DNA of 64,000 nt, taken from the NCBI RefSeq assembly GCF_000003195.3, contig NC_012871.2:13371022-13435021 (forward strand), written 5' to 3'. Origin of the DNA: Sorghum bicolor (lineage: Eukaryota; Streptophyta; Magnoliopsida; Poales; Poaceae). How positions within the stretch are numbered: position 1 is the stretch's first letter; each line of letters opens with the position of its first letter. Shown one piece after another: positions 1 through 64,000 of the stretch. The notes beneath the pieces were generated by a model that saw only the letters and a program-made list of their open reading frames with translations, was not told the origin of the DNA and did not search any database. The translations under genes were made by a program, and so were the position numbers.

Positions 1-482
1 TCTTTTCGTCCCAAGATCTCCTAACTCTCTCTCTCTCTCTCTCTCCCCCCTCCCACTTTGTGTTTAGGATTCTGAAGGGTTCAAATCCTTTAAGAATAAA
101 ATCCTATGAGGCCCTTTCGAACAAAGGAATGCTTCCCAACAATTCCTTTGAAGTTCCTATGGATTAGGCTGTTGTAAAAGAATTTTGGAGGAAACTAAAC
201 TTGAGCTCCAACCTCATTGTTTTGCTTCCTATGCTTTTACTACATTGCTTCCAAAAGCATCTTTCTAAACTTTCCTCTATTCTTAAATCATGTAGGTTTG
301 AAGTGTTAGGGCATTTCTTTCCTACATTTTTCCTATTCCTGTGTTTAAATTCTTTCTTCCAAAGGATACCTAAGTTGTAGTAGACTAAGTGTTGCTGACA
401 TATGCACTGGCAGTCAAGTGGTAGATGTGTACTGATTGAATTCTGAGCATGTGGCACTAGCACAAGTCATGTAGTATAATAT
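1..482. other. Intergenic flank left of El1
   Basis: No coding region is supported here. The first 60 bases contain a short CT microsatellite followed by a C run. The rest is AT-rich with several TTCCTTT/AAAGGAA-type inverted words that may be an old MITE fragment. The last five bases (478-482, AATAT) are the target-site duplication of the adjacent retrotransposon. Confidence 0.6.
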
Positions 483-739
483 TATAACACTCCAAATTTT
501 TGAATTTCAAATTTAGTTTAAATTTGATTTAATTTTGACTTAGTTTGAATCTTTGGGAATTATTAAATAATTTACAAAAATAAATAAAATGAAATACAAG
601 GTAGAAACGTGTTTGACTGCATTCATGCTGCTGCATTTGTTTTTGCTTGATTTATTTTATGCTTGGTTGCGCTTGGTTTTTGTTTTGAAACAAGAAAGAA
701 AATAGGAGAACCAATTTGTTTCTGAAATAAAAAAAAAAG

Positions 740-1500
740 AAAGGGCAACGCCCTGGGCCGGCCCCCGCGCCCCTCCCCTCTCCCCTCTTGCCCGAGTGGG
801 CCACGCGGCCCATCCCGCGCGCCAGCCCCGCAGCCGCAGAGCAGCAGCGCCCGCAGCCCTGCTCCCACCGCCACCCGCTGACGGGTGGGCCCCACCCGTC
901 AGAGCCGCCCTCAACCTCCCGTCCGAAGCGAACGGGGCAGCCGCGCCGCCTCTCGGTTTCCGAGCCGCACGGGAACCGAGGCTCGCCCGCGCCTTTAAAT
1001 AGCTTCTGCCCTCGCCCGCACGCGTCCCTAGAAGCCCTAGCCGCCAACTCGTCGTATTCCGCAGCGCCGCCGCCGAACTCGTCGAAATCCGCGCCGCCGC
1101 CGTCGAGCTTCTCTTTGCCGTCGACGTTTCGCGAAGGTGAGCCCTCCATTGCGTTCGCCTCGCCGAGCCGCACCCGCTGGTGCCCTTGCCTCGCCTCCCC
1201 GCGCCGCGAACCGCCGCCACGGCGAGCTCCGAGCGGCGCCAATGGCGCCACCTCCGCCCGCCGCACCGCCCGGACTGCGCTCGCCCCGCTCCGGCGCGCG
1301 GTCCACCGTGGACCGCGGCCTGCCGCCCCCGCACGCCGGTCCACCACGGACCCGGCCTATGCCGCCCCGGCCCCGGTCCACCATGGACCGGTGGACCGCC
1401 TCGCCCCCCCGGTCCACAGCCCGCGCCATGGACCGGCCAGCCGCGCGCCGCCACGTGGCCAGGCCGGCCACGGCCCCCGCGCCCCCTGCTGCTTTTGCAA
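740..1500 (+). promoter_or_regulatory. GC/CpG-rich promoter-like block in El1 LTR with TATA-like box at 994-1001
   Basis: A CpG-dense island inside an otherwise AT-rich LTR. TTTAAATA at 994-1001 is followed about 30 bases later by a sequence that looks like a plant 5' leader (CCCTAGAAGCCCTAGCCGCC). At 1136/1137 there is a good splice donor (AAG|GTGAGC). This is probably the U3/R boundary. Two perfect 17-bp dyads, CGGTCCANNNTGGACCG, lie at 1299-1315 and 1374-1390. The long open frames across this block on both strands have GC-driven composition and differ between the LTRs, so I do not call them genes. Confidence 0.55.
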
Positions 1501-1892
1501 AAAGGCCCTCGGGCTTATTTGAATTTAACCCGCGATCCAGCTCAGTTTAAAAATAAATAGAAATATGCCCCTGCCTTTACAGATTAGCCCCTACATCCGT
1601 TGGTTTTTATATATGTCATCCAAATCTCGTTTTAAATTCAGTTTTAATTACAAAAAATAGTTCAGTTTATCTACATAACTGCCATCCGACTTGTTTTAGC
1701 CATAACTTTTGCATCGTAGCTCCGATTTAGGTGATTCTGGTCGCTATAGTTTCGTCTCGTCGAGTAGAACATAGTAGTACAGTTGCTTTCTGCTTTCGCA
1801 TGCTTTGGTGTACTGTTTCTAATTAAGCTTGTTTGCTTGCATGTATTGCCTCGTTCGTGTGATGATTGTCGCGTATAGCCAACGAGACGTTC

Positions 1893-3176
1893 ATGAAGGA
1901 AGAGGTTCAGGATCCCGCTGAGTTCGAGCAACCCGACAACGATCAAGGCAAGTGCAGACACCGTTTGATCATTTTGAACCTATTCCTTAATATCATTAAC
2001 TTTATATGCATGTGTCCAATGAATGCAAACCCTAAGGACATGACTAGCTTTACTTACTATTCCTTGTTCACCTGGGGTTATGTATATGGGTAGACTAGGC
2101 TATACTAGGTTTGCTTAGCTGCTCTACTCATCTTATACACATGTTTAAACAAGAATTACTCTCTACTTAACTTGATGCTTAAACTGTGCTGAACTTTTGG
2201 TCACTGCGGTGATGGCGATGTTGGATGCTTACGCGCATCGTGATGATGGTGGTGACAGGGGGAGCGGGTACCGTTGGTGGTCCGGTTTGCCGAGCGTACC
2301 CATCTCTGCTCTCCGTAAGGACTTAGTCAGGGGGCGGCCCCCTGGGACTTACAGTGCAGCTCCAAGCTATATGGCTCTGGCTGGACTAATTAGCAGGACC
2401 TACACTAGTAGGGTGTTACTTTCCGGGTAGGCGTGAGGAAGTAACTTGGGTAATGAATATTAAGTTGTCAGTTGATCGGTACGCCATGGCTATGGGTATC
2501 GACTGCCGAGCGCCCTGGCAAAAACTCGCGAGTGGCATCCTATTAGTTGGACCCTGTGAAAGGTCTCGTAGTGAGACCCTGCCTGCTCACCTTGGTAGTG
2601 TTTTGGGGAGTCGCGACCCCGGGCAAATGGGAATCACGACTTGGAGTGAACGTGCACACCTCTGCAGAGTGTAAAACTGATATATCAGCCGTGCTCACGG
2701 TCACGAGCGGCCCAGACCCTCACTTGATGAGCAAATTAGATTCACTGGATACTTGGAGATGGAACTTGGAGAGGGTGCTACCTCGTGTTTTGGCGGAATG
2801 GCTATTCCGTGTTGGCAGGATTGCTATCCTGTGTTAATAATTGAGGTTAATCCCTGGACTACTACAATTATTAGAATAGTCTCTTAAAAGATGCTAATTA
2901 CTACGTACACTAATTAAGGGTTGGGTTTATGCTACTCATAATTAGTAATAGGTTGTTCTAATAATAGTCATAATTAAAAGTGATCAACTAAAATGCTACC
3001 ACAGTCAAACCAAGTCAGCTTTACCTTGTTTTAAGCCTTGCATGTCATTACTTTCCGTCTGTGCTTGCTGAGTTCGACATGAGCTCACCCTTGCTATAAT
3101 CTTTAAAGGTTGCTCGGACGATCAGGAGTACAATTGCGATTTCCCTGAGGACTACCCTGAGTCTCCTGGTTGTTAG
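1893..3176 (+). CDS. Predicted spliced acidic mini-protein encoded inside the El1 5' LTR (about 40 aa)
   Basis: Not a known gene. Predicted exons are a 5' leader ending at 1136, exon 2 at 1879-1947 (after an acceptor CGTATAG) with ATG at 1893, and exon 3 at 3109-3176 ending in TAG. The coding parts are 55 and 68 nt, so the frame closes exactly. The second intron uses a GC donor (CAAG|GCAAGT, 1948) and an AG acceptor (3107-3108), in phase 1, giving a Gly junction codon. The peptide is rich in Asp/Glu and Pro, has three Cys, and is strongly acidic. The larger El2 LTR has the same exon plan with the same phase and donor type. The function is unknown; it could instead be a regulated leader intron. 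I infer the splicing only from consensus and frame. Confidence 0.45.
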
Positions 3177-3458
3177 ACTCGTGTGGTTCTGCCATCGACC
3201 TTCCTGTGGCAAGGTGGTCCTGCTACGTCGGCGTCTAGTTTCCCCTTTTACTATGGAACAGTTTAGCTTATGTTTCCCCTTCGCACTTTGATAAACATTT
3301 GGCTTGTAATAATGGTATGTTTACTCTCATTTATGTAATTCGTTTGAACACTGTGTTTTGTACCATTGATGATGTCGGTCCATGTGTGTGAATTTGAGAT
3401 CCTGGCGCACATGTGATTTGGCACCCGAATGCTCTTTTACATCCGGGTGTGACAGAAG

Positions 3459-3470
3459 TGGTATCAGAGC
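3459..3470 (+). other. El1 primer binding site (initiator Met tRNA)
   Basis: TGGTATCAGAGC starts five bases after the LTR end. It is the standard complement of the 3' end of plant initiator methionine tRNA and would prime minus-strand DNA synthesis. Confidence 0.95.
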
Positions 3471-4055
3471 CGTGTTGACCGTAGGATCACGCAGCCTAGT
3501 TAGAAATAGTCGTTTAGATTGTCCCTTTTGGATGGAATACACCATTGGATCTATTAACTACCTTACTAACCTGTCTCATTAGACTTTATCTATTAGCCTT
3601 ATCTACTTACATTTACTAATAGTTCAGTTTATTCACTTACTTTCTACATTTATTACCTTGTTATCATTTATTACTTCCTACTTCTCATATTGCATTTATA
3701 TTCTTGTTTCAAGTTTTATTACTTATTATTTGAACCTTTCTTTTATACCTTGTCTTTTATTATCATTCTACCCATAATACATTCATGTTCCTTGTTTTTC
3801 ATTCATTACTTGAATTATGTTTTATTTCTGCCTTGACAATAAATTTCATTACCTTGCTTTTACTTTATACCTTCATTACTTGCTTTTATATCTTACCATA
3901 AATACCAACAAAGTTCATATTGTCCATCCACAGTATAATCTTGGTTCATCTTCATTACTCATACACTATTACCTTCATTTATGTTATTCATATCTCTATC
4001 TTTGTCATGATCTATTAACCGTTTCCTGCATGTCTGTGACCTTATGCATAAGTAG
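3471..4055 (+). other. El1 untranslated leader, AT-rich
   Basis: No gene is visible. The tract is unusually rich in T with short runs such as TTACTT and TTCATTA repeated many times, and leads directly into the accessory ORF. Confidence 0.6.
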
Positions 4056-5026
4056 ATGACTCGCCATTTGACTTGCCGCAAGAGCGTCATTTGTTTCCGC
4101 CCCGTTCAAGCTGTGGAGTTCTCGTTGACTGGTCGCGTGGATAACATCGTGTTCCAACCAAACCAGCATCTTGATGACGGTGCTAACCTCCAAGACGCGG
4201 AACCCTATGAAGGACAGCAACCACCTCAAGCTCTGGTGGTGCATGGAAGGGCGCCTTGCTGGGTCGCTGGAGGAGATGATCCCTTCGGAGATGACGATGA
4301 CATGATGATGATGAGGATGCACCTGGAGGACCCGGAGGACCCGGTGGACCTGGAGGACCTGGAGGTCAAGATGGACTTTTCGCTGCTGATGATGGATGGA
4401 TTGTGACAGTCTGCACAAGGGATGGTGGAGAGTGTTTCTTCCACAGCGAGCTGAAGCGTCTCCTTGACCAGCAGCTAGGACATGGCATGTTCGCAGTGGA
4501 GTACCGCAGTGAGCACTGGAGTCACCTGGACTACCTGGCATACTGGAAGGTTTGGGCACATGTCAGCATGCCTAACCCGACGCTGAGAGCACTGAGGATC
4601 ATGTCCATACATGAAGCTGTGGCAGAGAGGTCTACCCAGATGGCGGGCATCAATGATGCTGCTCGTTAGGCTTTCTACGCATACCGTGATCACTTCTTCG
4701 AGGAGATCAGCCAGGACGAACGCCGCTACTACCCTCGCCGTCGCCGTAGAGAGTTGGCGATGACTATTGCTTCCACCACTGATGAGCAGGACCCCCGCAT
4801 ACATAGGACTGTCAAGCTGGTGGCGGTCACTAACACCGAGCTCAACAGTTCACTAGTGGAGCTGAAGCAAGTGAGGAAGGAGCTGGATGACGCCAGGAAG
4901 AGGATAGCGTAGCTTGAAGCTCAGATCACTGGAGTGCCACCGCCTTCACCTAAGTGGCCTGCTTTCTCTCCGCCTCGTGAAGATCCAACCTATGGAGATG
5001 CCAGCGCTCGTACTACTATAGAATAG
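4056..5026 (+). pseudogene. El1 accessory ORF upstream of gag, broken
   Basis: A former protein of about 320 aa between the primer site and gag. The first part (ATG 4056) has no recognised domain and ends in an Asp-rich stretch at about 4285-4300. There the frame shifts, and a Gly-Gly-Pro repeat (about 4320-4370) continues in another frame. A Cys/Phe-containing and Trp-rich segment follows, then a basic RRYYPRRRRR region near 4730. The C-terminal part (about 4810-4930) is a heptad-like coiled coil, followed by a Pro-rich tail. In-frame TAG stops lie at 4667 and 4910. An intact ORF with a coiled coil is found at the same place in El2, so this is an element-encoded accessory protein, not a captured exon. 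Function unknown. Confidence 0.6.
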
Positions 5027-5527
5027 GAGCTATTCCCAGCTTAGTAATAAATAGTGCCACGCTTAGAACGTTAGCACGATCTTAGTTATGCGAGTCTAGT
5101 GCTTAGTAGTTTGCTTAGTGTGCTTTGCTTGGTCTGTGCGAGAACTTGATTTATTATTGTGTTAATGGTGTGATTTGGTTCTTTGTAATGAGTGCGATGA
5201 GTTGTGGGTTATGTCCACAACGCATCAAGAACAAGATTAAGTATTAAGTTAATATGAGATAGTTAGTTTGGGTTATCATCGGTCTCCTTTATTTGTGCTT
5301 TATCATATTTCATATCGCTTTATCTTATCAGTCTTACTTTATCATGATCAGTTCATTATCTATATATTACATCTGTTATGAGTACTGTATTTATCAACTA
5401 AAAAAGGAAAGTTACTATCAGCTGGTTCACACTTTGAGGAAAGATTATTACTTTGCAGTTTACCTTACATATCAGATCTACACATATGAACTACATCTGA
5501 TTTTATTATATTATTTCTATACATCAG
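5027..5527 (+). other. El1 spacer between accessory ORF and gag
   Basis: About 500 bases of AT-rich sequence without a supported gene. It could hold the leader of a gag mRNA, but no clear TATA box or splice signal stands out. Confidence 0.5.
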
Positions 5528-6961
5528 ATGCCTGTCAACACTAGGAGCAACACCAATGGAGGAAACAATGGGCAGTCCAACAACAACAACAACAGCAGCA
5601 GCAACAACAATGATCACAGCGGGACTAATGCCAGCCCTCCTCCTCTGAATCAGCCCATGACCATAGAGCAGTTGATGACTATGCAGACTCAGCTGATGCA
5701 AGGAATGGCACATATTATGAATAACATGCAGCAGAACCAAAATCAGAATCAGCAGCAGAATCAGAACCAGCAGCAAGGAGGTAACAACGCGTTTGCCCCA
5801 CCTAGGGACAAGCGTGGAGAGTTCATGAAGGGACGTCCACCGTTCTTCTCTCACTCAACTGATCCTATGCAAGCTGAGGACTGGCTTAAAGTTGTGGAGA
5901 AGCAGCTGGTCATTGCTCAGTGCAATGACAGGGAGAAGGTTCTGTATGGCTCTGGGCAGCTTCAGGGAGCAGCACAGGACTGGTGGGATTCGTACTGCTT
6001 CGCACATCAGGACCCAGATACTATCACTTGGGATGAGTTCAAGGTCGCCTTCAAGACTCATCATGTGCCAGCTGGATTGGTGAAGCTAAAGAAGAAAGAG
6101 TTTCTGTCTCTGAAGCAGGGCTCCATGACAGTTTGTGAGTACCGTGACAAGTTCACTCAATTGTCGCGGTATTGTCCAAATGAGGTGGAGAACGATGAAG
6201 ACAAGCAAGATCACTTCCTGGAAGGTTTGAATGATGGTCTGTCCTACATGATGTCAAATGTCAAGTATGCCAGCTTCCAGGAAATGGTGGACAGGGCATT
6301 GGTGCTTGAGAGCAAGCGCCGCAAGATGGAAGACAAGAAGAGGAAGTATAATTCCTCTCAGCAGCAGGCTGGTGCCAGCCGTCCCCGCTACAACAATCAG
6401 CAGGGCCCTCAGTCTCGCCCTGCATATCAGTCTGGTAACCAAGGACAGCAGCAGAATGTCAGGTACAGCAACCAGAGTCAGCAGACGAGCCAGCGCTACA
6501 ACAACAACCAAGTGCAGCGCCTCGCTAGTCAGGCGCCTCGCCAGAATGCCCCAGCACCATCAGGCTCTCGCCAGAACTCCAACACTGTCCCAGTGAAGCC
6601 CAACGCCAACCCCACCCCCACTGGAAATACCTGCTTCAAGTGTGGTCAGCTTGGACACTACGCGAATGCGTGCCCCCAGAGGCAGAAGAATAACAATAAC
6701 AATGGAAGGGTGAATCATGTGAAGCTGGAAACTGCTGAGGAGGCTCCAGATGTGGTAGTTGGTACGTTCCTTGTTAACTCTTGCCCAGCTACTGTTTTGT
6801 TTGATACTGGAGCATCACATACTTTTATAAGTGCACAGTTTGTTGAGAAACATAGTATAGCCACCTGTACCATGCAAAACACCATGATAGTTAAATCACC
6901 TGGGGGAAAGATGCATACTAATACTTTGTGTCCGGGAATGAGCATTAAAATAAGGGGGTAG
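5528..6961 (+). CDS. gag-pro: El1 Gag-protease (477 aa, ends in frameshift)
   Basis: Chromovirus Gag with a low-complexity N-terminus (Asn/Gln-rich, residues about 8-95), a retrotransposon Gag domain at about 105-250 (Trp-rich, AQDWWDSY), a basic and Gln-rich linker, one CCHC zinc knuckle ([14 protein letters not shown], about 368-381) for RNA packaging, and then the start of the pepsin-like protease with the catalytic DTGASHTF near 425. The start ATG (5528) is in the right place for the family. The frame ends at TAG 6959-6961, where a run of five G has apparently lost one base. The protease and pol continue in the next frame just downstream, so protease is cut from RT in this copy. Confidence 0.9.
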
Positions 6962-9900
6962 ATTTTCCTTTCAATCCTATTGTGTTGGGTTCAGAAGGTT
7001 TAGATATGATATTGAGAATGAGATGGTTGTCCAAGTTTAAGGGTACTATTCAGTGTGCTGAGAAGTCAGTTGCTCTAACAACACCTAGTGGGGACAGAAT
7101 TGAGGTCAGAGTTTCTATGTCACCTAGCAGTGAGGGAACAGTTTACCATGTGAGCAGTGGGTCAGTACAGGATATTCGAGTTTTGAAAGAATTCCCTGAT
7201 GTGTTCCCAGAGGATTTGCCAGGTATGCCACCTGAACGTGAGATTGAATTTGTTATTGATTTATTACCTGGTACTGCACCCATATCTAAGAGACCTTATA
7301 GAATGGCTGTTAATGAGTTAGAAGAACTTAAGAAACAACTAAGGGAGTTACAGTCTAAGGGGTATATCCGTCCTAGTTCCTCACCTTGGGGAGCTCCAGT
7401 TATCTTTGTAGAGAAGAAGGATGGGACACAGAGGATGTGTATAGACTATAGATCTTTGAATGAGGTCACAATTAAGAATAAATACCCTTTGCCTAGAATA
7501 GAGGACTTGTTTGACCAGTTGAAAGGAGCTTGTGTGTTTTCCAAGATAGATCTGAGGTCAGGTTATCACCAGTTGAGGATTAAACCTAGTGATATTCCAA
7601 AGACTGCTTTCACCACCAGATATGGACTTTATGAGTATACAGTTATGTCTTTTGGGTTAACTAATGCTCCAGCTTACTTTATGTATCTGATGAATAAAGT
7701 TTTTATGGTGTATTTGGATAAGTTCGTGGTAGTCTTTATTGATGATATCTTGATCTACTCCAAGACTGAGGAAGAACATGAGGAACACCTAAGGCTTGTG
7801 TTGCAGAAATTGAGGGAACATCAGCTCTATGCCAAGTTGAGTAAGTGTGACTTTTGGTTGAAGGAAGTGTCTTTTCTTGGTCATGTCATTTCAAATGGTG
7901 GAGTTGCTGTTAGTCTAAAGAATGTGGCAGATGTTCTTAAGTGGAGTCCGCCTCAGACTGTTGGAGAGATCAAAAGTTTTCTTGGAATGGCTAGTTACTA
8001 TCGGAGATTCATTGAAGGATTTTCCAGTATTGCTAAGCCCATGACTGCTTTGTTAGAGAAGGGTAAGCCATTCAAGTGGAATGAACAGTGTTAGGCTAGT
8101 TTTGAGGAGTTGAAGAAGAGGTTGACTACTGCACCAATTCTGACTTTGCCTGATGTGACTAAAAGTTTTTCTATCTATTGTGATGCTTCCAAGCAAGGTT
8201 TGGGATGTGTGCTGATGCAAGAGGGAAAGGTGATTGCCTATGCATCCAGACAGTTGAAGAAACATGAGGTGAATTATCCAACTCATGATCTTGAGTTAGC
8301 AGCTGTGGTCCATTCACTAAAGATCCGGAGACACTATATTCTGGGTCATAAGTGTGATATCTACACAGATCACAAGAGTCTGAAATACATCTTCACTCAG
8401 AATGACTTGAACCTGAGACATAGAAGATGGTTAGAGTTGATCAAGGATTATGAACTAGAGATTCATTACCACCCTGGCAAAGCTAATGTAGTTGCTGATG
8501 CACTAAGTAGAAAGAGTCAAGTGAACATGTTGGAAGCCACGGAGTTACCGATGGAACTAATGGCAGAATTTGAGTATCTCAATTTGGGGTTTGTTGCCAA
8601 CACCCAAGGTACTTCCATGGACATAAAACCAACTCTTGAGCAAGATATCAGAAAAGGTCAGAAAGAGGATGAAGAGATCAAAAAGATACTTAAGCTACTA
8701 GAGGAAGGTAGAGCACCTGGATTCAAAGTTGATCAAGAAGGAGTTGTTAGGCACAAGGACCGATTGTGTGTGCCTGATATTCAGAGAATCAAGGATGTGA
8801 TACTGAAGGAGTGCCATGAGTCTGCTTACTCTATTCACCCAGGAGGTACTAAGATGTATCAGGACTTGAAGCAAAACTATTGGTGGCCTGGTATGAAGAA
8901 AGATATTGGTGAATTTGTGGCATTGTGTGACACTTGTCAGAGAGTGAAAGCGGAACATCAGAGGCCAGCAGGATTGTTGCAACCATTGAAGATACCTGAG
9001 TGGAAATGGGATGAGATCAGCATGGACTTCATAGTGGGATTGCCGAGGTCTCAACGAGGTTATGACTCAATATGGGTTGTAGTAGATCGATTGACCAAGG
9101 TAGCTCATTTCATACCGGTCAAGACTACCTACCGTGGGGATCTGTTAGCAGAAAAGTATATGGAACGGATTGTGTGTCTGCATGGAGTTCCTAAGAGGAT
9201 TGTGTCTAATAGAGGTACACAGTTTACATCAAAGTTTTGGGAGAAGCTACATGATGCTTTGGGAACCGAGCTCAGATTCAGTACAGCTTATCACCCTCAG
9301 TCCGATGGTCAGACAGAGAGAGTCAACCAAATAGTGGAGGACATGCTCAGGTCTTGTGCTTTACAGTATGGAGATAGTTGGGATACTAGTTTGCCCTACG
9401 CCGAGTTCTCCTATAACAATAGTTATCAGACTAGTCTTAAGATGACTCCTTTTGAAGCCTTGTATGGAAGGAAGTGTAGGACTCCATTGTTCTGGAACCA
9501 GACTGGTGAAAGGCAAGTGTTTGACCCTGATTCATTGAGAATAGCCGAAGAAAGAGTTCAGTTCATCCGACAGACTCTGAAAGCAGCTCAGTCTAGACAG
9601 AAGAGTTATGCTGATGTGAGATGAAGGGAACTTGTGTTTCAGGCAGGCGATTATGTATACCTGAAAGTGTCTCCGATGAGAGGTCTAAAGAGGTTCAATG
9701 TCAAGGGAAAGCTAGCTCCAAGATATGTTGGTCCTTTCAAGATTTTGGAAAGGAGAAGTGGCTTATCAGCTTGAGTTGCCTGCTAGTTTATCCAATGTGC
9801 ACAATGTTTTCCATGTCTCCCAGTTCAAGAAATGCTTGAGGGTGCCTGAGGAACAGTTGCCACTAGAGGAACTGGATTTACAGGATGATCTAACTTATGA

Positions 9901-10066
9901 AGAGAGTCCTATCAAAGTTCTGGACACCACAGAGAGAATTACCAGGAGTAAAACTATCAGGATGTGTAAAGTACAATGGAAACACCATTCTGAGGAAGAG
10001 GTAACCTGGGAAAGAGAAGATGATCTGATATCCAAATACCCTCAGTTATTCTCAAGTTCATCCTAA
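6962..10066 (+). pseudogene. pol: El1 Pol: protease C-terminus, RT, RNase H, integrase, chromodomain; broken
   Basis: The order is the protease remainder, reverse transcriptase with the FIDD active site (7735-7746), RNase H (YCDASKQGLGC, about 8180), integrase with an HHCC zinc finger and the DDE core, and a C-terminal GPF-like segment with a type II chromodomain (about 9890-10040), which in related elements directs insertion into heterochromatin. Breaks are a frameshift at about 6957, TAG at 8092-8094 between RT and RNase H, TGA at 9622-9624 after the integrase core, and a frameshift at about 9745-9757. The second catalytic Asp of integrase reads Asn (AAT, 9208-9210). The copy therefore encodes neither a full polyprotein nor an active integrase. 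Confidence 0.9.
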
Positions 10067-10083
10067 TCTCGAGGACGAGATTC

Positions 10084-10100
10084 TTTTAAGGGGGTAGGTT
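10084..10100 (+). other. El1 polypurine tract region
   Basis: TTTTAAGGGGGTAGGTT lies immediately before the 3' LTR. It follows the CTCGAGGACGAGATT block commonly seen at this point and would prime plus-strand synthesis. Confidence 0.8.
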
Positions 10101-13080
10101 TATAACACTCCAAATTTTTGAATTTTAAATTTAGTTTAAATTTGATTTAATTTTGACTTAGTTTGATTCTTTGGGAATTATTAAATAATTTACAAAAATA
10201 AATAAAATGAAATACAAGGTAGAAACGTGTTTGACTACATTCATGCTGCTGCATTTGTTTTTGCTTGATTTATTTTATGCTTGGTTGCGCTTGGTTTTTG
10301 TTTTGAAACAAGAAAGAAAATAGGAGAAGCAATTTGTTTCTGAAATAAAAAAAAGAAAGGGCAACGCCCTGGGCCGGCCCCCGCGCCCCTCCTGTCTCCC
10401 CTCTTGCCCGAGTGGGCCACGTGGCCCATCTCGCGCGCCAGCCCAGCAGCCGCAGAGCAGCAGCGCCCGCAGCCTGCTCCCACCGCCACCCGCTGACGGG
10501 TGGGCCCCACCCGTCAGAGCCGCCCTCAACCTCCCGTCCGAAGCGGACGGGGCAGCCGCGCCGCCTCTCGGTTTCCGAGCCGCACGCGAATCGAGGCTCG
10601 CCCGCGCCTTTAAATAGCTTCTGCCCTCGCCCGCACGCTTCCCTAGAAGCCCTAGCCGCCAACTCGCCGTATTCCGCAGCGCCGCCGCCGAACTCGTCGA
10701 AATCCGCGCCACCGCCGTCGAGCTTCTCTTTGCCGTCGACATTTTGCGAAGGTGAGCCCTCCAATGCGTTCGCCTCGCCGAGCCGCACCCGCTGGTGCCC
10801 TTGCCTCGCCTCCCCGCGCCGCGAACCGCCGCCACGGCGAGCTCCGAGCGGCGCCAATGGCGCCACCGCCGCACGCCGCACCGCCCGGCCTGCGCTCGCC
10901 CCGCTCCGGCGCGCGGTCCACCGAGGACCGCGGCCTGCCGCCCCCGCACGCCGGTCCACCACGGACCCGGCCTATGCCGCCCCGGCCCCGGTCCACCATG
11001 GACCGGTGGACCGCCTCGCCCCCCCCCGGTCCACAGCCCGCGCCTTGGACCGGCCAGCCGCGCGCCGCCACGTGGCCAGGCCGGCCACGGCCCCGCGCCC
11101 CCTGCTGCTTTTGCAAAAAGGCCCTCGGGCTTATTGGAATTTAACCCGCGGTCCAGCTCAGTTTAGAAATAAATAGAAATATGCCCCTGCCTTTATAGTT
11201 TAGCCCCTGCATCCGTTGGTTTTTATATATGTAATCCAAATCACGTTTTAAATTCAGTTTTAATTAGTTTTAATTACAAAAAATAGTTCAGTTTATCTAC
11301 ATAACTGCCATCCAACTTGTTTTAGCCATAACCTTTGCATCGTAGCTCCGATTTAGGTGATTCTGGTCGCTATAGTTTCGTCTCGTCGAGTAGAACACAG
11401 TAGTACGGTTGCTTTCTGCTTTCGCATGATTTGGTGTACTGTTTCTGATTAAGCTTGTTTGCTTGCATGTATTGCCTCGTTCGTGTGATGATTGTCGCGT
11501 ATAGCCAACGAGACGTTCGTGAAGGAAGAGGTTCAGGATCCCGCTGAGTTCGAGCAACCCGACAACGATCAAGGCAAGTGCAGACACCGTTTGATCATTT
11601 TGAACCTATTCCTTAATGTCATTAACTTTATATGCATGTGTCCACTGAATGCAAACCCTAAGGACATGACTAGCTTTACTTACTATTCCTTGTTCACCTG
11701 GGGTTATGTATATGGGTAGACTAGGCTATACTAGGTTTGCTTAGCTGCTCTACTCATCTTATACACATGTTTAAATAAGAATTACTCTCTACTTAACTTG
11801 ATGCTTAAACTGTGCTGAACTTTTGGTCACTGCGGTGATGGCGATGTTGGATGCTTACGCGCATCGTGATGATGGTGGTGACAGGGGGAGCGGGTACCGT
11901 TGGTGGTCCTGTTTGCCGGGCGTACCCGTCTCTGCTCTCCGTAAGGACTTAGTTAGGGAGCGGCCCCCTGGGACTTACAGTGCAGCTCCAAGCTATATGG
12001 CTCTGGCTTGACTAATTAGCAGGACCTCCACTAGTAGGATGTTACTTTCCGGGTAGGCGTGAGGAAGTAACTTGGGTAATGAATATTAAGTTGTCGGTTG
12101 ATCGGTACGCCATGGCTATGGGTATCGACTACCGAGCGCCCCGGCAAAAACTCGCGAGTGGCATCCTATTAGTTGGACCCTGTGAAAGGTCTCGTAGTGA
12201 GACCCTGCCTGCTCACCTTGGTAGTGTTTTGGGGAGTCGCGGCCCCGGGCAAATGGGAATCACGACTTGGAGTGAACGTGCACACCTCTGCAGAGTGTAA
12301 AACTGATATATCAGCCGTACTCACGGTCACGAGCGGCCCAGACCCTCACTTGATGAGCAAATTGGATTCACTAGATACTTGGAGATGGAACTTGGCGAGG
12401 TTGCTACCTCGTGTTTTGGCGGAATGGCTATTCCGTGTTGGCAGGATTGCTATCCTGTGTTAATAATTGGGGTTAATCCCTGGACTACTACAATTATTAG
12501 AATAGTCTCTTAAAAGATGCTAATTAGTACTTACACTAATTAAGGGTTGGGTTTATGCTACTCATAATTAGTAATAGGTTGTTCTAATAATAGTCATAAT
12601 TAAAAGTGATCAACTAAAATGCTACCGCAGTCAAACCAAGTCAGCTTTACCTTGTTTTAAGCCTTGCATGTCATTACTTTCCGTCTGTGCTTGCTGAGTT
12701 CGACATGAGCTCACCCTTGCTATAATCTTTAAAGGTTGCTCGGACGATTAGGAGTACAATTGCGATTTCCCTGAGGACTACCCTGAGTCTCCTGGTTGTT
12801 AGGCTCGTGTGGTTCTGCCGTCGACCTTCCTGTGGCAAGGTGGTCCTGCTACGTCGGCGTCTAGTTTCCCCTTTTACTATGGAACAGTTTAGCTTATGTT
12901 TCCCCTTCGCACTTTGATAAACATTTGGCTTGTAATAATGGTACGTTTACTCTCATTTATGTAATTCGTTTGAACACTGTGTTTTATACCATTGATGATG
13001 TCGGTCCATGTGTGTGAATTTGAGATCCTGGCGCACATGTGATTTGGCACCCGAATGCTCTTTTACATCCGGGTGTGACA
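10101..13080 (+). repeat. El1 3' LTR
   Basis: Direct repeat of 483-3454 (2980 bp) with the same TA...CA ends and the flanking AATAT duplication at 13081. It keeps the GC-rich block, the TATA-like box and one of the two dyads intact; the first dyad has a changed base (CCACCGAGGACC). Confidence 0.95.
11505..12802 (+). pseudogene. Dead copy of the LTR mini-gene in the El1 3' LTR
   Basis: Exon 2 (11505-11573) and exon 3 (12735-12802) keep the splice signals, including the GC donor. The start codon reads GTG (11519-11521) instead of ATG, and codon GAT is followed by TAG at 12749-12751 where the 5' LTR has CAG. This copy would not make the peptide made by the 5' LTR copy. Confidence 0.45.
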
Positions 13081-13085
13081 AATAT

Positions 13086-13570
13086 CCCCAAGGATTCAAC
13101 CAACTATTGTCATTCACTAACATGCTTGTATTCACATGAATCATTCAATGTCATTAATTATATGCCATAACTTTGATGTTTGCTTTCTATTTTCATTTGG
13201 CCTATGTTGTATATTTGCAGAGAAATGACCCTCAAAGTTGAGTGATTTTGCCAAATCTTGAGAAATACGAAGCATAGATGACCTCATATGGGACTAAGTT
13301 GATCGACATTGGAAGCCTAAGCCTCCCCTCTATGGTGTCAACATTCAATGAACCTTGAGCTAGGATTACTTAAGCCTAAAAAATACCAAGATTAGGGAAG
13401 TTTAGCACAAAATAAAGTCACGAATGGAAAATAGAGTGAATCTTATCTGTTTATTCGCTCTGAGATATGTAAAAGGGTCACATGCAAGTGATCTAGAAGG
13501 AGGACAAAGGAAGGGAATAGGGATGCGCTAACTATCATGGAGAGGTTGTCGGTAAGGAGTCTAGCATTGA
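13086..13570. other. Intergenic sequence right of El1
   Basis: No gene or repeat is recognised. The sequence has moderate AT content with stops in all frames. Confidence 0.5.
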
Positions 13571-13578
13571 AGGTTGCC

Positions 13579-14129
13579 TAAGGATGGCAGTGGGGCGGTT
13601 TTGGGTCGGATATCCGCGGGTTTCGGTTCTCGCGGGTTCGAATTTGGGGATGATTTTTCACCCACGGTTTTTGGGTTTGGGGCCCCGAAACCTATCGAGT
13701 TCGGTTTCATGTTTGGTTTTCCACCTGTGGATATCCAATGGATATCCGAAATAAGTCATTAAAATTAATTTTTATATTTTATAATATGGTAATAATAACT
13801 TGTTGACTTATATTATGAAATTTATTTTAAGCTAACTCATGAAAATATTTATGTAAATATTTATGTTTTATTGCCTCTTGTTTATACATGTAAATATGTG
13901 TATATATATCATGTACATATTTACACAAAGTCCTTATTGCTATTATTATGTTGACATAGAAAGCGGGTTTCGGGTATCCATTCGGGTTTCGGGTATCCGC
14001 GGGTTTGGTTTTGTGGAGGGCTTATCACTCGAATCGGTGTTCAGTTCGGTTTCGGGTTTCGATTTCGGGTTTCAGGTTCGGGTGCATATAGACTTCACCC
14101 GATCCGAACCCGCCCCGTTGCCATCCTTA
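13579..14129. mobile_element. hAT-type MITE (551 bp) with 8-bp target duplication
   Basis: Terminal inverted repeats of about 20 bp, TAAGGATGGCAGTGGGGCGG and the complement of CCGCCCCGTTGCCATCCTTA (18 of 20 match). A perfect 8-bp duplication AGGTTGCC flanks it at 13571-13578 and 14130-14137. Length of duplication and TIR style fit the hAT superfamily. The inside is noncoding and has repeated GGGTTTCGGGTATCCG-type words near both ends and an AT-rich middle. Confidence 0.88.
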
Positions 14130-14137
14130 AGGTTGCC

Positions 14138-14480
14138 AGGGAGGATGACAACAATAGGGATGGAGTCACCATGGAGCATGAGGGTAACGTGGAGGAGGAG
14201 GTCACTAGCAATAAGGACATCAGAAGGAGGCTGACATGGAGGAGGTCATGGGAGAGGAGGAAGTCATCGAAGAAGAGGATTTCATAGTGGTTTAAGTTAT
14301 CATAAACAAGGAGGCTAGTGTAGAGTACATCATCATGATAAGTTTGTTGTAGGACACTTGGGAGGAGTTTGCCATGGAGGATGAGGACTTCATTGAAGCT
14401 GAAGTCGTTAGAGAGGACGAATAGTGTGAAGGAGATCTACCAATCGAACTCGTAATTTGGCTAAGCCTACTCTCCATCTC
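14138..14480 (+). pseudogene. Remnant of a Glu/Asp-rich coding sequence
   Basis: Purine-rich sequence with many GAG/GAA/GAT/GTC/ATG words (for example GAGGAGGTCATG and GAGGAAGTCATC). Read in the best local frames it gives short runs of Glu, Val and Asp interrupted by stops and shifts. It may be the remains of an acidic repeat protein, possibly of transposon origin. The hAT MITE sits just upstream of it. No family recognised. Confidence 0.25.
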
Positions 14481-14684
14481 TTAACATTTAGGGGAGTTAT
14501 GACTAAGCCTATCGACCTACTCTCAGCGCTTAGTCATAACTTCTAATGTTTGATAATTATTCTTGCTAGGTCATATTGTAGGATTTCTACTTCAATTATG
14601 CACCCCAACCAATAATTTACAGAAGATAATAATCATCTTAAGGGTTACGTTTCAGCCCACACCGTACACATAGTCATATACTTA

Positions 14685-14908
14685 GACCTCGTTTAGTTTC
14701 CAGAAATTTTCAAGATTTCTTATCACATCAAATCTTTGGATGCATACATGAAGCATTAAATATAGATTAAAAAATAACTAATTGTACAGTTTGTCTGTAA
14801 TTTGTGAGAAGAATCTTTTGAGTCTAGTTAGTCCATGGTTGGACAATAATTATCAAATACAAATGGAGGTGTTGTAGTAACCGAACCCAAAAAATTTCAC
14901 GAACTAAG
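14685..14908. mobile_element. MITE of the GGCCTTGTTTAG family (diverged copy)
   Basis: Begins GACCTCGTTTAGTTTCC after TTA and ends CACGAACTAAG. Internal words (ACATGAAGCATTAAATATAGA, AACTAATTGTACAGTTTG) recur in the copies at 22398-22637 and, in the other orientation, at 15643-15873. Confidence 0.55.
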
Positions 14909-14924
14909 AGAGTATTTGGTTTGG

Positions 14925-15061
14925 AGTATTAAAATTTAATAAATATTATAGTATTTTTGTTTTATTTGATAATTAGTATCCAATTATGAACTAATTATTC
15001 TCAAAAGATTCATCTCATAAATTATTTTTAGCTCTATTTTTAATTTTATAAATAATTTATA

Positions 15062-15099
<38 letters not shown>
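14925..15099. mobile_element. Truncated MITE fragment ending in a (TA)n run
   Basis: Shares the words CCAATTATGAACTAATTA and AGATTCATCTCATAAATTA with the MITE copies around it. The right end is replaced by a TA microsatellite at about 15066-15096. Confidence 0.45.
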
Positions 15100-15294
15100 G
15101 ACGGACGATAAAGTTTAACCCATACAACCATTAGGCCTTCTAAAGTCAGAAAAAAAGTCCCATCGGACTACCAGCACTGTAGGTATGGATCTGTCACTCA
15201 ATTATGGTGATAGACTGATAGGAGTTGCTGCTGTCAGTCTGTCATCAACAGAGTGTGTGACACACACGCCATAAACGTACAACTGCCTTGTTTA

Positions 15295-15639
15295 GGCCCT
15301 GTTTAAATTGGAGATGAATTTTTTTTGGATGTCACATCGAATATGTCGGAAGCATGTCGGGAGGGGTTTTTAGAAACTAATAAAAAATCAAATTACATAG
15401 CTCGCCAGAAAACTGTAAGACAAATCTATTAAGCATAATTAATCTATCATTAGCACATATGGGTTACTGTAGCACTTAAGGCTAATCATGAAGTAAGTAG
15501 GCTTAAAAGATTCGTCTCGTGATTTTCAACCAAACTGTGTAATTAGTTTATTTTTTTATGTACATTTAATGTTTCATGCATGTGTCCAAAGATTCGATGG
15601 GATGGATAAAAAAATTTTGGTGGGGAACTAAACAGGGCC
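15295..15639. mobile_element. Tourist-like (PIF/Harbinger) MITE, 345 bp
   Basis: Terminal inverted repeats GGCCCTGTTTA ... TAAACAGGGCC flanked by TTA on both sides (15292-15294 and 15640-15642), the 3-bp duplication typical of PIF/Harbinger. No coding capacity. Confidence 0.8.
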
Positions 15640-15642
15640 TTA

Positions 15643-15873
15643 CTTTCAAAATTTTTGACAACATAAACACTATACTATAGCACTTTTGTTTGTATTTGAC
15701 AAATATAATTCAATTATGGACTAACTAGACTCAAAAAATTCGTCTCGCAAACTACAAACAAATTGTATAATTAGTTATTTATTTTATCTATATTTAATAT
15801 TTTATGCATGTGTTTAAGATTAAATATGACGGAGAATCTGAAAAAATTTATAATTTTTTTAATAAACAAGGCC
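15643..15873. mobile_element. MITE copy directly upstream of the plus-strand P450 gene
   Basis: Contains CAATTATGGACTAACTAGACTC and ends AATAAACAAGGCC before TAA, the inverted end of the GGCCTTGTTTAG family. It lies about 270 bp upstream of the P450 start codon and may be part of its promoter region. Confidence 0.55.
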
Positions 15874-16144
15874 TAAACAATACGAACAAATTGAGGATAA
15901 TGTAAGGCTTGCATTCATGATATAAGAAGTCCAAACAAAAAAACAAAAATAATGGAGACAAGCTTTGACACATGCATCCAAATCACGACAGCCCAACCAC
16001 CAGGCAAGCTTTCGATCATTTCTTCACCTCCTGATGGGCAGGGACTTCTCTACATCTGTACTCGGATCCATCTCCATACAGCTATCTCATCTCATCTCAT
16101 ATACTCCTTCCAGTTCCATCCATCAAAGGCACAACAAACTAAAG

Positions 16145-18048
16145 ATGGCCCTCCATGACCTCATTCTTGCGCTCAAGAATGTCCCCGTTTGGTCAGTTCT
16201 ACTCATCATAGCTCCATTGATCTGGTACCTGCTTGTTCATGGCGAGAGGAAGAGGAAGGAGAAGGCCATCCGTTTGCCTCCGAGCCCACCGAGGCTGCCT
16301 CTGATAGGGCACCTCCACCTGATGATCAAGGAGCCCCATCGCACACTGCAGAGACTGGCACAGAGGATGGGCCCAGTCATCTTCCTCCAGCTCGGCGGCG
16401 TTCCAGCCGTCGTGGTGTCGTCGCCGGAGGCGGCCAAAGAGGTGTTGAAGACGCTTGATGTACACTGCTGCAACCGGCCGTCTTCACCAGGCAATTATAT
16501 ATTATCTCTATAGTTCTACGTACGTTTGGTCCACGTCTTTTACTACCGCGTATAAACAAGTTTTCAGACATGTGCATGGTTCTGCTCGAAATACTTGTAA
16601 TCTCCAGGTTCAGAGTTTAAACAAGAAAAATCTCAAACCATTACAAATGAAATTCCTTGTAGTTAACTTCTGATATCTTTAGCTTTTTTATTATTTGAAA
16701 CCACGTTTTCCAGGGGCAGAGATGCTGACCTACAATTACCGGGACATCGCGTTCTCACCGTACAGTGAACGGTGGCGCGAGAGGCGAAAACTCTTCATTT
16801 CCGAGCTTGTAGGCAGCAAGCGCGTGCAATCCTTCTCACACGCATTGGAAGAGCAAGTGGAGCAACTCATCCAATCACTCTCATGCCTGCCGCCATCGAC
16901 GACGGAGCCCATCAACCTCAACGAGAAGATCTTCACGCTCATCGACGGCTTCATTGGCACGGTGGCGTTCGGCCGGATGAGCGGCGCAAAGCTCCTCAAA
17001 TACAACATGTTTCAGCAGGTTTTCAGCGAGGCTATGGTTGTCCTCTCCGCCTTCTCTGCTCAGGACTTCTTCCCGGCGTCGCCGATTAGCCGGTGGGTTG
17101 ATAGGTTTCTTGGACTAGAGGCACGGTACCGGGCAATATTCAGTGAGCTAGACGCATATTTTGAGACTGTCCTGAGCCAGCATCTTAGCCCAGGAAGGGT
17201 TCAGGTTCAGTCTGACAGGGATAACCTTGTGGATGTGCTCATTGGTCTCTGGAAGGGCCAAGGGAAGGGGCAAGCAGTGACCAAAGACGACCTCAAGGCC
17301 ATCATTATGGTAATTTTTACTAAGTAAAGCAAGCTATATATATACTTTTCTTCATTTACAGGCCATATATATGTGTGTCACTGTCAGTTGATGTGATTTT
17401 TAATTCTTCTTTTTGCAGGATGCATTTATCGGCGCCACATCTACAAGCTCAGTCACATTGTTATGGGCAATGTCAGAGGTAATCAAGAACCCACGGGTGA
17501 TGAGCAAGGTCCAGTCTGAGATAAGGAGTTCAGTCAATGGGAAGCTAAGGGTAGAGGTTAGCGACACTCCTCAGTTCAAGTACCTTAGGATGGTCATCAA
17601 GGAGACGCTACGGCTACACCCACCAGCACCGTTCCTGATCCCAAGGGAGACGACGCAGCATGTACAAGTCCTCGGCTACGATTTGCCGCCCAAGACACGG
17701 GTCTTCGTCAACGTGTGGGCTATAGGAAGGGACCCTGCCTGCTGGAAGAATCCTGAGGAGTTTTACCCTGAGAGGTTTGAAGATGCTGACATTGATTTTC
17801 AAGGGACAGATTTTGAACTGCTTCCGTTTGGTGCTGGACGCAGGATCTGCCCTGCCATTCCTATGGGTCTTATGAATGTGGGGTTTACACTTGCAAGCCT
17901 GCTGCATTCTTTCGATTGGAGATTGCCTGAGGGTATGGCACCTGAAGATGTGAGCATGGAAGGTACGGGTAGGCAAATTGTCTCCAGGAGCACTCCTCTG
18001 TATCTTATCCCGTCTCCGTACATAAGTGGACAAACCAAGTTGTATTAG
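16145..18048 (+). CDS. Cytochrome P450, CYP71 clan (CYP71E-like), three exons, 523 aa
   Basis: Exons 16145-16490, 16714-17309 and 17419-18048; the frame closes with phases 1 and 0. Intron 1 has a GC donor (CCAG|GCAATT), intron 2 is GT-AG. The protein is ER-anchored: hydrophobic helix at residues about 14-32, basic stretch, then the Pro-rich hinge LPPSPPRLPLIGHLH. The K-helix ExxR (KETLRLHP), PERF and the heme loop FGAGRRICPA (Cys 17848-17850) are present. The I-helix reads FIGATSTSS, so the usual acid next to the oxygen-activating Thr is Ser (17440-17442). Family resemblance is to grass CYP71E oxime-metabolising enzymes; the substrate is unknown. ATG 16145 was chosen because it starts the membrane anchor. 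It is convergent with the minus-strand P450. It looks intact. Confidence 0.9.
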
Positions 18049-18876
18049 CCGGATTGTAGGTCTGGTTGCATACTTTGAATAAGTTCAGTCATGCAATGTT
18101 GAAAATGGTTGTTGTATGGACATCCTAAAAATCAACTCCATGGATCATCATGATATCACATTACAGCTTTGGCTGCTTGGTCTTTTGTCGTTTGTTTAGT
18201 TGTAATCCCCCTTTATGTTTTTCTTTTTCCTTCTACACATATAAGCATTGTGCTTTTAATTTGGTTGCACATTCCTTTCCCCTTTAGGGCTCGTTGAATT
18301 AGCTCTAATATGAGGGGATTAAGAGGAGATTGAGGGGATTTTATCCTCTACAAGTAAAAGTCACCCTTAAATCCCCTCCGATCCCCTAGAATTGAAAATT
18401 AACTGAACAAATTTTCAATGGAATAGGTGCTCAGGCACATACGCCAATAAAAAGCATTGGCAGCTAGGAGGCTTTAGGTTTGTTTTTTTTTCACTTTTGA
18501 GATCCCCCTTCAAGTTACAGAGTATTGCAAAAAAAACAGCTTACTACATGATAAGAACTCTTTTGTACCATATTTTAGCCAAAATAATGCATAAATGTTG
18601 AAATAAGGAGCTGCAAGCCTGCAATCACACTTCATACACCATATTCCAAATATGATACATCCAAATTGTCTGCAATGCTAACTTTTAGATCCACATTTCT
18701 GAATTCCTTGAAGGACATGGATTCGATTTATTATGCGTATGTAATATGTATGCTATGGAAAAAGAAATGGTGCAGGCGGATTGAAACATTAGAAAAAAAA
18801 CAAAATATTGAAAGTAGTTCATTTGAACTGAATATATTAAGAGAATGTACGTATAGCCTGTCATCCTCCAATGCAA
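18049..18876. other. Intergenic spacer between the convergent P450 genes
   Basis: Holds the 3' untranslated regions of both genes. No gene. A segment at about 18288-18430 with GGGGATTAAGAGGAGATTGAGGGGATT and its partial inverse AATCCCCTCCGATCCCCT may be a decayed MITE. Confidence 0.5.
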
Positions 18877-21800
18877 TTATACTCTCTTAATAGGCACAAG
18901 ACAAAGAGGCACCATCTTCCTAAAAACAAGCTGCCCAGTTTCTTCCATATCGATGTCCTCCTCCTTCATTCCTTCAGGGAGCTGCCAATCAAAGCAATGT
19001 AACAGGTTGGCCAAGGCAAGCTCCACATTAGCGACACCCATGGCGATGGCAGGGCATGACCTTCGTCCCGAGCCAAACGGGAGAAGCTCAAAGTTGGAGC
19101 CTCTGAAGTCAACATGGCTGCCGTCGAACCTCTCGGGATTGAACTCCTCCGGGCGATCCCAGATGGTAGGATCTCTCCCCATTGCCCAAACATTCACAAA
19201 GATTCTTGTGCCCGGCAGCACATCGTAGCCGCCGATCACGCAGCTCTTCATGGTCTCCCTTGGAACCAACAAGGTCCCCGGTGGGTGTAGCCTGAAGTTC
19301 TCTTTCACCACCATCTTGAGGTACCTGAGGTTCTTGACATCTTCTTCGTCCACTCTTGGTTTGTTCCCCACCAAACCGCGCACCTCGGCTTGCGCTTTCC
19401 GCATAACCCTAGGGTTCCTCATCAGCTCGGCCATGATCCAGATCATCGTGACAGCACAAGTGTCAATGCCACCTGCAAATGTGTCCTGTGAGGTTTACAA
19501 GAAACTTTGTATAGTCAATATATGTTTCTGTAGTAGTATTATAGTACTCTATATACTACTATAGCATAGTGATTATATTAATTTGATCATATAGAGTGAA
19601 AGTACCATGAGGATTCCCTTGATATGATCACGCGTTAATCTATGAGCCTCATCACCATTCGCCTGCTCCTCCCTCCACATCTTGACGAGCGCGTCGACCA
19701 TGTCCTCCTGGACGCCGGCCAGCAGCCTGTCGGGCTCGAGGTGCTTATCGATGACCGAGTCGAAGAAACGATCGATCTGGCGGAAGATGCGGCGCCTGCG
19801 GGCGGCGGCGCCGGTGAGGACGTCGGCGAGCCGTGCGAGCCTCGACGCCGGGAAGAAGTCCTCGAAGGTGAAGCTCCCCAGCACCCGCAGCGTCTCGTCC
19901 ATCACGCGCTGGAAGCTGCTCCGCTCGAACTGCGCCGACCCGTACATCTTGCCGAACGCCACCGTGCCGACGACGCCGTCGGAGAGCGCGTACAGCTTCT
20001 CGGTGAGGTCGACGGCGGCGCCCGGAGGGGACGAGCTGGCGACGGCGAGGGAGGACACGAGGCGGTCCACCTCGGCGGCCCGGGCGTAGGCGAAGGACTG
20101 GACGCGCCGCATGCTGAGGAGCTCCAGGATGAAGAGCTTGCGCATCTCGCGCCAGTAGTCGCTGTAGGGGCTGAAGGCCACGTCCAGGAAGTCGTAGCTC
20201 AGCATCCTGGGGCCTGATGAACATCACAATTAATATGCAGCCAGTGATGATGATGCTTTGGTGTGAAAAGCATTTTTGTTTGTATTTGGCAACTAATATC
20301 TAACTATGGACTAATTAGGTTTAAAAAATTTTGTCTCGCAAATTACAAGCAAACTGTGTAATTAGATATTTTTTTATTTATATTTAATGCTCCGTGCATG
20401 TGTCGTAAGATTTGATGTGATAGGGAATATTGAAGAATTTTTGGATTTTGGATGAATCCGAACCATGCCTAAATGACTATATCAGTCGAGAATCATATCG
20501 TCAAAATTTTGGGATTATATGTTTGAATTTGTATAAAATTAAAAAAACAATGTTTGAATCTTTGGGCTTAGTAAAAATCAATTGGATGTTGGCATGTTGC
20601 TCCTTTCCCTCTTTTTCATTTCCTGCTGAGCTCTCCCGTCGCCGCTACAACTACTGCCATGCAAACTCGAGGAGGTTATCCCGTGAGACTCCGCACTTGG
20701 CTCACCCAACCGGCTTTCCCCACACACCACCAGTTATTAGAAATACAAGATGGGGTCATCCCATTATTAAAAATTATAATTGGACTGTATCTCATTCTAC
20801 CTAACTCTCAAATTAAAGGTTTGTTTGGTACACATGGCTAGTTGTTAGTTAGAACTAAAAATTAGCTCATATTAGGTTACATGAAGACAATATTGTGTTA
20901 TCACAGATGGGTAGGTTGTGGACTAATATTTCAGAGATGGTTCTTTATATGACCCAACTGTAGTCTTTCTTTTTTGTGTGACGGTTGCAGATAGTGTTAA
21001 CAACTAGTTGAACTCTAACTACCTATTAGCTCTCATGTTTGGAGTAGGGCATTGTTTATTAAATTCAAAAGTTTTTCAAGATTTTCTGTCATACCAAATC
21101 TTACGACATACATATATATATATAATAGATAAATAATAATTAATTACTCGTCATCAAACAGGTACAGTACTTTGCTTTGCCAAAAAAACAGTCTGGCCGC
21201 ACACATGTGCATATGCCGTTTCGATCCCACCAGGAAACCAAGATTGGAGGACTCTTCCCATGCGTGCATGTCCGCCTGCATAATGATGGCCCCATGCATA
21301 GGCTAGTGGGCCCCATGCATAGGCTAGTGATAAACAGGTATACAGTTGTACTTCCTCGAGTCATTTCAAAAATTTTAGATAGTCAATCTTTTATAAATTT
21401 GACGAAATTTATATTATAAAATAATTATTATTATGATACTAAGTATCATTAGATTTTTTTTCTTAATTATATTTTTATAGTATATTCACTTTATATTACA
21501 AATTATAGTATTTTTCTATAATTTTGATCAAACGTGAAAATACTTTGACTCTCCAAAATTGTTAGAATGGGAAGTGGGCCTGATCGAGAGCTTCTACGAC
21601 TTGCCTGGTGAGTTGGGGCGACTGCAGCAGTGCAGGTCGTTGGTCCGGAGCACCTCCTTGGCGGCGTCCGGCGACGAGACGACGACCGTGCGCACCCGGC
21701 CGAGCTGCACCTCCACGACGGGGCCGTACCTCCGCGCCACGGCCTGGAAGTAGCGGTGCGGCCGGCTGCCGATCTGCAGCAGGTTGCCCAGCACCGGCAG

Positions 21801-22013
21801 CTGTTTCGCCGGCCCCGGGGGAGGAGCACGCCGTCGTTCCGCTGCTGCTGCTCCTTGCTCTCTGCTCCTCCGCCGTCGCCGCCTCGACGCCGACAGCAGG
21901 CAGAGGAGAGGGAGAACGAGGAGTGGCACCACAACCAGCAGCTGCTGCTGGGGGAGAAGAGGCCATCCTATTGCGGCTAGCAGCTCATGGGAGCGAGACT
22001 GGGCGGCGTCCAT
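18877..22013 (-). CDS. Cytochrome P450, CYP71 clan (CYP71E-like), three exons, 541 aa
   Basis: Exons in order of translation are 22013-21605, 20213-19606 and 19485-18877 (409, 608 and 609 nt; phases 1 and 0; stop TAA). Intron 1 is about 1.4 kb, carries MITEs and has a GC donor (CCAG|GCAAGT). Intron 2 is GT-AG. The protein has a hydrophobic anchor (about residues 23-42) followed by an unusual run of Arg, the hinge PPPGPAKQLPVLGN, an I-helix with the complete FAGGIDT motif, ExxR (KENFRLHP), NPERF and the heme loop FGSGRRSCPA. It is slightly longer than usual because of the Arg-rich N-terminus. Exons 1 and 2 are strikingly GC-rich compared with the plus-strand paralogue. It is likely a tandem relative of that gene, inverted. 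Substrate unknown; no break seen. Confidence 0.88.
20255..20468. mobile_element. MITE in intron 1 of the minus-strand P450 gene
   Basis: Carries AACTATGGACTAATTAGG and TTTGTCTCGCAAATTACAAG, words shared with the copies at 15643-15873 and 22098-22313. Ends are degraded. Confidence 0.5.
20469..21049. other. Middle of intron 1 of the minus-strand P450
   Basis: Intronic sequence without a recognised gene. Short ORFs here show no conserved motif. Confidence 0.5.
21050..21165. mobile_element. Partial MITE (5' part) in P450 intron 1
   Basis: GGGCATTGTTTATTAAATTC followed by TTTTTCAAGATTTTCTGTCA and a short TA run resembles the left half of the GGCCTTGTTTAG family. Confidence 0.35.
21345..21585. 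mobile_element. Stowaway-like MITE fragment next to the exon 1 donor
   Basis: TACTTCCTCGAGTC at the left, then TATAAATTTGACGAAATTTATA, and at the right CAAACGTGAAAATACTTTGACTC resemble grass Stowaway (Tc1/mariner) elements. Terminal TA duplication is not clear. It lies only a few bases from the GC splice donor of the P450 gene. Confidence 0.4.
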
Positions 22014-22097
22014 GGCGCTCTTTAATTTGTTCCCGTGCTGGACTCCATTATATATATTGGTGTTGTCGCCGTGCCGGCTTTTTGGCTAGTCTGCGAG

Positions 22098-22313
22098 AAT
22101 TTTTTTTTATATTATAGTATTTTCGTTTTTATTTGACAATTATTGTCCAATTATGAATTAATTAGGTTTAAAAGATTTTATTTCATGATTTATAGGTAAA
22201 TTGTACAATTAATTTTTGTTTTCGTCTATATTTAATATTTTATGCTGTAAAATTTGATGTGACGAAAAATCTTAAATGTTTTTAGGTTTTAGGTGAACTA
22301 AACAAGAAGTGAT
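22098..22313. mobile_element. MITE in the promoter region of the minus-strand P450
   Basis: Contains TATTATAGTATTTTCGTTTTT, CAATTATGAATTAATTAGG and ends TTAGGTGAACTAAACAAG, the inverted end of the GGCCTTGTTTAG family. It begins about 85 bp upstream of the P450 start codon. Confidence 0.55.
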
Positions 22314-22397
22314 TAGTATCACTGATTGAGTGACGGCTGCTGTCTACCTCATGACGCACCAGCTAGCATGGATCTGAATGATTCGGGTGTTTTTTTA

Positions 22398-22637
22398 GGC
22401 CTTGTTTAGTTTCTAGAAAATTTTGTAAAATTTTTCATATTCTCCGTTACATCGAATTTTTAGACGAATACATGAAGTATTAAATATAGACGAAAATAAA
22501 AACTAATTGCACAGTTTGGTCGGAATTGACGGGACGTATCTATTGAGCCTAGTTAGTCTATAATTAGACAATATTTATCAAATACAAACAAAAGTGCTAC
22601 AGTGTCGATTTTCTAAAATTTTTCGGAACTAAACAAA
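22398..22637. mobile_element. MITE of the GGCCTTGTTTAG family (nearly full copy)
   Basis: Left end GGCCTTGTTTAGTTTCTAG after TTA; right end TTTTTCGGAACTAAACAA. The imperfect inverted ends and 240-bp length fit the other copies in the window. Confidence 0.65.
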
Positions 22638-23249
22638 GAAAAAAAGATGGCAGGAAACTGATGCACGGAAACGCCAATGGTGCTCAAGTCTATGGAGATA
22701 CAGTGTAAGCATGTGGTTCACCTGGTTGTTTTTCCTCTTTATTCACTACTAGGAACCTACTGGACAGCTGGAGTGCTTTCCTCATGGCACAGATTGTCCG
22801 AATCAATCATCAATCAATAAACAAACAAAATAGGGTCCCATGAGTTTGACACGACCAATGACTTTTTCCAACAGTGTTTTTCTCTCACGATAAATTAGCA
22901 AATAATATTTTTAGTTATAACTTTTCAGATCAGCGAACAGGCTAAATAACAATATATTGCTCTCTCTGCTCTAAATTAGAAATCATTCAATCTTTTCTAG
23001 ATACGTATCTTTTGTAAAAAAAATCAGAACGACTTATAATTTTGAAATAGACAGGATACTACACTTATAGTACTTTTACTGAGCATCACCTTTTTAAAGT
23101 AGAAAGATTAGAATACGCTTTGAAAAGTATTTCCAAATTTTAGTACAAGTACAAAGATTTGTCCACCTAGTTTGAAAGTTAGGATGTACAATTATTTGGA
23201 GCTATGATTTGAAAGGATTTTAATCAGGGTTCACAAATGATTATGGACA
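22638..23249. other. Intergenic sequence with a possible Stowaway-like fragment
   Basis: No gene. At about 22964-23066 the words CTCTAAATTAGAAATCATTC and GAACGACTTATAATTTTG suggest a decayed Stowaway- or Tourist-type element. Confidence 0.4.
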
Positions 23250-23258
23250 TTGGAGCTA

Positions 23259-23734
23259 GGAAAAAGTCTACATAATCCCCCAAACTATCAACGGTAGACT
23301 ACTTCACCCCTCGAACTATAAAACCGGATATTCTACATCCTGAACTTTCAATACCGGTCAAATAACCCCCTAGAGTGGTTTTGGATGGTGGTTTTGTCTT
23401 TTTCTTTTTTATTTATTTCCGCTAAATCTTTGAAAAAACATAATAAAACATAGAAAAATCATAAAATAAAAATTTCAATTTTGTTGGACTTCTGATGAGT
23501 AGATCTACACAGTGAATATATAATATGGTATACTTTAGTATAAAGTTTTTGTTGTAGCTTTAAATCTATATTTTTCTGTAATTAAATCGAATAATTGATA
23601 TATGCAGTTCCTATGATCCAATTATGGTGAAATTTTTATGGTGGGCTCATTATTGTATGCTTGAACTATGGTAAAAGTTTCATACCCAGTGGATCACGTA
23701 TAACTTAGTTTGGGAGGTTATGTAGACTTTTTCC
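23259..23734. mobile_element. Mutator-type MITE (476 bp) with 9-bp target duplication
   Basis: Terminal inverted repeats of about 30 bp start GGAAAAAGTCTACATAA and continue through CCCCCAAACTA. They are flanked by TTGGAGCTA (23250-23258) and TTGGAACTA (23735-23743), 8 of 9 matching, the duplication length of Mutator-like elements. Noncoding inside. Confidence 0.8.
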
Positions 23735-23743
23735 TTGGAACTA

Positions 23744-24675
23744 TCATTTGAAAGTTAGGATATTGGCTTTTGTTGGATCAAATGATTATGTACATCCAAA
23801 TCGAAAATACTCTCATCCAGGTTCATCCAACACAACCAAAGTCCAATTGAATTTTGGATTACCCAAATTCATTGCCACCTCTATCCAGAGGTGGATATCA
23901 GGATATGCAACTTAGGCACTACTCATTGAACCAATTAAATTATATATCCTCATAATTTTCATCCCAATAATGAAGGCCCAACAGCAAACATATGTCCTTA
24001 GGCGGTTAGGCCTGTGTCCATCTCTCTGCTCACCTGTATTTGTCTCCCTGCTCACCGCACCCCGCACAAGCACGCGGCCACACCCACATGGGTGGAGCCA
24101 AAGACAAGGAGGCGAGGAGAGAGACAAATGTGGCTCTATGTACATGTGTCATGTGTAGGTGCAAATATTGTAGGCACAACAACAAAGATAACTGCCGTAG
24201 TGCATCGTGGCTAGCTAGAAGTCGCGCGCACAATGCATGAAATAGTTGATAGCTACAATTTAAACCAATATATATCTAGATTCATAGCTAAATTGTTAAG
24301 AAAAGAATAAAATAACATGTGTGCCACTCTGAGTTGAGGTGGAAAACTACAAATTACCTCATAATCTGTGTGAACAAAACTGATACAGCTCTCTAGAGTC
24401 GGACCGTACTATGCCCTCTCCATCCGCTAGCGCTAGCGCCCAGACGTCCGACTCAGGTGCTAGCGCTTGGACGCTCGTGCTGCTACTTTGTCTGTGCGCT
24501 CGCCTACAACCCTTCCGCTCCCCACACACACGCACATAAGCTTAGCTTCCATCAGGACACCCCTCGCACATGCGACATGCTCCCACCTTGCCCCCCCCAA
24601 CTCCACCTCATCCCAATCCCCATCCTCATCCGTTCGCCTTGCCCCTGCAGGAGCACCCCCCACCGCCGACGATGG
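23744..24675. other. Intergenic sequence left of El3
   Basis: No supported gene. The 3' part (about 24440-24680) is C-rich with an even mix of codons in several frames, but has no start context, splice signals or motif. It continues, across the El3 insertion, into 61816 onward. Confidence 0.5.
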
Positions 24676-24680
24676 CCTTC

Positions 24681-25382
24681 TGTTGACACCGTTTTTGGGC
24701 ACGTGTCCAGGACGGCAGGATAAGATGGCAGTGTTTTGTTTACAGGATGAGTTGCCGATGAGGATGGTTGCCGATAGGGGAGAGATTGAACGTGACTAAG
24801 TCTACAGGCGGTGATGTGTTTGTGCCAATGGCTATGATGAGGAAATCTGCCGATGACTATGGCAAGGGAGTCTGCCGATAATACGAAGGGAGAGTCCGGA
24901 AGCTGCCGATCGGTTTGTGGAGGAGTTTCAGTTTGTCACGGGGGATAGTTTTGTTATTTCCTTAGTTATTTACATCATTTTGTATACGGATTCCGTGTAA
25001 TTTGGAATTCGAATTCTAATCGTGTCTGGTTGTAGCTCTTTGAGCAGGGTATAAATATAGACCCTAGGACCTTGTAATGAGACATCTATCAATCAATCAA
25101 ACACATGTTTTTACTCATATTCCAGCATCTACTTTTTCGACGACTTCGTCATACTTTTTCCTTTTGTTACGAGTTCTTAGGAATTCGTCGACTTAAGCTC
25201 GGCGTGTTCTCGAGTTCCGCGTGAGTACCTCTTAGCCGTGACATCCGGGCGCATCGCTGTTGTCAGGACTAAAGTATTCGAGTTATCACCTTTGCCGATA
25301 GTAAGGTCAAATCGGCTGGCACGCCTTAACGTTTGAATCGGGTATTAGCCCTTTGTGTTTGCAGATCAGTTTTGCATCAACA
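24681..25382 (+). repeat. El3 5' LTR
   Basis: 702 bp, nearly identical to 61114-61815. The TATA box TATAAATA is at 25050-25057, followed by ATCAATCAATCAAAC in the expected leader position. The LTR already contains the CCGAT/ATCGG words typical of the whole element. Confidence 0.95.
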
Positions 25383-25389
25383 CATCTTT

Positions 25390-25449
25390 TGGCACGCCCG
25401 GTGGGACCGATTCAAGATCAACACATCTTTTGGCACGCCCGGTGGGACC
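25390..25449 (+). other. Duplicated primer binding site region of El3
   Basis: TGGCACGCCCGGTGGGACC occurs at 25390-25408, seven bases after the LTR end, and again at 25431-25449. The 41-bp unit also copies the last bases of the LTR (ATCAACA). I did not assign the tRNA. Confidence 0.75.
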
Positions 25450-25469
25450 GATTCAAGATCAAGATCAAC

Positions 25470-28400
25470 ATGTCAATCTCTGACTTTGATCAGGAGAACG
25501 TCATCCCCGTGACGGAAGCCAATCTCAAGGATGAGCAGAAGCAAGCTATTGCCCAAGCTATGGAGGAATACAAGCTGCAATGCCTGAAGTCCTTCAGCAT
25601 AAATAGGAGTGGCGAAGTGATCCAGAAAGATGCACTGCCGGCACCATGGCAGGTTACTTTCGAAGCCAATCCGGGCAAGCTTCAAGATATGGTTGACAGT
25701 GCTATCAACCGTGCTTTGATCAACCAAGCTGGCGTACTGTCTAATACGGTTTTCAATGCCGTGGCAAGAACTTTCAAGGAAGGACAAATCCCACCAGATT
25801 ATGTGGGCCCCACTCATCATCAGCCAACAGCACCGGAGGTTACGGCTCCATCGGCTGCTATGGCCGCTGCGAGTGCACAATCTGTCGTCCCTCCAAGTAC
25901 ATTGGGAACTACTAATGCACAATCTGTGCCGATGACAACTAACCCGCAGACTTCAGGTGGGCAGAATAAACTGACTACAGATATGTTGGCATCGGCAATA
26001 TCAGGATTGACTCCTCCTCCCAACTGGTGGGGTTACGGTATGCCTCCAGAGTTGACACCGGGTACATCACAGATAACTGACATGAGGGGCAAGGCTCCTA
26101 TGGCATCGGCGCCTCCCAATGCGCCGTGGAACCAGAGTCCTCGGTATACTACAACTACTACTGCAAGGCCTCACTGGGAATCCTCAAGATTCAATGTTCC
26201 AGATGCCTAATGCATCGGCAGATTCAATGCTGATGCAACAGAGGTCTATGGCCCAGTCGGGGTATGTCAATTCAATGATGGTACCCAATTATCAATCATC
26301 GGCAGCGCCTATGCCGATGAACGCTAACAATGGATGGCTTGGACAGCAAGTCTTTCCGCAAATGCCCCAACAGAGTTACCAGGCTACAGGGTTCCAGCAA
26401 GGACAGATCTATCCCGGATTCCAAAGTCAGGGGATCCCCAGCCAGCCAATGAATATCGGACAGCAACTCGGGGGGCAGCAAATCGGTGGACAGCAGTTTG
26501 GTGGTCCGCAGATTGGAGGCCAGATGATCAACCCAATGTTCCGTGCAGATCATGCCCCGAACAGACACGTGGAGGCTCGCCACCAAGTGCCGGACCCGCA
26601 GCCGCCTCATCGGCAGGATGCCGATGCATATTGGGCCGATAAGATCGCTGAAGTGATGAGGGATCAATTTGGGATAAAACCCAAAGTCAACACTTACTCT
26701 TATCGGACACTGTATCCTCCCACATATGATTTGATCCTGCTTCCGCATCGGTACAAGGTACCAGACTTTACTAAGTTCTCTGGGCAAGACGACACGTCAA
26801 CCATGGAGCATGTCAACAGGTTCATCATTCAATGCGGAGAAGCCGGTAACAGGGATGAATTGAGGGTTTGTCTATTTTCATCATCATTGTCTGGATCGGC
26901 TTTTACCTGGTTCATATCACTACCTCCCAACTCAGTGATTACTTGGGCCGATCTGGAAAAACAGTTCCACAAATACTTCTTTTCCGGGGTTCATGAGAAG
27001 AAGATCATCGATTTGGTCAAATTGAGACAGCGCAATGATGAATCGGTTGAAGGTTTTGTGCAGAGGATACGGGAAGTCAAAAATAAATGTTATAGTCTGG
27101 TTCTAGATGATCGGCAGCTAGCCGATTTGGCTTTCTAGGGTTTATTGCCACACATCAGGGATAAATATGCCTCTCAGGAGTTTGAAAGCTTAAGTCATTT
27201 GGTGCAGAGGATTTCTGATCAAGACATCAAGCCTTTTGAGCCCAAAAGAGCATGGAACAAGAAGGTATCATTTGTTGATGAGGCAACAAGCTCAGATTCT
27301 GATGAGGAACCAGTCATCGGTTTGGCAGAGTGGGTAAAGAACAAGAAGCCGATGTCTTGCCCTTTTGGGCAGAAGGAACCAGAAAAGTTCGCTTTTGACA
27401 CCGCTAAGGCCGATAGGATATTTGCTTTTCTACTTCAGGAAGGTCAGATCAAGCTGTCTCCTAATCACGTGATCCCATCGGCAGAGGAGTTGAAGAGGAT
27501 GAAATATTGCAAGTGGCATAATGCAACTTCTCATGACACCAATGAGTGCAAAGTTTTCAGACAGCAGCTGCAATCGGCCATAGAGTGTGGGAGAATCAAG
27601 TTTGACAGTTCCAAGACCCAGAAGCCGATGAAGATAGACCAACATCCTTTCCCGACAAACATGTTGGATGCAAAGGGGAAGGCCAAGGTCTTAACATCGG
27701 AAGCAGCCGAGAAAAGTGCATCGGTAGATCCTCAGCATCAGATTACTACTGCCGATGCAAAAGGTAAAGGCTTGGTCCAGGAAGGAACCAATTCAGGTAG
27801 GCCTCCTCGGTCTGGCATCGTTATAACTCATAGAAGGCCTCGAGAGAACTGGCAGCAACGGGAAGATCGGTATCGGCGCCAGCAAGAAGATTATCGTCGG
27901 GAGGAAGAGAGACGCCGACAGGAGTGGAATCGGCATAGAGATCATTGGAACTGTCCGTTCTTCATCCATTGTTGGGAGGAGAATATTAAGCTTCCCACTG
28001 TCAGAGACTGCCCTGAGTGCAATGGTTATGATCGGTACGACAGGACCGATCGGCGTTATCATGATGACAATCGGCGATTCAATGGGCCGATCAGAGGAAG
28101 AGCATCGGTTCATGATCGGCTGGGGGGCAGGCTCAGCGTGCACGATAGGCTTGGTGATCGTGTCCAATATTTTCCCAGGAACCAGGAAGAGCTCGAGGAG
28201 ATGGCTAATGCACGAGTTCCCGATGAGTTCATATTTTGCAGGGATGCTAACACGCATCGGGTGGAGTCAAGGGAGAACCGACGCCCAGCAGCAAGGCAGA
28301 AGCCACTCCCTCCGTGGTGTCCTGAAGGGTTAACCAAGACACAGAAAAGGAGATTGCAACGCGAAAGGCAGGAGGAGCTAAGCAAGGGCGAGAACGCTGG

Positions 28401-29124
28401 TCAGTCTGGAGGTCAGCAGCCATCAGACACTAAGAGGGAAGGTCCATCGGCAGGAGTTAACATGGTCTTTATGTTGCCGATGGAGTTTCTTGCACCATTC
28501 AGTGATGATGAGTTGGGATTTTCCGATCAGATAGCTCAGCTGGCTCTGGATCCGATGATAGCTATCTTTGAGAAACCTGCCGATGACGAAAGACAGCATC
28601 TCAAAGCTCTGTTCGTCAAAGGAAGGGTTGATGGGCAGCCGATGACCAAGATCTTAGTTGATGGTGGAGCTGCTATTAATATTATGCCGTATGCAGTATA
28701 TCGGAAGCTTGGGAAAGGGGATCAGGATTTGACCAAGACCGATATGATGCTTAAAGACTTTGAAGGAAACGTATCTCCAGTTAAGGGGGCAATATGTGTG
28801 GAGTTGACCATCGGCAGCAAAACTTTGCCGACAACTTTCTTCGTGATCAGTGGAAAGGGTGCGTACAACTTGTTACTGGGAAGAGATTGGATTCATGCCA
28901 ATTGTTGCATCCCGTCTACAATGCACCAATGCTTGGTTCAGTGGGTAGGTGACAAAATTGAGATTGTCCCGGGAGATTCTTCTTATGTCATTGCGTCGGC
29001 AGAGGCGGATACTTATGAGAAGACCAGGTGCATTTCAGGAGAAGTTTGGGAGAAAGATTTTTTCAAAGTTGCCGATTACGAGATTCCACCGATCCAAGCA
29101 GTCGGTTCTGACGAAGGTTTTTAA
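25470..29124 (+). pseudogene. gag-pro: El3 Gag-protease, broken
   Basis: Starts at ATG 25470 just after the second primer site. The first 247 codons are N-terminal Gag, rich in Ala, Pro and Thr. A frameshift at about 26155-26205 moves the frame to the next part: a Gln/Gly-rich linker and the Gag core (KVPDFTKFSGQDD... and TWADLEKQFHKYF) up to TAG 27136-27138. Beyond the stop the frame continues: an Arg/Glu-rich stretch (27840-27930), a CPFFIHCW/CPECNGY cysteine motif, and the protease (LVDGGAAINIMPY near 28660 and NLLLGRDWI near 28870). It ends at TAA 29122-29124, which overlaps the next ATG by one base (TAATG). The protease has GGAA in place of the DTGA/DSGA of chromoviruses, common in Tat. 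Confidence 0.85.
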
Positions 29125-32100
29125 TGGATAGGTTCGCCGATGATGCAAAGTTAGGCCAGGGATTCACATCGGCCGATGAGTTGGTAGAAGTAGATATAGG
29201 TAGTGATGATAAACCTAGACCTACTTTTATTAGTTCCAAGTTAAATTCTGAGTGTAAGCAGCAATTAACCGATTTGTTAAAGGAATATAAAGATTGCTTT
29301 GCTTGGGATTATACCGAGATGCCTGGTTTAGACCGATCAATTGTCGAACATCGGTTGCCTATTAAGTCTGGATTTCGGCCACATCAGCAGCCAGCTCGTC
29401 GGTGTAATCCTAATATTCTTCCTGACATCAAGGCTGAAATAACTAAACTTATTGAAGCCAAGTTTATTCGACAGTGTCGGTATGCCGAATGGATTTCCAA
29501 TGTTGTTCCGGTCTACAAGAAGAACGGGAAGCTTCGGGTCTGCATTGATTTCAGGAACCTCAATAAAGCTACGCCGATGGATGGATATCCGATGCCAGTT
29601 GCCGATCTATTAGTTGACGCTGCGGCTGGACATCGGATTATCAGCTTCATGGATGGCAATGCAGGGTACAATCAAATATTCATGGCTGAAGAAGATATTC
29701 CAAAGACCGCATTCAGATGCCCTGGTCATGTTGGGTTGTTCGAATGGATAGTTATGACTTTTGGCCTTAAGAATGCTGGTGCTACTTATCAAAGGGCCAT
29801 AAATTTTATTTTTCATGAGTTCATCGGCAAACTGGTAGAGATTTATACTGATGATGTGGTGGTCAAATCCGGGGACTTCGCAAAACATCTTGCCGATCTA
29901 CAAAAAGTATTGGAGTGCACGAGGAAGCATGGATTGAAGATGAATCCCAATAAGTGTGCATTTGGTGTGTCGGCAGGGTAGTTTCTTGGTTTCATGGTGC
30001 ATCAAAGGGGGATTGAAATTAGTCGAAGATCTATTGATGCCATCAATAAGATAGTAGCCCCTACCAACAAGCCTGAGCTCCAGTCCTTGATCGGCAAGGT
30101 AAATTTTATCAGGAGATTTATATCTAATCTGTCTGGTAAAATTTGTGCTTTCAGTCCTCTTCTTAAGTTGAAAGCCGATCAAGAATTTATTTGGGGAAAA
30201 GAACAGCAGTTGGCTCTGGATGAAATCAAGAAGTATCTAATGAATCCCCCAGTTCTAATTCCACCTTAGCAAGGAAAGCCCTTTAGATTGTACTTGTCTA
30301 CCGATGGGACGGTTATCGGTTCAGCTTTAATTCAAGAATTTGAAGGGAAAGAGCGTGTAATTTATTACTTAAGCAGGAGGTTGATTGATGCTGAGACCAG
30401 GTATTCGGCCATTGAGAAACTATGCCTATGCTTGTATTTTTCGTGTATCAAATTGAGGCATTACCTGTTATCGGCCGAATGCACTGTTGTTTGCAAAGAT
30501 GATGTGGTCCGGTACATGCTATCCATGCCGATTATGAGTGGTAGGATCGGTAAATGGATTTTGGCGCTGTCGGAGTTCGATCTGCGTTATGAATCGGCTA
30601 AAGCAGTTAAAGGGCAGATTATGGCCGATTTTGTGACTCAACATTGCGGTGTAGTGGAGACCTTGGAGATTGTGCCCTGCACGCTTTTCTTTGATGGATC
30701 TACATGTGACCGGAGGGCAGGAATCGGCATAGTGTTAGTTTCCCCTAAGGGGAAGAAGTATGAATTTTCCTTGCCGATTGTTGCTACATCAACAAATAAT
30801 CAGACTGAGTATCAGGCTTTGATCAAGGGATTGGAGTTGTTAAGAGAAGTTCGTGCTGACGCCGTCGAAATCTTCGGGGATTCTATGTTGGTTATAAATC
30901 AATTGGCCGGGAATTATGAATGCCAAAGTGAAGTTCTCATAACTTATTACGAGAAGAGCATGCAACTGTTACAGGAATTCAAAGATTTCCGTTTAGAGCA
31001 TGTTCCCCGATTGCATAATGAAGAGGCCAATCGGTTAGCTCAGCATGCCTCGGGATATCAGCCTACGATTAATGCAATATCGGCAATCGGTGCCGATGAT
31101 TGGAGGAAAGAAATTATTGATTATTTGAAAAATCCATCCAAGAAAGTTGAAAGACGAGTTCGATTTCAAGCAACCAAGTATGTGCTCCTCGAAGATGAAT
31201 TGTATTATCGAACTATTGATGGAATTCTTCTCCGATGCTTAGGTGATGATGAAGCTAGGAGTTTGATGGGAGAGATCCATGAAGGGGTGTGTGGAGCACA
31301 TCAGTCGGCTTTCAAGATGAAATGGATGATTAGAAGGAATGGATATTTTTGGCCGACCATACTTGAGGATTGCTTTATGTATTTCAAGGGATGTCAAGGT
31401 TGTCAAAAGTTTGGTAACATTCAAAGAGCGCCCGCATCGGCTATGAATCCTATTATCAAGCCTTGGCCGTTTCGGGGATGGGCTATCGATCTGATCGGCC
31501 AGATTTATCCACCATCTAGCAAGGGGCATAAGTTTATTCTGGTTGCCACCGATTATTTCACTAAATGGGTTGAAGCTATTCCTTTGAAGGTCACATCGGC
31601 CAATATGATTGATTTTGTGAAGGAGCACATTATTTACCGATTTGGGATTCCTCAGACAATTACTACCGATCAAGACACTATGTTCACATCGGGGGAATTT
31701 GATGAATTCGCAATCGGTATGGGGATTAAAGTGTTGAATTCTTCTCCTTATTATGCTCAAGCCAATGGGCAGGCCGAGGCGTCTAACAAAGGAATTATCA
31801 AGCTTATCAAACGAAAGATTGAAGAAAATCCTAAGTGGTGGCATACATTATTAAATGAAGCGTTGTGGTCCTATCGGATGGCTTGTCATGGATCAACCAA
31901 GGTATCACCCTATCAATTGGTGTATGGACATGATGCAGTGTTGCCTTGGGAGATTAAGGCTGGATCTAGGCGATTATCTTTTCAAGATCAATTGGCTGCC
32001 GATGATTATGCCACTTTGATGACCGATGAGTTAGATGATCTAGCAGGACATCGGTTAAAGGCTTTAATGAGTATAGAAGAAAATAAGAAGAGAGTTGCTA

Positions 32101-32354
32101 GATGGTATGATAAGAAAGTAAAGGCTAAGGAGTTTGCCGATGGGGATTTGGTATGGAAATTAATTTTACCAATCGGGACTAAAAGTTCGAAGTTTGGAAA
32201 GTGGTCTCCTAATTGGGAAGGTCCTTATCGGATAAGTCGATCGGCTCCTGGTAATGCCTATATTCTAGAAACTCTTGAAGGAGTTGAATTTCCCAGAGCA
32301 TTAAATAGCAAATATTTAAAAAAGTACTACCCCAGCATATGGGTCGATGCATAA
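29124..32354 (+). pseudogene. pol: El3 Pol: RT, two RNase H domains, integrase; broken by two TAG stops
   Basis: ATG 29124 overlaps the stop of the upstream frame. Reverse transcriptase (VCIDFRNLNKATP, YTDDVVVK at about 29847) runs to TAG 29979-29981. RT thumb and connection run to TAG 30267-30269. From there one open frame of 688 codons carries a degenerate RNase H, the archaeal-type RNase H (LFFDGS, about 30690, and TEYQAL), and integrase with a zinc finger, the DDE core (AIDLIG, TTDQDTMF, GQAEASN) and the C-terminal GPY/F segment (WEGPYRIS). The second RNase H assigns it to Tat. Both stops follow the pattern CAG to TAG, and the rest is well kept, so the decay is recent. Confidence 0.88.
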
Positions 32355-32363
32355 AAGTTTAAG

Positions 32364-32450
32364 TGCCGATAACACTCCTATCGGCTGGATTAGAATGTAT
32401 CTGGGGCCAGACTTAATGTTTCAAAAGATGCCGATAACAGTCCTATCGGC
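32364..32450 (+). repeat. Two copies of a GCCGATA/TATCGGC hairpin after El3 pol
   Basis: GCCGATAACACTCCTATCGGC at about 32364-32384 and GCCGATAACAGTCCTATCGGC about 66 bases later. Each is a 7-bp stem with a 7-base loop. They lie between the pol stop (32354) and the stop of the antisense gene (32513), so they may act in 3' end formation of either transcript. Confidence 0.6.
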
Positions 32451-32512
32451 TAGACTAAGACATTAAGAAAACTGAAATGCAGAGGAGTGAAGACGTGTTG
32501 CCGTTGAAAGCT

Positions 32513-33208
32513 TCAGATATTCAGCAGCGCCTGGATCGCCGATATGGCACGCAACCGGATTTGGTTGGCTGTTTCTATCTCTTTGGCATCATCATCGGCA
32601 GAACCTTCTATCGGCCTCAGCTTCTTCTTCAACTGCAGCGCTTTGCGACCGTGGGCATTTCGCTCTTGCTCGAGGTGCTTGATGGTCTCCGGCAGTTGAC
32701 TTTCTTCTTGCTGGACTTGGGATAGGGCATCCTCCACTTGCTTGAGTTCTGCCAGCAGGGCTTCTCTTTTTGCCGATAGATCAGAGATTTTCTGCTTCAA
32801 TGCATCGCCTGAGGACTTTAAGGTGCCGATGTTCTTGTGCTTCTCATCGGCTAAGAGTTTCTCTTTCATCATCTCCTCAGAGAGCTGGGTTTGAGCAGCT
32901 CTATCGGCAAGGCGCCGAGTGGCTCTCTGGTACTGCAGCTGGCGACTTTCTAGATGTGCGGCCTGGAAGAGGGTTTCTTCAGCATCGGTAGGAATCTGGC
33001 CTCTAAGGGTCTTGAACAGAACCTTGGCCGGGTCGGAATCATTAACTAGTTGAGCTGTATCTTGATGAAGGATAGCCGATAGTTCTTCCAGCTTAGCCCT
33101 GGTCTCTGCCGATACAATCCCAACTGCCGGGGAGGAACTTGCTTCCTCACCTTCCTCTTCGGAGATATCAATGGCGAAGGAAAATAAGCGGTCGGGAGAG
33201 TCTTGTTC
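32513..33208 (-). CDS. Antisense PMD gene of El3, last exon (exon 6; coiled coil)
   Basis: A 696-nt exon after an acceptor TCTCTCAG (33209-33220 region), open for 231 codons to a stop at 32513. It begins with an acidic stretch (SEEEGEEASS), then about 150 residues rich in Leu, Lys, Gln and Glu with heptad spacing (KISDLSAKREALLAELKQVE), a long coiled coil, and a basic KKKLRP segment. It is in frame with exon 5 (57957-58045), which lies 24.7 kb away because El2 was inserted between them. The coiled coil suggests self-association; no enzymatic motif is seen. Confidence 0.6.
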   Translation of the reverse strand, partial: EQDSPDRLFSFAIDISEEEGEEASSSPAVGIVSAETRAKLEELSAILHQDTAQLVNDSDPAKVLFKTLRGQIPTDAEETLFQAAHLESRQLQYQRATRRLADRAAQTQLSEEMMKEKLLADEKHKNIGTLKSSGDALKQKISDLSAKREALLAELKQVEDALSQVQQEESQLPETIKHLEQERNAHGRKALQLKKKLRPIEGSADDDAKEIETANQIRLRAISAIQALLNI

Positions 33209-33291
33209 CTGAGAGAGAAGATAAAATGAGTCATTCTTATGGTCAAAACATCGGCAAATGATACTGGTGGAAGATTGGATGGCTTACTTGT

Positions 33292-36200
33292 TGTAACATC
33301 CCCGATGTTATGGTTACTAAAAAGGGATCATGTCATCATGAGCATTGCAAAGCATATTTGTTAAGCACATTAGTATGCATCAACTTAAAACAAGTTTACT
33401 TTGATTGCTTGAGCTTAGGGAGGTAGAGTGTGCTTATGTGGTGTGTTGATGCTTGTGTGGTTGCTAAAAACCCTAGGGTGGAAGATTTCCGAGAGCAAGG
33501 GGGGGAAACCCTGATTTTTGGATCCTAGATTTGCCCCCTTTTGCATAAGTCAAAAACCAAGCAAAATTTGAGGTTGAGTTCAAAAGCAAAGTTGTAGCTC
33601 TTGGCAAGATGTACAACTTTGGTGTTTTGAGTTTTTGAAGTTTCAATACAAAATTCAAAGTAATTTTGAAAATACAGATTTCCAGAAAGTGTCCCCTTTT
33701 CCAACTTAAACCCCCAAATCAAAATCCATTTGGAATTTTAAAAAGTGGTCAACATGAAAGTTGTAGAGCACAAAAAGTTGAGCAACTTTCATGTTGGGAG
33801 TTTTTCAAGTTGTTATGCAAAATCAAAAGTAATTTTGGAAATCCTGTTTTGTCCCCAATTCAAAAATTTGAATTTCTTTGAATTGAGTTCAATTTCAAAA
33901 CTGTTTGGCCAAATTAGCTATTTTCTACTCAGAATCAGCCCTGGCCACCAAAAGATGATTTGTAGCTTATAAAATTTGGAACAACTTTTGTTTTCACACA
34001 AATTTGACTCCAGTTCAAATTTCGGCTGAATTTCACAAAGTCCAGAAAAGAGGGGATAAGGGTCTCCTACAGTGACCCGATAGGGATCACCGGCTCCCTG
34101 TCCAGCACGGCCGCCGCGCGCGCAGCGCCGCGTGCGCGCGCGCAGGCACGCAGCCTGCCTGCCTGCTAGCGTCGCCAGGCGACGTGGATGCCTCGGACTT
34201 GCTTTCCCCTCCACTTGAGCGCAGCGTGGACGACGCCGTGCACTCCCTCCGTCCTGAGCCAAGGAACCCGACGAGCCCTTCTCTTCAAAATTCGCCATAA
34301 CCACTCCTTCCTGAGCCAAATTGAGTACTCTGCCGTATTCGCCACCTCCTTGCAGACCCAGAGCACCCCCGAGCTCACTCCCTAACCCCCTCAAACGCCA
34401 GAGCTTCTCCTTCTTCTCTAAGTCCGGCCGGCGTCACCGCCGTGGAACCCTTCACGTGAGCACGTTGCTCCAATCGGTACCACGCCTTACCAGCGATCGT
34501 TTCGAACTCCTCTCGTTTCCCCGATGCTCATGCGCTCGCTTCTTCTTCCTGGACGTGAGCAGGACCCCCGGAACGACTTCGCCGGAGCCGAAGCATCCGC
34601 CCGACCGCACGGCCACCGTCGCCAAGCCTCTCTACTGCTTCTCCCGCCGTGGTGATGTGAGCACCATGAGCCCCACTTCTTCCCGGACCTCCCGGACCTG
34701 CTGGTTCACGCTCTACCGAACCCTCGTGCCCGGTCCTCGGCGACCGACGCGGCCGTCCGCCATTTGTGTGGTTGAGGTGGAAAGAGAGCGGGAGAGCGTC
34801 CGGGAGTGGTAGCTTTGGAGTCGCAGGGTTGACGCGGTGCTGGTGCGCATGCGCGCGGGGGCCGAGGAACTCGCTAACGGTCGCCGGAGCGGCGGCAGCA
34901 CCGCCGTGAGCGAGGGAGGCGAAACTGACGAGCGGGACCCGCTCGTCAGTGACCATGCGGAGAGGGGAGCGCGCGCGCGGCGCCCGCGTGGGCCGAGCAA
35001 AGCGGGCCGGCCTGCGGGCCGATTTCCCAACCGCGTGCTGCAGTGACTTTTCCTTTTTCCTTTTTGTGCAGTTTTTGCTACATGTTTGAATTTGTGTAAT
35101 AATTCGTGTGTTAATCCAAAAATCATGGAAATTTTTGTGTAGATTCTCTGAAATAAGTAGGACCCAAGAAAAATATTAAGTTCTGTTTTCTAGTGGTTTA
35201 CAAGTATATAAAAATTGCCTCTTTTATCTAATGAATAAAACTTCTATGAATTTTAGTAATTTATTAGAGTGTCCAAAAATCACCAAAAATTGTGGAGAGC
35301 CTCTGAGTGGTATTCCCTGGCTCCACACAAAATTTGGTGGCATTTGGATAATATTTGATTAAAATATTAATAAATCCTTATTTAGTACTTATATAATAAT
35401 TCCAAAATAATTAGATAGTGATTAGTGAAATCCTCATAATTAAGGTTGAGTGATTTTGGGGATTGGGTGATGACCTGAGGTCATTAACCCTAATGACCTT
35501 TGGCATTTTATTATTGTTTAGCCTTAATGCTTAATTACTGTCATTAGCAGTTGATTAAGAATTAATTAAGGTAATAGGATTAATAATTAGTTAATTCAGG
35601 TTAATTATGAATTAAAAGAGATTTTACTTTACAGATGCAACCTCTTGGGTAAAAACATTAAGATGCTAAACAACTTTATTTAGTGATAATTCTGTATTGC
35701 ATTAGGAAAACAAATTGTACTTGATTCGGTCCTTTTTGCACATTTGTCATACGCATATCATGAGCATTCATCATTTTGCGTATAGTGTCCGTGACCGAAG
35801 GAGCGCCCGTGGAACCGAACCCCGAGGTCGGTGCTCCATTCGAAGAAGTAGGATCCGAGACTTGGGAAGTCTCCGAGGGTCCCTCTCTGCCCTGCAACCA
35901 AGGCAAGCCCCGGATGCATTAACCCCTCCTTGGATGTTTTAAATCTTTTATCACTTATGAATTGAAAATGCTGCATTAGATAGTTGAGAATTGGGTTAAC
36001 CTACTTGCTGCATTTACTGCCTTGATATTTGTTATCTTGTCCTTGGCACCTGTTTTACTTTAAAAACTGCGTAGTGATGCTTAGCCCTGCTACTAGATAG
36101 GTTTTCAAGCAAAGTTTGAAGGGTTGTTGTGGAATACACTTTTGATCAATGATGTTTCAATTTGAGACCGGTCGGTGGACTTGCTTTAAGAATGGAGTCT

Positions 36201-37511
36201 TAAAGTAGTGTCTCCAACTGTGTCGAGTAAGGACTGTTCCGTTGATGGCCTGCTGGGTTGAGAATTTATAGTACTAGCCACTTGCCCTCGGTAAGCCCGG
36301 TCTTGTGATCCCTCGACGCGAACAGCTACTCGCGCATTGGGAGTGGAAAGATGGCGAGAGTAACGTGTGCCCACCTTACGGATCTGAGATGACCGGAAAA
36401 CATCTAGATCGGCTGTAGGATGGTGGGGTACTGTGCTCTCGGGTGCCGCGAACCTGGTCAAATTTGGGAAGAGCCTGACTTGGGTTGATATATGCAAGAT
36501 TTGGTTCTACATATGTCGGGTGGTTAGGAACTCCAGCTGGATTGCTAAGCGATTCGAATCGTCGTTGCTCCCCGATTGGGAGACTCAATTCCTTCGACCC
36601 TCATCGTAGTTAAATATGCAACTGAATGATAAAATGAGAAAGGGGAAAATGTCTCATGAGGTTCGGATCCCAATTCTCGGACTCATAGCGACATGAAGCT
36701 ATGGCCATCGATAAATAATACTTGATGTTAGGATTAGGAACTCACGGATTCGTCTGTGGGGAACAACTAGTTAAACTGTCCTCGAACTCCTCGGCCTCTG
36801 CGGGAGAGGAATTCGCGGTTAAAACTTGAAAACAAGGATGCACTACTAGTAAGCTTTTAGCAAAACATTTTGGCTCCTTGCTCAGCCACCCCTTGTCTAC
36901 CCTAAGCCTGCATCCCTAAGTTCTCCTCTTTTCCCATCGGGTAAGTCTTGTTGAGTACTCCCGTACTCAGGGTTTCAATACCCCTGTTGCAGGTGAAGCA
37001 CAGGAGCCGACTTGCTTCGGACCCTGTTGTGTGACCGTCGTCGAGGTTGACGACGAAGAAGAGTGAGCGTGACCCATGGGCAGGGTCTGTAAATTTGTAC
37101 TGTCTGTACTAAAGTTTCAGTTGCTCCGCTGGACCAGGCTTGTAATAACACTCTACTATTTGGAAGAACTCCTTTTGTAAATTAAGTTATGTAATACTTC
37201 CGCTGTTTTACTCTGAAATATTATTTTAGTCTTGTGTCGTTTGAGTTACTGCTTTATCTTCGCAACGAATGATCCTGGTGTTAAGGTGGCTACTTGCTAT
37301 CCTGTAAGGGCGAGAAGAAGCAGTTCTCGTTGTTTGACCATTACCAGTGGTCAGAACGAGCCAGCTTGGTACGCCACAGGTAGCAGTGGAATGAGCGTCC
37401 AGCGATGCTCATCGGACTTCTAAGGTGGGAGGACTCCCGGCATCACCGTCAGAGGTCCTTAGGACAATGGCAGGTGCCGGTGGGCCCAAACACTTAGGGG
37501 ATTCTGCCACA
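33292..37511 (+). repeat. El2 5' LTR (4220 bp)
   Basis: Very long LTR with the same sequence order as the El1 LTR: AT-rich start, GC-rich block (about 34080-35045), AT-rich tract, small coding exon, long spacer, second coding exon, end. Matches 43539-46786 plus 56979-57955. Confidence 0.95.
34525..37066 (+). CDS. Predicted spliced acidic mini-protein encoded inside the El2 5' LTR (about 73 aa)
   Basis: Predicted exons are 34525-34555 (ATG in the GC-rich block, donor GGAC|GTGAGC), 35786-35902 (acceptor GCGTATAG, donor CAAG|GCAAGC of GC type) and 36993-37066 (acceptor TTGCAG, stop TGA). Lengths 31, 117 and 74 nt close the frame, both introns phase 1. Exon 1 is the weakest call: two other GTGAGCA donors lie at 34453 and 34656. 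The middle and last exons give an acidic, Pro- and Cys-containing peptide ending in Asp-Asp-Glu-Glu-Glu. Exon plan, last-intron phase, GC donor and Gly junction codon match the El1 LTR gene although the sequences are otherwise diverged. No known domain. Splicing is predicted, not shown. Confidence 0.45.
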
Positions 37512-37513
37512 GC

Positions 37514-37525
37514 TGGTATCAGAGC
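37514..37525 (+). other. El2 primer binding site (initiator Met tRNA)
   Basis: TGGTATCAGAGC three bases after the 5' LTR. Confidence 0.95.
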
Positions 37526-37884
37526 ATTCGTTGCTAAGATGACTGCTGTAACTATTGAAAAACTTCAAAATTCGTTTGGATCTAATACTATGAACCTGCA
37601 TATTTTGAGTCCAAGTGCTTAGTCCTAACCTACCCCTGTCTATAGGCCTTCTTAGAATTTTTGGAAGTGGTATGGAGGAGCAACATAAAGTATTGCCCTA
37701 TGTTGTAAAAGTTTAAAGTAATATCGTTACGAATTGTTAGTAGGAATCATAAGTTTGTGCATGCATCATGATGTATTAACTGGTTAAGTTCCTTCCTTCT
37801 TGTTTGGGTTGGGTGAATAGAATCAATCCTATTCTTGCTAACCTTTAAGGTCTCTCTTACTAATCTAAACTTACCCTCTACAGG

Positions 37885-38589
37885 ATGGCTCGTCAGAAGC
37901 AGACCCCGCGTAAGCGGACCGGTCCAAAAGGAGTTCCCCGACATCAGCTAGCTCCACGCAGTGATCAAGCCAGTAGTAGTCGTTCACCGCCTCAGCAGGA
38001 GGTGGACAGGTTGTCTGCCGAGTTGACTGAGGTGATGAGAGAGAGAATGTACAATGTTATGGAGATTGGCAAACTTAAAGCTCAACTAGCCAAAGAAAAA
38101 CAAGCTACGGAGAACTGTGAGGCTATGTTGTCCCGGATGGTGGAGGAGCGGAATGCAGCCATTGCCCGAGAGGAAGAAGCTAGGAGCACACACAAGCATG
38201 AGCTAACTAGGATGAATGCAAAGCTGGGCAAGGCCAGGTATCTTAAGGATTTGTACGTGAAGATGGCGGCCACGGTCACCGCACAGCGGGATGTCGCGTG
38301 GCAACGAGAGGACCAGCTCCAGCTGGAGAAACTGGAGCTGGCACACCACTTAGATACTGTCAATGACCTGGCTATGCAATATCGTGATATTGCATTTGAT
38401 CTGTATCATCAGCTCCACCCACCTCCCGGCGAAGGGGAAATGGATACGGATGGCGAGTTGGCAGACGATGGGGAACCCGATCCCGGCCTCAGTGATGAAG
38501 AGGAGTCCGACCCCGATGACCACAACCCAGGGGGTAATCAGGATGATGGCAATGACGACCCGGGCTACAGCTCTGGCCACACCGATTAG
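37885..38589 (+). CDS. El2 accessory ORF upstream of gag (234 aa, coiled coil with acidic tail)
   Basis: Intact ORF between the primer site and gag. The N-terminus is basic (RQKQTPRKRTGPKG) and could bind nucleic acid or act as a nuclear signal. Residues about 35-150 have heptad-like Leu, Glu and Lys and should form a long coiled coil. Residues about 180-234 are almost wholly Asp, Glu, Gly, Asn and Pro. The basic-coil-acidic plan suggests a self-associating nucleic-acid or histone-binding protein, but no family is recognised. El1 has a broken ORF in the same place. The 213-base gap to gag ATG 38803 and the separate frame mean it would be translated from its own or a reinitiated message. Confidence 0.7.
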   Translation: MARQKQTPRKRTGPKGVPRHQLAPRSDQASSSRSPPQQEVDRLSAELTEVMRERMYNVMEIGKLKAQLAKEKQATENCEAMLSRMVEERNAAIAREEEARSTHKHELTRMNAKLGKARYLKDLYVKMAATVTAQRDVAWQREDQLQLEKLELAHHLDTVNDLAMQYRDIAFDLYHQLHPPPGEGEMDTDGELADDGEPDPGLSDEEESDPDDHNPGGNQDDGNDDPGYSSGHTD

Positions 38590-38802
38590 TTCGGTGAAAC
38601 CGAGGGCAACGTCGTTGTAGGAGTCCTAGCTTGCCGTAGCGGGGTTCGGGTTTGTAATATAAGTTCTCTTTCGGTTTGAGAAGTGGTACCTATTTACTCT
38701 TGGTGTGTCGAGCTAATGTTTAATAAGTGAATGGAAGAATGTAAGATATGTTCTGTGTTATGAATTTCACGTGGTAACAGGTATCTACGACTCTTGTAAC
38801 AG

Positions 38803-40437
38803 ATGCCGATGCGTACTCGCGGATCTGAGGGAGCTGGGACATCCCAGGGAGGGGATGATATCCCCAACCCTCCACCTGCTCCACCTTCTTTGGCTGACGC
38901 CATTGCTGTTCTGCTAAGTGCCACAACTGACAACGCTCGCTTGCTACGCGAGCTAGCACAGCGTCAACCACACCCTGCTCCAAACTTCAGGGCACCGCGC
39001 AACGGGGACGGAGAGACTCGGTATGTGGACTTTACCGAGACCAGGCCCCCGGTGTTCACTAAGGCCGATGAGCCTTTAGAAGCAGATGACTGGCTCCGAA
39101 CTATGGAGCATAAGTTCAGTTTGATTCAGTGTTCAGAAACTCAGAAGCCCCTGTTTGCAGCTCAGCAGCTTCGGGGAGCTGCAGGTGCCTGGTGGGAGAA
39201 CTTCTTAGCTATTCAAGCTCCCGGTCACCAGGTTACCTGGACCGAGTTTAAGGACGCGTTTCGCGCCCACTACATCCCCGAAGGGCTCATGGCCATGAAG
39301 GCCGAAGAGTTTCTCGCCTTGCAGCAAGGCGATAAAAGTGTTATGGAGTATGTGGCAAGGTTTAATCATCTCTCTCAGTATGCCACGGACCATGTGAACA
39401 CTGACAGAAAGAAGAAAGCCTGTTTCATGCGTGGTCTAAATACTAAACTTCAGACCATGATGACCACCTGCCAAAATGTTACCTTCTATGAGGCGGTAAA
39501 TATTGCCATCGCCTCTGAGGAAAAGAATAGAAAACACAAGGAAGCCAAGAAGAAGGCTGCTTCCTCCTCTTTCTCTGGTCGCGGTCAAAAGCGCCAGAGG
39601 ATCATTTATCATCCACAGGGCCACGGACGCTTCCCAGCGCCGTCACCGTATCGTGGTCCTTTCTCCCCTCCACAGTACAGACCCGGGCAGCAGGTATACT
39701 CTCGACCTACTGCCATTACTCTTGCACCACGTCAGCCGAACACCCCAGGTGTTCGCCCCACTGCTCTGCCCAGCCACAATTACCCTTGCTTCAATTGTGG
39801 TAAGCCTGGGCATTTCTCTAAAGAGTGCCCTTTTCCCCGCCAAACCAACCCTACTTTCCAAAGGCCGCCTATGGGCCAACCCCAGCCGAGTCAGTTCAGG
39901 ACTGGGGCTCAGAAAGGGCAACAGGTACAGAAAGGTAGACCGGTAAAGAAGACAGGGCAAGTCTTCCATACTGAAGTGGAGACGATTCCAGAGGGTGAAC
40001 CAGTGATGATGGGTACGTTTCCTGTTGCGAAACATCCTGCTTTAATGCTCTTCGATTCTGGTGCATCTCATACATTCATTAATCGCACCTTTGTGTTAAA
40101 GCATGGTATACCCATTGGGGAAACACAAGATCATTTTTATATACAGTCGCCAGGAGGACGGCTGATGTCCAAAGAAATGGTTCACCAAGTACCCATCGAA
40201 TTTGGTGGGCATAATTTTCCTACTAGCATGATTGTTCTTAAGGACCAAGAAATTGATGTCATCTTAGGCATGAACTGGATGGCACAACGAGGGGTTGTGC
40301 TGGACACTTTGCATCGAACCATTAAAATCCCATTGCCCAATGAGAATTCTTATTTGCTAATTCAATTAGTTACTCCCAAACGGACAATTGGGCAAGTTCA
40401 TGCCGCAAATGTGTCTGAAGTTAAAGATACCCGGTAG
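38803..40437 (+). CDS. gag-pro: El2 Gag-protease (544 aa, then frameshift)
   Basis: Gag core at residues about 75-245 ([24 protein letters not shown]), a basic linker ([12 protein letters not shown]), a CCHC knuckle [14 protein letters not shown] at about 328-341, and the aspartic protease with [11 protein letters not shown] near 415 and the VILGMNWM flap region near 490. All domains are intact. The frame stops at TAG 40435-40437, where the conserved pol sequence continues in another frame, so the polyprotein is interrupted by an indel at about 40432. Its Gag could in principle still be made. Confidence 0.92.
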
Positions 40438-43334
40438 TTCGAGATTTTCCGGATGTATTTCCTGAAGACTTACCAGGTCTACCTCCGGACCGGGATGTAC
40501 AATTCAGTATAGAATTGAAACCAGGAACAGCCCCAATATCTCGAAGGGCCTACAGAATGGCACCGAAAGAGCTGGCCGAATTAAAAACCCAATTACAAGA
40601 GTTGTTACAGAAAGGTTTTATTCAGCCCAGTTCTTCTCCATGGGGTTGCCCAGCCTTGTTTGTGAAAAAGAAAGATCAAACATTAAGGCTGTGTGTCGAC
40701 TATCGTCCCCTAAATGAGGTGACGATTAAGAATAAGTACCCATTGCCCCGCATTGACTTATTGTTTGACCAACTAGCTGGGGCCAAAGTATTCTCAAAAA
40801 TTGACTTGAGATCAGGGTACCACCAAATTAAAATTAGGCCGGAAGATGTGCCCAAGACAGCTTTCACAACCCGTTACGGGCTATATGAATACTTGGTGAT
40901 GTCCTTTGGGTTGACCAATGCACCGGCCCATTTCATGTACCTGATGAACTCTGTCTTCATGCCAGAACTAGATAAATTTGTTGTAGTCTTTATTGACGAC
41001 ATTTTGATTTAATCCAAAACTAAGAAAGAACATGCTGAACATTTGAGGGTCGTGCTGACTCGTCTCAGGGAACATCAGCTATACGCCAAGTTCAGCAAAT
41101 GTGAGTTCTGGCTGGACAAAGTCCATTTCCTGGGGCATGTGTTATCAGCGGAGGGAGTCGCTGTAGACCCAGGCAAGGTAGAAGATGTGTTGAATTGGAA
41201 ACCCCCGACTACGGTACATGAGGTCCGTAGTTTTCTGGGTATGGCGGGATATTACCGTCGTTTTATCCCGGACTTTTCCAGAGTCGCCAAACCAATCACA
41301 ACCTTGCTCAAAAATCAAACCAAGTTTGTTTGGTCACCCCAATGTGAGCAAGCCTTTCAGACTCTGAAAAGGTTGTTGACAACTGCACCTGTCTTAGCCC
41401 AGCCAGATATTGAAAAACCCTTTGATGTATATTGTGATGCATCAGGGATCGGGATAGGCTGTGTGCTAATGCAGGAGGGTCGCGTAATTGCATATGCTTC
41501 CAGACAACTCAAACCCCATGAAGAGAATTACCCGACCCATGATCTTGAACTAGCTGCCGTGGTACATGCATTAAAGATCTGGCGTCATTATCTGTTGGGG
41601 AACACATGTCATCTATATACAGATCACAAAAGCTTGAAGTATATCTTTACTCAAGCTGAGCTTAATATGCTCCAGCGAAGGTGGCTAGAATTAATTAAAG
41701 ATTACGACCTTGAGGTGCATTATCACCCTGGCAAGGCAAATGTAGTAGCTGATGCCCTCAGTCGTAAGGCTCACTGCAATTGCGTAACAATGATGCCTAG
41801 AGACATAACTTTGTGCCAAGAGCTAGAGAACTTGGGAATAGAAATGATTTCCCAAGGAAGCCTTGCCAATCTAAAGATCGATTTCAATCTCGAAGCTCAA
41901 ATCATAAAGGCACAAAAAGAAAACAAAGGCATGAGACATCTTAAAGAGAAGATTTCTAATAAAGCACCCACAGACTTTAAGGTGGATGATGCAGGAGTAA
42001 TTTGGTTCAAGAACCGGTTAGTGGTTCCAAAGGTACCTGAGCTACGTCAACAAATCCTGGATGAAGCTCATACCACAAGGTATTCTATTCATCCGGGAAG
42101 CAACAAGATGTATCAGGACCTAAAGCAAAGGTTTTGGTGGACAAAAATGAAGATAGAGATAGCTCGTTATGTGGCCCAATGTGACACCTGCCGAAAAGTC
42201 AAAGCTATTCATCTCAAGTCCGCTGGGGAGTTGCAACCTTTGCCTATCCCCGCATGGAAATGGGATGACATAAGTATGGATTTCATAGTAGGATTGCCCA
42301 AGACGGCCAAGGGCTTTGATTCAATTTGGGTCATAGTAGATCGTCTCACCAAAACAGCACATTTTCTGCCTGTAAAGCTATTGTATCCTGCCTCCACCTA
42401 TGCTAAGATTTATTTCGACCGTATCCTAAGTCTGCATGGGGTGCCAAAGACAATAGTGTCTGATAGAGGCACACAATTTGTCTCCCAATTCTGGAAATGT
42501 TTACATGAGTCCCTGGGCACTAAGCTTTTATACAGCACAGCCTACCACCCTCAAACCGGTGGGCAAACTGAAAGGGTGAATCAAACCCTAGAAGATCTAT
42601 TAAGATCTTGTGCCCTGAATTTTCCAGATAAGTGGGATGACTGCTTGCCTCTAGCAGAATTTTCCTACAATAATAGCTATCAAGAGAGTATCAAAATGGC
42701 TCCCTTTGAGGCACTGTATGGTCGCCGATGTCGAACTCCGTTACACTGGTCGGAACCTGGAGAAAGATGGTTCTTCGGAGTTGACTTAGTGAAAGAGACT
42801 GAGAACAAAGTGAAACAAATCTAGAATAACTTGAAAGTTGCTCAGTCCCGACAGAAAAGTTACGCTAATAAAAGACGTCGACCATTAAAGTTCGCCAAAG
42901 GTGATCATGTGTATTTGAAAGTATCCCCAATGAAAGGAGTAAATCGTTTTGGTGTTAAAGGCAAGTTAGCGCCTCGTTACATTGGTCCATTTCCAATCAT
43001 TGACCGATGTGGACAGGTCGCTTACCGCCTTAAACTGCCTGAACGATTATCCGGGGTGCATAATGTGTTCCATGTGTCTCAACTGAAAAAGTGTCTTCGG
43101 GTACCAGACCGAGTTCAAGATATTGAAGATGTAGAACTTGAACCAGATCTAACTTATTCGGAGTATCCTATCCGAGTATTGGATCAGAAAGATAGAGTTA
43201 CTCGAAGAACAACCACCAAATGGTACAAGGTACAATGGAGCCAGCACTCTGAAGAGGAAGCCACCTGGGAATCTGAAGATTACTTGCTAGAGAATTTCCC
43301 TGAATTCCACGCTTCTCTTCAGGACAACATATGA
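40438..43334 (+). pseudogene. pol: El2 Pol: RT, RNase H, integrase, chromodomain; broken
   Basis: The first segment to 41012 carries RT up to the active site FIDDILI and stops at TAA 41010-41012, where Tyr is normally found, directly after the catalytic Asp pair. The next segment (to TAG 42822-42824) holds the RT thumb, RNase H ([11 protein letters not shown]), integrase zinc finger and a complete DDE core ([21 protein letters not shown]). The last segment (42831-43334) has the integrase C-terminus and a chromodomain-like region (WYKVQWSQHSEEEATWE). Apart from these breaks the sequence is well conserved and closely parallels El1 pol. Confidence 0.9.
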
Positions 43335-43525
43335 TAAATAAAGAGTGTACTCTAGTGAAGGAAAAGAGTCGCCAGAGCCATGTACTTAATGTACATATAT
43401 GCTTATAATGGAGTGTTTTCCCCAACTTCTTGCCTTATGGGAAAGTTGAAGACGAAAGAGTTTTGACAAATTTCCTTTTCCATTGCTTACCCTAAGGTTT
43501 TAAATCTCGGGGACGAGATTTCTTT

Positions 43526-43538
43526 AAGGGGGAAGGGC
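43526..43538 (+). other. El2 polypurine tract
   Basis: AAGGGGGAAGGGC directly before the 3' LTR. Confidence 0.8.
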
Positions 43539-46500
43539 TGTAACATCCCCGATGTTATGGTTACTAAAAACGGATCATGTCATCATGAGCATTGCAAAGC
43601 ATATTTGTTAAGCACATTAGTATGCATCAACTTAAAACAAGTTTACTTTGATTGCTTGAGCTTAGGGAGGTAGAGTGTGCTTATGTGGTGTGTTGATGCT
43701 TGTGTGGTTGCTAAAAACCCTAGGGTGGAAGATTTCCGAGAGCAAGGGGGGGGGAAACCCTGATTTTTGGATCCTAGATTTGCCCCCTTTTGCATAAGTC
43801 AAAAACCAAGCAAAATTTGAGGTTGAGTTCAAAAGCAAAGTTGTAGCTCTTGGCAAGATGTACAACTTTGGTGTTTTGAGTTTTTGAAGTTTCAACACAA
43901 AATTCAAAGTAATTTTGAAAATACAGATTTCCAGAAAGTGTCCCCTTTTCCAACTTAAACCCCCAAATCAAAATCCATTTGGAATTTTAAAAGGTGGTCA
44001 ACATGAAAGTTGTAGAGCACAAAAAGTTGAGCAACTTTCGTGTTGGGAGTTTTTCAAGTTGTTATGCAAAATCAAAAGTAATTTTGGAAATCCTGTTTTG
44101 TCCCCAATTCAAAAATTTGAATTTCTTTGAATTGAGTTCAATTTCAAAACTGTTTGGCCAAATTAGCTATTTTCTACTCAGAATCAGCCCTGGCCACCAA
44201 AAGATGATTTGTAGCTTATAAAATTTGGAACAACTTTTGTTTTCACACAAATTTGACTCCAGTTCAAATTTCGGCTGAATTTCACAAAGTCCAGAAAAGA
44301 GGGGATAAGGGTCTCCTACAGTGACCCGATAGGGATCACCGGCTCCCTGTCCAGCACGGCCGCCGCGCGCGCAGCGCCGCGTGCGCGCGCGCAGGCACGC
44401 AGCCTGCCTGCCTGCCTGCTAGCGTCGCCAGGCGACGTGGATGCCTCGGACTTGCTTTCCCCTCCACTTGAGCGCAGCGTGGACGACGCCGTGCACTCCC
44501 TCCGTCCTGAGCCAAGGAACCCGACGAGCCCTTCTCTTCCAAATTCGCCATAACCACTCCTTCCTGAGCCAAATTGAGTACTCTGCCGTATTCGCCACCT
44601 CCTTGCGGACCCAGAGCACCCCCGAGCTCACTCCCTAACCCCCTCAAACGCCAGAGCTTCTCCTTCTTCTCTAAGTCCGGCCGGCGTCACCGCCGTGGAA
44701 CCCTTCACGTGAGCACGTTGCTCCAATCGGTACCACGCCTTACCAGCGATCGTTTCGAACTCCTCTCGTTTCCCCGATGCTCATGCGCTCGCTTCTTCTT
44801 CCTGGACGTGAGCAGGACCCCCGGAACGACTTCGCCGGAGCCGAAGCATCCGCCCGACCGCACGGCCACCGTCGCCAAGCCTCTCTACTGCTTCTCCCGC
44901 CGTGGTGATGTGAGCACCATGAGCCCCACTTCTTCCCGGACCTCCCGGACCTGCTGGTTCACGCTCTACCGAACCCTCGTGCCCGGTCCTCGGCGACCGA
45001 CGCGGCCGTCCGCCATTTGTGTGGTTGAGGTGGAAAGAGAGCGGGAGAGCGTCCGGGAGTGGTAGCTTTGGAGTCGCAGGGTTGACGCGGTGCTGGTGCG
45101 CATGCGCGCGGGGGCCGAGGAACTCGCTAACGGTCGCCGGAGCGGCGGCAGCACCGCCGTGAGCGAGGGAGGCGAAACTGACGAGCGGGACCCGCTCGTC
45201 AGTGACCATGCGGAGAGGGGAGCGCGCGCGCGGCGCCCGCGTGGGCCGAGCAAAGCAGGCCGGCCTGCGGGCCGATTTCCCAACCGCGTGCTGCAGTGAC
45301 TTTTCCTTTTTCCTTTTTGTGCAGTTTTTGCTACATGTTTGAATTTGTGTAATAATTCGTGTGTTAATCCAAAAATCATGGAAATTTTTGTGTAGATTCT
45401 CTGAAATAAGTAGGACCCAAGAAAAATATTAAGTTCTGTTTTCTAGTGGTTTACAAGTATATAAAAATTGCCTCTTTTATCTAATGAATAAAACTTCTAT
45501 GAATTTTAGTAATTTATTAGAGTGTCCAAAAATCACCAAAAATTGTGGAGAGCCTCTGAGTGGTATTCCCTGGCTCCACACAAAATTTGGTGGCATTTGG
45601 ATAATATTTGATTAAAATATTAATAAATCCTTATTTAGTACTTATATAATAATTCCAAAATAATTAGATAGTGATTAGTGAAATCCTCATAATTAGGGTT
45701 GAATGATTTTGGGGATTGTGTGATGACCTGAGGTCATTAACCCTAATGACGTTTGGCATTTTATTATTGTTTAGCCTTAATGCTTAATTACTGTCATTAG
45801 CAGTTGATTAAGAATTAATTAAGGTAATAGGATTAATAATTAGTTAATTCAGGTTAATTATGAATTAAAAGAGATTTTACTTTACAGATGCAACCTCTTG
45901 GGTAAAAACATTAAGATGCTAAACAACTTTATTTAGTGATAATTCTGTATTGCATTAGGAAAACAAATTGTACTTGATTCGGTCCTTTTTGCACATTTGT
46001 CATACGCATATCATGAGCATTCATCATTTTGCGTATAGTGTCCGTGACCGAAGGAGCGCCCGTGGAACCGAACCCCGAGGTCGGTGCTCCATTCGAAGAA
46101 GTAGGATCCGAGACTTGGGAAGTCTCCGAGGGTCCCTCTCTGCCCTGCAACCAAGGCAAGCCCCGGATGCATTAACCCCTCCTTGGATGTTTTAAATCTT
46201 TTATCACTTATGAATTGAAAATGCTGCATTAGATAGTTGAGAATTGGGTTAACCTACTTGCTGCATTTACTGCCTTGATATTTGTTATCTTGTCCTTGGC
46301 ACCTGTTTTACTTTAAAAACTGCGTAGTGATGCTTAGCCCTGCTACTAGATAGGTTTTCAAGCAAAGTTTGAAGGGTTGTTGTGGAATACACTTTTGATC
46401 AATGATGTTTCAATTTGAGACCGGTCGGTGGACTTGCTTTAAGAATGGAGTCTTAAAGTAGTGTCTCCAACTGTGTCGAGTAAGGACCGTTCCGTTGATG

Positions 46501-46786
46501 GCCTGCTGGGTTGAGAATTTATAGTACTAGCCACTTGCCCTCGGTAAGCCCGGTCTTGTGATCCCTCGACGCGAACAGCTACTCGCGCACTGGGAGTGGA
46601 AAGATGGCGAGAGTAACGTGTGCCCACCTTACGGATCTGAGATGACCGAAAAACATCTAGATCGGCTGTAGGATGGTGGGGTACTGTGCTCTCGGGTGCC
46701 GCGAACCTGGTCAAATTTGGGAAGAGCCTGACTTGGGTTGATATATGCAAGATTTGGTTCTACATATGTCGGGTGGTTAGGAACTC
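43539..46786 (+). repeat. El2 3' LTR, left part (interrupted by El4)
   Basis: Matches 33292 onward. It ends at AACTC (46782-46786), the target duplication of El4. It includes the GC-rich block and exons 1 and 2 of the LTR mini-gene copy (44777-44807 and 46039-46155), identical in coding sequence to the 5' LTR copy. Confidence 0.95.
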
Positions 46787-47246
46787 TGTCGACGAAAGCT
46801 GGTCGGCAGTCTATCTTGGGGTATACCCTCGGTAGTAGTTTATCGGTAGACGGTGCGCAAACTACGAACTCGATGGTGACGCAAGACACGGACAAGCTTT
46901 TTATCCAGGTTCGGCCGCCGAGTTGGCGTAATACCTACGTCCTGCGTCTGGTTGTATTGATTTGTGCTGAGAGAATATGATGTCCTAGGGGGGTCCCTTG
47001 CCCCTCCTTATATAGTCTGGAGGGCAGGGTTACAGATCTAGAAACTAATCCTAGTCAGTTACAATTGCCATGGATAATTCGATGTCAATTCCTATTCTAA
47101 CCGACTAGAATCCTGCTTGATCTCCACATCTTGTTTCCTTGCGCGAAACTCCAGGTTGTCGGATCAAGCCTTGAACTCGTCTCGTAATGGACCAAGCCTC
47201 CTGGCCGAAGTCTAGCCGTAAGGGTATAGGGGTTTATACCCCCACA
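46787..47246 (-). repeat. El4 3' LTR (left copy)
   Basis: 460 bp, TGTCGACG...CCCCCACA on the plus strand, matching 56514-56973. Confidence 0.95.
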
Positions 47247-48290
47247 GCTAGTCCCCGAGCACCATGTATTGTGATGTAACACGCCGTCTTGAGCTTCTTC
47301 GATCAGTGTGGCTTGACGTCTTCAATAAGCAGGAAAGTCGCCCGAACAGTTGCAACGGTATTTTGACCAACTCAAAAGACAGTTGATCAACATTGACATC
47401 GAAGAAGCAGGTTGTTCGAAGAATGCATGGTGCTCTTAAAAAAAATTTCTTTCTTGGTGAAGTGTGCCCACTTTACCTTTTTGAAAGGTATAAACATCAA
47501 AAAAGCAAGCAAATTCACCGCTAGGTGAAGTGTGCCCACTTAGTCCCCGAGCCTGGTAGTAGGTGACGTAGGCACGTGGAGCCAGGGTCAAAAGAAAATT
47601 CCCCAAAGTAGTTTTGAGACTGAGATGCATCGCTAGATGCATCGTACCGATGTAGTCCCCGAGCTTGCTGGAAGGCGAAGTATGAGCCTTGTAGCAAGGT
47701 CTAAAGTGAATTTACCAGTCCCCGAGCATGTCATGCTCGTCTGCAATTGAAGAGACCAATCGACCAGTCCCCAAGCACTAAGTGTGCTCCTTGGAATTAT
47801 ATGTTGCTATACCGTACGACCAGTCCCCGAGCGTCGAGTGCTCGGTGGTCGGTGCATGCTTTAAAGCTTTGAGCTGATAGACTGGGCGACCAGTCCCCGA
47901 GCGTCGAGTGCTCGGTGGTCGATGCAGTCCTTGAAGTTCCGAGCTGATAGACTGGGCGACCAGTCCCCGAGCGTCGAGTGCTCGGTGGTCGGTGCAGTCC
48001 CCGGATTGTTGACTCACTGGCGTATGTGTCTTCTTATTTTTGAAAAGATCTTTCCAGTTAAAGTTGACGTGACGACGCCTCCTGACGGGGTGTCAGACGG
48101 ATGCATGAAAAGTTGCGCCTGACAACTGTACAGCCGCCCTTTGCATGGTTTGAGAAAAGGAAACCATCAATTGGTACGAAAACTCCGCCGCATTAATTGT
48201 CTATAATCATTGTAAACCGAAACGCCGCGTCCGCCGCATGGCCTGCCCACTTCCCGAGAATACAGGAAGTGGGAGAGGTGGAGTTGCGGG
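47247..48290 (+). repeat. Repeat-rich 5' region of the El4 antisense gene
   Basis: The word AGTCCCCGAGC and close variants occur about nine times between 47250 and 48000. At 47815-48003 it is part of about 2.7 tandem copies of a 70-bp unit (GACCAGTCCCCGAGCGTCGA, GTGCTCGGTGGTCGGTGCA). Further on is an inverted repeat, CCCACTTCC...GGAAGTGGG, at about 48246-48273. The region has no gene and lies directly upstream of the TATA box of the antisense gene, so it may be its regulatory region. Confidence 0.7.
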
Positions 48291-48291
48291 C

Positions 48292-48299
48292 TATAAGAG
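48292..48299 (+). promoter_or_regulatory. TATA-like box of the El4 antisense gene
   Basis: TATAAGAG at 48292, 118 bases before the ATG at 48410, followed by a C/T-rich leader. Spacing fits a plant promoter. Confidence 0.5.
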
Positions 48300-48409
48300 C
48301 CTAATAGTTCCGCCTGTACCGCTTACCCTGCCATTGCCTTCAAACCTTCCACTCTCATCTCCTCCAATCTCCTGCATCTTCCTAACTTAAGCCCACATTC
48401 GCACCTCTA

Positions 48410-51400
48410 ATGGCGAAGAGCGACTCCAGGAAGAGGGCCGAACTAATGGCCAAGGAGTGGAAGAAGTCTCGCAGCACCACAAAATCTCTTGGTGACCTCG
48501 TCGATATGGGGCTTCTGCACGGCCCGGAGCTCGGCGGCTGGAGGGCACCGGAGGGGGAGAGCTACCCCGACCCTCGCGCCGGTGAGATCGTCGTATTTGA
48601 AGATTTCATTAAGAGGGGTTTTGGTGTTCCTGTTCATCCTTTTCTTCAAGGTCTTCTTTTGTATTATGAGATCAGGATTTGCAATCTGCACCCGAACTCA
48701 ATTCTCCTCATTTCCACCTTTATCCACCTGTGCGAGGCCTATGTTGGCATAGAGCCGCACTTCGATCTTTTTCGGTATCTTTTTTGCTTGAGGAAGAAAG
48801 GAGCAGTTGGAGGCTCCAAGGTTGCAGGTGGAGTATACCTCAACCTTCGTGATGGAATGAAGAATCGCTACCTGCACTGCCCATGGAACACTTCCTTGAC
48901 CGAATGGTACAGGAAGTGGTTCTACATCAGGGAGGAACCGGGCAGCTCCACGTTCTGCGACGTGGGATACATTCCTGAGAGGAGGACGAGCTGGACCGAA
49001 CGCCCGGAGTTCGACGGTCCAGTGGCGGATCTCATGAAGCTGATCGACTGGTCGCGCCTGGACGGGCTTGGCGTGGTCGGCAACTTCATTTGCCGCCGGG
49101 TGATGCCCTGCCAGAAGAGGGTGCACTCGGCGTACGAGTATGCCGGAAGCGCGGACCCGACCAGGATGCGGCCGGAGATCTTGGAGAAAGCGGAGGTACA
49201 ACAGCTGTTGAACGAGCTGTTTAACTTCGCGGATGGGGGCTTCATCCGTGGCAGTGATCGGGTGCAAGCCTTCAAGTTAGGACGACCAGCACCAAAGGTA
49301 TGTAGCAGATTCTGTTTTAGCATTCGTATATCGACTGCAGTTGACTCATCTCTGTTGCTTTTGCAGATCGGCGATGTCGACCGGTGCACAGTGTATGTAT
49401 CACTGGCACCGGGGATGGAAAATCCTGCGGGAGAGGTCCCACCAGAGGAGGACGCTGCTCGGTGTACTCATTACACCAGCAGTGAGGAAGACCAAGCCCG
49501 CCCCGTCCCGACCTCCGAGGAGAGGGTAGCGGGGAAAAGGCCATTGCCGCAGATCCCTTGCCGACACCGGAGCTGCCGGCAGATCTACCGGCGGAGAGCA
49601 GCCAAGCACCGAAGCGTCGTCGGCTCGTGCGGATCGTCGTCGACGACGACGACGAGGAGGCTGCGCCGTCGTTGGTCCGACGGCCTCGGAGCCACCCAGA
49701 CAATGCGCCGGTCGCCACTGATCGAGTGGCCAGCGGCGCCGCTGCCCCGCAAGCTGTCGAGATGGGGGCACAGGTGCCGACCGGCCGGGCGAGGAGGAGG
49801 TTCACCGCGACCCACCGTCGGTCAGACCTGTAAGTGTTCGACTTACGTATTTTGGACTCCTCTTTGACTTTTTTTTTTGAAATTTAACTTTTGTTCCTGT
49901 AGTGCGGCATCGGATGTCGACCCCGGCCAAACTGCCAGCCAGGGAACGGGCGAGCCTGCCCGCGGTTCTGGGGATGCGGCCCCCCAGACCACAGAGCAGC
50001 CAACAGCTGCAGTCGCGCCTGGGAGCACCGAGGGGCTCCCGAGCGCGGCACCGACTACGACAAGCAGCCCGACCAGGGCTGGAGAGGCTCCCCCAACTGA
50101 CTCCTCAGAGAAGGGAAGATCTCCGACCGCTCCTCCTGCCGGGGGGAGTGAAGTCCCCACGCCGCCCCGAGCAGGAGCCTCTTCGGCTGCGGGCTCCCCA
50201 GGTCTGGTCCAAGGGCCAGTAATACCTGGGACCACCACCGGGGGTGACGCAGCACAGGAGGAGGAAACCCGGGCGGCCTCCGATGATGAGGTGGAAGAGA
50301 TTGAGGGTCGTCCCCGTGATGGCCGCCAACACGTGTATGTGTGGCGCCAACGCGGGGATCACTTTATCGGGCATGAGGAGCTCGCCGAGACCGAAGAGGC
50401 CGCCAGGGTGGAGCGCGCGGCCAAGCGCCTCGTCGACGAAGTCAAGGTAAGCGGCTTTTTGTACTGCTGTACATTCTATGCCTTGTCTTGCATGGTCGTT
50501 ATATGCTTGCTTTGTAGGGCGCAATGAAAACGGCGAAGTACCAGAAACGGTGCTTTGACCAGATAGAAGGCGTCATGGCCGAGAACAAGGCCCTTGCCGC
50601 GGGGGTAGACCGGTTGCGGTCGGAGGTCGGGGAGAAGGTGGCCGAGATGAGTGCCGAGCAGCTTTGCGTACTAGTATAGTTTGCTTTGCTGACCAGTTTA
50701 TGATTCACGCAGACTTGGAGGAGGAGGTGGCGCGCCTCCGACAAGAGAAGGAGCAGCTCAGCCAACAGCTCGCCGGTGCGCTGGAGTCCGGGCGGCGAGC
50801 AGGAGAGGAATTGGGTCGAAAAGACCGGGAGCTATCTGGTAATGGGTGTCGCCTTGTTGGTTGCTGCCTGCCCCTTTGTTTGTTTGGTATGCCGAAAATA
50901 ACGCTTCGTTTCGTTTGCAGTGCTCAAGGTGAACGCCAAAAAGCACCTGGATGATCTGATCAAGGACCGGGACTCCTGGAAGGTCAACTGTTGCAGGATC
51001 TGGAAAGGAGTGTCCCCGGTCCTAGACCTGATCAGTCCCGAGCTCCCGGAGAGCCAGCCCCGCGCGCCGCAGTTGACCCCGGTCGAGAAGGCGCAACGGG
51101 CGTGGGACTGGCTCCAGCAGTTTGTGAAGGACGCCGGGGAGTTTGCCGGCGCGCACGTCCTCAGCATGGTGCGCGCCCACTACCCCCTGGTCGTCTTGAG
51201 CAGGCTGGAGAAGGGGTACCCGAAGGAAGTCGGCCCACAGGAAGCGGACGAGCTTCGGGGTAGTCTGCTGGACTTGTCGTCGACAGTGATCGGCGACATC
51301 AATCTGTGCGGAACGGCCACTCCTCCAGACCAGCCGAGTTCAGATAGGTCGGCCAGGGAGTTGTCGGGCGCGTCCGTTGCGGGAGATGGGCGGTCGACGC

Positions 51401-51495
51401 CTGCGGTCTCGACCAGCCAGGCGCCGGTGGCCCCGACCCCTTCGTCCGGGCAGCAGGGCCAGGCGGGTGATCAGCCCGAGCAGCTAGGCCAGTAG
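48410..51495 (+). CDS. El4 antisense gene: gypsy-type transposon domain protein, six predicted exons, one frameshift
   Basis: Predicted exons are 48410-49297, 49367-49829, 49903-50446, 50518 to about 50665, 50713-50838 and 50921-51495. Exon 1 (296 codons) matches the family named putative gypsy type transposon (transposase_28, PF04195): VVFEDFIKRGFGVPVHPF and NLHPNSILLISTFIHLCEA. Exon 2 has a nuclear-type KRRR and acidic DDDDEE stretch; its length and frame indicate a 1-base deletion near 49548. Exon 3 is Pro/Ala/Thr-rich with an acidic end. Exons 4 to 6 are coiled coil (EEEVARLRQEKEQLSQQL). The exon 4 donor is weak. A polyadenylation word AATAAA follows at 51562. It runs opposite to El4 pol and ends 273 bases from the pol stop. 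Function unknown. Confidence 0.6.
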
Positions 51496-51767
51496 TCTGT
51501 AGGAATAGACTAGTGTCTGCCCGTCAGGGTATTTATTGTAAACTTTGTATGTAAAGTTTGTAATAAAGTTTGCTTTTTGTCATGACTGTTGTTTTGAGCG
51601 CTGTAAGAATATCTGAGTGACGTGTCACCGTATTTGTCTTGGTTGTCGCTAAGAGCATCCATTGCAGGAGTTTTGCCGAGTGCTGTGTGTGACAAGGTAT
51701 AGGCAAAAAATAGAGAATTTCATTATCAAAAATTATAAGATACTTACAAAAGAAAGTCCTTAAAACT

Positions 51768-54700
51768 TTATGGATAGAAACGTCGCAGTTTGTCGATGTG
51801 CCAAGAGTTAGGCACTCGTGTTCCGTCTGGGTATGCTAATCTGTAGGACGTAGGTCGTGTGACCTCGGTCACCACGAAGGGTCCTTCCCAGGGAGTGGAT
51901 AGCTTGTGCATTCCCTCCTGGCTTGTTTTCCATCGAAGCACCAGATCGCCGACCACGAAGGAACGGTCCTTGACATTCCTGTTGTAGTATCGCCTGACTG
52001 CCGCGAGATATTTTGCTGTTCGGAGACATGAAACTAAACGCTTTTCCTCCATGCAATTGATTTCGAGTTCTCTGGCGTTGTCGGCGGTCGCCTGGTCGAA
52101 GTGCTCGATTCTAGGAGATCCGAAGTGTATGTCAGACGGCAGGACCGCCTCTGCACCGTACACCATGAAGTCGGGAGACACCCCTATGTTTCGACTGGTC
52201 TGAGTTCGGAGGCCCCAGACCACTGCCGGCAATTCTTTCATCCATCGACCGGGTGCTCTGTCGTTTTCGGTGTACAACCTTTTCTTTAGGGCGTCAACGA
52301 TCATTCCGTTAGCACGTTCGACTTGACCGTTGGCACGTGGATGTGCCACTGACACATATTTTATGACTATGCCTCTGTCATCGCAGAAATCCCAAAAAGT
52401 GGTGCCAGTAAACTGAGTGCCCAGGTCGGTGATTATGCTGTTCGGGATGCCGAATCTGTGTATGATTTGATTGAGGAACTCCACAGCCTTCTCGGAGGTT
52501 GCCTTGACCAGGGGCATGTATTCAATCCACTTGGAGAACTTGTCGATTAACACGAAGACAAACTTGAAATTGCCCGGGGCTGGTTTAAATGGTCCGATCA
52601 TGTCAAGCCCCCAGCAAGCAAAGGGCCAAGACGACGGGATGGTTTGAATTTCATGGGCAGGTACGTGGGTCCTCTTAGCGAAAAACTGACATCCTTCGCA
52701 ATGCCGAACCAGTTTTTCTGCATCGCCGACCGCGGTTGGCCAATAAAAACCTGCTCGGAAAGCCTTTCCGACCAGCGTTCTAGATGCGGCGTGATTGCCG
52801 CAGGATCCAGCGTGTATGTCCTCCAAGAGCTTGATACCATCATCTTGGGGTATGCACTTGAGCAGTACTTCGGAGCTTGCGTTTTTCCGCATGAGTTTTC
52901 CGTCGACCAGGATGTAGTTCTTTGATCGTCGGATGAGGCGCTCGTTCTCTGTTTTGTCCTGAAAGCCTGTCCCGTCTGATATGTATTTGATGAACGGGGT
53001 ACGCCAGTCACGCCCACCGGTTGTCGGAGTGGCGTCATCTATGAGCATTGCCTCGGTGGGTTGCTTGTCGACCAGGGGGGAGCTTACGCTCGGCTCATGG
53101 ATGTCCTGGACGAAAATACCCCGCGGGATTTGGGCCCGAGATGAGCCTAACTTTGACAACGCATCTGCTGCTTGGTTCTTATCCCGGACCACGTGGATGT
53201 ACTCTATGCCATAGAAGTTAGTTTCCCATTTGCGAATTTCTTTGCAGTAGAGATCCATCTTCTCGTGGGTTGCGTCCCACTCCTTGTTGAGCTGGTTGAT
53301 GACCAAAGCGGAGTCGCCATAGACATAGAGGCGCTTGACCCCCAGTTCAACGGCTAGTCGTATGCCATGCAAGCATGCTTCGTATTCGGCGACGTTGTTT
53401 GACGCCGGAAAAAGGATCCGAAGGACGTAACGGAGTTTATCCTTGTTGGGTGATACGAACAATATCCCAGCGCCTGCACCGTTGATGTTCAAGGACCCGT
53501 CAAAGAACATTGACCAGTGGTCTGAGACATCGGGAACGGAAGGCTCGTTGAGATCCGTCCATTCGGCAATGAAATCGACCAGGGCTTGAGACTTGACAGT
53601 GGTGCGACTCTGGAACTCCAGGGAAAATGGACATAATTCCATTGCCCATTTCACGATTCTGCCATTGGCGTCTTTATTGCGCAGGATGTCCCCGAGAGGG
53701 AAGCTGGTTGTCACCAGGACTCGATGGCCGTCGAAGTAGTGCTTCAGCTTTCTTGACGTTATCAGGATGGCGTATATAAGCTTCTGTATTTGTGGGTACC
53801 TGGCCTTGCACTCGTTTAAGACTTCGCTTATGAAGTAAACGGGTCTCTGGACCTTGAAGACGTGACCTGGTTCATCTCGCTCGACCACTATTGCCGTGGA
53901 AACAACCCTGTCGGTTGCAGCAATGTAAAGGAGTAGGTCTTCATTGGGCTGAGGCGCTGTGAGGACAGGTGGTGAAGTGAGGAAGGTCTTAAGCTGAGTG
54001 AACGCAGCGTCGGCTTCCTCTGTCCAAGAAAATTTTTCTGACGCTTTCAATAGTTTGAAGAAAGGGAGGCCTTTTTCTCCCAGCCTTGAGATGAAACGAC
54101 TGAGGGCGGCCATGCATCCAGTTAGCTTCTGAATATCCTTGACGTTCTTCGGTGGTCGCATGTCGAGTACGGCTTTGACTTTTGAAGGGTTTGGTCGTAT
54201 GCCGTCGCGACTGACGACGTTGCCGAGCAGTAGACCGGAAGGAACGCCGAAAATGCATTTCTTGGGGTTGAGCTTCCACTTGTACCTATTGAGTGCCTTG
54301 AAGGTTCGGTCTAAGTTGTCGATTAGGGTGCTCGCGTCTCTTGTTTTTACGACCACGTCGTCCACATAGGCCTCGACGAGGTCATCGCGAATCTCGTCGT
54401 GGAGGCATTGCTGGATGGCCCTTTGATAAGTGGCCCCGGCGTTTTTAAGTCCGAAAGACATGGTAGTGTAGCAGTATGCGCCGAAGGGTGTGATGAAGGA
54501 TGTTTTGATCTGATCTTCTTCCTTTAGCGAGATCTGGTGATAACCAGAGTAGCAATCTAGAAAGGAGAGGAGTTCGCATCCGGCCGTTGAGTCGACCACC
54601 TCGTCGATGCGAGGAAGACCAAAAGGATCTTTAGGACAGTGTTTGTTGAGATCGGTGTAATCAACGCACATTCTCCATTCATTATTCTTTTTGCGTACAA

Positions 54701-54940
54701 GAACCGGATTGGCGAGCCAATCGGGGTGATACACTTCTTTTATGAATCCGGCTGCTAGAAGCCGTGTTATTTCTGTCCTAATGTCACGAGCGAACCGTCA
54801 CAGTTTTTGCTTGATTGGTCTTGCGGTCTTCGAGACATTTAAGGAGTGCTCGATCAGGTTTCGTGGGACACCGGGCATGTCTGCGGGTTTCCATGCGAAA
54901 ACGCCCACGTTGTCCCTTAGAAACCTGACGAGCGCGTCTT
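51768..54940 (-). pseudogene. pol: El4 Pol: RT, RNase H, archaeal-type RNase H, integrase
   Basis: One open frame of 988 codons (54734-51768) covers RT ([22 protein letters not shown]), a degenerate first RNase H (LYIAATD in place of the usual DAS), the archaeal-type RNase H ([15 protein letters not shown]), integrase with the zinc finger and DDE core ([26 protein letters not shown]) and the C-terminal WEGPFVV segment. The frame continues upstream through LAAGFIKEV to a TGA at 54798-54800 and, before that, the TAG at 54942-54944. The enzyme core looks intact, but it cannot be reached by normal translation from gag. Confidence 0.88.
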
Positions 54941-54941
54941 C

Positions 54942-56465
54942 CTATTTTGGATCCAGGTTAGCCCCGATGAGGGCTGTCTTCTCGGGGTTGCCTTCGACCA
55001 GCTGCACTTCTTTGTACTCCTTGGATTTCGAGTTCTTTCTGGCTGTCTCCTGCTCAGGTAATCGGAGCTGGTCGGGAGGCAGCTGTGCAGCTTGGTTTGC
55101 TGTTTCCGCCATGCGGATTGAGAGGTCGATTGCCTCGGTGATCTTGAAGCTTTCTTCTTCGCAGGTATACGCAGTGTAGACGTTGCCTCTGACGGTTAGG
55201 ACACCCTTCTCCGTTAGGACACCCTTCTCCGTGTTGTGGCGGAGATCCCTGTGTTGATCTTCTTCTTGGACGCGTGCGCGGTTCTGCTGGCGGCGGCCCT
55301 CGGCGTCCCGACCACCATCGTCGCGCCGTGAGTCCCCTCGACGGTTGTCGGGGGAGCGGCTGCGGTGACGCCTGCTGGGTGAGGCCCGGCTACGATTAGT
55401 CTGGTCAGAGGCGGCTCCCGTATAAGAGACGTCCTGGACTCTCTTGAGCAGAGTGGCTATCTGTCCCATTGCGGCGATCAGGTGTGCTCGGATGCTGGTC
55501 CGGACTCCCTGGCATTCGGGGGTATCAGGAAGCCGATCTAGGTTAGCCATGGCAACAGCCACGTTGGCGCTTGGCGTTTTGTAGACTGGCTGGTCCCCGA
55601 CCATGTCAAAGGCATCGTTGAGATTATTTGGTGGCATTTGTTGTTGCTCGTCCGCACGTCGTCGGGCGCGCTCGGCGTTACGCTGTTCGCGGAGTTGCCT
55701 CTGGTCATCTGTTTCTCCATCAACGTCCGGTTCGTCGGCGCTGACATTAAACACAATATCCCCTCGCCGGGGGGGAAATATCAGGAATCGGTCGAAACCC
55801 GGAGGGTGTGAAGGAAAATCCAGGTCGTAGTCCTCGTCTTCGGTGTTTATAACCTCGGTGGGAACGGAGCCGGTGCTTGAGTTGGTGCTGGAGACCTGGC
55901 CGTCCCGTATTTCTCGGATTGTCACCATGTTGACGTGGTGACGATTGTTCCTTGTCGGCGACCAACCCGCCTTGCTGAAAACGGATTGGGTGTGCCGTGA
56001 GTAAACAGAGGCCGAGTTGTTCAGGCCGCAAGGATAGTCTTCCTTCCTGAGCTCGACGGATCGTCCTGAGGGGGTTGAGGTTATCGTCAAAGACGTTCCC
56101 AGCCGTTCGTGTGTGGCGACACGAGTTGGCCGGCGGGATTTGAAAAAATCCGCTGGAGCAGCTTGGTCGGGCCGACGCAGAACCCCATCTATGAGTTGGC
56201 AAACTTCGAGTAGCTTGGAGTCAACGCGATCGAGTGCTCGGAGAAGGTCCGAGCAGTCGATCGCCTTTCCCTTGTAGGGTGGGATCGGTAGTCGGGTGCT
56301 TGGTGCCGTCGTGCGCGTGGTCGGAGACAGCGTGGTCTCAGATTGGATCTGGGTCTCTTTCGAAACCGTGGTCGCGAAGCCGCCGCTGCACGTCGTCCAC
56401 GTGATCTGGCCGACGGTGAACGTGAGGCCTTCGGGCACGGTCGCGGAAGCTGGGATCGTGACCAT
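54942..56465 (-). pseudogene. gag: El4 truncated Gag joined to post-protease sequence
   Basis: From ATG 56465 (the upstream GTG at 56513 lies in the primer site) the frame runs to TAG 54942-54944. It has N-terminal Gag regions: a Ser/Thr-rich start, a KLLEVCQLIDGVL segment, acidic and Arg-rich linkers (RRADEQQQMPP) and an Arg/Ser/Asp-rich tail. There is no Gag core, no zinc knuckle and no aspartic protease. Instead, after a short duplicated 18-bp word near 55200-55230, it passes into the sequence that normally follows protease (EEESFKITEAIDL). An internal deletion with the ends rejoined in frame explains this. Confidence 0.75.
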
Positions 56466-56494
56466 CTTGTTCGCCGGAAAAGTTGCACGCACAC

Positions 56495-56512
56495 CCCCTA
56501 CCTGGCGCGCCA
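56495..56512 (-). other. El4 primer binding site
   Basis: TGGCGCGCCAGGTAGGGG on the minus strand, one base inside the 5' LTR; tRNA not assigned. Confidence 0.75.
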
Positions 56513-56513
56513 C

Positions 56514-56973
56514 TGTCGACGAAAGCTGGTCGGCAGTCTACCTTGGGGTATACCCTCGGTAGTAGTTTATCGGTAGACGGTGCGCAAACTACGAACTCGA
56601 TGGTGACGCAAGACACGGACAAGCTTTTTATCCAGGTTCGGCCGCCGAGTTGGCGTAATACCTACGTCCTGCGTCTGGTTGTATTGATTTGTGCTGAGAG
56701 AATATGATGTCCTAGGGGGGTCCCTTGCCCCTCCTTATATAGTCTGGAGGGCAGGGTTACAGATCTGGAAACTAATCCTAGTCAGTTACAATTGCCATGG
56801 ATAATTCGATGTCAATTCCTATTCTAACCGACTAGAATCCTGCTTGATCTCCACATCTTGTTTCCTTGCGCGAAACTCTAGGTTGTCGGATCAAGCCTTG
56901 AACTCGTCTCGTAATGGACCAAGCCTCCTGGCCGAAGTCTAGCCGTAAGGGTATAGGGGTTTATACCCCCACA
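56514..56973 (-). repeat. El4 5' LTR (right copy)
   Basis: 460 bp. On the minus strand it has a TATATAAGG box near 56735-56741. About three base differences from the left copy. Confidence 0.95.
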
Positions 56974-56978
56974 AACTC

Positions 56979-57955
56979 CAGTTGGATTGCTAAGCGATTC
57001 GAATCGTCGTTGCTCCCCGATTGGGAGACTCAATTCCTTCGACCCTCATCATAGTTAAATATGCAACTGAATGATAAAATGAGAAAGGGGAAAATGTCTC
57101 ATGAGGTTCGGATCCCAATTCCCGGACTCATAGCGACATGAAGCTATGGCCATCGATAAATAATACTTGATGTTAGGATTAGGAACTCACGGATTCGTCT
57201 GTGGGGAACAACTAGTTAAACTGTCCTCGAACTCCTCGGCCTCTGCGGGAGAGGAATTCGCGGTTAAAACTTGAAAACAAGGATGCACTACTAGTAAGCT
57301 TTTAGCAAAACATTTTGGCTCCTTGCTCAGCCACCCCTTGTCTACCCTAAGCCTGCATCCCTAAGTTCTCCTCTTTTCCCATCGGGTAAGTCTTGTTGAG
57401 TACTCCCGTACTCAGGGTTTCAATACCCCTGTTGCAGGTGAAGCACAGGAGCCGACTTGCTTCGGACCCTGTTGTGTGACCGTCGTCGAGGTTGACGACG
57501 AAGAAGAGTGAGCGTGACCCATGGGCAGGGTCTGTAAATTTGTACTGTCTGTACTAAAGTTTCAGTTGCTCCGCTGGACCAGGCTTGTAATAACACTCTA
57601 CTATTTGGAAGAACTCCTTTTGTAAATTAAGTTATGTAATACTTCCGCTGTTTTACTCTGAAATATTATTTTAGTCTTGTGTCGTTTGAGTTACTGCTTT
57701 ATCTTCGCAACGAATGATCCTGGTGTTAAGGTGGCTACTTGCTATCCTGTAAGGGCGAGAAGAAGCAGTTCTCGTTGTTTGACCATTACCAGTGGTCAGA
57801 ACGAGCCAGCTTGGTACGCCACAGGTAGCAGTGGAATGAGCGTCCAGCGATGCTCATCGGACTTCTAAGGTGGGAGGACTCCCGGCATCACCGTCAGAGG
57901 TCCTTAGGACAATGGCAGGTGCCGGTGGGCCCAAACACTTAGGGGTTCTGCCACA
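56979..57955 (+). repeat. El2 3' LTR, right part
   Basis: Continues 36537-37511 of the 5' LTR after the El4 insertion. It contains the last exon of the LTR mini-gene copy (57438-57511). In this LTR El4 sits inside the mini-gene intron, so exons 2 and 3 are now 11.3 kb apart. Confidence 0.95.
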
Positions 57956-57956
57956 C

Positions 57957-60470
57957 TTGCTTCAAGGCAATCTCTCGCCTTTGGCTGAAAGATGCCGATG
58001 GGGCCACAGGTTGGTCGGCCAGAGTTGCCAATGGAACTACGTCAGCTGAAAGTTAACAGAAGGGGTTATAAGATCGAAAAGGAGAAGCTCATCGGCAGTA
58101 ATATTGTAGAGAGTACGTTACCCTGAGGAGGGATGATACTTGTCTGAATTGAAGAAACTACCGACAGTATGATTGAACCTGCTGGATCGGTAGTTTGATC
58201 GCCTACATCGGCCGGCGCGTCTTCTGGTTGGGGTGCTTCTAACTGAGGTTCTTCTTGCTGGAGTTCTTCCATCTGTGGTGCTTCCTGCATTGGTTGGGGA
58301 GATGGTGCTTGCTGCGTCTGGACTTCTGGAGAAGAAGGGGAAGACTCCACCGGAATTGGAGATACCGGAGGAGGAGGGGAAGTTGCCACTTTCTGGCACT
58401 TTGTTCCAGCCTTGGTGCCCTTGGTGCCCTTCCTCTTTGGCTGGCTAGACTGGGGGGCATCGGCACCTTGGCGTTTGGCTTTTGCCGATGCACCGGTTTG
58501 CTGCAACAACAAAAAGGAGTTTATGAGTACAAATGTAGTCGATATAAAGGTAATCAGTGTGAATAAAAAAGGTTTGGCAAATTGCCTTGAAAGCCTGCGC
58601 CAGAGTGGAAGCAGCTACCGTTGGTGATGTCTGAGTTCTCCTGGTGGTGACTTTCTTAAGGCGCACACCCCGATGCGCGATGGTAGCCAGAGTGGGAGCA
58701 TTGTGGCTGATTGAGGAGATCGGGCCTGATGGAAACAGGTCAATCGGCTTACCACTTCTGCTAACCGATGGGGGGATGTTGTCAACCTGCAAAAGGAATA
58801 CACAGGTGAGTTACCGATGGAAATAGAATTGAAAGAAATTGGAACATCGGTTTAAAATACTTACAGCGTCGTCGGGGACTTTGTACTCGGGATCAATCAT
58901 GCCGCGATACGAAAGGGCTGATTTGCAGAATAGATGCTCCTTCCATTCTGCCCACCATAGTTTGTACGCCTGAGTGATGAAAGCGGCTGGAACCCACTCT
59001 GACAAATCTGCATCTGTATCGGCATTTGGTGGTAGTTGGGCTACTCGGATCCACTCGAGAAAGTTGGTGATAGGCTCCCTGGGTTTTATCACATCGGCAT
59101 AACAGAGTGCAATCGGCAACTGGCCGAAAGCCAATTGACGAGCTAATGCCGATGGGTTGTAGAATTCATAAGTCTGAGGAGAGGTTTTCGTGCTACCAAA
59201 GAAATTCACTGGTATGGCTCTAGGAGTCACAATTGCCATCATCACCTCATTATCCCTGTCAAGAGCTTCATCAAATGGATTGAAGACCAGGGGGAGCATA
59301 CTGTCTGGGTCATCATAGGCCAACCATGGTCGTTCATCTCTGGCCAAGCCCTCATACAGAGTCTGGAAGAATCGGCCAATCTGATCTGGATTACTCCCTG
59401 AACCCGGCAAAACTATGACGGCTTCGCCAAAGTTTAGAGGAGCGCGTGTTGCCAATTCTTCTTCACCCAACACATGATCTTCAGTTATATCTTTTGGGAA
59501 ACGCTGTGTGAATAGGTTGAAGTTGAGGCGCTTGTGCAGATGCAGATTGAGCCACATGTTGATGAACCACCAGGGGCCGCCTAAGTTGCCAGTAGACTGG
59601 CCGAGCAGGAGTTTCTGGGCCACCTGATGGAGAAGATGGTAAGCAGCGCCAAGCAAGTATCGGCCGAGAGGAAATCGGCCACCGTTAGCCAGTCTCTCTG
59701 CTGCCGATAGATAGACGGAAGTCGGTCCTGCCGATCGACCACAGAACACAAACTTGTCCAGCCACATGTTCAGAAAGGTGGTTTGTTCCTTTATGCTGAC
59801 AGGCCCCTTCCCACGATACTTCTGAATGTACCCTGACCAGCCGCCGATAGCGCGAGTCTCCACTTTGGCACTAGGAGCAGTATCAAAAAAGTGGGTGCTA
59901 TCGGCAGAAGATACATCTAGACCGGTGAGCATGGCTACATCGGCAAGAGTAGGAGAAGCAGGGTCGTGGCCAAAGACAAAAGCATTGAGGGTGTCTGACC
60001 AAAAGTAAGACGCAGCTATCAACAGTGACTCATTCCTGTGCATATCGGCAATGGATAACCTAATGCATTGATCTAGCTTTCTCTCACCCCACTGGACTTC
60101 ATTGGAGTTGCTGACCCTCAAGAACCAGTCTTTCCACCCTACGGTAGGGCTGGGCCAAGAGCGGAAGGTGTCTTTCCACAGATCTAAAGAAAAATTTTCG
60201 GCTCTGAAAGGGATCCTGTTGGTTTCTGCGTTAATAAGATCGGTTGGATCTGGATCCCCTAGAGGGCCGAGGCATTGAAGGTGTGGTTGATCGGTGGGGA
60301 TGACAATTTTGTTAGATAGCTCCTAGTGGTTTTGGAGATAAAAAGAAACACAAAGAAGAAAGAAAAGGGAGATATTCAGTAAAATGAATTGCGGATGAAC
60401 AGGGATACGAAGAAAAATACAGGAGATAGGATGGAGATCTGACCTCAGGGACGACGAAGCCAATGGCCAT
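57957..60470 (-). CDS. Antisense plant mobile domain (PMD) gene of El3, exons 1 to 5
   Basis: Predicted exons are 60470-60444, 60322-58865, 58786-58586, 58500-58122 and 58045-57957 (27, 1458, 201, 379 and 89 nt), and they join in frame to exon 6 at 33208-32513: in total 950 codons with no stop. Intron 3 has a GC donor (CAAG|GCAATT). Exon 2 carries the PMD (aminotransferase-like plant mobile domain, PF10536): WKDWFLRVSNS, RNESLLIAASYFW, SPTLADVAMLTGLDV and the FLNMWLDKFVFC segment. Exons 3 and 4 are basic, then Pro/Gln/Glu-rich and disordered. PMD proteins of plants act in gene and transposon silencing, and related domains are carried by Ty3/gypsy and Mutator-like elements. Own TATA box at 60621. 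Open although the sense genes are dead. Confidence 0.65.
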
Positions 60471-60620
60471 CTTGCCACGAGGAGACCGTTCGAGGGCACC
60501 GGGGTTGGTGAGGAGGAGTGCTTGTCGGAGGTTTTGGAGATTTTGAATGGCGCCGCCGCTGGAAAAGTAAAGTTGGGGTGGTGGAATGATGTGATGGAGA
60601 AGGAGTACCCGAGAAGGAAC

Positions 60621-60628
60621 TATTTATA
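60621..60628 (-). promoter_or_regulatory. TATA box of the El3 antisense gene
   Basis: TATAAATA on the minus strand, about 150 bases before the ATG at 60470, giving a leader of roughly 120 bases. A strong plant TATA match. Confidence 0.65.
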
Positions 60629-60769
60629 GGTCAAAACGGGCAAGGGCAAAACTGACTTATCTCTTTGCCGCATCCGAGAAATCCGAGGGTGCTCAGGTAG
60701 ATATGGTAACTGTTCGCACGGTAATCAAGGGATTGTGCAGGTGATTTGACGGGAAGCAGTCATTATCTG

Positions 60770-60940
60770 GAGATATTTTACTGTGTGAGATCTCCTGGTC
60801 GGTCCATCGGCAGCGCTCTGTAACGGTCATATTGCCGATAGTCGAATAAAGTGAAGGTAGCCGTTTGTACGAACGTCCTGATCAGTACATCGGCAGATCT
60901 TCGTAACGGTAATATTGCCGATATACGGTTGAGAAGGAAA
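60770..60940 (-). repeat. Imperfect tandem repeat upstream of the antisense promoter
   Basis: Two copies of a roughly 90-bp unit with CATCGGCAGCGCTCTGTAAC/CATCGGCAGATCTTCGTAAC and CATATTGCCGATAG/AATATTGCCGATAT. Each has an ATCGGC and a GCCGAT word about 30 bases apart. Confidence 0.6.
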
Positions 60941-61099
60941 TGCCCGTTTAGGAAGTTGAGGATTTCGAGGAATCCGCAGAAGAATAGGATCAGAGTTGTT
61001 CAGATTGAGGTTGTTGGTTACCAGATTGGGAGCATTAATTGCGGGAAAAAGCATCATTACTGCAGAGAATTTCGGAGCATTAATGATTTCCTACTCCGA

Positions 61100-61113
61100 A
61101 ATTGGGGGGCATG
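61100..61113 (+). other. El3 polypurine tract
   Basis: AATTGGGGGGCATG before the 3' LTR at 61114. Confidence 0.7.
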
Positions 61114-61815
61114 TGTTGACACCGTTTTTGGGCACGTGTCCAGGACGGCAGGATAAGATGGCAGTGTTTTGTTTACAGGATGAGTTGCCGATGAGGATGG
61201 TTGCCGATAGGAGAGAGATTGAACGTGACTAAGTCTACAGGCGGTGATGTGTTTGTGCCGATGGCTATGATGAGGAAATCTGCCGATGACTATGGCAAGG
61301 GAGTCTGCCGATAATACGAAGGGAGAGTCCGGAAGCTGCCGATCGGTTTGTGGAGGAGTTTCAGTTTGTCACGGGGGATAGTTTTGTTATTTCCTTAGTT
61401 ATTTACATCGTTTTGTATACGGATTCCGTGTAATTTGGAATTCGAATTCTAATCGTGTCTGGTTGTAGCTCTTTGAGCAGGGTATAAATATAGACCCTAG
61501 GACCTTGTAATGAGACATTTATCAATCAATCAAACACACGTTTTTACTCATATTCCAGCATCTACTTTTTCGACGACTTCGTCATACTTTTTCCTTTTGT
61601 TACAAGTTCTTAGGAATTCGTCGACTTAAGTTCGGCGTGTTCTCGAGTTCCGCGTGAGTACCTTTTAGCCGTGACATCCGGGCGCATCGCTGTTGTCAGG
61701 ACTAAAGTATTCGAGTTATCACCTTTGCCGATAGTAAGGTCAAATCGGCTAGCACGCCTTAACGTTTGAATCGGGTATTAGCCCTTTGTGTTTGCACATC
61801 AGTTTTGCATCAACA
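61114..61815 (+). repeat. El3 3' LTR
   Basis: 702 bp, TGTTGACACC...CATCAACA, matching 24681-25382. Confidence 0.95.
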
Positions 61816-61820
61816 CCTCC

Positions 61821-62860
61821 AAGCATGCCACATGCCATGTGCACCGGCTCACCGCTCTCTACTTCTCGATGGCCTCTGGCTCTCAAAACAACTTGAAACA
61901 TGTGCAATATGAAACTCGAGTGCAACATACATCTCAAAGAAATGAAACATCTAGAATATGTACTTGCAACATATGTGAAACACATATGCAACATCCAAAA
62001 AAAAACACTTGCAAGTTGAAAACACTTGCTGCAACAGAAGATTGGAACAGAAAAAAATATTTTGGAATATATATATATATATGGTAAATTTTCTCTACTC
62101 CCAAGAAGTAGTTACTCCCTCCTCTAAAACACAGTATCAGATGCCGCACTCCCCTAACGGGTCATCAAGTCTAACCCGCTAAGTCACATAATATACGGTG
62201 GTCAAACTTACTACGGTATTTCAGTCGGAAGCTATAAATCACGTACGTATACGGTGGATATAACAATACTCTATATTTCAGTCATCGACGAGTTGTTTTT
62301 TAATCATTATCCCTCGGCGTTTACCCAGGCAGCTTCAACAAACTAAGTTAGTTCTCATCTAATCCACCGGCGTTTTACCCAGGCAGCTTCGTATGGGCGG
62401 CGGGGCAGCTCGCCGGGCTTCATTGTGCAGAGAATTTGTGAACAGGTAACTATTCATCATTTCATCTCGTTAGGTAAATATGACTAGTTGCCTGTCTTCT
62501 ACCTTTTAGATTGGCATCTGTTAGTGGTCTCTGAGTCATTCGTTGTTGATCGGCATCAGAAATTTTATTGTTTATATTTGCAAAAAACCTCATCGCTAGT
62601 TAGATGGTTACTAGAATTTGCATGGAGGTATGCTACCTCTGTGCATACATGTGCATGCATGTTGTGATTCTTGCCGTTCAACAGCAGAGCATGAGAGCAA
62701 TGATGCATGCGTACAATTCCATTTTCCTTTTCCAGATTAGAGTATCATCTTATATGTATTAAACTAGAGTATCATTGCATACTTTCTCAGATTTGGCATT
62801 TTTCTTCTTATACATATTAATCTAGACTATAGTATCATTGCATACTTTCTCAGATTTGGA
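61821..62860. other. Flank right of El3, repeats without a supported gene
   Basis: The first 240 bases are full of ACAT/AACA words (GCAACATATGTGAAACACATATGCAACATCC) seen in grass transposon-derived repeats. A 21-22 bp direct repeat, GGCGTTTACCCAGGCAGCTTC and GGCGTTTTACCCAGGCAGCTT, lies near 62318 and 62369. At about 62390-62450 a GC-rich piece ends in a fair splice donor (AACAG|GTAACT). Confidence 0.45.
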
Positions 62861-62903
62861 ATTTTCTTTCACTTATGTATAACCATTTTATTTTTCATTT
62901 AAG

Positions 62904-63134
62904 ATGGGGAAAACAACATCAACCTTCAATCGATCAGGTGGGTCAAGCTCCAACAGGTCAGCATTTACTAAAGCATTGCAACATGTTCGTTGGAAAAATG
63001 GGATCTACCTCGCTGGGAACACAGCAACCAATGCTAGTACTCCACGATCAAAGGGTTCTATTAAAGCAATGAAATCTAGAAAAGGTACAGTATACACAAG
63101 GAGTAACAGAAAAGAGGCGGTCAGCATCTACTGA
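62904..63134 (+). CDS. Small basic ORF (76 aa), unknown
   Basis: ATG 62904 to TGA 63132. The peptide is rich in Ser, Thr, Asn, Arg and Lys (RSGGSSSNRSAF, SKGSIKAMKSRKG) and has no known motif. A pyrimidine-rich tract ending TTTAAG precedes the ATG, so it could be an exon joined to the donor near 62447. Codon use is not distinctive. It could also be part of a transposon or of a host gene beyond the window. Confidence 0.25.
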   Translation: MGKTTSTFNRSGGSSSNRSAFTKALQHVRWKNGIYLAGNTATNASTPRSKGSIKAMKSRKGTVYTRSNRKEAVSIY

Positions 63135-63334
63135 AACCAATCACAAAAGGATGGACAATGAACGGTATGAAGAATTATCGAATAAGAGTGTTTGGTGACA
63201 TTGCAGTATCTAATTATTACTAATTAGAGGCCAGAGGCATACTAATTAGAGAACCCAACGGAGGCACCACATTAACTCTCATCTCTGCCATTAACTCTAA
63301 ACATCATCTTTGATAATAGCCACTGGATCTATTG

Positions 63335-63600
63335 TAATTTATAAAAAAGTACCTACCTCTATCATTATAAAAAAAACTTGAAGTAACCCCTAATTATACA
63401 TATAAATTACCCACCTCTGCAATTACAAAAATAATTCAAAATAACCCCCTAAATTTATAGATAAATTACCCACAATTATCATTATAAAAAATAATTCAAA
63501 ATAACCTCATAAATTTGTATCTAAATTACCCATTTTGTCATTATGAAAAATAATTCATAATAACGCCCTCACATTGCAACAAAGTTACCCACCATCTCTC
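63335..63600. repeat. Degenerate tandem repeat, unit about 60-65 bp
   Basis: About four units built around TAAATTACCCAC and ATTATNAAAAATAATTCAAAATAACC. Confidence 0.65.
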
Positions 63601-63654
63601 TCAAATCGATATATAAATACATGCTATTACAAAATATATATATATATATTCATA

Positions 63655-63820
63655 AAGTATAAGACATATATATTTCTAATTACAAACTTTTAGAAATATC
63701 AAATTGAATAACCACAATACTATGTTTGACCATATATATACAAGACATATATATTTCTAAATTATAAACTTCTACAACTTCAAAATTAAATAATCACAAT
63801 GCTACGTTTGACCATGTATT
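63655..63820. repeat. Two tandem copies of an 80-90 bp AT-rich unit
   Basis: Both start AAGACATATATATTTCTAA and end CTATGTTTGACCAT or CTACGTTTGACCAT. The rest of the window to 64000 is AT-rich without a gene. Confidence 0.6.
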
Positions 63821-64000
63821 CCAAGTAGACATATATATGTTAGAATAAATATTTATTTTAATAACTTATAATATAAGCATAAAAAATGTTTAATTAAACA
63901 AACCATGTAGAAATAACATAACACTGGCAATTCCCTTTGAATTATATTAATACTCCCTAATCATGAATTTCATAAGGAGCTTTTAAATAACTTTATACAT

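What the first reader, a model, noticed from the sequence alone, without database searches (positions are those of the whole stretch)
34525..37066. Same LTR mini-gene in a second, diverged chromovirus with conserved phase-1 GC-AG intron
Seen: El2 has the same order (GC-rich promoter block, GCGTATAG acceptor, acidic exon, CAAG|GCAAG donor, acidic last exon). The last intron is in the same phase and the junction codon is Gly in both. The rest of the LTRs is hardly alignable by eye. Inference: exon plan kept by selection over long time, so the peptide or the splice event matters to the element.
Basis: partly seen in the sequence, partly recalled or inferred. Interest (0 to 1): 0.88.

Follow-up and report, generated by a model that had tools for sequence, protein, structure and literature searches.

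The report
Spliced acidic frame inside retrotransposon LTRs
Two distantly related grass retrotransposons carry the same small split reading frame inside their long terminal repeats; it looks spliced and kept as protein, but how its translation would start is unclear and no RNA was examined here.

Summary
Mostly confirmed. El2 and El1 are diverged Ty3/gypsy elements (RNaseH-integrase 60% identical) whose LTRs give no significant DNA match, yet share GCGTATAG|exon 2|CAAG|GCAAG, a 1.1-kb phase-1 GC-AG intron, a Gly junction codon, an acidic last exon and GGCTTGTAATAA behind its stop. A shared exon of this kind appears in 0 and 2 of 12,000 shuffled LTR pairs. New: in the host genome the GC donor is intact in 40 of 40 El2-family and 29 of 30 El1-family copies read, and exon-3 variants shared by copies fall at codon position 3 in 11 of 12 cases, so the frame seems selected. 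Rye Revolver, a transcribed three-exon 'transposon-like gene', has the same plan and is probably the same thing. Best reading: an LTR-internal transcript with an inefficient GC donor, encoding a small acidic protein. No RNA was examined; splicing and translation are inferred.

The parts
33292..37511 (+). El2 5' LTR (TGTAACATCC...CTGCCACA; flanks CTTGT / CTTGC)
34090..35040 (+). El2 GC-rich block (67% GC), presumed promoter and first-exon region; differs radically between subfamilies
   Evidence: promoter role inferred
34524..34553 (+).
   Evidence: ATG in 20 of 40 copies
35778..35785 (+). El2 acceptor GCGTATAG
   Evidence: 40 of 40 copies
35786..35902 (+). El2 exon 2 (117 nt, phase 1 to phase 1)
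35903..36992 (+). El2 GC-AG intron
   Evidence: donor 40 of 40; acceptor AG in 37 of 40; splicing inferred
36993..37066 (+). El2 exon 3, coding part with stop TGA 37064-37066
37137..37148 (+). GGCTTGTAATAA, presumed polyadenylation signal
   Evidence: exact in 24 of 40 copies, GGCTCGTAATAA in 11; role inferred
46039..46155 (+). El2 3' LTR, exon 2 copy (same peptide)
57438..57511 (+). El2 3' LTR, exon 3 copy, cut off from exon 2 by a nested element
483..3454 (+). El1 5' LTR (flanks AATAT on both sides of the element)
1022..1136 (+). El1 presumed exon 1, free of ATG, ending GCGAAG|GTGAG; 5' end guessed from TTTAAATA at 994
   Evidence: transcription inferred
1879..1947 (+). El1 exon 2 (69 nt) behind GCGTATAG 1871-1878 and before CAAG|GCAAG
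   Evidence: donor 29 of 30, acceptor GCGTATAG 24 of 30
3109..3176 (+). El1 exon 3, coding part with stop TAG 3174-3176
3301..3312 (+). El1 GGCTTGTAATAA, presumed polyadenylation signal
   Evidence: 26 of 30 copies; role inferred
11505..11573 (+). El1 3' LTR, exon 2 copy (GTG for ATG)
12735..12802 (+). El1 3' LTR, exon 3 copy with a premature stop

Best explanation
The R region of these Tekay/Del-type LTRs is itself a small split gene. RNA starts at the LTR promoter (inferred). A first exon is joined to exon 2 at GCGTATAG; in El1 its donor is GCGAAG|GTGAG, in El2 it is not placed. A GC-AG intron of about 1.1 kb is removed and the RNA ends at a polyadenylation signal behind exon 3, all within one LTR. 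Exons 2+3 encode a small, strongly acidic, probably unstructured protein part that was under selection while the families spread. Translation probably starts at a near-cognate codon or at an AUG supplied by a variable first exon. The GC donor probably splices inefficiently: spliced RNA ends in the LTR and is translated, unspliced RNA can run on as genomic RNA with an intact R region. Shown here: conserved splice signals, open frame, codon-position pattern, absence of spliced copies in the genome. Inferred: transcription, splicing, translation, the switch and any role of the peptide.
For: Shared exon plan beyond chance. Donor intact in 40 of 40 and 29 of 30 copies. Frame without premature stop in 36 of 36 kept El2-family copies, one of them with a 1-nt deletion, and in 28 of 29 kept El1-family copies. 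Shared exon-3 variants at codon position 3: 7 of 7 (El2) and 4 of 5 (El1); 0 of 596 control windows have all shared sites in one phase. Sorghum gene model P0001 has this exon 2/exon 3 junction. No spliced copy of either junction in the genome, as expected if spliced RNA is not copied back. Revolver, with the same plan, is transcribed and spliced in rye, with clones that keep and clones that lack intron 2 (passages).
Against: No RNA evidence in sorghum. No in-frame ATG in the El1 first exon in 27 of 27 copies with a found donor; exon-2 ATG in 1 of 30. El1 exon 2: 0 of 3 shared variants at position 3. El2 singletons are also fairly synonymous (11 of 20, P 0.019), 3 of the 7 El2 exon-3 sites lie in CpG, and El2 exon 3 is as variable as intron 2. 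El1 exon 3 is conserved, but 31 of 320 windows elsewhere are equally so. Absence of spliced copies also fits no splicing at all.
Confidence: 0.5

Rival explanations
1. Leader model: the exons form an AUG-free spliced 5' leader of gag mRNA. Splicing removes AUG-rich introns so that ribosomes can scan to the downstream frame; the acidic frame is incidental or a regulatory upstream frame.
For: Over 29 El1-family copies exons 1, 2 and 3 hold 0, 1 and 1 ATG where base composition predicts 20, 26 and 30; introns hold more than predicted. El2 exon 2 holds 1 against 47. BARE of barley makes a spliced subgenomic RNA for Gag (PMC3735527, abstract).
Against: Does not explain shared variants at codon position 3 or the acidic composition. 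El2 exon 3 has ATG in 14 of 36 copies. A presumed polyadenylation signal lies just behind exon 3.
Confidence: 0.25
2. Conserved DNA, not a gene: the motifs and the GC-rich last block are cis elements kept for promoter, packaging or att functions, and the open frame is chance.
For: No RNA seen here; no spliced copies in the genome; conserved 3' CpG islands are reported in Del LTRs of one cluster (PMC4029996, passages).
Against: The shared words sit at splice-like signals in one common frame, the rest of the LTRs does not align, and codon positions vary unequally. The published rye gene with this plan is spliced.
Confidence: 0.15
3. Tail model: exons 2-3 are mainly used in the 3' LTR as a phase-1 acidic C-terminal tail spliced onto upstream element or host exons that supply the AUG.
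For: Exon 2 is symmetric (phase 1 to phase 1), the exons lack AUG, and first exons of Revolver cDNAs are highly variable. Gene model P0011 joins a different first exon to exon 2.
Against: No upstream donor was sought or shown; P0011 is a prediction that reads through the GC donor.
Confidence: 0.1

Closest known systems
Revolver (Tomita and colleagues; rye and other Triticeae)
   Same: About 3 kb; three exons (342, 88, 292-296 bp) and two introns (750, 1237 bp), against about 742 and 1161 bp introns and a 69-bp exon 2 in El1; variable first exon, conserved exons 2 and 3; clones with and without intron 2. The printed 3' cDNA primer shares 11 nt (CTCTTTTACAT) with the last 23 bp of the El1 LTR.
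   Different: Described as a class II-like gene distinct from LTRs, with 20-bp terminal inverted repeats and, in subfamily I, a 139-aa ORF. Exon 2 of 88 bp is not a multiple of three. Its splice sites and protein were not available; over its whole length the primer matches better elsewhere in the El1 LTR (15 of 23), and the other printed oligos show nothing notable.
Tekay/Del LTR survey groups (PMC4029996) and Retrosat2/Sorsat2 (PMC3485330)
   Same: Long LTRs (about 4 kb in several sorghum groups) with a plastic 5' CpG island and two U5 end types; ORF0 before gag in grass elements; R region of 2 kb in Retrosat2 (passages and one section).
   Different: No intron, exon or splicing inside the LTR is described: 'intron', 'splic', 'exon' have no occurrence in PMC4029996; in PMC3485330 'splic' occurs once, in a reference title.
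BARE of barley (PMC3735527, abstract)
   Same: Separate RNA pools for translation and replication, one made by splicing.
   Different: Ty1/copia; the spliced RNA encodes Gag, not an LTR peptide.
Superantigen gene of mouse mammary tumour virus (recalled)
   Same: An accessory gene within an LTR.
   Different: Unrelated virus, protein and layout; recalled, not tested.

Membership tests
Tekay/Del chromovirus (El1, El2) | Ty3/gypsy order gag - protease - RT/RNaseH - integrase | tested here: met
   Pfam hits (RT itself found only in El1; the El2 RT stretch was not among the ORFs scanned)
Tekay/Del chromovirus (El1, El2) | chromodomain behind integrase; place in an RT tree | not tested
Revolver | three-exon plan with exon 2 near 90 bp and introns near 750 and 1240 bp | tested here: inconclusive
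   El1 about 742 / 69 / 1161 fits; El2 exon 2 is 117 nt, intron 2 is 1090 nt, intron 1 not placed
Revolver | sequence homology to AB124665/AB124666 | not testable with these tools
   Sequence not held; only an 11-nt match of one printed primer
Spliced protein-coding gene | coding-type constraint in the frame | tested here: met
   11 of 12 shared exon-3 variants at codon position 3 (P 4.7e-5), 14 of 20 over both exons (P 9e-4), sites taken as independent
Spliced protein-coding gene | in-frame AUG upstream of the conserved frame | tested here: not met
   El1: none in exon 1 of 27 of 27 copies with a found donor, exon-2 ATG in 1 of 30. El2: only in an unsupported exon 1, 20 of 40
Spliced protein-coding gene | RNA evidence of the junction | not testable with these tools
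   No RNA data; gene model P0001 only

The most novel reading that the evidence does not exclude
Grass Tekay/Del LTRs carry a widespread accessory gene inside R: a non-AUG-started acidic protein made from an LTR-confined mRNA, whose conserved weak GC donor divides transcripts between this mRNA and full genomic RNA. Revolver of rye would be the same gene, read until now as a separate transposon.
Probability: 0.33. Interest if true: 0.85.

Novelty: new variant of a known kind. Interest (0 to 1): 0.62.

Why it matters
It would place a conserved accessory gene in the LTRs of abundant grass retrotransposons, offer a splicing-based answer to how one RNA serves both translation and replication, help explain why these LTRs are so long, and reinterpret Revolver. 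Every solo LTR would then also be a small gene.

Tried and rejected
Rejected: exon 1 at 34525. Rejected: the El1 ATG at 1893 as start (GTG in 29 of 30 copies). Rejected: plain chance for the shared plan. Led nowhere: viral-contig scans (one stretch, L001, not examined further; no relative encoded); genome contigs (four chromovirus-like contigs in bacterial assemblies, L002-L005; no acceptor 8-mer or donor 9-mer on their given strand; they hold little or no LTR); El1 peptide search (only P0010, listed without a source, as the window's own proteins are); search allowing longer proteins (P0011 and P0008); search for spliced copies (none with up to 3 mismatches); 40 kb of arbitrary genome sequence (only weak integrase matches, no such LTR); AlphaFold of P0001 alone (pLDDT 67, pTM 0.23, no fold); ten paper searches.

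Not obtained: diverged El2 subfamilies (P0007 against the genome) and a sample of El2 copies not chosen by exon 2 (intron-2 query); these requests did not complete.
Full report
WHAT IS THERE. The window holds several nested LTR retrotransposons. El1 has LTRs at 483-3454 and 10101-13080 (97.2% alike); El2 has a 5' LTR at 33292-37511 and a 3' LTR split by a younger insertion into 43539-46786 and 56974-57955 (99.4 and 99.6% alike). Pfam finds Ty3/gypsy gag, protease, RNase H and integrase in both. Their RNaseH-integrase parts are 60% identical. The window lies in an unnamed 709-Mb genome. The closest El2 peptide relative is a Sorghum bicolor protein, 97% identical over 81% of the query, so the host is probably sorghum.

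THE OBSERVATION. GCGTATAG occurs four times on the + strand of the window, each time at the proposed acceptor; CAAGGCAAG five times, four at the proposed donors. The joined exons are open in one frame only, the same in both elements, with net charge -16 (El2, 62 aa) and -14 (El1, 44 aa); 30 of 19,874 and 31 of 28,400 open windows of these lengths are as acidic. The LTRs themselves give no significant match. Asking for a shared acceptor 8-mer, a shared donor 9-mer 40-200 nt later, lengths equal modulo 3 and a common open frame, the real pair gives exactly the reported exon; 0 of 12,000 dinucleotide and 2 of 12,000 block shuffles give any. The criteria were shaped after seeing the motifs, so the true odds are less extreme. 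The 12-mer GGCTTGTAATAA begins 71 nt (El2) and 125 nt (El1) after the last base of the stop and looks like a plant polyadenylation signal (recalled).

COPIES OF EL2. With exon 2 of El2 as query, the 40 best of 1349 candidates were scored and all 40 read (30, 10). By their coordinates two of them are the window's own LTRs (L009, L008). Because exon 2 was the query, its low variation means little. The acceptor 8-mer and donor 9-mer are unchanged in 40 of 40, although partly outside the query, while the 685 bp that end at the acceptor differ by 10% between copies. Four copies were dropped as truncated or interrupted (L008, L015, L020, L025). In the other 36 no premature stop is seen; one (L043) has a 1-nt deletion in exon 2. 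Twelve sites vary in two or more copies; ten are at codon position 3, and 9 of 12 changes are synonymous (expected fraction 0.30; P 0.0019). In exon 3, which was not the query, 7 of 7 are at position 3; of 596 control windows of that length with at least 7 shared sites, none has all in one phase. Against this: singletons, which should mostly be post-insertion noise, are also fairly synonymous (11 of 20, P 0.019), 3 of the 7 exon-3 sites lie in CpG, and exon 3 is about as variable as intron 2 (0.036 and 0.038).

COPIES OF EL1. With El1 DNA 1860-2060 as query, the 40 best of 747 candidates were scored and 30 came as loci and were read; L050 and L051 are, by their coordinates, the window's own LTRs. 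Donor CAAGGCAAG in 29 of 30; acceptor GCGTATAG in 24 of 30 (GCGTTTAG 4); exon-3 acceptor AG in 28 of 30; stop in 30 of 30; GGCTTGTAATAA in 26 of 30. One copy (L073) was dropped. The frame has no premature stop in 28 of 29; the exception matches the window's own 3' LTR. Leaving out the window's two LTRs and L073 (27 copies), exon 3 differs from the window copy by 1.4% on average, intron 2 by 5.1%, the stretch behind the stop by 8.0%; but 31 of 320 windows elsewhere are as conserved as exon 3. Shared variants: exon 3, 4 of 5 at position 3; exon 2, 0 of 3; singletons, 4 of 16. Together, exon 3 of both families has 11 of 12 at position 3 (P 4.7e-5), exons 2+3 have 14 of 20 (P 9e-4). These tests take sites as independent.

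EXON 1 AND THE START. In El1 a good first donor, GCGAAG|GTGAG or a close variant, was found in 27 of 30 copies although the GC-rich block before it is mostly 15-38% diverged; none of the 27 has an ATG in the 115 nt before it. Over 29 copies El1 exons 1, 2 and 3 hold 0, 1 and 1 ATG in any frame where base composition predicts 20, 26 and 30, while the introns hold more than predicted. El2 exon 2 holds 1 against 47; El2 exon 3 holds 17 against 44, in 14 of 36 copies. Copies are related, so these are not independent counts. Either translation starts at a non-AUG codon, or the AUG comes from elsewhere, or the exons are a cleaned leader.

SPLICING EVIDENCE. None from RNA here. The sorghum gene model P0001 (64 aa) joins exon 2 to exon 3 at this junction; P0011 joins another first exon to exon 2 but reads through the GC donor; both are predictions. 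P0002-P0008 look like unspliced reading of exon 2, P0009 of exon 3. No copy of either spliced junction was found in the genome at up to 3 mismatches. If splicing occurs, spliced RNA does not feed back into new copies, as a two-pool model requires; no splicing at all would look the same.

MECHANISM. Inferred: exon 1 to polyadenylation signal corresponds to the R region of the LTR, so the spliced RNA is the LTR's own transcript. A GC donor is likely to splice incompletely; papers on regulated GC-AG introns were seen only as titles in a reference list. Genomic RNA must keep R unspliced to rebuild the LTR, so an inefficient intron would leave both RNAs. BARE of barley is a precedent for separate RNA pools (PMC3735527, abstract).

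REVOLVER. Passages of PMC2851119, and the Methods and part 1 of 2 of the Results of PMC3203089, describe Revolver of rye: 2929-3041 bp, TATA at 221, exons 342/88/292-296 bp, introns 750 and 1237 bp, AATAAA at 2918. Of 50 cDNA clones, 40 fall in three subfamilies that differ in exon 1; five others kept the second intron and four matching ones lacked it. Wheat ESTs are conserved from exon 2 on, with at least 12 types of exon 1. [quoted passage not shown] A FISH paper found homology of Revolver to multiple TE lineages (PMC5632726, passages). The El1 LTR (2972 bp; introns about 742 and 1161; exon 2 69 bp) has the same plan, and the printed 3' cDNA primer shares 11 nt with the last 23 bp of the El1 LTR; over its whole length that primer matches better elsewhere, and other printed oligos match nothing notable. 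I think Revolver is a Triticeae version of this LTR gene (about 70%), but no Revolver sequence was at hand.

PRINT STATUS. The Del LTR survey (PMC4029996, passages) reports plastic 5' and conserved 3' CpG islands and two U5 end types; 'intron', 'splic' and 'exon' do not occur in it. Search listings for LTR-internal splicing or ORFs in this lineage showed nothing that by title or abstract describes it, apart from Revolver; the library lacks most subscription papers.

VERDICT. A real, conserved, most likely spliced feature with a coding signature that is clear in exon 3 and weak in exon 2 of El1. The peptide claim is partly supported, the start is open, and exon 1 as given is wrong or not general.

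Noticed in passing
window 37885-38589: A 234-aa ORF without Pfam match before the El2 gag ORF, in the place of the ORF0 described for Retrosat2-type grass elements.
   Followed up: no
window 483-493 and 10101-10111: Both El1 LTRs begin TATAACACTCC instead of TG..., with a perfect AATAT target duplication, so the odd end was probably already in the source copy.
   Followed up: no
L006-L045, L050-L079: Within each family the 5' GC-rich block and first-exon region differ radically between copies while exon 2 onward stays alike, as if 5' LTR halves were exchanged.
   Followed up: partly
L002-L005: Chromovirus-like pol sequences on short contigs of bacterial assemblies, probably eukaryotic contamination.
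   Followed up: no
window 46786-56973: A younger gypsy-type element (461-bp LTRs, polyprotein on the minus strand) nested in the El2 3' LTR.
   Followed up: no
window 16695-18048: Cytochrome P450 gene pieces in two ORFs.
   Followed up: no
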